From a virus: a stretch of DNA of 32,687 nt. The notes below the pieces were generated by a model. The model made no database searches and was not told the origin of the DNA. It was given only the letters and a program-made list of their open reading frames with translations. Below, one piece after another: positions 1 to 32,687 of this stretch (position 1 is its first letter; each line of letters begins with the position of its first letter). The stretch lies in the IMG/VR virus record IMGVR_UViG_3300045995_000052, positions 1-32,687 of that record; one strand, 5' to 3'. Position numbers and translations under genes: made by a program.

Positions 1-1
1 T

Positions 2-247
2 GATATAGCATTAGATATAGATGATAATTTTATAGATGTAGTCTTTATTGATAATTGTGTAAAAGATGGGGAAGTATCCAAAACTATAAAATGTTGGATA
101 AATAAAGTAAAAGTAGGAGGTATTTTATGCGGAACAAATTACGATTTAGGTAATAACTCAAATGAAATATTAGAAACAATAAAATCTCTAAATTGTATTG
201 ATAAATTAAAATTAATAGAAAATAGACTTTGGTATATAATTAAGTAA
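2..247 (+). CDS. SAM-dependent methyltransferase-like protein, C-terminal fragment
   Basis: This open frame enters from the left edge and ends at TAA 245-247; about 81 residues are visible and the N-terminus lies outside the window. The stretch VFIDNCVKDG, a following Trp about 14 residues on, and KVGGILCGTNYD have the rhythm of class I SAM-dependent methyltransferases of the Methyltransf_24 type (FIDG.H, then a W..KVKxGGxIxGHDY segment), which carry a late beta strand and substrate-loop Asp. The usual His after FIDG is absent (FIDNC). The SAM-binding glycine loop would be upstream and cannot be checked. Substrate unknown; T4-like phages carry several such enzymes near structural genes. The family call is inference from a short fragment. 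Confidence 0.5.
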   Translation, partial: DIALDIDDNFIDVVFIDNCVKDGEVSKTIKCWINKVKVGGILCGTNYDLGNNSNEILETIKSLNCIDKLKLIENRLWYIIK

Positions 248-268
248 CTTTAACATAAAGGAATTAAC

Positions 269-385
269 ATGAAAGCATTTATTTTAGCAGTATTAGTAGC
301 ATTAACATTAACAATGGTTGGATGTTCACAATCAGATACACCAAAACCATATGTAGAATCAAATCACCCAACTCCAGGTAAGTAA
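269..385 (+). CDS. tiny predicted lipoprotein (38 aa)
   Basis: A 38-codon frame starts at ATG 269 with AAAGGA 257-262 as ribosome binding site. The protein begins MKAF, then has a hydrophobic stretch (ILAVLVALTLTMV) and a lipobox ending in Gly18-Cys19, a type II signal peptide. The mature lipopeptide would be only about 20 residues (C-S-Q-S-D-T-P-K...), polar and proline-containing, and would be expected in the inner or outer membrane of a Gram-negative host. It lies between the methyltransferase fragment and gp13, apart from the spanin genes at 19300-20027. Function unknown; superinfection exclusion or envelope modification are possibilities, not conclusions. Confidence 0.7.
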   Translation: MKAFILAVLVALTLTMVGCSQSDTPKPYVESNHPTPGK

Positions 386-397
386 TAATAAAATTGC

Positions 398-404
398 CTA
401 AATA
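398..404 (+). promoter_or_regulatory. putative late promoter (CTAAATA) of gp13
   Basis: CTAAATA lies 36 nt upstream of the gp13 ATG in the short gap after the lipoprotein gene. It resembles the T4 late -10 element TATAAATA recognised by gp55. The same heptamer recurs at similar distances before 18452, 24869 and 28158. Confidence 0.5.
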
Positions 405-433
405 TATGATAAGACTAATGTTTAGGTAATTTT

Positions 434-1180
434 ATGGCACAATTAACAAGTAGAGCACAATTAAAAAAGTATTGCTTAGAAAAACTAGGCGAACCAGTAA
501 TTGAAATCAACGTAGCAGATTCTCAGGTAGAATCTAGAATTGATGATGCCATTGAATTCATGGTTGAATACAATTACAATATGATAGAAAAGAAATATCT
601 ATCAATTCAAGTTACTCAACAAATCATTGATGATAATTTCCTAACTGTACCTGAAGAAGTATTGGCAGTATCTCGTATAATGCCTATCAGAAATTCTAGC
701 GTAAATTCATCAAACTACCTATTCGATATTCAATACCACCTAACAGCAAATGATTTATTAAACACTGTTGGTACTGGTGATGTATCATCATACTATATCA
801 CAAAACAACACATTGCAACAATACAAGATGTATTTAATGCTAAATCACAACATGAATTTAGACGTTATACTGATAAGTTACATTTTAAATTTGATGCTGA
901 TGTACGACTATTTGTTGGTGATTACATTGTTTTAGAATGTCATACTCCAATAGAACAAGCTTCTAGATTTTGGAATGATAGATTATTACGCAATTATGCC
1001 ACACAATTGATTAAACGTCAATGGGGTGGAAACTTATCTAAATTCCAAAATGTACAATTGCCTGGCGGTATTATTTTGAATGGTACTGAATTATACAATC
1101 AAGCTCAATTAGAGATTGATAAGATGGAAACAGAGTCTGTTTACCTATATTCAGAACCAGATGAATTAATAATTGGATAG
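434..1180 (+). CDS. gp13: gp13, neck/head completion protein
   Basis: 248 residues, starting at ATG 434. The N-terminus (MAQLTSRAQLKKYCLEKLGEPVI, then a helical IDDAIEFMVEY segment) and the acidic C-terminus fit the gp13 family of T4-like phages as I know it. gp13 with gp14 forms the neck that closes the filled capsid and offers the docking site for the tail. T4 gp13 is 309 aa; the shorter form is typical of marine relatives. Identity is strongly supported by synteny: gp14, gp15, gp16 and gp17 follow in T4 order. A CTAAATA late-type promoter precedes it, and a 79-bp repeat carrying a minus-strand promoter begins four bases after its stop. Confidence 0.85.
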   Translation: MAQLTSRAQLKKYCLEKLGEPVIEINVADSQVESRIDDAIEFMVEYNYNMIEKKYLSIQVTQQIIDDNFLTVPEEVLAVSRIMPIRNSSVNSSNYLFDIQYHLTANDLLNTVGTGDVSSYYITKQHIATIQDVFNAKSQHEFRRYTDKLHFKFDADVRLFVGDYIVLECHTPIEQASRFWNDRLLRNYATQLIKRQWGGNLSKFQNVQLPGGIILNGTELYNQAQLEIDKMETESVYLYSEPDELIIG

Positions 1181-1184
1181 ACAC

Positions 1185-1263
1185 CTTATAAGTACTTATA
1201 AGTATTAATACATTTCAAAGAATGACATTTATTATTATAGCAAAGAAAATGAAATCTGTCAAG
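1185..1263. repeat. 79-bp intergenic repeat, copy 1
   Basis: This element fills most of the gp13-gp14 gap and matches copy 2 (3512-3590) at 76 of 79 positions; the only mismatches are the three bases 1211-1213. It opens with an 18-bp perfect palindrome CTTATAAGTACTTATAAG (1185-1202), which holds two TATAAGTA-like words on the + strand. It closes with a complete sigma70 promoter on the minus strand. A promoter plus a stem-loop between virion genes matches the PeSL (promoter-early stem-loop) cassettes described in RB49-like phages. Just downstream, 1271-1290 is a 10-bp tandem repeat (TTGTAACAGT/TTGTAACAGG). Confidence 0.9.
1234..1262 (-). promoter_or_regulatory. consensus sigma70 promoter on the minus strand (repeat copy 1)
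   Basis: Read on the minus strand: -35 TTGACA (1262-1257), a 17-nt spacer, -10 TATAAT (1239-1234), with TGC before the -10 giving an extended -10. Both hexamers and the spacer are ideal. Transcription would start near 1227 and run leftwards, antisense to gp13. No minus-strand gene is visible there. Confidence 0.8.
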
Positions 1264-1298
1264 AAATAAATTGTAACAGTTTGTAACAGGGGAATATC

Positions 1299-2189
1299 AT
1301 AGCAACTAATCCATATTTTAAATCAAATTTTAGAGGTTCTGGAGAACAGAACTTACTTAATAATTTGACAAGAGAAAGTATACAGCAACAAGGGTATGAT
1401 ATGTATTATATCCCAAGAGAAACTGTTGCCTTAGATTATTTGTTTGGCGAAGATATCCAATCAGCATTTACAGACCCAATTTCGATTGAGTGTTATATTA
1501 AATCTGTTATTGGTTATACTGGTGCTGGTGATGTATTGGCTAAATTTGGATTAGATATCCAAGATGATATGATGATACAAATGCATATACAAAGATTTGA
1601 TGATGAAGTAACTTCAAAATTTCCAGAAATCGGCAGACCTCGTGAGGGTGATTTGATGTATTTTGGATTAGATAAGCATTCTATATTTGAAATATCATTT
1701 GTTGAAAACAAAAAACCATACTATCAATTGGGTTCTATATACATATATGAACTAAGTCTTAAACGCTTTGTATTCAGTGGTGAAAAAATTAATACAGGAA
1801 TTGAAGATATTGATGACATTAATACATATGGGTCTAATGTGAAAATTGAATTAGGAACATCACAATCAATATCAACTAGATATACATTCGGTGAGATAGT
1901 ATATCAATCAACATTAGGTACATTGATAGGTGCTACAGCTACTGGTGAAGTTATTGAACACATCGGTAATACATTAACCCTGCATAGAGTTAGTGGTGAG
2001 TTTAGACAGGGTTTATCTATTAAAGGTGATACATCTCATACAATCTATTCATTCCCAATTAAATCTGATGCTACATTTGATGATACCACTACAGATAAGA
2101 TTGCTGATAATATAAAAGTAAGAACAGAAACTAATACCATATTGGATTTTAATGAAGTTAATCCATTTTTAGATACAGGATATGATTAA
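1299..2189 (+). CDS. gp14: gp14, neck protein, apparently AUA-initiated
   Basis: gp14 joins gp13 in the neck and couples the head to the tail. From 1299 the frame reads ATNPYFK after the first codon, then GEQNLL and YDMYYIPRETVALDYLFGED; the last block matches the conserved YYVPRE...FGED region of gp14, and MATNPYF is the N-terminus I know from marine gp14 proteins. The codon at the Met position is ATA, preceded by AGGGGA (1288-1293) with 5-nt spacing. The first conventional start is TTG 1365, which would remove 22 conserved residues and has no good ribosome binding site. The frame is closed upstream at TAA 1284-1286. From ATA the product is 296 aa (T4: 256). The stop overlaps the gp15 ATG. 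Confidence 0.82.
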   Translation: MATNPYFKSNFRGSGEQNLLNNLTRESIQQQGYDMYYIPRETVALDYLFGEDIQSAFTDPISIECYIKSVIGYTGAGDVLAKFGLDIQDDMMIQMHIQRFDDEVTSKFPEIGRPREGDLMYFGLDKHSIFEISFVENKKPYYQLGSIYIYELSLKRFVFSGEKINTGIEDIDDINTYGSNVKIELGTSQSISTRYTFGEIVYQSTLGTLIGATATGEVIEHIGNTLTLHRVSGEFRQGLSIKGDTSHTIYSFPIKSDATFDDTTTDKIADNIKVRTETNTILDFNEVNPFLDTGYD

Positions 2190-2881
2190 TGTCATTACAC
2201 AATCAACACTTCTATCATGGATTAATCCGTAAGTACGTAGTAGCATTCGGAAATATCTTTAACTCTATTCATATTGTCAGATATGATTTGAATGGTATCG
2301 AAACATTTAGAGAAAAAGTTCCATTAGCCTATGGTCCAAAACAAAAGTACCTATATCGTACAGAACAAAATCCAGACTTAAATGAACGCTTTGCTATCAA
2401 GTTACCTAGAATATCATTTGAGATGGTTGAAATGCGATATGATGCAACCAGAAAAACACCATCGACTAATAAATTGAAGACAGATGTTATTGTTAATCAA
2501 TCAAAAGATTATCAGTATAATGCTGTACCATATGAATTTCTGTTCGATGTTAATATTATGGCTAAAAATACAGAAGATGCTTTACAAATGGTTGAGCAAG
2601 TCGTTCCATTTTTTACTCCAGATTACACAATGACAATTAATGCAATTCCAGATTTAAATATTAAATTGGATATTCCAGTAATCATTAATGCAATTACATC
2701 CGAAGATAATTGGGATACAGGATTCAATGAAAGACGTGATATCGTGTGGAACTTAAGCATGACTCTTAAAGGGTTCTTATATGCTCCAACACGAAAATCT
2801 AAAATTATACTTGAAGCAGATTGGGATATCAGTGGATTTGATAATAATATTATGTCAAGTGGCATAGAAACTACACCCTAA
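2189..2881 (+). CDS. gp15: gp15, tail terminator / sheath stabiliser
   Basis: 230 residues (T4 gp15: 272). The N-terminus HFYHGLIRKYVVAFGNIF, then VPLAYGPKQKYLYR and a KLPRISFEM segment, are hallmarks of the gp15 family, which caps the top of tube and sheath and binds the neck. The ATG overlaps the gp14 stop (TAATG), indicating translational coupling. The order gp13-gp14-gp15-gp16 is as in T4. Confidence is high from motifs and position together. The gene ends within a CTAAATA word (2878-2884) that lies too close to the gp16 start to serve as its late promoter. Confidence 0.87.
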   Translation: MSLHNQHFYHGLIRKYVVAFGNIFNSIHIVRYDLNGIETFREKVPLAYGPKQKYLYRTEQNPDLNERFAIKLPRISFEMVEMRYDATRKTPSTNKLKTDVIVNQSKDYQYNAVPYEFLFDVNIMAKNTEDALQMVEQVVPFFTPDYTMTINAIPDLNIKLDIPVIINAITSEDNWDTGFNERRDIVWNLSMTLKGFLYAPTRKSKIILEADWDISGFDNNIMSSGIETTP

Positions 2882-2888
2882 ATAATAC

Positions 2889-3518
2889 ATGAATAAGAAT
2901 ATTAAAAACTTTATAAGCTCTGTTAGAGCATTGAATATTAATTTAAGACTTTCACCAGACAAAACATTTGTTATATATGAACCACCACTTCCAGTGGATA
3001 TGATTCAAACAGCAATTGATTTAACTGATGATATATGCATTTACTTAGATAATGAATCATTACTGTTATCAGATGAAGATGCTAAAATTATTGATTCATT
3101 AATTGATAGTGAAGATGTATTAGAACACTCTACATTTAAATTAACAAACCCAATTACTAGTGATGAAGAAGAAAATCTTCCAATAGTGTATGAGGAAATG
3201 ACATCAGAATCATTTGACCGAGATTTTGATTTTATCCGCAAGAATCTTAAGGATATTTCTACTAAGGGAACAAAGGCATTAGGGCGAATGATTTCTGTAG
3301 CTCAAGAATCTCAACACCCTAGAGCATATGAAGTTGTAGCAACTTTAATGAAGACTATTGCTGATGTAAATAAAGATTTATTAGATTCTCATATTAAGAA
3401 ACAAGATAAGAGTCCAGTGTCGCCTAATTCTGGAAATACGACTAATGTACAGAACAATACTGTATTTGTTGGTTCAACATCAGAGCTTTCTAAGCTTTTA
3501 GGCAAAAAGAACTTATAA
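2889..3518 (+). CDS. gp16: gp16, small terminase subunit with an extra N-terminal region
   Basis: gp16 forms the ring that recognises DNA and regulates the gp17 packaging motor. Residues about 110-209 carry the family signature: FDFIRKNLKDISTKGTKALG, ESQHPRAYEVVATLMKTI, and a tail with NNTVFVGSTSEL. The first roughly 95 residues are extra compared with T4 gp16 (164 aa): a compact part (residues 1-55, with NINLRL, KTFVIYEPP and a helix) and an acidic linker. No Shine-Dalgarno sequence is visible before ATG 2889, 7 nt after the gp15 stop, so expression probably depends on coupling. The last codons overlap the start of repeat copy 2. Confidence 0.85.
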   Translation: MNKNIKNFISSVRALNINLRLSPDKTFVIYEPPLPVDMIQTAIDLTDDICIYLDNESLLLSDEDAKIIDSLIDSEDVLEHSTFKLTNPITSDEEENLPIVYEEMTSESFDRDFDFIRKNLKDISTKGTKALGRMISVAQESQHPRAYEVVATLMKTIADVNKDLLDSHIKKQDKSPVSPNSGNTTNVQNNTVFVGSTSELSKLLGKKNL

Positions 3519-3590
3519 GTACTTATAAGTATTAATAAGCTTCAAAGAATGACATTTATTATTATAGCAAAGAAAATGAAATCTGTCAAG
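3512..3590. repeat. 79-bp intergenic repeat, copy 2
   Basis: Second copy of the element at 1185-1263 (76/79 identical). It starts inside the last codons of gp16 and ends 28 nt before the terminase-like gene at 3619. Here the palindrome is extended to a perfect 20-mer (3511-3530). On the minus strand the hairpin is followed by TTCTTTTT, so promoter plus hairpin could give a short (about 50-nt) terminated antisense RNA. The two copies bracket gp14-gp15-gp16, with starts 2327 bp apart. Confidence 0.9.
3561..3589 (-). promoter_or_regulatory. consensus sigma70 promoter on the minus strand (repeat copy 2)
   Basis: Minus strand: TTGACA (3589-3584), 17-nt spacer, TATAAT (3566-3561), extended -10 TGC. 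It is identical to the promoter in copy 1. The transcript would run leftwards over the end of gp16. Confidence 0.8.
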
Positions 3591-3618
3591 TAAAATTTAC
3601 AAATAAAGGAAAATAATT

Positions 3619-4359
3619 ATGAACATAGAACAATTCCACATAGATGAATATTTAAAATGTAAAGATGACATCGTATACTTTACCGAAAACTATCTAAAAA
3701 CATTTGATAGTGATGGAAAATTAAATCCTATAAAACTGTATCCATATCAAATCGAATTAATGGATAAAGATTTAGTTACAGCTAGAACATCTAGAGCAAT
3801 CGGATTTACAACACTAGCATGTATAAAAATATTACATTCGATAATATTTGAAACAGGAAAGACAATCTTAATATACTCATCAAATAGAGAGATGGGAATA
3901 AACACATTAAGATTTGTTATGGAATTATATGATATGTGTTCATTCGATATAAAACCAGTAGCAAATTTACGAAGTAAAATGCAAGTACAATTTGATAATA
4001 TTAATTATGTATCAGTAATTACATCGACAAATGGTACACGAGGTCAACATATATCAGAATTATATCTACAGGATGTAGATTATATGCAAGAAAATATAGA
4101 GGAAATTATTCATGTAACTTTTCCAACATTATTATCGGGTAGAATTTTACCAAAAATATGGGCATGGTCTAATATCGGTAGGAATGATAATCTAAGTATT
4201 CTTAGAATGTATCTAAAAAATAATATGAAATTTAATCATTATGATTTACCTTGGTACATTATACCAAATAGAGATTCAAAATGGATAAACTCAATGAAAA
4301 ATGTAATGGGTAAAGAATCATTTGATAGAGAGCATAATAACACGTATAGAGCGATTTAA
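3619..4359 (+). CDS. degenerate terminase-ATPase paralogue, nuclease domain absent
   Basis: 246 residues that align throughout with the ATPase half of gp17 just downstream: KCKDDIVYFTENYLK against KCRDDPVYFTRNYIK, YPYQIELM against YDYQEEII, GTRGQHISELYL against AIRGFSISFLYI. The catalytic residues are lost. The Walker A segment RQSGKTT of gp17 is RAIGFTT here (Lys to Phe). The Walker B DE pair of gp17 is Gln151-Asp152. The TST motif III is gone (AWS). The protein stops where the gp17 ATPase domain ends, so no nuclease is present. The frame is intact, with an AAAGGAAA ribosome binding site before ATG 3619, so it looks like a maintained gene rather than debris. A regulatory or structural part of the packaging motor is a reasonable inference. 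Confidence 0.75.
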   Translation: MNIEQFHIDEYLKCKDDIVYFTENYLKTFDSDGKLNPIKLYPYQIELMDKDLVTARTSRAIGFTTLACIKILHSIIFETGKTILIYSSNREMGINTLRFVMELYDMCSFDIKPVANLRSKMQVQFDNINYVSVITSTNGTRGQHISELYLQDVDYMQENIEEIIHVTFPTLLSGRILPKIWAWSNIGRNDNLSILRMYLKNNMKFNHYDLPWYIIPNRDSKWINSMKNVMGKESFDREHNNTYRAI

Positions 4360-4389
4360 ATTATAAATTGATATCAGTATATGTATTTT

Positions 4390-4397
4390 AATAAATA
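4390..4397 (+). promoter_or_regulatory. putative late promoter (AATAAATA) of gp17
   Basis: AATAAATA differs from the T4 late consensus TATAAATA only at the first base and lies 48 nt before the gp17 ATG, in the 78-nt gap after the paralogue. Nothing else is recognisable in this gap. Confidence 0.4.
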
Positions 4398-4437
4398 ACT
4401 CAGTCTGGAGCTATTCTGAAAGAAATAGGCACATAAT

Positions 4438-6129
4438 ATGGCAGTACAAAAGGGATATCTTGGTAATCCTAACTTAAAGAAGTCGGGAACTAATATATCA
4501 TTTACTCCCCACATGGTTGAGGAGTGGACAAAGTGTAGAGATGACCCTGTATATTTCACTAGAAATTATATAAAGATTATCCACGTTGATAAGGGAATGA
4601 TTAACTTCTTACCCTATGATTATCAAGAAGAGATAATTCAAACAGTACATGATAATCGATATAGCATAATTCTTACTGGTAGACAGAGTGGTAAAACCAC
4701 ATCTATTGTAGCATCAATATTACACTATGTAACATTTAATGATGAAAAGACTGTAGCATTACTAGCCAACAAGGGTGATACTGCACGAGAAATTCTAAAC
4801 AGAATTCAGATTGCCTATGAGAATTTACCTGAGTGGCTTCAACATGGTACGATTGAATTTAATAAAGGTTCAATGGTATTAGAGAACAAATGTAGAATCA
4901 TTGCATCATCAACATCATCATCTGCTATTCGTGGATTCTCAATCTCATTTCTATATATCGATGAGTGTGCTTTCGTGGAAAACTGGGATGCATTCTATAA
5001 AGCGGTATATCCAACGATTTCATCTGGTCAAGAAACCAAGATTATATTTACAAGTACTCCAGCTGGCATCAACCACTATCATAAATTATGGAAGGATGCT
5101 GTTGAGGGTCGTTCATCATTTGTACCAATTAAAGTTACATGGAGAGATGTACCTGGTCGAGATGAAGAGTGGAAGAGGGCAACTATTGCCAATACTTCTG
5201 AAGAAGCATTTATACAAGAACATGAAGCTGAGTTTATTGGTTCTGCTGGAACATTAATTGATGGGTGGAGACTAAAAGAATTAGTTGAAGATAATCCAAT
5301 CAAAGCTAATAAATTCCTAAGACAATACAAAGCAGTAGAAGAAAATCACATATACACATTGGTAGCAGATGTATCTCGCGGTAAAGGGATTGATAACTCA
5401 GCATTTATTGTTGTTGATGTATCAACATTACCATATCAAGTAGTAACTACTTACTATTGCGATACAATACCACCAGACATGTTTGCAGAAGTTATATTCC
5501 AAGCTTATAGTTATTATAACAAAGCATTTGTATTAGTAGAGAACAATGATGCTGGATGTGAAACATTACGAGTATTGAACGATACATACGAGTGTGAAAC
5601 AATCTTAGGTATGCAGACAGATGGGCAGGGTAGAAGAATTGTCAGTATCAATGGGGGAACAGCTTTTGAGTTTGGTGTAAGAACAAGTAAAACAGTTAAA
5701 GCTGTAGGTTGTTCTAGAATTAAACAACTAATAGAAACCTATTCATTCTTATTTGGTGACAAGTGGATTATAGATGAGGCTAATAAGTTTATTAGAATCG
5801 GTAAATCATATGAGGCACAGAAAGATGCACATGATGACATTATGATGTGTTGTGTGTTATTTGGATGGCTAACAACTCAATACTTATTTGAAGACCTAAC
5901 TACTATTGATACTAGATTTAGTATGAGAGAACAGTTCGAAACAAGGTTTGAAGAAGAACTATTACCATTCGGGTATGTTTTAGATGGACTAGATACATAT
6001 GGTGATGATAGTGGATTTGAATTTGAATCTATACAGTTACCAGAATATGATGAAGACTTCTTTGAAGATATGGGATTACGAAGAGATAAAGTAAAAGAAT
6101 CTTTTGATTTCTTTATGGATATTCGATAA
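4438..6129 (+). CDS. gp17: gp17, large terminase subunit (packaging ATPase and nuclease)
   Basis: gp17 cuts concatemeric DNA and pumps it through the portal into the prohead. In this 563-aa protein (T4: 610) the N-terminal ATPase has Walker A GRQSGKTT (81-88), Walker B FLYIDE (171-176) and coupling motif TST (205-207). The C-terminal RNase H-fold nuclease keeps the acidic triad: Asp311 in LVADVSRG, Glu368 in VLVENND, and Asp466/467 in DAHDDIM. All key residues are intact, in contrast to the neighbour at 3619. The start at ATG 4438 has only a weak AATAGG upstream. The C-terminal 90 residues are strongly acidic. gp55 follows after a new promoter. Confidence 0.96.
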   Translation: MAVQKGYLGNPNLKKSGTNISFTPHMVEEWTKCRDDPVYFTRNYIKIIHVDKGMINFLPYDYQEEIIQTVHDNRYSIILTGRQSGKTTSIVASILHYVTFNDEKTVALLANKGDTAREILNRIQIAYENLPEWLQHGTIEFNKGSMVLENKCRIIASSTSSSAIRGFSISFLYIDECAFVENWDAFYKAVYPTISSGQETKIIFTSTPAGINHYHKLWKDAVEGRSSFVPIKVTWRDVPGRDEEWKRATIANTSEEAFIQEHEAEFIGSAGTLIDGWRLKELVEDNPIKANKFLRQYKAVEENHIYTLVADVSRGKGIDNSAFIVVDVSTLPYQVVTTYYCDTIPPDMFAEVIFQAYSYYNKAFVLVENNDAGCETLRVLNDTYECETILGMQTDGQGRRIVSINGGTAFEFGVRTSKTVKAVGCSRIKQLIETYSFLFGDKWIIDEANKFIRIGKSYEAQKDAHDDIMMCCVLFGWLTTQYLFEDLTTIDTRFSMREQFETRFEEELLPFGYVLDGLDTYGDDSGFEFESIQLPEYDEDFFEDMGLRRDKVKESFDFFMDIR

Positions 6130-6134
6130 AACAC

Positions 6135-6163
6135 TTGCAATATATATTAATATGTGGTATAAT
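6135..6163 (+). promoter_or_regulatory. sigma70-type promoter for the replication block
   Basis: TTGCAA (6135-6140), 17-nt spacer, TATAAT (6158-6163) with TGG before the -10 (extended -10). It lies 26 nt upstream of the gp55 TTG start, in the only gap between gp17 and the replication genes. The words TGTGGTATAATG recur in the promoter at 16463. Confidence 0.8.
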
Positions 6164-6188
6164 GCTATTTAATTGAAAAGGTATCATT

Positions 6189-6821
6189 TTGACTAAATTA
6201 AAAAAATCAACAATCATCAGTGAAACATCTGATAAACCAATAACAAAAACTTCCGCACACTATGTATCGAATCCAGATTTATATAATGAATTTGTATTAT
6301 GGAAAGCTACTCGTGTATTAGCTGAAGCTGATGGGTTAGAAGAACCAGCTATACCAGAAAAAATTGGTAAAGGTATTATGCAGATTGCTAATAACTTTAT
6401 CAAAAAGTATAATTGGCAATCAAATACCAAATGGAAAGATGAGATGGTTGGGGATGCAATATTAAATTGTATCTTGTATGTACGAAATTTTGACCCAGAC
6501 AAATCTAAGAACCCATTTTCATATTTTACTCAGACTTGTTATTATGCATTCCTTCGTAGAATTGAAAAAGAGAAGGAAGAGGATTATGTCAAGCATAAAT
6601 CAACACTTAATTCATTGGTATTTCAAGAGATACAAAATGGTAATATAGATGAAGATGAATTAGTATTAGAAGATTTTGATTATAATGCATCAGGTGTAGA
6701 AGATTTCATATCAGGTTTTGAGATTAAGAAGTTTGGTAAAGCATTAGATTCAAATGAAATTGGTGGTAGTGGTGGCAAGACAAAACGATTAGATTTAATG
6801 GATGATGTAGGATTTTTATAA
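6189..6821 (+). CDS. gp55: gp55, late-transcription sigma factor
   Basis: gp55 replaces the host sigma on RNA polymerase and directs it to late promoters, activated by the gp45 clamp. The 210-aa product (T4: 185) has the sigma region 2-like core at residues 80-130: KWKDEMVGDAILNC, YVRNFDPDKSKNPFSYFTQ and AFLRRIEKEK. The C-terminus ends in LMDDVGFL, which could be a hydrophobic clamp-binding tail as in T4 gp55 (inference). The start is TTG 6189 with AAAAGG (6176-6181) at good spacing. A sigma70-type promoter directly upstream suggests early/middle expression, fitting a factor that then switches on the CTAAATA promoters seen in this window. Confidence 0.92.
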   Translation: MTKLKKSTIISETSDKPITKTSAHYVSNPDLYNEFVLWKATRVLAEADGLEEPAIPEKIGKGIMQIANNFIKKYNWQSNTKWKDEMVGDAILNCILYVRNFDPDKSKNPFSYFTQTCYYAFLRRIEKEKEEDYVKHKSTLNSLVFQEIQNGNIDEDELVLEDFDYNASGVEDFISGFEIKKFGKALDSNEIGGSGGKTKRLDLMDDVGFL

Positions 6822-6845
6822 TAAACAATTGAGAGGGATTATATA

Positions 6846-7907
6846 ATGAAGATTGCCAAAATTGGTGATATACATTTTGGAATTAGGCAGGGGTCGGAGA
6901 TATATCAGGAAAATATTAAATTATTTTTTAAGAATGTATTCTTCCCTGCATTAAAACAATATGGAGTAACTAGAGTATTACAAACTGGGGATATGTTTGA
7001 TACTCGTAAACAAACACATTCACAAGCATTATACAATGCTAAAGATTGCTTCTTTGATGAATTGCTATATGAGCACATCGATATGGATATGATTTTAGGT
7101 AATCATGATATATATTATCGTGAAAGTCTAGAAATCAATACACCAAATCTTGTACTAGATGAATATAAAAATATAAAAGTACATGATAGACCACAAACAA
7201 TTTCAATCGATGGTGTTGCTATTGATATGATTCCTTGGATTTGTGAGCAAAATTATTCAGATGTATTTGATTTTATTAATAAATCTAAATCTGAATACTG
7301 TATGGCACATCTAGAACTTGCTGGATTTGAGATGTCTAAAGGTCATATGTGTGAACATGGTATGGATGCATCACTGTTTAAACGATATAAACAAGTATGG
7401 TCTGGTCACTTCCATAGACAATCTAAGAGTGGAAATATACATTATCTAGGTTCACCATCACAACATACATTTGATGACGTTGGTGATATTAGAGGATTCT
7501 ATATATTTGATACAGAAACTCATGAAGATATTTTCATACCAAATCCATATAACCTGTTTGAACGAATTGAATATGATGAAGATGCAGTTTTCAAATTGCA
7601 TGATATATCTAACAAATATGTTAAGGTAATCATCAACAATGCAAAAGATTCAAAAAAATTAGAAAAGTATATTGAATCATTATGGATACAAAATCCAGTA
7701 GATATTAAGACTGTAGATAATATGGTGTTAGCTGAGTCAGCTGAATATGATATTACGATGGAAGCACTTGAACAAGGTAGTTTTGAGATTGTACCATTCT
7801 TAACTGAGTATACAGTAAATCTAAATGAATCATTAACAGACTATCAGAAACAACTAGTTTCAGACACATACAAACTGTTATATACTATGAGTAAAGAGGA
7901 AGAATAA
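6846..7907 (+). CDS. gp47: gp47, SbcD/Mre11-like recombination nuclease subunit
   Basis: 353 residues (T4: 339). The calcineurin-like phosphoesterase motifs are complete: Asp8 and His10 in GDIHFG, Asp49 in QTGDMFD, Asn86-His87-Asp88 in GNHD, His155, and His188/His190 in SGHFH. With gp46 it resects double-strand ends for recombination-dependent replication. The gene starts at ATG 6846 behind GAGAGGG, and gp46 begins 4 nt after its stop, so the two subunits should be made together. The order 47-46 is as in T4. Confidence 0.95.
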   Translation: MKIAKIGDIHFGIRQGSEIYQENIKLFFKNVFFPALKQYGVTRVLQTGDMFDTRKQTHSQALYNAKDCFFDELLYEHIDMDMILGNHDIYYRESLEINTPNLVLDEYKNIKVHDRPQTISIDGVAIDMIPWICEQNYSDVFDFINKSKSEYCMAHLELAGFEMSKGHMCEHGMDASLFKRYKQVWSGHFHRQSKSGNIHYLGSPSQHTFDDVGDIRGFYIFDTETHEDIFIPNPYNLFERIEYDEDAVFKLHDISNKYVKVIINNAKDSKKLEKYIESLWIQNPVDIKTVDNMVLAESAEYDITMEALEQGSFEIVPFLTEYTVNLNESLTDYQKQLVSDTYKLLYTMSKEEE

Positions 7908-7911
7908 TATT

Positions 7912-9618
7912 ATGTTTATAAAGTTATTAAGTGTATCTGCTAAGAATTTCATGAGTATTGGTAATACTCCAATAGAATTAGATTTAACAAAACACACTAA
8001 GTCATTGATTATAGGTAAGAATGGTAATGGTAAATCTGTATTAATTGAAGCAATTATATTTGCATTGTATGGCAAACCATATAGAAAAATTAATAAAGGT
8101 GCATTAGTAAATTCTATCAATGGTAAGGGATGTGAAGTTATAGTAAAATTCCAAGTCAACGATAAGCAATATAAAATTGTTAGAACAATTAAACCAGATA
8201 GTTTGAAAATTTATGCCAATGATGTATTGATTGAGCAACTAGCAAGTGTGGGTGATTATCAAGAGATGTTGGAAACAACAATTCTTAAGATGGATTACAG
8301 TACATGTTGCCAGATGGTTATTATTGGTTCTATGGGTTACATTCCATTCCTACAGCTTAAGTCAGCAGATAGAAGATTATTCGTAGAATCTGTATTGGAT
8401 TTACAACTGTTTTCTGATATGAATAAGAAATTAAAGACAATTCATGCAGAAGAAAAAACAAAATATACAACATCACAGAATGCTATTAATGTTTATAAGT
8501 CGAAAATTGATTCATATGAAGGTGTTATAAGAACACTTGAGGCTGATAAAGGTGTAAAAATCTTAGCAATTGATGAATCCATTAGAGAGAAGATGGAAGA
8601 GTATAAAAAATATATCGGATTAGCAGAGCAAGCGCAAAAAGATATTGATGGCGTTACAGGATTAACCGTTACAACAGATATACAAAGAGATATTAATACA
8701 GCATCATCTGAAATATCAACAGCACAAACAGAAAATACTAAGCTGAATAATAAGATTAAATTCTTTGATGTTACAGCTGAGTGTGCATCATGTGGACAGA
8801 TTATTGATGCAAACCATAAAGAAAAACATATTACAATGTGGAATGAAACAATTTCATATAACAATAATATAATAAAAGAAAAAACAGAACAGAACATTGC
8901 ACGTAGTCTGATTGTCAAACAAGCTCAAGAGAAAGATAGAGAGTTAGCAACTAAAAGACAAAATCTAAAGACTAATCAAGATAGTGCTGAGTGGATAAAG
9001 AAAGATATTGTTAGATTGGGTAAAGAGAAGCAAACATTAGGCACTACGGATGATGGTGCATTGTCTGATGCTAAGAAAAAATTAGAAGATAATATAAATT
9101 TACATGCAGATGAAGTAATAACATCAAAAGAGTTCTTTACAAATATCCAAGTATATGATACAATGCTAACAGCATTAAAAGATAGTGAAGCAAAAGCAGA
9201 AATAGTCAAACAGTACATCCCATTGATTAATTTAACAGTTAATCAGTATATGGATAAATTAGGTTTATATATTAAATTTGAATTGGATGAAAATTTTAAT
9301 GAAACACTCAAATCAAGACATCGTGACGATTTTACCTACGAATCATTCTCTATGGGGGAAAGGATGCGTATCGACTCCTCCTTGTTATTTGCTTGGAGGG
9401 AAATTACGAAAAAGAGAACAGGAATCGAAACAAATTTACTCTTCTTTGACGAAGTTTTGGAAATTCTAGATGATGAGGGTTTTGATGTTATCTTGGGTGT
9501 AGTTGATTCAATACCAAATATGAACTGTTTTATTATTTCTCATAAACAAAATCTAGATGTTAAATTTGATAACATTATTGAGATGATTAAGGTTCAAGAT
9601 TTTACGCAAATTAAGTAG
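7912..9618 (+). CDS. gp46: gp46, SbcC/Rad50-like recombination ATPase subunit
   Basis: 568 residues (T4: 560). Walker A GKNGNGKS (35-42) opens the N-terminal ABC half. A coiled-coil middle contains the zinc hook CASC (291-294). The C-terminal half has the ABC signature SFSMGERMRID (478-488) and Walker B LLFFDEV (509-515) followed by a D-loop-like EILDDEG. Together with gp47 it forms the end-processing complex at the start of strand invasion by UvsX. All parts expected of a working SMC-type ATPase are present. Confidence 0.96.
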   Translation: MFIKLLSVSAKNFMSIGNTPIELDLTKHTKSLIIGKNGNGKSVLIEAIIFALYGKPYRKINKGALVNSINGKGCEVIVKFQVNDKQYKIVRTIKPDSLKIYANDVLIEQLASVGDYQEMLETTILKMDYSTCCQMVIIGSMGYIPFLQLKSADRRLFVESVLDLQLFSDMNKKLKTIHAEEKTKYTTSQNAINVYKSKIDSYEGVIRTLEADKGVKILAIDESIREKMEEYKKYIGLAEQAQKDIDGVTGLTVTTDIQRDINTASSEISTAQTENTKLNNKIKFFDVTAECASCGQIIDANHKEKHITMWNETISYNNNIIKEKTEQNIARSLIVKQAQEKDRELATKRQNLKTNQDSAEWIKKDIVRLGKEKQTLGTTDDGALSDAKKKLEDNINLHADEVITSKEFFTNIQVYDTMLTALKDSEAKAEIVKQYIPLINLTVNQYMDKLGLYIKFELDENFNETLKSRHRDDFTYESFSMGERMRIDSSLLFAWREITKKRTGIETNLLFFDEVLEILDDEGFDVILGVVDSIPNMNCFIISHKQNLDVKFDNIIEMIKVQDFTQIK

Positions 9619-9648
9619 TACATTTTATAATTAAATAGGAGTTTTATA

Positions 9649-10335
9649 ATGAAGTTATCACAAAAAACAATTGATATTTTTAAATATTTTAGTAGCTTGT
9701 CACCAAGTATCTTGATTCGTGAAGGTAATATCTTACGTACACGCAATCAAGCTAAAACAATTGCAACAAAAGCTGAATTGACGGAATCATTCCCAAAAGA
9801 GTTTATCATTTACTCTATTCCAGAATTCTTAAAAACAATCAACTTGTTTAATGAACCAGATATTGAGTTCTTAGATACACATATGATTATTACTGAAGGT
9901 GCTTTAAAGGTTCGCTACATGTATGCAGACCCAATCTTATATCAAAATGCACCAGAAGATAAAGATTATGTTCCTACAAACATTACATGGGGTATGATTG
10001 TTAAGTTGGATAAAACTGAATTAACTAATATTCAAAAAGCATCGGGTGTATTGAATCTAAACACTGTATCATTTACTGAAAGTGGTATCGTAGTTTACTC
10101 AGATAAGAATAAAGATTCTAATAACTTTAAGATGAACTATTCAACTGAATTAGAATTTAGTGGCGAAAAACCAGATACATTTGAAATCAATTTCCCATCA
10201 GCAAACTTAAATTTATTTGAGGGTGATTATGTTGCAGATTTCTTCTGTTCTAAACGTACAGGTGTTAAATTGACAAATGAAGTTGATGGTGTATCAGTAT
10301 GGTTGGCAGCAAACCCATCATCGAATGTAGGATAA
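9649..10335 (+). CDS. gp45: gp45, sliding clamp
   Basis: 228 residues, exactly the T4 gp45 length range. The N-terminus MKLSQKTIDIFKYFSSLSPSILIREGN is characteristic of T4-like clamps, and the C-terminus (VWLAANPSSN) also fits. The trimeric ring tethers gp43 and also activates late transcription through gp55, so it links the two systems encoded here. It has one of the best ribosome binding sites in the window (TAGGAG before ATG 9649), in keeping with a protein needed in quantity. gp44 follows after 4 nt. Confidence 0.95.
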   Translation: MKLSQKTIDIFKYFSSLSPSILIREGNILRTRNQAKTIATKAELTESFPKEFIIYSIPEFLKTINLFNEPDIEFLDTHMIITEGALKVRYMYADPILYQNAPEDKDYVPTNITWGMIVKLDKTELTNIQKASGVLNLNTVSFTESGIVVYSDKNKDSNNFKMNYSTELEFSGEKPDTFEINFPSANLNLFEGDYVADFFCSKRTGVKLTNEVDGVSVWLAANPSSNVG

Positions 10336-10339
10336 TATC

Positions 10340-11269
10340 ATGAATGTAAATGATTACTTATTAACCGAGAAGTATCGTCCACAGACAATTGATGAATGTA
10401 TTTTGCCTGATAGTACACGAGCAACATTAGAAAGCTTTGTTGTTAATGGTAAAATTCCTAATCTATTATTCTGTGGCTCTGCTGGTATCGGTAAAACAAC
10501 AGTAGCCCATGCATTGGGTCGTCAACTAGGATATGATGTATTGTTTGTCAATGCATCAAATGAAGGTCGTTCTATTGATACACTACGAGGTCTTATTACA
10601 GACTTTGCTAGTTCGATGTCACTGTATGCCAATCACAAATTAGTTATCTTAGATGAGTTTGATGGTACAGGTGCTGTTGTTCAGGATGCTCTACGAGCAT
10701 TTGTTGAGTTATATTCAGGAACATGTTCATTTATTTTGACATGTAATTATAAACACAAGTTGATAGATGCAATTCACTCTAGATTCTCTGAGGTAAATTT
10801 CAGCATTCCAGCTGACCAGAAATCTAAAGTTGCAGTAGCATTCATGAAACGTGTTGTGGCAATTCTAGAGAAAGAAAATATTACCTTTGATAAGACAGCA
10901 GTAGCTGAATTGGTTAAGAAATATTTTCCAGACTTCCGTAGAACATTGACAGAGTTACAACGATATACATCAGATGGTACATTTACAATTGAAGAACTGA
11001 AGAATCTAGATTTGGATGTTAATGGTATTATTGCATTAATAAAAGATAAGAAATTTAGTGAGATGATTACAGCTGTAGAGAAATCATCTACAATTGATAT
11101 TACAGCAGTAGCTAATGAGTTGTATGATAATGCGGATAAGTTCTGTGATGCAAATAACAAACCAGTATTGATTAAAATCTTATCGGATTATATTGATAAA
11201 GGTACTAGAACTACAAATCCAAAGATTACAATTATGGCTATGTATGCTGAGATAATGGCGAATATTTAA
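10340..11269 (+). CDS. gp44: gp44, clamp-loader large subunit (AAA+ ATPase)
   Basis: 309 residues (T4: 319). It has the clamp-loader N-terminus LLTEKYRPQTIDECILP, Walker A GSAGIGKT (46-53), Walker B VILDEFD (102-108) and an SRF motif (147-149) in the place of the SRC arginine-finger motif. Four gp44 subunits with one gp62 load the gp45 ring at primer ends. It lies between gp45 and gp62 exactly as in T4, with a 2-nt gap to gp62. Confidence 0.96.
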   Translation: MNVNDYLLTEKYRPQTIDECILPDSTRATLESFVVNGKIPNLLFCGSAGIGKTTVAHALGRQLGYDVLFVNASNEGRSIDTLRGLITDFASSMSLYANHKLVILDEFDGTGAVVQDALRAFVELYSGTCSFILTCNYKHKLIDAIHSRFSEVNFSIPADQKSKVAVAFMKRVVAILEKENITFDKTAVAELVKKYFPDFRRTLTELQRYTSDGTFTIEELKNLDLDVNGIIALIKDKKFSEMITAVEKSSTIDITAVANELYDNADKFCDANNKPVLIKILSDYIDKGTRTTNPKITIMAMYAEIMANI

Positions 11270-11271
11270 TT

Positions 11272-11658
11272 ATGGCTACTTTATTTGATTATGTTGGTAC
11301 AATCAATAATAAAGTAGGCGTAATGCCTATGGATAACATTGATGAATTTAACTCTGTATATGTACAGTATGTTGTTAACATGGCATTTTGTAGATATACT
11401 GAAACAATTATGTTAGTAGATGAATTAGTCTTAATGAATAATTTAACAAATCTTCAACATTTTGATTACTTGTTTAATACAGTTCCTCAAGGTAAACGAT
11501 ATTCTAAATGGAATAAAGCAGACAAAAATTTGGAACTAGATACTATAGTAAGAATATATAATTATTCTTACGATAAGGCTAAACAAGTAGTTGATTTATT
11601 TCAACCAGATGATTTAGAAAAATTAAAAGAAAGACTATTTCAGGGTGGGAAAGAATGA
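11272..11658 (+). CDS. gp62: gp62, clamp-loader small subunit (short form)
   Basis: 128 residues, against 187 in T4; compact versions are usual in marine T4-like phages. Identification rests on position between gp44 and regA, on the N-terminus TLFDYVGTIN, and on the segment FNTVPQGKRYSKWNK, which resembles conserved gp62 sequence. It has no ATPase motif, as expected for a subunit that only completes the loader pentamer. The stop overlaps the regA ATG (ATGA). Confidence 0.8.
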   Translation: MATLFDYVGTINNKVGVMPMDNIDEFNSVYVQYVVNMAFCRYTETIMLVDELVLMNNLTNLQHFDYLFNTVPQGKRYSKWNKADKNLELDTIVRIYNYSYDKAKQVVDLFQPDDLEKLKERLFQGGKE

Positions 11659-12164
11659 TGGTAAAAAGATTATTAGAATCTGTACAGGTTCGAGATAATA
11701 CGACAAATGAAGTATATTATGAAATTGATAGATTAGAGCGTGATGAGTTAGTTTCAACATTTGTTGAAATCAATCCAATTGGTTCGGATGATTTTTTAAA
11801 AGTTAAAGAAACATTGACACGAGTTGGAATTGCTAATCGGGTTAAAAAAGAGATATACCAAAGTTGTCATGTATTACATAAAAAGGGTCATTACTTTATT
11901 GTACTATTTAAAGAGATGTTTGCTATAGATGGTAGAGAAACAGAAATGACTGAAGATGATTATATAAGAAGAAATTATATAGCAAAATTATTAGAGAATT
12001 GGGGATTGATTAAAATCATTAATACTGATATAATGTACAAAGTAGTAGAAGAACTACCTATCTCTGTATATGTATTACCGTATAAAGATAAAAAACAATG
12101 GCAACTTAAACCCAAATATCAAATTGGAACAATCAAGGAAGGTAATAAGAATGGAAACAAGTAA
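11655..12164 (+). CDS. regA: RegA translational repressor with N-terminal extension
   Basis: RegA binds the start regions of early mRNAs, including clamp and clamp-loader genes in T4, and blocks translation. Residues 44-169 match T4 RegA closely: DDFLKVKETLTRVGIAN, YQSCHVLHKKGHYFIV, FKEMFAIDGRETEMTEDD, ENWGLI, and the C-terminal QWQLKPKYQIGTI. T4 RegA is 122 aa; this one is 169 because about 38 extra charged residues precede the RegA fold. No ATG, GTG or TTG occurs in frame near the T4-equivalent start, so the extension seems real. The ATG overlaps the gp62 stop, implying coupling. Confidence 0.92.
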   Translation: MMVKRLLESVQVRDNTTNEVYYEIDRLERDELVSTFVEINPIGSDDFLKVKETLTRVGIANRVKKEIYQSCHVLHKKGHYFIVLFKEMFAIDGRETEMTEDDYIRRNYIAKLLENWGLIKIINTDIMYKVVEELPISVYVLPYKDKKQWQLKPKYQIGTIKEGNKNGNK

Positions 12165-12468
12165 TTTAAGTATTCTAGTATTAAAGTTATCATCAGGTGA
12201 GGTTGTAATTTCAAAAGTACAAGAAGACCAAACAGGTAATATGGCACTAATTAAACCATATGAGTTCTTATCTAAAACAGATGCAAAAGGTAATGTTACT
12301 GGTGGATTTCTACCATTCATGCCATTAGCATTAGATGGATTCATTCAATTGGTACAACGTCCAGTAGCAGTAGCTACACCAGATGAACAATCTGCAAACA
12401 CATATATGAAATTAATTGGTGATAAAGTAATTGAAACACCACCAAAAAATCTTATAATTCCAAAATAA
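12151..12468 (+). CDS. Sm-like small protein
   Basis: 105 residues from ATG 12151, chosen because AAGGAAGG (12136-12143) lies at proper spacing; an earlier in-frame ATG at 12070 is inside regA and has no ribosome binding site. The start of the protein (LKLSSGEVVISKV, then a hydrophobic ALIKPYEF segment and a GFLPFMPLA segment) resembles the Sm-like beta-barrel proteins that marine T4-like phages often carry. An RNA-binding role beside RegA would be plausible but is inference. It overlaps the end of regA by 14 nt. Confidence 0.6.
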   Translation: METSNLSILVLKLSSGEVVISKVQEDQTGNMALIKPYEFLSKTDAKGNVTGGFLPFMPLALDGFIQLVQRPVAVATPDEQSANTYMKLIGDKVIETPPKNLIIPK

Positions 12469-12483
12469 GGAAAAATATTTATT

Positions 12484-12837
12484 ATGATAGTAAGTAAATT
12501 TGACGTAACATCTTCGGTGTTTAGTGACACATTCAGTAAAGCTTGTAGTGTAGATTGGAGTGAAGATGAGAATAAAATCACATTCGGCATTCCAAATACA
12601 AATAAATGCTATAAAGATTTATTGTTAGTTGCCCTTGATACTCGTTCTAAGATTAATTTTGTAATTGATATCTACACACAGATTAAAATTAAGCATGTAT
12701 TAGTACAGCAGTATAATATCGGAGCATTACCATTACGAGTTTATCGGGATAGTTTGTTGCAGAATTCTGATAAGGAATCACTACTCCACATATCATTTAA
12801 AATTGTATCTTCTGAGGTATCATTATTAAATGATTAA
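12484..12837 (+). CDS. conserved-looking unknown protein upstream of gp43
   Basis: 117 residues I do not recognise. It has no signal peptide, membrane segment or cysteine motif. It is a mixed alpha/beta sequence with a hydrophobic middle (DLLLVALDTRSKINFVIDIY) and a C-terminal HISFKIVSSEVSLL strand-like stretch. It sits between the Sm-like gene and DNA polymerase, overlapping the gp43 start by 8 nt, so it is co-translated with the replisome genes. That position suggests, but does not show, a replication-linked role. Confidence 0.6.
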   Translation: MIVSKFDVTSSVFSDTFSKACSVDWSEDENKITFGIPNTNKCYKDLLLVALDTRSKINFVIDIYTQIKIKHVLVQQYNIGALPLRVYRDSLLQNSDKESLLHISFKIVSSEVSLLND

Positions 12838-15397
12838 ACCATATTATACCTCATTTTTTAGACGTGGTAATAGAGTATATATTCGTAGAATTGAAAATGA
12901 TGGTACTAGAACAAACTATCATGTAGCATATAAACCAAAACTATACATTAAACATGAATCTCCAAACTGTGATTTTAAAACATTGGATGGAGATGAATTG
13001 TATGAGATTGAGTTTAGTGATATCAAGTCTGCTAAAGAATATGCTGATGCATCAACTGCGAAGATGTTTGGATATCCTCGTTGGGAATATGCTTGTGCAG
13101 ATGATGAATTTCCATATGAGATTGAATATAAATTTGATGATTTGCGATTAGGTTTTATCGATATTGAGGTAGAATCTGATACCCATTATTCATCAGTAAA
13201 AAACCCAGACCAACCGATTGTATTGATTCAAATTCTATACAACAAAGTTATATACATTTTAGGCACAGATTTCTATCAGTCATATGATGATAAAGTTAAA
13301 TTCATTCGATGTAAGGATGAAGTTGACCTATTAAAGAAATTTGTCATACTTGTTCGTAAATTTGATTTTGATATTATATCAGGATTTCATAGTCAAGGCT
13401 ATGATATTCCAATGCTTCATGAGCGTATGAAGTTGATAGGTATGGAAGATTACTTTAAGAAATTATCACCATTTGGTTTTATCGATACATCAGAAGTTGA
13501 AGTGTTTGGTAAAATGGAATTACGTGTTGATATCAAAGGTATACAGCATCTAGATATTTTAGAGTTAATCAAGAAATTTGATACTAAGAAATATGAGAAT
13601 AATAAATTAGATACAATTGCTAAATCGATATTGAAACGCGGTAAAGTTGCCTATGATGGTAAACTATCAGATTTAATGGTAACAGATTATGCCAAGTTTG
13701 TAGAATATGGTATGGTCGATGTAGACTTGTTGCAAGATATTGAAAACATTAAAAACCTAATTAAGATGGTAGTTAATGTGGCATACATGGATAAATGTAA
13801 TTTTATTGATGCATTCTCACAAGTTCGTATGTGGGATAATCAAATTATGACATTCCTTAAGCATGAGTATCAAGTACAAGTTCCATATCTAATTGCAAAT
13901 GAATTTGTAGAATCAGATGATGAGAAGTTTGAAGGTGCATTCGTATATGAACCAAACCCAAATAGATATGAATGGGTTATGTCAGACGATGTACAATCAA
14001 TGCACCCATCCATTATTATGGCATTTAATGTATCACCAGAAACATATCTAGGTAATGCTAATAAGAATGTTGAGTTCTTTTTGCAAGATTGCCCTCAGTT
14101 TACTAGAGAGATTATGGATAATAATGCTACAACAATGGCAAATGGTGCTATGTTTGATAACACTTATGAGGGATTTTTGCCTAAATTAGTACGTAGAGTA
14201 TTTAATATGCGTATTGAAGCTAAGAATAAAGCAAAAATTCATAAGAAAGAAGCTGAGAAGTTGGAAAAAGTATTAGCAGAATCACCAGATAATGCTGATG
14301 TTAAACTAGAATTGCAAATGAATCGTAATGAGTTTGTACGATTTGATACAATCCAGAGTGCTCTTAAAGTTAAGATTAACTCTATGTTTGGATTCTTGGG
14401 TAATAAGTATTCTAGATTCTATCAGTTGGATATGGCTGAAGGTATTACATTAACTAGTCAGGTAATGTTAAAATCTGGAGCAGAAGAGATTACAACAGTA
14501 ATACAAGAGTTATTGGGAAATAAAGATAATGTTTTATTATATGGGGATACAGATTCGCTATTATATAGTATGGAAGGTATCGTTAATAAGTTTATACCAA
14601 AAGATACACCAAAAGATAAAATAGTAGAATTTTTAGATAGATTACATAAGTCTAAAATTGCACCAAGATTGGCAAGTAAGTTAGAAGTAGTTCAGAACCG
14701 AATGAATGCTCGTGAGCACTCAATACGCTTCGTTAGAGATGTTATTTCTGATGTTAGTATACTGATAGCCAAAAAGAAATATATCATGAGTGTGATGGAT
14801 TCTGAGGGTGTAAGATATTCAGAACCAGACTTGAAAATCATGGGTGTGGAATCAGTTAAAACATCAACTCCACAATACTGTAGAGATAGGATTAAAGAAG
14901 CTATTAGTGTCATATTGTATAAGACTAATGATGACCTGTTTTCTTATATAAATAAAACTAAGAAGCAGTTCTTAGCATTACCAGTAGAAGATATATCGTC
15001 ACCAAGAGGTATATCAGATATTGAGAAGTATACAGCTGATTCAGTTACTGATGATGTATTTGGTGATGATGGAGTTGAAAAGTCTATAACATTTAAAAAT
15101 AGATGTCCAATGCATGTTAAGGCATCTATATACCATAACAAATTAATTATGGATAATGATATGACAAAATGGTATCAACCGATATCGAATGGTGATAAGA
15201 TTAAGTTTACATATTTAAAGACACCAAATCCAATCAAGAACAATGCAATTGCATTTGATGGTATATTACCACCAGAGTTTGGGTTACATAAGTATGTAGA
15301 TTTTGAAATGCAATGGACTAAGACATTCTATAATCCAGTAAAAGCTATTACTGATACTATAGGGTGGAAAATTGAAGAATCAAATGAGATGTTTTAA
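12830..15397 (+). CDS. gp43: gp43, family B DNA polymerase
   Basis: 855 residues (T4: 898), the replicative polymerase with proofreading. Exonuclease motifs: Asp111/Glu113 in FIDIEVE, Asp192 in GFHSQGYDIP, and Tyr293/Asp297 in YGMVD. Polymerase motif A is DVQSMHPSII with Asp387; motif B is KVKINSMFG (513-521); motif C is YGDTDS (571-576). Two family positions differ: the steric-gate Tyr of SLYPS is His392, and the Tyr of NSxYG is Phe520. The exo II Asn is also His. All metal-binding acidic residues are present, so it should be active. It starts inside the upstream gene and is followed by uvsX after 14 nt. Confidence 0.97.
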   Translation: MIKPYYTSFFRRGNRVYIRRIENDGTRTNYHVAYKPKLYIKHESPNCDFKTLDGDELYEIEFSDIKSAKEYADASTAKMFGYPRWEYACADDEFPYEIEYKFDDLRLGFIDIEVESDTHYSSVKNPDQPIVLIQILYNKVIYILGTDFYQSYDDKVKFIRCKDEVDLLKKFVILVRKFDFDIISGFHSQGYDIPMLHERMKLIGMEDYFKKLSPFGFIDTSEVEVFGKMELRVDIKGIQHLDILELIKKFDTKKYENNKLDTIAKSILKRGKVAYDGKLSDLMVTDYAKFVEYGMVDVDLLQDIENIKNLIKMVVNVAYMDKCNFIDAFSQVRMWDNQIMTFLKHEYQVQVPYLIANEFVESDDEKFEGAFVYEPNPNRYEWVMSDDVQSMHPSIIMAFNVSPETYLGNANKNVEFFLQDCPQFTREIMDNNATTMANGAMFDNTYEGFLPKLVRRVFNMRIEAKNKAKIHKKEAEKLEKVLAESPDNADVKLELQMNRNEFVRFDTIQSALKVKINSMFGFLGNKYSRFYQLDMAEGITLTSQVMLKSGAEEITTVIQELLGNKDNVLLYGDTDSLLYSMEGIVNKFIPKDTPKDKIVEFLDRLHKSKIAPRLASKLEVVQNRMNAREHSIRFVRDVISDVSILIAKKKYIMSVMDSEGVRYSEPDLKIMGVESVKTSTPQYCRDRIKEAISVILYKTNDDLFSYINKTKKQFLALPVEDISSPRGISDIEKYTADSVTDDVFGDDGVEKSITFKNRCPMHVKASIYHNKLIMDNDMTKWYQPISNGDKIKFTYLKTPNPIKNNAIAFDGILPPEFGLHKYVDFEMQWTKTFYNPVKAITDTIGWKIEESNEMF

Positions 15398-15411
15398 TAA
15401 AAGGAAAAAAT

Positions 15412-16473
15412 ATGAATGAATTAATGAAAAGAATTTCTAAAGTTGGTGTAAAAGCTGTAGCATTGAGCAAATCTGAAATCTATCAGGATAGAGATATTAC
15501 AACAACAAGTGTACCATCTATTAACATTGCATTGAGTGGTGAGATTGATGGTGGGTTTGGTTCTGGTGTAGGTATTCTAGCTGGACCATCTAAGCATTAC
15601 AAATCAAATACAGGTTTAATCTTGGTATCAGATTATCTAAAGAAATACGAAGATGCATTCTGTTTATTCTATGATTCGGAATTTGGTTCACCACCAGATT
15701 ACTGGGATACACAAGGTATTGATTCTTCTAGAGTTTTACATGTACCAATTGCAAATATTGAGGATATCAAATTTGATTTACCACAAAAGTTAGAAAGTAT
15801 TAATCGTGGTGATAAGGTTATTATTTTTGTTGACTCAGTTGGCAATCTTCCATCTAAAAAAGAGGTTGGTGATGCCCTAGATGGTAAATCAACAACAGAT
15901 ATGACACGAGCAAGAGAAATGAAATCTATGTTCCGTATCATTACACCAATGATTAAGATGCGTAATCTTCCAGCATTGTTTGTAGCACATACCTATCAGA
16001 CTATGGAATTATATAGTAAGTCTGTTGTATCGGGTGGTACAGGTTTGTATTACTCAGCTGATTGGATTATTATTTTTGGTAGACAACAAGAGAAAGATGC
16101 TGATAAAGAATTAGCAGGTTGGAACTTTATTCTTAATACAGAGAAATCTAGATTCGTTAAAGAAAAAACTAAGATTCCATTGACAGTATTGTTTGATAGT
16201 GGTATTAGTAAGTATTCAGGTATTCTAGACTTGGCATTAGAGTCTGGTGATGTAGTTAAACCTAAAAATGGATACTATGCACTAGTAGATAGAGCTACTG
16301 GCGAAGTGGGTAAAGAAGTTAAATTTCCAAAAACACAAGCAGATGATTTCTTGGGTGTAGTATTAGCTAGAGAAGAATTCAAGCAGTTCATTAAAGATAC
16401 TTATAAATTATCTAAAGCTAAACTAGAAGAAGATGATATATTTGGTGATGAAGATATTCCTGTTGATGATTAA
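15412..16473 (+). CDS. uvsX: UvsX, RecA-like recombinase
   Basis: 353 residues (T4: 391). The Walker A is GPSKHYKSN (58-66), the same non-standard form as T4 UvsX, with Lys-Ser kept. Further blocks are FYDSEFGSP, VIIFVDSVGNLPSKKE (Walker B), and FVAHTYQTMELYSKSVVSGGTGLYYSAD (loop L2 region). The C-terminus is acidic, as expected. UvsX performs strand invasion for recombination-dependent replication, using ends made by gp46/47. The ribosome binding site AAAAGGAAA precedes ATG 15412. A sigma70-type promoter begins within its last codons. Confidence 0.96.
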   Translation: MNELMKRISKVGVKAVALSKSEIYQDRDITTTSVPSINIALSGEIDGGFGSGVGILAGPSKHYKSNTGLILVSDYLKKYEDAFCLFYDSEFGSPPDYWDTQGIDSSRVLHVPIANIEDIKFDLPQKLESINRGDKVIIFVDSVGNLPSKKEVGDALDGKSTTDMTRAREMKSMFRIITPMIKMRNLPALFVAHTYQTMELYSKSVVSGGTGLYYSADWIIIFGRQQEKDADKELAGWNFILNTEKSRFVKEKTKIPLTVLFDSGISKYSGILDLALESGDVVKPKNGYYALVDRATGEVGKEVKFPKTQADDFLGVVLAREEFKQFIKDTYKLSKAKLEEDDIFGDEDIPVDD

Positions 16474-16491
16474 TATTAACTGTGGTATAAT
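16463..16491 (+). promoter_or_regulatory. second sigma70-type promoter
   Basis: TTGATG (16463-16468), 17-nt spacer, TATAAT (16486-16491) with TGG before it (extended -10). It shares TGTGGTATAATG with the gp55 promoter and lies 27 nt before ATG 16518. It would drive the helicase region independently of the 6135 promoter. Confidence 0.7.
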
Positions 16492-16517
16492 GATGTTTTA
16501 AATATTGGAGAGAGACT

Positions 16518-16859
16518 ATGGGATTTACTAATGATTTTGGAATTTCTGGAATGAATTTTAATGTAGAAAGTGTAATGGCATCGATTCATGATGAAGCACC
16601 AACAGAACACATTGAATTCACACCACTAGAAGGTGAGATGGTTGGTCTTAAATTTATCATCGGTGAATTTAAGCTAACAGATAAGACCTATGATAATGGT
16701 GATGGTGAGGTTACATTTAATACATCATTCCTAGATAAGACAGATGCAGAAAATACAGAATTAATGGAAAAGTATATTGAAGAAATTAAAACCATTGCAC
16801 ATGTATTGATTAAAAATGCATTTGATTCTGCAATAGAGAATAAGAAATATGAATCTTAG
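16518..16859 (+). CDS. unknown acidic protein downstream of uvsX
   Basis: 113 residues; not recognised. It is acidic, with a glycine-containing N-terminus (GFTNDFGISGMNF), a probable beta-rich middle (LKFIIGEFKLTDKTY) and a C-terminal helical part rich in Glu and Lys. It has no cysteine motif or membrane segment. GGAGAG (16507-16512) gives a good ribosome binding site. It is the first gene after the 16463 promoter and overlaps the next small gene by 11 nt. Confidence 0.65.
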   Translation: MGFTNDFGISGMNFNVESVMASIHDEAPTEHIEFTPLEGEMVGLKFIIGEFKLTDKTYDNGDGEVTFNTSFLDKTDAENTELMEKYIEEIKTIAHVLIKNAFDSAIENKKYES

Positions 16860-16998
16860 TTATGTAATAATGACTATAATGTGGATGGCTGGAATAGTAT
16901 ATGCTAAAGGTTGGTTAATATTTATAGCATGTATATTTCCACCATACGCATGGTATCTTGTGGTTGAGCATGTCATGAGAGCAATGAATTTAATATAA
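16849..16998 (+). CDS. small two-helix membrane protein (49 aa)
   Basis: ATG 16849 lies inside the end of the preceding gene in another frame and the stop is TAA 16996-16998. The 49-aa product has two hydrophobic segments, YVIMTIMWMAGIVYA and WLIFIACIFPPYAWYLVV, split by a short KG turn, and ends in a basic/polar tail. Small proteins with a FPPYxWYLVVE-like second helix are familiar to me from marine T4-like phages beside helicase genes, without known function. An inner-membrane location is likely. Confidence 0.65.
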   Translation: MNLSYVIMTIMWMAGIVYAKGWLIFIACIFPPYAWYLVVEHVMRAMNLI

Positions 16999-17013
16999 TG
17001 ATAAAGGATTTAA

Positions 17014-18414
17014 ATGGAAAAGGTAGTATTAGCGAGTTTTATTCATGATACAGAATATAATCAAACAGTAATTCCTCATATTCAAGCAGAATATTTTGAG
17101 GATGAAGCAAATAAGATATTGATTGAGTGTGCATTAGAGTATTCAAATACACATAAGAAAGTACCACCTAAGATTGTATTAGAAACAATTTTGGATTCTA
17201 GAATTAGTATTCCAGAAGTAATATATCAAAAAGCTAAAGCAAGCATAGAGCAGATATATTTAGATACAACTAAAAGTGAAGTATCTGAAGCAACAATAGA
17301 GTGGAAACTGGGCGAAACATTAAAGTGGTTTAAAGAACGAGCAGCTTATAATACTATTCTTATATCATTAGATATTATTGATGGAAAGTATAAAGAGAAT
17401 GGTGTAGTAGTAGATAAATCTGCTATTCCAGAATTGATGCAAAAAGCAATATCTATATCATTCGATACTTCGATTGGTCATAACTATTTTGCAGATTCTG
17501 AGTTGCGATTCGACTTCATGCATACCAAACTTAATAAGATTCCATTTAAGATTCCTATTTTTAATAAGATTACTGGTGGTGGATTAGAACGTGGTACATT
17601 AAATCTATTGTTATGTCCTCCACATGGTGGTAAAACTCTCACTATGGGGTCTCTGGCTGTAGATTGGTTAGCATTAGGATATAATGTATTAGCTATCACA
17701 TTAGAGATGGCTGAGATGAAGATTGGTGAACGTATTGATGCTAAAACATTAAACGTAGAGATTGACCAATTAAAAAATGTACCTAAGAAAACATACTTAA
17801 GTAAATTGAAATCATTGGCAGATGAAAAAGGATATGGTGGGTTAATTGTTAAACAATATCCAACATCATCAGCTGGAGCAAATCATTTTAGATTCTTATT
17901 AAATGAATTGGAACATAAGCAAGGGTTTATTCCTGATATTGTGGTCATTGACTATCTAGGTATTTGTACATCAACAAGATTCAAGAAATCTGATAACATG
18001 TATCAAATTCAGAAGTCTGTAGGTGAAGAGGTTCGTGGATTGGCAGTAGAGAAAGACTTTGCTTGCTTATCAGCTGTACAAACTAACAAGAATGGTATGG
18101 GTTCATCAGATTTTGATATGACAGATATTTCAGAGTCATCTGGTCATGCCATGACAGCGGATTTTATGTTAGGATTGATATCTACACCAGAACTAGTAGC
18201 ATTGGGTCAAGTTAGATGTAAGCAACTGAAGAATCGATATGGTTCTATTCATGAGTTTGAAACATTCTTACTTAATATGGATAGAAAGAAAATGATGGTA
18301 TATGAAGATAGTGATTTTACTAGAAACCATAAAGTAGAAGAACCAGAACATAAGAAACCAGATAGCATATTACCAGTTAAGTCTAGATACGATAACTTAA
18401 AGACATTGAATTAA
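17014..18414 (+). CDS. gp41: gp41, replicative DnaB-like helicase
   Basis: 466 residues (T4: 475). An N-terminal all-helical part is followed by the RecA-like core: Walker A CPPHGGKT (201-208), ITLEMAEMKIGERIDA, IVVIDYLGIC (Walker B), and a C-terminal QLKNRYG segment. T4 gp41 shares LxVKQYPT, FRxLLNEL and DFMLxxI with this protein. It unwinds the lagging-strand template as a hexamer and recruits gp61 primase (encoded at 20213). The first Walker A glycine is Cys; Lys and Thr are intact. AAAGGA precedes ATG 17014. Confidence 0.96.
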   Translation: MEKVVLASFIHDTEYNQTVIPHIQAEYFEDEANKILIECALEYSNTHKKVPPKIVLETILDSRISIPEVIYQKAKASIEQIYLDTTKSEVSEATIEWKLGETLKWFKERAAYNTILISLDIIDGKYKENGVVVDKSAIPELMQKAISISFDTSIGHNYFADSELRFDFMHTKLNKIPFKIPIFNKITGGGLERGTLNLLLCPPHGGKTLTMGSLAVDWLALGYNVLAITLEMAEMKIGERIDAKTLNVEIDQLKNVPKKTYLSKLKSLADEKGYGGLIVKQYPTSSAGANHFRFLLNELEHKQGFIPDIVVIDYLGICTSTRFKKSDNMYQIQKSVGEEVRGLAVEKDFACLSAVQTNKNGMGSSDFDMTDISESSGHAMTADFMLGLISTPELVALGQVRCKQLKNRYGSIHEFETFLLNMDRKKMMVYEDSDFTRNHKVEEPEHKKPDSILPVKSRYDNLKTLN

Positions 18415-18416
18415 TA

Positions 18417-18423
18417 CTAAATA
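18417..18423 (+). promoter_or_regulatory. putative late promoter (CTAAATA)
   Basis: CTAAATA lies 35 nt before ATG 18452, in the 37-nt gap after gp41. Its spacing is the same as at gp13 and the RuvC-like gene. It may start a late unit leading to the spanins. Confidence 0.5.
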
Positions 18424-18451
18424 TAATACAAAGATTAATAAAGGATTTAGT

Positions 18452-18709
18452 ATGGACTTTAATAAAAGATTTCCATTATCACGAGTATATAAGATAACAC
18501 CACATGGTTTGTCTTTATATACTCAAGAGTATGTTAACAAATATCTAGACGAAGCTAAAAAGGCTAAAGAAGCAAAAGAAGATAAAGAGGAAAAGTCTGA
18601 AGATAAATCTACAGATGACGTAAAATTAGATAAAGAAAAATTTCCTAAAAAATCTAAAATAAATACAGAACCAGATGATGTAACAATTGGGTTAAATCAA
18701 GTAGCATAA
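18452..18709 (+). CDS. unknown Lys/Glu-rich protein
   Basis: 85 residues, not recognised. A short folded-looking N-terminus (MDFNKRFPLSRVYKITPHGLSLYT) leads into a highly charged helix or coiled coil (residues about 32-55, repeating KEAKEDKEEK-type sequence) and a polar tail. It has a ribosome binding site AAAGGA (18440-18445) and a CTAAATA motif at the usual distance, which argues for late expression and perhaps a structural or assembly role. Low-complexity charge makes any homology search prone to false hits. Confidence 0.6.
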   Translation: MDFNKRFPLSRVYKITPHGLSLYTQEYVNKYLDEAKKAKEAKEDKEEKSEDKSTDDVKLDKEKFPKKSKINTEPDDVTIGLNQVA

Positions 18710-18726
18710 TATTATTAAGAAATGAG

Positions 18727-19167
18727 TTGAAGTTGGCGAATATTAAATCTGATGATGTAAATGATGAATTATTTTTATATGCAGTTGAGCAGTATAAATT
18801 ACATAATAAAGATAAGACAGTTGACATTAGTATTATACAAGAAGAGTATCAGAGATTTTGGTTTATCATTAAGTTATTAGCAGTATATAGAAATAGTAGT
18901 GAGTTAAATGTTAGGTTGTTATTAAATCATCTTATTATATTAACAAATTTATTTGAGATATCAGCAGTAACTATCTTATTGCGAATAGCATTAGATAAAG
19001 GTGATTATGATATTATAACCTATGTCTTAACATTATTAAGTTTTATTGGATATATCCCCGATGATAAGCATATGTACATTATGTCGGAAGAGTATTTACT
19101 GAATGATATTCCAGTTAATTCTGAGTTATTAAGGAAATTAGAAAATGAAACAACAAGTCAGTACTAA
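18727..19167 (+). CDS. conserved T4-like hypothetical protein, helical
   Basis: 146 residues from TTG 18727; no ATG is available near the start and the upstream sequence AAGAAATGAG is a weak ribosome binding site. The middle (YQRFWFIIKLLAVYR, then LNVRLLLNHLIILTNLFEI and ITYVLTLLSFIGYIP) follows the pattern of a small helical protein found widely in T4-like phages (FxxIKRLLxxY...LNHLIxxxNVF), whose function I do not know. No enzyme motif is visible. It overlaps the next gene by 23 nt. Confidence 0.65.
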   Translation: MKLANIKSDDVNDELFLYAVEQYKLHNKDKTVDISIIQEEYQRFWFIIKLLAVYRNSSELNVRLLLNHLIILTNLFEISAVTILLRIALDKGDYDIITYVLTLLSFIGYIPDDKHMYIMSEEYLLNDIPVNSELLRKLENETTSQY

Positions 19168-19300
19168 ACCAGAAGTACAACCAACTAGAAGAGTTGTATT
19201 TAAATTGTTATCTACAGCTGGAACTTATTATGGTGCTCCTGTAGACGGTAAAGCTCCAACTGTAAATTCATTAGCATCTCCAGATGGTGGAGCAGTATAA
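19145..19300 (+). CDS. small unknown protein (51 aa) before the spanins
   Basis: ATG 19145 to TAA 19298-19300, 51 residues, with AAGGAAA (19132-19138) as ribosome binding site. It is basic at the N-terminus (PTRRVVFKLL), followed by a Gly/Ala/Pro-rich tail (TAGTYYGAPVDGKAP). It has no hydrophobic segment long enough for a holin. The frame is in tight register with both neighbours: it overlaps the upstream gene and its stop shares a base with the spanin ATG. That arrangement, rather than any motif, is the main evidence that it is real. Confidence 0.6.
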   Translation: MKQQVSTKPEVQPTRRVVFKLLSTAGTYYGAPVDGKAPTVNSLASPDGGAV

Positions 19301-19731
19301 TGAACCCATTAATGATAGGAACATATTTAAAATGGGGTGGATATGCACTAGTAGCAATTGTAATTGGTCTAGCTGTATGGAATGTTAAATCTACATATAG
19401 TGAAAATGATTCAATGAGACAAACTATCACACAGAATGAATCAAAGATTCAAACATTACAAGGTGATATTAAAACACAAAAAGATTTAAATGCTGAGATT
19501 CTTAAAAGAAAACAAGCGGTAGAAATTGTAGAGAAAGAACGTATTGTATATGTTGATAAAATTATCAAAGGTGATACAGTATATGTTGAGAAAGTTAAAA
19601 AAGAAATAGAATATATTCGTGTAAATGCTCCAGAAACACTTGACGAATACTATTATACAGAGTATAATAACATATTAGATTGTATTTCAGATGCAACTAA
19701 ACAAAAGGATACAAAATGCGGTACACCTTAA
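19300..19731 (+). CDS. Rz-like inner-membrane spanin
   Basis: 143 residues. A single N-terminal membrane segment (YALVAIVIGLAVWNV, residues about 15-29) is followed by a long coiled-coil-prone periplasmic part (QTITQNESKIQTLQGDIK and onwards) with repeated VEKERIVYVDKII / VEKVKKEIEYI segments. This is the build of an i-spanin. The next gene, overlapping its end by 16 nt in another frame, encodes a lipoprotein, completing an Rz/Rz1-type pair that fuses inner and outer membranes at lysis. Sequences of spanins are poorly conserved, so the call depends on architecture and pairing. Confidence 0.85.
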   Translation: MNPLMIGTYLKWGGYALVAIVIGLAVWNVKSTYSENDSMRQTITQNESKIQTLQGDIKTQKDLNAEILKRKQAVEIVEKERIVYVDKIIKGDTVYVEKVKKEIEYIRVNAPETLDEYYYTEYNNILDCISDATKQKDTKCGTP

Positions 19732-20027
19732 TATTATTATTGTTTTTAACATCATGTGCAACATTTGATAAAGGTAGCAATCAAATTGCTACTCCAGAGG
19801 ATGTTGCTAGAATTGTTGTTAAACCAAAATTAGATTTACCTCAACCATTAGAGTTGGATAAATATAAGATTGATACTAGTAAGGTTAAGCAATATAAAGA
19901 TGGAGACCAACTGTATATTGCAATACCAGAACAAGATGTACAGCATCAACAAGAATTCTTATTGATACTAAAAACAAGAATACTAGAATTACAACGTATC
20001 ATTATTGATGCACAAAAATTGATTTAA
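19716..20027 (+). CDS. Rz1-like outer-membrane spanin lipoprotein
   Basis: 103 residues starting at ATG 19716 inside the i-spanin gene. The signal sequence MRYTLILLLFLTSC ends in a clear lipobox (L-T-S-Cys14). The mature part carries a proline-containing stretch (KPKLDLPQPLEL) and a C-terminal helix (FLLILKTRILELQRII) that could pair with the i-spanin coiled coil. Lipidation sends it to the outer membrane, so the host should be Gram-negative. AAAAGGAT lies just upstream within the Rz-like gene. The first tRNA follows 7 nt after the stop. Confidence 0.85.
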   Translation: MRYTLILLLFLTSCATFDKGSNQIATPEDVARIVVKPKLDLPQPLELDKYKIDTSKVKQYKDGDQLYIAIPEQDVQHQQEFLLILKTRILELQRIIIDAQKLI

Positions 20028-20034
20028 AGTCAAT

Positions 20035-20110
20035 TCCCAGTTAGCTCAGTTGGTAGAGCACCGCACTTGTAATGCGGTTGTCGTGAGTTCAAACCTTACA
20101 CTGGGAACCA
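20035..20110 (+). tRNA. tRNA-Thr (anticodon TGT)
   Basis: A 76-nt cloverleaf. The acceptor TCCCAGT pairs with ACTGGGA, D stem GCTC/GAGC, anticodon stem CCGCA/TGCGG with loop CTTGTAA (anticodon TGT), T stem GTGAG/CTTAC with one G-U pair, and discriminator A plus an encoded CCA. It reads ACA, a frequent codon in this AT-rich genome. No promoter of its own is seen; it is probably cut from the lysis-primase transcript. Confidence 0.97.
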
Positions 20111-20116
20111 GAATAT

Positions 20117-20192
20117 TCACATGTAGCTCAGTTGGTAGAGCAACGGACTGTTAATCCGTTTGTCGGTGGTTCGAGACCATCCATGTGAGCCA
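20117..20192 (+). tRNA. tRNA-Asn (anticodon GTT)
   Basis: A 76-nt cloverleaf 6 nt after tRNA-Thr. The acceptor TCACATG pairs with CATGTGA, anticodon stem ACGGA/TCCGT with loop CTGTTAA (anticodon GTT), T stem GGTGG/CCATC with one G-U pair, and discriminator G plus an encoded CCA. The D arm is nearly identical to that of the neighbouring tRNA. It reads AAT/AAC, both heavily used here. Confidence 0.97.
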
Positions 20193-20212
20193 AATTTTTA
20201 TTATGAGGTACT

Positions 20213-21259
20213 ATGAATTATATTGAGAGAAATTATATAGAAAAGGTTGGTGTTTATCTAAACAATTTTATACAGAAAGATGATGAGTTATGGAATTGTT
20301 CATGTCCATACTGTGGTGATTCAAAAAGAAATTCAAGAAAAGCAAGGGGATTCTTTTTAGTTGGTACAGAAGGTAATGCAATATATTCATGTAGAAATTG
20401 TACTAACACTGTTCCACTAGGCATATTTCTTCAAGACAATTTTCCAAATTACTACACGCAATATAAACTTGATATGTTTTCTAAAAAAGAAACAAAACTA
20501 TCAATAAAAGTTGCACCAAGAAAATCTGTACAAAAATTAATAGAGATGAAAGAGAAATTAACCAAGTCGAATGAAGTGTATACTGCATTTGATGATTTGG
20601 GTAGTAGTCATCCAGCAAGAACATATATCGAAGGTAGAGGAATACCAAATACAAGCGATTTGGGGTATGTTAATAACTTTAAACGATATGTAGCAGAAAT
20701 GACTAATAATGATAGTAGATATGAAAAGTTACCATCAGATAATAGAATAATCATCCCACTAAAATTACCTAATGGTGAATTGATGGGATTTCAGGGTAGA
20801 GCAATTGATAAGACTGATTTACGGTATATTACTATTAAGATTCCAGATATGGAAGAACAGTATGTTAAGATTTATGGGTTAGATAAGTATAATAAAGATA
20901 AAGCAGGTTTTGGTGTAGAAGGTCCACTGGATAGTAAATTCTTACCAAATTGTTTTGGGATGTGTGGAACATCATTAGATATGCAAAGTGTAAAGAGGGA
21001 GTTAATAATACCTAAAAATACAATCATAGTAATCGATAATGAACCAAGAAATAGGCAAGTAGTGAACAGAATGTATCAGTATGTAGAGGATGGATTTAGG
21101 ATTTATATTCCCCCAAACCATCTAAATACTTTACAAAATGATATTAATAAAATGATATTATCTGGATGGACAACACAACAATTGACCAGATTGTTTGTTA
21201 CAAATAGTCATACAGGTATTAAAGCAAAACTCAAAATTAACATATGGAAAAAGGTATAA
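20213..21259 (+). CDS. gp61: gp61, DNA primase
   Basis: 348 residues (T4: 342). The N-terminal zinc finger has Cys31-x2-Cys34 (CPYCGDS) and Cys60-x2-Cys63 (CRNC). The primase core shows GFQGRAID in the middle and a Toprim-like region with GMCGTSLDMQ and IIVIDNEPRNRQ. With gp41 it forms the primosome that starts lagging-strand fragments. ATG 20213 follows TGAGGTAC. The stop overlaps the nrdB ATG (TAATG). Confidence 0.93.
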   Translation: MNYIERNYIEKVGVYLNNFIQKDDELWNCSCPYCGDSKRNSRKARGFFLVGTEGNAIYSCRNCTNTVPLGIFLQDNFPNYYTQYKLDMFSKKETKLSIKVAPRKSVQKLIEMKEKLTKSNEVYTAFDDLGSSHPARTYIEGRGIPNTSDLGYVNNFKRYVAEMTNNDSRYEKLPSDNRIIIPLKLPNGELMGFQGRAIDKTDLRYITIKIPDMEEQYVKIYGLDKYNKDKAGFGVEGPLDSKFLPNCFGMCGTSLDMQSVKRELIIPKNTIIVIDNEPRNRQVVNRMYQYVEDGFRIYIPPNHLNTLQNDINKMILSGWTTQQLTRLFVTNSHTGIKAKLKINIWKKV

Positions 21260-22218
21260 TGGACATCTCATTAGTCGAAAAAGATAAAACAATAAAAGAA
21301 TTTACAAAACAACAATTACAGATATTTTGGCTACCAGATGAACCTAAAGTTGAGAAAGATATACAAGATGTATTAGTAAATATGACAGCATCAGAAAAAC
21401 ATGGTGTCATTACAGTATTAAAGTTGTTTAGTTTGTATGAAATTAAAGCAGGAAAAGATTATTGGATTCATAGGTTTGCTGAGATGTTTCCAAATGATAT
21501 TGAGTATCAAGAAATGGCATCAGCCTTTTCATTTTTTGAGATTTGTGTTCACCTACAGTTCTATAAGAAGTTAAATGAATTGTTACATATTAATACAGAT
21601 GAATTTTATAATTCATATGTTGATGATGAAGTTCTAAAATCTCGTATGGAATATATTGATAGTATTGTATCATCAAAAGATGATTTATATTCTCTAGGTG
21701 CATTCTCATTAGTCGAAGGTGTTATTCTGTATTCATCATTTGCATACTTAAAACATTTTCAATCTAAAGGTAAGAATAAGTTATTAAATGTTGTTCGTGG
21801 TGTAAACTTCTCAGTAAGGGATGAGAATCTGCATTCAATGGCTGGCGCATATGCATTCAAGAAAAAATTACAAGAATCAAATTTATCAGAAGAAGAATTT
21901 GATAAATTAAAATCAGCACTATATACATCAGCTGAGAAATTAAAAGAACATGAATATAGAATCATTGATATGATTTTTGAGATGGGTAGTATTGATAGTA
22001 TTACAGGAACACAGATGAAACACTTTGTCGATTCTCGTGTTAACTTATGTTTAAAAGAATTAGGATTAAAAGCAATCTTAAAGGTAGATTATAATCCTAT
22101 TGCAGAATGGTTTTATGATGGCATCAATGGCTTCCAGTACAATGACTTTTTCAGTGGAATTGGTAATCAGTATAGTAGAGATTGGTCTGAATCTGAATTC
22201 GTATGGGAGATAAAATAA
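21259..22218 (+). CDS. nrdB: ribonucleotide reductase class I beta subunit (NrdB)
   Basis: 319 residues from ATG 21259, preferred over ATG 21244 because AAAAGG (21249-21254) and the TAATG overlap with the primase stop point to it. NrdB holds the metal cofactor and radical for dNTP synthesis. Candidate metal ligands are Glu61, Glu94, His98, Glu153 (LVEG) and Glu189/His192 (RDENLH); Tyr102 (HLQFY) is the likely radical tyrosine. Glu94 and His98 are separated by three residues, where E. coli has ExxH. The protein is short for the family (E. coli: 376). nrdA follows with a one-base overlap. Confidence 0.9.
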   Translation: MDISLVEKDKTIKEFTKQQLQIFWLPDEPKVEKDIQDVLVNMTASEKHGVITVLKLFSLYEIKAGKDYWIHRFAEMFPNDIEYQEMASAFSFFEICVHLQFYKKLNELLHINTDEFYNSYVDDEVLKSRMEYIDSIVSSKDDLYSLGAFSLVEGVILYSSFAYLKHFQSKGKNKLLNVVRGVNFSVRDENLHSMAGAYAFKKKLQESNLSEEEFDKLKSALYTSAEKLKEHEYRIIDMIFEMGSIDSITGTQMKHFVDSRVNLCLKELGLKAILKVDYNPIAEWFYDGINGFQYNDFFSGIGNQYSRDWSESEFVWEIK

Positions 22219-23921
22219 TGGCTGTACATGATTTATATGAGCAATTAAGTAGTAAACGTAAAGAAGAACAAGAAGCAGGTAATGTACCTATGTGGTATAG
22301 TACCGCAGGTTATCAGATGTTTAATGATAAGTATCTATATCAAGCTGATAACATTAAAGGTCAATTTGAAAGAATTGCTAGAACAGCTGCTAAACATTTA
22401 GCACATATCGGTAAAGAAGAAGAAGCCTATGGTAAATTCTTCAATCTATTTTGGGATGGATTCTTAAGTCCATCTACACCAGTATTAGCTAATATGGGTA
22501 CAGATAGAGGTATGCCTGTATCATGTTCTGGTGGGTATATTGATGATTCTATCTATGGATTTTATAGTTCATATCTAGAGGTATCATTATTAACTAAAGA
22601 AGGATTTGGTACATCATCATATCTTGGGGCAATTCGTCCAAGAGGTTCTAAGATTTCTAAAGGTGGTAAAGCATCTGGTGTTGTTCCTGTATTCAAACAT
22701 TTTGTACAAGATATGCGAGATGTAACACAAGGTACAGCTAGACGTGGAGCATGGGCTGGGTACTTAGAATTACAACATGGCGATTTTGATGAGCTATTAG
22801 ATTATATCTATGCTGAACCAGATGATGCAAATGTTGGTTGGATTGTAAATGATGAATTTGTAAATGGTATGAAAGCTGGTAATGCTGATTACCTACGTAG
22901 ATATCAAAAAGCAATGAAGATGAAGATGGTATTAGGTAAAGGATATTTCTTCTTCGTAGATAAAGTAAATCGTAAACGTCCACAGATGTATAAAGATTTA
23001 GACATGCTAGTTAAGGCATCAAATCTTTGTTCTGAAATTACATTGTTCTCAGATTTATGGCACACATACACATGTGTACTTTCATCAATGAATGTTGCAA
23101 AATTTGATTTGTGGAAAGGTACAGATGCAGTATTCTGGGCTACAGTGTTCTTGGATTGTGTTGCAGAAGAGTTTATTCAACGAGCAAAAAATATTGTTGG
23201 ATTAGAAAAGGCAGTAGCATTTACTCAAAAAGGTAGAGCATTAGGATTAGGTCAATGTGGTTTCCATACATACCTACAAAACAATATGATTGCATTTGAA
23301 TCATTTGATGCTCATATGAAAAATAGTGAGATTGCTAAACATATCTATGATGAGTCACTAAAGGCATCACAATGGATGGCTACAGCGTTAGGAGAACCAG
23401 AGTGGTGTAAAGGGTACGGAGTGAGAAATACTCATCGTATAGCGATTGCACCAACTAAATCTACAGCATTATTAATGGGTGGTGTATCTGAAGGTATTAA
23501 TCCAGACCCAGCTATGACATATAATCAATTAACATCAGCTGGAGAAGTTGTACGAGTTAATCCTAAATTGTTATCTATTATGAAAGAGCGTAATGTTTAT
23601 AGTAAACGTGTTCTTAATGATATAACAGATAGAATGGGTTCTGTACAGCATGTAGATTGGTTGAATGATGGAGAGAAGTTAGTATTCAAAACAGCATTCG
23701 AGATTAATCAAGAAGTTATTTTAAGATTAGCATCTACACGAGCAAAATTTATAGACCAATGGCAATCATTAAATCTATTCTTTGATGCAAATGAAGATGA
23801 GGCATATGTAAGTAAAATTCACCAGTTGGCATTTGAAGATGAGAATATCCTAGCACTATATTACATCTACTCTAGTTCGGGTGTACAAGCATCAAAAGAA
23901 GGATGTATTGCTTGTAGCTAA
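22218..23921 (+). CDS. nrdA: ribonucleotide reductase alpha subunit (NrdA), short form
   Basis: 567 residues from ATG 22218, which has GGGAGA upstream and overlaps the nrdB stop; an in-frame ATG at 22203 would add five residues inside nrdB. Active-site residues are present: redox Cys103 (VSCSGG) and Cys286, Asn269-x-Cys271-x-Glu273 (NLCSE), the radical-transfer Tyr548-Tyr549, and a C-terminal shuttle pair Cys563/Cys566 (CIAC). The N-terminal ATP-cone of E. coli and T4 NrdA (about 754-761 aa) is missing, so dATP feedback inhibition should be absent. With NrdB it converts ribonucleotides to deoxyribonucleotides. Confidence 0.94.
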   Translation: MAVHDLYEQLSSKRKEEQEAGNVPMWYSTAGYQMFNDKYLYQADNIKGQFERIARTAAKHLAHIGKEEEAYGKFFNLFWDGFLSPSTPVLANMGTDRGMPVSCSGGYIDDSIYGFYSSYLEVSLLTKEGFGTSSYLGAIRPRGSKISKGGKASGVVPVFKHFVQDMRDVTQGTARRGAWAGYLELQHGDFDELLDYIYAEPDDANVGWIVNDEFVNGMKAGNADYLRRYQKAMKMKMVLGKGYFFFVDKVNRKRPQMYKDLDMLVKASNLCSEITLFSDLWHTYTCVLSSMNVAKFDLWKGTDAVFWATVFLDCVAEEFIQRAKNIVGLEKAVAFTQKGRALGLGQCGFHTYLQNNMIAFESFDAHMKNSEIAKHIYDESLKASQWMATALGEPEWCKGYGVRNTHRIAIAPTKSTALLMGGVSEGINPDPAMTYNQLTSAGEVVRVNPKLLSIMKERNVYSKRVLNDITDRMGSVQHVDWLNDGEKLVFKTAFEINQEVILRLASTRAKFIDQWQSLNLFFDANEDEAYVSKIHQLAFEDENILALYYIYSSSGVQASKEGCIACS

Positions 23922-23933
23922 AATCTTAATATC

Positions 23934-23940
23934 CTAAATA
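23934..23940 (+). promoter_or_regulatory. putative late promoter (CTAAATA) before a terminator
   Basis: CTAAATA lies 12 nt after the nrdA stop. Between it and the terminator at 24001 there is no gene longer than seven codons, so it would produce either a short RNA of roughly 80 nt or phoH mRNA by read-through. A TATAAT word at 23944 has no matching -35. Confidence 0.4.
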
Positions 23941-24000
23941 AAGTATAATAACCACGAAAGTAATTAAATGGTAAAAGAACATAAAATGTAAGACCCTTCC

Positions 24001-24034
24001 AGACACATCGTTAACTCGTTGTGTCTTTTTTTTT
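24001..24034 (+). terminator. rho-independent terminator after nrdA
   Basis: The stem AGACACA/TGTGTCT is extended inside by CG/CG after a T-T mismatch, with loop TTAACT, and is followed by a run of T (24026-24034). It separates the replication and nucleotide block from phoH. Confidence 0.92.
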
Positions 24035-24059
24035 ATCTCAATATAGTTAGGATACTCTA

Positions 24060-24848
24060 ATGGCACGTAGAAAAGCAAATCTAAAATTTAAACAAGATTC
24101 GTTTTCATCATTTATGAACTCTAATCCAGTTCCAATTCCAACAGAATATAATCAAAAGAAATTCTCAGTACACGATATGAAATCAATTAGACCAATGACT
24201 AGAAATCAAGAACAAGTTTTTAGTTTATGGAATGATGATTATAATATGGTATTAGCAGGTTCGGCTGGTACAGGTAAGACATTATGTTCTATCTATTTGG
24301 CACTACAAGAAGTACTAGATTTGGAAAATACAAAATATGATAAATTAATTATTATTAGAAGTGCTGTAGCAAGTCGTGACGTAGGATTTTTACCAGGAAC
24401 AGAAGACGAGAAGATGGAAGTATATGAAACTCCATACATGCAAATTTTCGATTTCTTATTTAAGAAGAAAAATCAATATAAATTTATGAAAGAGGCAGGA
24501 CTAGTAGAATTCCATTCAACATCATATTTAAGAGGTCAAACATTTGATAACAGTATTATAGTATTAGATGAAGCTGCATCATTAAACTATCATGAAATTT
24601 CTACTGTATTAACTCGCGTAGGAACAAATACTAAAGTTATTACAATTGGTGATACAAAGCAGAATGATTTAATCTATAAAAAATCCGATGTATCAGGATT
24701 TGCTAAATTCTTAAAAGTTGCATCAATGATTCCATCAATGAGACAAGTAACATTTACTATTGATGATGTAGTCCGTTCTGGATTCGTTAAAGAGTTCTTA
24801 GTAGCAGATGAGATGTATGATGAGAGGGAGCATCTAAATACTAGGTAA
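24060..24848 (+). CDS. phoH: PhoH-like ATPase
   Basis: 262 residues. The PhoH-type P-loop domain has Walker A GSAGTGKT (67-74), the family block RDVGFLPGTEDEKM, Walker B IIVLDEAA, and GDTKQND. About 50 residues precede the ATPase core. PhoH proteins are RNA-associated P-loop ATPases common in marine phages; the exact role in infection is not known. The gene follows the strong terminator at 24001, so it needs its own promoter or read-through. The last codons contain a CTAAATA motif that could serve the next gene. Confidence 0.93.
   Translation: MARRKANLKFKQDSFSSFMNSNPVPIPTEYNQKKFSVHDMKSIRPMTRNQEQVFSLWNDDYNMVLAGSAGTGKTLCSIYLALQEVLDLENTKYDKLIIIRSAVASRDVGFLPGTEDEKMEVYETPYMQIFDFLFKKKNQYKFMKEAGLVEFHSTSYLRGQTFDNSIIVLDEAASLNYHEISTVLTRVGTNTKVITIGDTKQNDLIYKKSDVSGFAKFLKVASMIPSMRQVTFTIDDVVRSGFVKEFLVADEMYDEREHLNTR
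24834..24840 (+). promoter_or_regulatory. putative late promoter (CTAAATA) of the RuvC-like gene
   Basis: CTAAATA inside the final phoH codons, exactly 35 nt before ATG 24869. The spacing equals that at 18417/18452 and 398/434. Confidence 0.45.
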
Positions 24849-24868
24849 ATAACAACATAAAGAAATAC

Positions 24869-25420
24869 ATGCGTGTAGCAGGAATAGATTACTCAATTAC
24901 ATCCCCATCCATAACAATCATCAATGATGGTATTATAGAGGGGATGTTTAGTATAAGAGCTAGTAAGAAACAAGAAGTATCAAGTACATTAATAACATTA
25001 TTAGATTATCCATTATATACAACTGAATTACAAAGGTTTGATAAGTTATCATCATTGATGTTAAACTTTATTCCAGCTGATATTGATTCGGCATATATAG
25101 AGAATTACTCATACGGTCCAAGTGCAGGATTGATATTTAATATAGCAGAAGCTACAGGCTTATTTAAATATAAGTATGAGAAGCGATTTAATAAAGAGGT
25201 GGGAATATTAGCACCAACTCAGGTTAAGAAATATGCAACAACAAAAGGTAATGCCAAAAAACGAGCAATGGTCGATAAGTTTTTAGAGGTAGAGTTTGAT
25301 ATATATGATATGTTTGGATTAGTAGATAGTGGTGCAGAGAAGATTCCAAAGCCTATAGATGACATCGTAGACTCATATTGGATAGCAAAATATGCATACG
25401 ATATGGCACTAATAGAGTAA
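24869..25420 (+). CDS. RuvC-like Holliday junction resolvase
   Basis: 183 residues with an RNase H fold pattern. Motif I is GIDYS with Asp7, motif II is YIENYS with Glu78, and the C-terminal acidic motif is PIDDIVDSYWIAKYA with Asp164/165/168. A basic TTKGNAKKRAMV segment (125-136) fits the RuvC substrate-binding region. The enzyme would cut branched DNA before packaging, the task of gp49 (endonuclease VII, a different family) in T4. It sits between phoH and the tail sheath gene. Confidence 0.8.
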   Translation: MRVAGIDYSITSPSITIINDGIIEGMFSIRASKKQEVSSTLITLLDYPLYTTELQRFDKLSSLMLNFIPADIDSAYIENYSYGPSAGLIFNIAEATGLFKYKYEKRFNKEVGILAPTQVKKYATTKGNAKKRAMVDKFLEVEFDIYDMFGLVDSGAEKIPKPIDDIVDSYWIAKYAYDMALIE

Positions 25421-25433
25421 GAAGTCGAAAAAT

Positions 25434-25440
25434 CTAAATA
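25434..25440 (+). promoter_or_regulatory. putative late promoter (CTAAATA) of the tail operon
   Basis: CTAAATA 69 nt before the gp18 ATG. The predicted start near 25448 leaves a leader of about 55 nt that contains the hairpin at 25453. Confidence 0.5.
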
Positions 25441-25452
25441 CTTATTAGAACA

Positions 25453-25469
25453 GTTATGATACTCATAAC
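25453..25469 (+). other. hairpin in the gp18 leader
   Basis: A perfect 7-bp inverted repeat, GTTATGA/TCATAAC with loop TAC, without a following T-run. It would form near the 5' end of an mRNA started from the CTAAATA motif at 25434, where it could protect the abundant sheath message from decay. Confidence 0.45.
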
Positions 25470-25502
25470 ATAATAAACCTCTCTAAATGACTGGAGTTTC
25501 AA

Positions 25503-27464
25503 ATGGCTGATAGCTTATCACCTGGTATTAAAATAAAAGAAATAGATTTAACAACTGTAGTACGAGCAGCCTCAAGCACAATTGGTGCATATGTGGGTAG
25601 ATTTAACTGGGGTCCACTTGGAACTGTTGAATTAGTTAGTACCGAAACAGAACTTGGTTCACTTTTTGGCGAACCTAAAGCTGTATTTTCAGCAACAGCA
25701 TTAGATGCAAACTCTATTGCAACATCATTCCTTACAGCATCATCATACTTAGCATATTCTAACTCATTACGAGTTTCTAGAGTAGCAAATATTAATGACT
25801 CAAATCCATCAAACAATGCAAAAAATGCAGTTGCAGATTTGGCGACATCAGGAACACCTACAGGTATTTTGGTTAAAAACTCTGATGACTATTTAACTAA
25901 AGATGCTTTATCATCATTTGCTTCATATTTCCTTATTGGTAAATATGCTGGTATCATTGGTAACTCTATCAAATTCTCAGCTTGCTTTACAGCAAACCAA
26001 TTCAAATCTCCTGCTATCCCAAATTCAACTGGTGATTGGACATTAGAAAAAGAAGATTCAGGTAGAAAAACATTATCAGCAGCATTGATTGATTTGACTA
26101 CACATTTTGTTGCTGGTGACTATGTAGAATTTACATATGATGGTCAAGTATATAAAAATAAAGTTGAAATTGTAACATCTACTAAATTGACATTAGCAAA
26201 TATCGGCTCAACATTACCATACTTCCCAATGGCAGTATCAAATGGTATTGTAACATCAGTTAAAAAAGTTTGGGAATATGCAAGTGCATTTAACGGAGCA
26301 CCATCTACAAATGAATTCCATTTAGTATTAGTTGATGCAACAGGTAATATCACTGGTGAAGCTGGTGCAGTATTGGAATTATTCCCATACTTATCATCAG
26401 ATATTGCTAAGAAAAATGTAGATGGAACAACAGCATACTACAAAACAGTATTGAATGACCAATCTAAATTTGTATGGGTTGGTGGTGTTTCATTAACATC
26501 TAACTTAGCTTCAGCAAGTTATTTGACAAAAACAAAAACTTTAGAGTCAGCTACAAATGGTACTACACCAACACAAGATGACTATATCCAAGCAGCTGAA
26601 ATATTCTTAGATAAAGATAATATCAATATCTCAACATTCATCTGCCCACCATTAATGGATACATTGGATGATGCAACAGTACCAAATTACTTGATTCAGA
26701 ATTTAGCTGAAGTTCGTAAAGATATTGTTATCTACTTATCACCAAAATACTCAGATGTGGTTAATAAACCAGGATTAGAGTTAGGCAATGTAATTACATT
26801 TAGAAATACATTACCATCATCAAGCTATGCATTTATGGATAGTGGATGGAAATATATGTATGACAAATATAATAATACATATCGTTGGGTTCCATTATGT
26901 GGAGACATTGCAGGTACAGCAGCACGTACAGACGATGAGCAAGATTCATGGTGGTCACATGCTGGTTTAAATCGTGGTGGAATTAAAAATTGCATCAGAT
27001 TAGCATGGAATCCAAATCAATCAAGACGTGATGATTTGTATCAAGTTGGAGTTAATCCTGTAATTACATCTAATGGTGTAGGTACAATCTTGTATGGTGA
27101 TAAAACATTGTTAAGTCGTCCATCAAGCTTTGATAGAATTAATGTACGTAGATTGTTTATTGTATTAGAAAAAGCTATTGCAGATGCTGCAAAATATAGT
27201 TTGTTCGAGTTCAATGATGAAATCACTCGTACTCGTTTTGTAACAATGATTGAGCCATTCTTGCGTGATATTAAATCACGTAGAGGTATCAGCGATTTCT
27301 ATGTAAAATGTGATGCTACTAATAATACACCACAAGTTATTGATACTAACAGATTCATTGGTTCAGTTTTAGTAAAACCAAATCGTAGTATTAATTTTAT
27401 TACATTGAATTTTGTGAGCGTTCCAACTGGAATTTCATTCGATACTGTTGTTGGCACAATCTAA
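25503..27464 (+). CDS. gp18: gp18, contractile tail sheath protein
   Basis: 653 residues (T4: 659). The N-terminus has the sheath form SPGIKIKEIDLTTVVRA, with a following GAYVGRFNWGP. The C-terminal domain has GGIKNCIRLAWNPNQSRRDDLYQVGVNPV, INVRRLFIVLEKAI and FVTMIEPFLRDIKSRRGISDFYV, which are strongly conserved in T4-like and other contractile sheaths. It polymerises around the gp19 tube and contracts at infection. GGAG (25493-25496) precedes the ATG. In T4 this gene directly follows gp17; here some 19 kb lie between. Confidence 0.96.
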   Translation: MADSLSPGIKIKEIDLTTVVRAASSTIGAYVGRFNWGPLGTVELVSTETELGSLFGEPKAVFSATALDANSIATSFLTASSYLAYSNSLRVSRVANINDSNPSNNAKNAVADLATSGTPTGILVKNSDDYLTKDALSSFASYFLIGKYAGIIGNSIKFSACFTANQFKSPAIPNSTGDWTLEKEDSGRKTLSAALIDLTTHFVAGDYVEFTYDGQVYKNKVEIVTSTKLTLANIGSTLPYFPMAVSNGIVTSVKKVWEYASAFNGAPSTNEFHLVLVDATGNITGEAGAVLELFPYLSSDIAKKNVDGTTAYYKTVLNDQSKFVWVGGVSLTSNLASASYLTKTKTLESATNGTTPTQDDYIQAAEIFLDKDNINISTFICPPLMDTLDDATVPNYLIQNLAEVRKDIVIYLSPKYSDVVNKPGLELGNVITFRNTLPSSSYAFMDSGWKYMYDKYNNTYRWVPLCGDIAGTAARTDDEQDSWWSHAGLNRGGIKNCIRLAWNPNQSRRDDLYQVGVNPVITSNGVGTILYGDKTLLSRPSSFDRINVRRLFIVLEKAIADAAKYSLFEFNDEITRTRFVTMIEPFLRDIKSRRGISDFYVKCDATNNTPQVIDTNRFIGSVLVKPNRSINFITLNFVSVPTGISFDTVVGTI

Positions 27465-27475
27465 GGAGAATATAA

Positions 27476-28066
27476 ATGGCTTTTAATGTAAATAAATTTC
27501 GTTCAGAATTAAAGGGTGATGGTGCAAGACCTACTCTATTTGAAGTGTATGTATACTTCCCAACATCATTGGCTGGGGTATTTCCTACAGACCAAGCTTC
27601 TATGCAAGCAAAAGCAACTTCATTACCGGGTTCAACACTTGGTATTATCGAAGTGCCATACTTTGGTCGTAAGATTAAAGTTGCTGGTGATAGAACATTT
27701 GATGATTGGAATATGACTATCATCAATGATGAAGACTTCAATATCAGAAATGCTTTTGAATTCTGGCAAAATGCGATGGACCAGTATACAACTAGTTCTG
27801 AGAAAAAACGTGTTAATGGTGCAAATGAAAATCCATATTCATATGTGGCTAATGTATTTGTTCGTCAATACGGTAAACAAGGTAATATCATTAAAACATA
27901 TGAACTTGTTAACGCATTCCCAAATCAAGTTGGACAAATCGATGTGTCATGGGAAAACAATGACCAAATCGAAGAGTTTGATGTAACATGGTCAATGGAT
28001 TATTTCAGAGTAGTAGAAGCTGGTGAATTAGGCTCAGTATCAGATTCTCCATTAGCAACACTATAA
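27476..28066 (+). CDS. gp19: gp19, tail tube protein
   Basis: 196 residues (T4: 163; marine relatives are around this length). The N-terminus MAFNVNKFRSELKGDGARPTLFEV and the ALPG-like SLPGSTLGIIEVPYFGRKIKVAGDRTFDDW block are diagnostic of the gp19 tube family. Hexamers stack inside the gp18 sheath to form the DNA channel. The gene starts 11 nt after gp18 behind AAGGAG and is followed by a strong terminator, so gp18-gp19 form a two-gene late operon. Confidence 0.96.
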   Translation: MAFNVNKFRSELKGDGARPTLFEVYVYFPTSLAGVFPTDQASMQAKATSLPGSTLGIIEVPYFGRKIKVAGDRTFDDWNMTIINDEDFNIRNAFEFWQNAMDQYTTSSEKKRVNGANENPYSYVANVFVRQYGKQGNIIKTYELVNAFPNQVGQIDVSWENNDQIEEFDVTWSMDYFRVVEAGELGSVSDSPLATL

Positions 28067-28084
28067 TCTAAGTAATAACAAAAT

Positions 28085-28109
28085 AAGCCCACTTTTTAGT
28101 GGGCTTTTT
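28085..28109 (+). terminator. rho-independent terminator after gp19
   Basis: A perfect 9-bp stem, AAGCCCACT/AGTGGGCTT, with loop TTTT and a T-run immediately after. It ends the gp18-gp19 unit. Confidence 0.95.
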
Positions 28110-28115
28110 ATTCGG

Positions 28116-28122
28116 CTAAATA
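28116..28122 (+). promoter_or_regulatory. putative late promoter (CTAAATA) of gp20
   Basis: CTAAATA starts 7 nt after the terminator and 42 nt before the gp20 TTG start, a natural restart point for late transcription. Confidence 0.55.
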
Positions 28123-28157
28123 ATACATATAGTAATACTAATTATAAGGAATATATT

Positions 28158-29924
28158 TTGAGTTTATTTGGAAAATTATTTGGGTTTGAGATTGTCAGAA
28201 AAGAAGAAACTAATACTGATGTTCAGACATTCGTTCAACCATCAGTAGTTGATGACATAGGTAATGCTCAATTAGTTGGTGTTAATGGATTCAATGGTAG
28301 CTTTTATAATAGTAGTCAATCAACTGCTATTGATATATCAGAGAATTCTCACATTCAACAATGTAGAGAAATTGCTATGTATCATGAGGTAGATTCAGCA
28401 ATTGAAGAAATTGTAACTGAAGCTATCATCACAGATGAAAGTATGGATTCTATTAAGTTAGATTTAACCAATACAGAATTCTCAGAACCAATCAAAGCTA
28501 AAGTTAGAAAATCATTTAAAAAGATTTATAACATTCTAGACTTTAAAACAAAAGGATATAGTATATTCCGTAGATGGTATATTGATGGTAGATTGTACTA
28601 TCATGTTGTTATCGATGAAAAGAATACTAAATCAGGTATTAAAGAATTACGATATATTGACCCTAAAAAAATAAGAAGAATCCGTCAATTTGTACCTACA
28701 GCTATAAACAAAGGTGCAACAGTAACTAATGGTATAAACACAAATGCGAACACGCTTTCAGGTAATATTGAAGAGTATTTCTTATATAATGGAAATGGAA
28801 TTAACGATAAGAGTCAAGCAGAGTCTGGTAATATTCGCATATCAAAGGATTCGATTGCATATTGCAATTCAGGAATGGCTGATGCGAATAATAAATATGT
28901 AGTTTCATTTTTAAATAAATCAATTCAAACTGCAAATAAATTAAGAACATTAGAAAACTCTATTGTTATATATAGACTTGTACGTGCTCCAGAACGTAGA
29001 ATATTTTATATCGATGTAGGTAACTTACCAAAAGCTAGAGCAGAACAATATCTACAAGGTATTATGCAAAAGTATAAAACTAAGTTGACATATGATACGT
29101 TTACTGGTAAAATACGTGATGATAGAAATGTCATGGCAATGACAGAAGACTTTTATATTCCTCGTAGAGATGGTAAAACATCAACAGAAATCACAACACT
29201 ACAAGGTCAAGGTCAAAATGGTGGTGTAGATGAATTGGATTACTTTAAGAAAGAATTATTAAAATCATTAAATGTACCATATGGTAGATTAGATTCTAAT
29301 GGTACATTCAGTATGGGTAATAATGGAGAGATTTCTAAAGAGGAAGCAAACTTTGCTAAATTCATTCAGAGATTACGTACACAATTCAATATATTGTTTG
29401 ATGAGTTATTAGCTAGAGAGTTAGTATTAACTCAAGTAATGTCAATTGAAGAGTGGGAACATGAGAAACGCAATGTTCATTATGACTATTTAAAAGATAA
29501 TTACTTTACTGAGTTGTTACAATCTGATATGTTGGCATCACGTTTGGGTACATTAGCTCAAGCCGAACCATTCATCGGTAAATATTTCTCTGATGAGTAT
29601 GTAAAACGTAACATCTTAATGCAAACTGATGAAGAGATTGAATTAGAAACTAAACGTATTGCTAAAGAGAAAGATGAAAATCCAGAGGTGCATACACCAA
29701 CAGACCAAACACACCAAGTTAATTTGCATCAAAAATTATCAGATATTGATATGGATAAGGAAATTGCAGTTAATGCAGAAACAGAACCAAATCCTTTTGC
29801 TAAAAATGAAGATGTTAAAGTGGATAATTCTATAGAGAAATTGAATGAAGCTATGACAGAATTATTTAAGAGTATGGCAACTTCAAATTCATTAATAACA
29901 ACAGTAGATGATTTAGCTGGATAA
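28158..29924 (+). CDS. gp20: gp20, portal protein
   Basis: 588 residues (T4: 524). The dodecameric portal is the DNA gate and the docking site for gp17. Conserved blocks include YHEVDSAIEEIVTEAI, FRRWYIDGRLYYH, GIKELRYIDPKKIR, RLVRAPERRIFYIDVGNLPKARAEQY, MTEDFYIPRRDGK, and AEPFIGKYFSDEYVKRNIL. The start is TTG 28158 with AAGGA 8 nt upstream; no nearer ATG fits. The last roughly 75 residues form an acidic, polar C-terminal extension beyond the portal core. The stop overlaps the next ATG. In T4 the prohead genes 67-21-23 follow; here fibre-like genes do. Confidence 0.96.
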   Translation: MSLFGKLFGFEIVRKEETNTDVQTFVQPSVVDDIGNAQLVGVNGFNGSFYNSSQSTAIDISENSHIQQCREIAMYHEVDSAIEEIVTEAIITDESMDSIKLDLTNTEFSEPIKAKVRKSFKKIYNILDFKTKGYSIFRRWYIDGRLYYHVVIDEKNTKSGIKELRYIDPKKIRRIRQFVPTAINKGATVTNGINTNANTLSGNIEEYFLYNGNGINDKSQAESGNIRISKDSIAYCNSGMADANNKYVVSFLNKSIQTANKLRTLENSIVIYRLVRAPERRIFYIDVGNLPKARAEQYLQGIMQKYKTKLTYDTFTGKIRDDRNVMAMTEDFYIPRRDGKTSTEITTLQGQGQNGGVDELDYFKKELLKSLNVPYGRLDSNGTFSMGNNGEISKEEANFAKFIQRLRTQFNILFDELLARELVLTQVMSIEEWEHEKRNVHYDYLKDNYFTELLQSDMLASRLGTLAQAEPFIGKYFSDEYVKRNILMQTDEEIELETKRIAKEKDENPEVHTPTDQTHQVNLHQKLSDIDMDKEIAVNAETEPNPFAKNEDVKVDNSIEKLNEAMTELFKSMATSNSLITTVDDLAG

Positions 29925-31642
29925 TGGATGATAATCAAAAGTCTCAAGTAATTGAGCAAGCTAAGAATTTAGCATTAACAATATCATTTCTTAATTCTAA
30001 GTATGATAAAGTAATCGGTGAGTTTAATTCTAAACTTGCCGAAGTATATCTACAATTAAAGAATGATGTTAATACATCAAATGATAATTTAGAGTTAATT
30101 GCTAAAAATGTTGCATATCAATCTAATCTGGATGAAACCAGATTAGAGTTGAATGAGCATGTTAAAGATATACAGAGAAGTCTACAGGAATATGCAACTA
30201 TTCATGACCATCCATATTCATTGGATTCGCATGAGCATGATACACAATACTCAAATATAGACCATACGCATGACTATGTATCAACAGATGCATACTTAGA
30301 CTATGCAAAAACTACCGATGGTAAACTAGATGTTATTAGAGATTTTACATTAACATCAGTACAATCTATATGTGTATTGATTGAAGATAGATATAATAAT
30401 TTAATAAAACAAGTACAAAATACAAATTCAGAGTTAGATAAATTAACAGATGATTTGGCTAAAAATATAGATGATGTTGAGTATAAGCTAGATGCGTTCA
30501 AATCAAATACTAAAAAAGATATCAATGTATTAACAATTGTTATAGATTCTGTTAAGAATACATTAAATAGAAATTTAGTAAAATCATTTGATGATATTAA
30601 TACTAAGTTTGAAGATAAGATTGATGACGTAGTAGAGTTTTTTACGCTATTAGAAAGTGATATTAATACTAAACTAAAAGGTATTAATAAAGAATTAGAT
30701 AATAAATCTGATATAAATCATAATCATGATGATGACTATGCTGAATTAAATCATAACCATGATGATGACTATGCCGATATAGACCATACTCATATGGATA
30801 TATTGACATCTATTGATGTAATTCAAACAAAACACGAATCATTAGAAAATAGTATAAGTGATGCATTTAATAGGTTAAAAGATAAACCAGAGTATTCTGA
30901 GATATTATTAAAGACTGATTTAGATAAACTTAAACAAGAAATAATTGATGCAGTACCTGTACCGAAAAATGGTAAGGATGCAGAAGATTGGGAATTTAAG
31001 CCACACCCAACTCGTAAGGGTGTATTGATATTTAAAAAGCATTCACATAAGAATTGGAATTATATTGATTTAAATCATATAATTCCAAAACCACAAGAGT
31101 ATGAAAATTATAATCAGGGTGGAATTTTAGGTGGAGGTGGTGGTGCATCATCTTCAGGTATGTCAGTACTTAAGAATGGTGTTCTAGCAGGATTTACTAA
31201 TATAGTAAACTTCATCGGTACTGGTGTAACATCTATTACAGATGCTGATAATGTTACAACAATAAGAATTGATGCTGGTACTGGTGGTGGGTCTAGTAGA
31301 TTAAATCTGACTACAGCTGAGATGATATCAATGGCATCAACACTAAATACAACAGATGAAGGATTGTCTGTATGGAATACAACAGAGAAATTATCGTATA
31401 ACTGGACAGGTACGGAATTTTTACAAGATGGAGAAGCCCCAGTGAAAACAATTAGAATGGATGATGTATCATCAACAGTATCATATATAGGTGAAGCAAC
31501 AGTTAATTCATTAGAAAATGTTGCTGTATGGAGAATTAAGAAATTGGTAACAGTTGGTGATGTTACCTCAATATTATGGGCTGATGGTGTATCTACATAT
31601 ACTAAAAATTGGTCAAATCATTTAACATATAATTACTCATAA
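29924..31642 (+). CDS. histidine-rich tail-fibre-like structural protein
   Basis: 572 residues, not assignable to a T4 gene. The first 90 residues and 140-320 are helical and coiled-coil-prone. Seven HxH motifs occur at His94/96, 103/105, 114/116, 266/268, 277/279, 288/290 and 373/375; the middle set sits in 11-residue repeats (xINHNHDDDYA type). A glycine-rich linker (400-410) leads to beta-type C-terminal modules (GTGVTSITDADNVTTIRID, SVWNTTEKLSYNWTGTEF, and a WRIKKL...WADGVSTYTKNWS ending) of the kind found in marine phage fibres. HxH repeats bind iron in the T4 gp37 fibre tip. Virion location and trimeric fibre form are inference. It starts at TAATG with the gp20 stop. Confidence 0.75.
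   Translation: MDDNQKSQVIEQAKNLALTISFLNSKYDKVIGEFNSKLAEVYLQLKNDVNTSNDNLELIAKNVAYQSNLDETRLELNEHVKDIQRSLQEYATIHDHPYSLDSHEHDTQYSNIDHTHDYVSTDAYLDYAKTTDGKLDVIRDFTLTSVQSICVLIEDRYNNLIKQVQNTNSELDKLTDDLAKNIDDVEYKLDAFKSNTKKDINVLTIVIDSVKNTLNRNLVKSFDDINTKFEDKIDDVVEFFTLLESDINTKLKGINKELDNKSDINHNHDDDYAELNHNHDDDYADIDHTHMDILTSIDVIQTKHESLENSISDAFNRLKDKPEYSEILLKTDLDKLKQEIIDAVPVPKNGKDAEDWEFKPHPTRKGVLIFKKHSHKNWNYIDLNHIIPKPQEYENYNQGGILGGGGGASSSGMSVLKNGVLAGFTNIVNFIGTGVTSITDADNVTTIRIDAGTGGGSSRLNLTTAEMISMASTLNTTDEGLSVWNTTEKLSYNWTGTEFLQDGEAPVKTIRMDDVSSTVSYIGEATVNSLENVAVWRIKKLVTVGDVTSILWADGVSTYTKNWSNHLTYNYS
30710..30793 (+). repeat. 33-bp tandem repeat in the fibre-like gene
   Basis: Two and a half copies of a 33-bp unit encode successive DINHNHDDDYA / ELNHNHDDDYA / DIDHTH segments of the protein at 29924. 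Copies differ mostly at the first two codons and at synonymous sites, so the repeat is kept at the protein level. Confidence 0.8.
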
Positions 31643-31696
31643 AATAGAGTTTGCCATTACTCTAGTATAAAATGGTAATCCACCTATAACAATAGG

Positions 31697-31703
31697 GTAA
31701 ATA
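31697..31703 (+). promoter_or_regulatory. weak late-promoter-like motif (GTAAATA)
   Basis: GTAAATA, followed directly by AATA, lies 27 nt before the GTG start at 31724. It is closer than the other motifs, so the leader would be very short. The rest of the 81-nt gap holds a possible 7-bp stem TTGCCAT/ATGGTAA (one G-T pair) with a 14-nt loop and no T-run. Confidence 0.3.
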
Positions 31704-31723
31704 AATAAAATAAGGGGATTAAA

Positions 31724-31945
31724 GTGGAAATTGTACAGGGAAGTTTAACAATGACAGGATTAAATTCGGATGCTCCAAAAGTATTCTGGAATGGTCATCC
31801 TGTTTTGGGGATTTTAGAAATTAAGACGGAATGGGAACAAGATGAACATCGAGTTAAATTAAAAGTTAATGGAACAGATGATTCATTATATATGGAATTA
31901 GTCGCTGGTGGTATTATTGTAAAAAAGGTAGTGGGTCATGAGTGA
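31724..31945 (+). CDS. small unknown structural-module protein (73 aa)
   Basis: 73 residues from GTG 31724, supported by AAGGGGA (31712-31718). Beta-rich sequence (EIVQGSLTMTGL, RVKLKVNGTDDSLYMELVAGGIIVKKV) without membrane segment or cysteine. Not recognised. Its place among fibre-like genes, and the 8-nt overlap with the next gene, suggest a small virion or fibre-assembly component. Confidence 0.55.
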   Translation: MEIVQGSLTMTGLNSDAPKVFWNGHPVLGILEIKTEWEQDEHRVKLKVNGTDDSLYMELVAGGIIVKKVVGHE

Positions 31946-32159
31946 TTTCATATTTATAATTCCTAGTGGGTGGGTTCAACTAGATTGGTTGGATTTAAGT
32001 AATAATGGTATTCTTACTGCATCTGTAGCTAATGACCCTGCTGCTAGTATGTTTACTCTTGACGAGGTATTAAAAAATTATGGTGCGATTCCTTGGGATT
32101 CCTCTTTGCAAGAGATAAAAGTATTTAATGATGAAATATGTATAGTTAGATTGGGATAG
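31938..32159 (+). CDS. small unknown protein (73 aa)
   Basis: 73 residues from ATG 31938, starting inside the previous gene. Begins MSDFIFIIPSGWVQLDW and is acidic overall, with an amphipathic middle (FTLDEVLKNYGAIPW) and a C-terminal strand-like EICIVRL. There is no signal peptide: the initial FIFII stretch is too short. Not recognised. Overlap with the upstream gene and a 5-nt gap to the next indicate one transcription unit. Confidence 0.55.
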   Translation: MSDFIFIIPSGWVQLDWLDLSNNGILTASVANDPAASMFTLDEVLKNYGAIPWDSSLQEIKVFNDEICIVRLG

Positions 32160-32164
32160 TATAA

Positions 32165-32687
32165 ATGACAGCATTTGTTTTAGCAGGGAACGCAACATTA
32201 AGGGATATCGGTAACGTTGCTATCTGGGGAGTTGCTACGGCTAGAACATCTGCTGATACCATCGATACTAATGGCTTCAATTTTACACAAGACCAAGATA
32301 GTCGTTATGGATTAAGTGGTAATACTTCAGCTGTATGGGGTAGTTTAACTATCAATGCATCTAAAGGGGGAAACCTAAACTTTGATGGTAGATATGTTCG
32401 CATGATACCATTTAATACTGGTTCTGGTACAATCACATTGGGAACATCGATTACCGTAGGTTCTGCAACTGCCAATGTTATTGGCATATATGCATCATTG
32501 ACAACTGCTCCAGTAACTACTGCTGCATCTGGATGGATTAAAGTTACCAATTGGAATAGTGTAGCATTTCCAACTAGCGGAACATATACACAAGCAGGAT
32601 TTACATTTACTATTACTGGTGCAGATATAGTAGGATTTATAGAAGTTGTAGGTCAAGAAGCAGGTACAATTAATGCAAACAGATTGG
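32165..32687 (+). CDS. virion structural protein, 3'-truncated by the window edge
   Basis: ATG 32165; 174 codons are visible and the frame is still open at the right edge. The sequence is rich in Gly, Thr, Ser and Ala with beta-strand spacing (GTITLGTSITVGSATANVIGIYASL, then SGWIKVTNWNSVAFP and YTQAGFTFTITGADIVGFIEVVGQEAG). Similar repetitive beta proteins occur among marine myovirus structural and fibre proteins. Its codons look slightly richer in G and C than those of its neighbours, as often seen in exchanged host-range genes, though I have not measured this. No T4 counterpart is evident. Confidence 0.6.
   Translation, partial: MTAFVLAGNATLRDIGNVAIWGVATARTSADTIDTNGFNFTQDQDSRYGLSGNTSAVWGSLTINASKGGNLNFDGRYVRMIPFNTGSGTITLGTSITVGSATANVIGIYASLTTAPVTTAASGWIKVTNWNSVAFPTSGTYTQAGFTFTITGADIVGFIEVVGQEAGTINANRL

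Follow-up and report, generated by a model that had tools for sequence, protein, structure and literature searches.

The window analysed here is a 32,687-nt fragment of an uncultured virus, a T4-like phage, and constitutes the entire record. According to PHROGs, its left part encodes gp13 (head-tail adaptor; positions 434–1180, plus strand), gp14, gp15, gp16 (terminase small subunit; 2889–3518, plus strand), a 246-aa gp17-like protein and gp17, which are followed by gp55, gp47, gp46, the sliding clamp and clamp loader (gp45/44/62) and a RegA-like translation repressor. DNA polymerase (gp43), UvsX, helicase (gp41), primase (gp61), NrdB, NrdA, PhoH and a RuvC-like resolvase come next, and tail sheath and portal come after the resolvase. 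Every gene placed by PHROGs lies on the plus strand. The genes of the contig are not all virion genes, as a replication module lies between gp17 and gp18. The whole module occupies 6189–25420 on the same strand, an arrangement unlike that in the viewed regions of Melnitz and phiM12.

The 246-aa gp17-like protein (3619–4359), located between gp16 and gp17, shares 24% identity with the N-terminal ATPase part of gp17. Its Walker A motif is altered (SRAIGFTT versus GRQSGKTT) and the acidic residues of Walker B are changed too, and it is likely, as judged from its residues, an inactive paralog of the terminase ATPase. The gp17.2 of Sinorhizobium phage phiM12 occupies the same place and is similar (27% over 159 aa), with GKTT retained, while no relatives of the gp17-like protein were found in IMG/VR.

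The repeat pair and its minus-strand promoters

Self-comparison of the 32.7-kb contig identifies two copies of a 79-bp repeat (1185–1263 and 3512–3590, neither assigned to a strand), which are 96% identical (E = 1.9e-33) and differ solely in one block of three adjacent bases (CAT versus AGC), confirming the pair with three adjacent mismatches that an earlier note on this DNA had reported. Copy 1 lies between gp13 and gp14, while copy 2 extends from the last codon of gp16 toward the gp17-like gene. The palindrome of copy 2 gives gp16 its last codon and stop (TTA TAA), and the C-terminus of gp16 reads GKKNL in the window versus KGK in relatives. The placement of both promoters between virion genes, as previously described, holds for copy 1 but is too simple for copy 2, which supplies the end of gp16 and adjoins the degenerate gp17-like paralog. 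An assembly artefact is judged unlikely, because the gp13-gp14-gp15-gp16 order matches that of relatives and the two copies are not identical.

Each copy contains on the minus strand an exact sigma70 motif, TTGACA-17-TATAAT with an extended -10 (1234–1262 in copy 1 and 3561–3589 in copy 2), where 12/12 hexamer bases match, the spacer is 17 nt and TG stands ahead of the -10 box. These are the only sites with 0 mismatches to TTGACA-17-TATAAT on both strands of the entire window, which bears out the earlier claim of two perfect promoters. The number of exact sites expected by chance, calculated from 610 random windows of first-order Markov composition, is 0.043 per window, or 0.007 if the extended -10 is required; since the two sites are copies, they represent one chance event and one duplication, not two independent events.

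Behind neither promoter is there a minus-strand ORF with a credible start; the antisense ORFs within about 600 nt are no longer than 66 aa, in agreement with the earlier observation that no minus-strand gene is seen. The short leaderless peptide at the predicted start (MSFFEMY/MSFFEAY) is too short to carry weight. A search of IMG/VR for the hexamers plus AATAAATG retrieved 31 loci, most of which have an ORF no more than about 300 nt downstream and which served only as a guide to the usual targets of such promoters; as this promoter type mostly precedes an ORF, a promoter without a gene fits gene loss. An exact sigma70 promoter works without any phage factor, as is established for T4 early transcription, and the two promoters, if used, would therefore act directly upon infection.

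The other end of the repeat is an 18-bp perfect palindrome, CTTATAAGTACTTATAAG (1185–1202 in copy 1 and 3512–3529 in copy 2, no strand), which is built of two CTTATAAGTA units, giving two 10-bp units per repeat copy. In minus-strand RNA it would form a hairpin of weak energy (-4.1 and -4.7 kcal/mol in the two copies). A T-run stands behind the hairpin in copy 2 only, where the RNA would go on into TTCTTTTT and be terminator-like, albeit weak. The terminator scan did not call the hairpin in either copy, the repeat stretch folds no better than shuffles, and an Rfam search of the element gave no match.

Similarity between the copies breaks off sharply at either edge, one edge lying just beyond the -35 box and the other at the palindrome, and the copied unit, read on the minus strand, therefore consists of a promoter, a transcribed stretch of about 43 nt and a hairpin. 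The predicted short transcripts of the minus strand span 1185–1227 in copy 1, provided that the RNA halts at the hairpin and starts 7 nt past the -10 box, and 3504–3554 in copy 2, including the T-run, as deduced from the promoter position. Upon read-through, promoters 1 and 2 would deliver RNA antisense to gp13 and gp16, respectively.

The pair might be a neutral recent duplication, in which a stretch between genes, holding a good promoter, was duplicated through illegitimate recombination and serves no function. The single block of three changes, the sharp ends and the lack of conservation in relatives are consistent with this explanation, but the copied unit coincides with promoter plus palindrome and neither promoter deviates from the consensus, something not required of a random duplicate, and we consider it rather unlikely.

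The two junctions in related phages

Two close relatives were found, the IMG/VR contigs L005 and L006, neither of which reaches far; both have gp13 to gp16, with gp15 identities of 72% and 71%, respectively, and scans of genome contigs for further relatives returned none. The gp13/gp14 junction of the window (1181–1298, no strand), which holds copy 1, is 118 nt long, whereas the gap between the two genes is 1–2 nt in L005 and L006, 1 nt in T4, 6 nt in Melnitz and 11 nt in phiM12, and the genes overlap in S-CAM3. As this junction is tight in relatives, copy 1 is therefore part of an insertion.

The repeat element is absent from L005 and L006, and searches of the contig, of IMG/VR and of 50,697 phage records found no further copy, which leaves the earlier reading without support from additional copies or from conservation. 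The exact 29-mer promoter core has zero matches in IMG/VR, and blastn of the junction against phages gave weak AT-rich matches only. A 23-mer of the palindrome end has one IMG/VR match, inside the coding region of an unrelated contig, which was taken as chance. All copy counts for this phage apply to the fragment.

The gp16/gp17 junction is a described insertion hot-spot in T4-like cyanophages (PMC3037559, PMC2984593), and insertions at this place are also present in S-CAM3, P-TIM68 and Melnitz. L006 contains an intact 84-aa minus-strand ORF (7327–7581) immediately after gp16, for which no relatives were found in Pfam or the phage collection, while L005 contains a broken remnant of this ORF (5437–5532; 63% identity over 32 aa), followed by stops and frame breaks. 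Upstream of the remnant, within the gp16/gp17 junction of L005, is a minus-strand promoter (TTGCTA-17-TATAAT with TG; 5742–5714), which scores among the best in its contig, where no other reaches 10/12 together with TG. The earlier note had named, besides a lack of minus-strand transcripts, the absence of further copies or of conserved promoter hexamers as evidence against its reading; only half of this applies, since L005 too has a minus-strand promoter at gp16/gp17, though of a different sequence and with none at gp13/gp14.

In the window, no trace of the 84-aa minus-strand gene was detected, and no detectable sequence is shared by the window cassette and the promoter region of L005, the promoter regions being unalignable. 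The minus-strand unit of L006 and L005 and that of the window are alike in junction and strand, with a sigma70-type promoter also in L005, but differ in that the window has no such gene left and its promoter sequence cannot be aligned. We infer that a minus-strand early unit at gp16/gp17 may be a feature of this small group, with the gene intact in L006, broken in L005 and absent from the window. It is also possible that the window cassette arrived independently, or that three independent events took place.

Possible roles of the predicted minus-strand RNA

The repeat may be a dedicated antisense or small-RNA element, although the probability of this is low. Its RNA would be complementary to late mRNA at the gp13/gp14 and gp16/gp17 junctions and would restrain virion genes early, both in cis and, by virtue of the repeat, from one copy to the other. 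The exact promoters oppose late genes with no minus-strand ORF behind them, and the copies are near-identical, so each RNA would be able to pair with both junctions. An antisense RNA, CfrI, has been proven in the T4-like cyanophage S-PM2 (PMC2984593). It is likewise a minus-strand RNA opposing genes of a T4-like phage, but it is about 225 nt long and runs counter to psbA and to the gene of a homing endonuclease, whereas the RNA of the window is a prediction. Points against the antisense element are its lack of conservation in L005 and L006 and of other copies, a structure no better than shuffles, and the trans-target search, in which nothing for the 43-nt RNA exceeded shuffles. Late genes depend on gp55 anyway, and early silencing would therefore have little to do.

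A transcript-primed replication origin, where RNA from a counter-oriented early promoter within the virion genes would prime DNA synthesis in an AT-rich stretch with short iterons (CTTATAAGTA twice), is very unlikely. Its model is T4 oriE, which shows apparent early-promoter dependence and contains 12-nt iterons (PMC3016281), and the window is comparable in that an early promoter sits close to late virion genes, in AT-rich DNA with short iterons. The repeat sites rank in the least stable 0.2–0.7% of 50-bp windows and are near the replication module. However, some nine separate sites elsewhere are no more stable than these, each copy has just two iteron units, the window has no repE-like ORF (repEA/repEB in T4), and the element is not conserved. 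The compositional skew shift of an oriE-like site is absent at the repeats, where third-position GC skew, which tracks early versus late genes, has no clear flip. Replication genes mostly have a strongly positive skew of this kind, whereas for most virion genes it is close to zero or negative. Also quite improbable is a duplicated early RNA module without a gene, in which both copies of the promoter/hairpin unit would make the same minus-strand RNA at two junctions of the late operon and so provide paired antisense brakes (or transcript-primed starts) to be overcome before gp55-dependent late transcription.

Likeness to PeSL cassettes and proposed origin of the repeat

PeSL cassettes are reportedly known from RB49/phi1 and other T4-like phages, in work ascribed to Arbiol (2010) and Comeau (2014). 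According to one account (PMC4503421), a PeSL comprises a strong sigma70-like promoter and a stem-loop terminator, and occurs in many copies and in hyperplastic regions. The window cassette is likewise small and repeated, contains a strong sigma70-type promoter in both copies (12/12, extended -10) together with a stem-loop, and has one copy in a hyperplastic junction. It differs in that the promoter is ahead of the hairpin on the transcribed strand, the hairpin is weak, no known gene is driven, the neighbouring early gene being absent behind both promoters, and the 32.7-kb fragment shows just two copies, of which one occupies the gp16/gp17 hot-spot and the other does not; between them lie only essential virion genes and no other gene module. 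The element is thus described as PeSL-like, with membership in PeSL not established, because the promoter is present but the adjacent early gene is missing, the hairpin is weak and has no T-run in copy 1, and the fragment has two copies. From the PeSL interpretation proposed before, the compact duplicated promoter/palindrome unit and its copy in a hyperplastic junction stand, while further copies and conservation are not supported, and the weak hairpin, with a T-run in copy 2 only, may not be an effective terminator. The proposed gp14-gp15-gp16 mini-circle agrees in size (2327 bp), but its excision would remove essential genes.

With roughly even confidence, the repeat is provisionally identified as a PeSL-like promoter/stem-loop cassette that stayed behind in the hot-spot as minus-strand early genes came and went, and that was copied into gp13/gp14. 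Copy 2 would be a leftover of, or an import with, the gain and loss of minus-strand early genes at gp16/gp17, and copy 1 its later duplicate, placed between gp13 and gp14; this direction of copying is suggested because copy 2 occupies the hot-spot, while the junction that holds copy 1 is normally tight. The window may then represent the final stage of a series, where the gene is gone, the promoter cassette remains and a second copy sits at gp13/gp14. The sigma70 RNA polymerase of the host would start from both promoters as soon as the cell is infected, and the minus-strand RNA would either stop partially at the weak hairpin or run antisense into gp16 and gp13, giving an early antisense phase that would last until gp55-directed late transcription. 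Such antisense RNA would be a side effect, tolerated or of slight use, rather than what gave rise to the cassette. Decay is expected of a pure relic, yet neither promoter has lost its exact match, perhaps because the duplication is recent. The arrangement is unusual, but probably no new kind of system. If the cassette is mobile, a promoter module departs from a known hot-spot and lodges between two genes otherwise kept tight.

The motif CTAAATA, whose T4 counterpart is TATAAATA, stands before genes at 398, 2878, 18417, 23934, 24834, 25434 and 28116; in L005 it likewise precedes gp16 and the gene on the gp17 side. Nine of the ten occurrences in the window are on the plus strand; of these nine, five fall in the 5% that is intergenic and another two are no further than 35 nt from a start. 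It looks like the late promoter of this phage, a reading based on strand and placement, since the total count is not above chance in the window. The TATAAGTA within the palindrome was rejected as a T4-type late promoter, because the late-type motif upstream of virion genes looks like CTAAATA, which occurs in neither repeat.

The apparent start of gp14 is ATA (1299–1301) behind AGGGGA, whereas relatives begin with ATG. Homology of gp14 runs from the codon after ATA, with an in-frame stop at 1284 and no ATG, GTG or TTG before residue 23, and the ATA seems to be either a true rare start or a base error.
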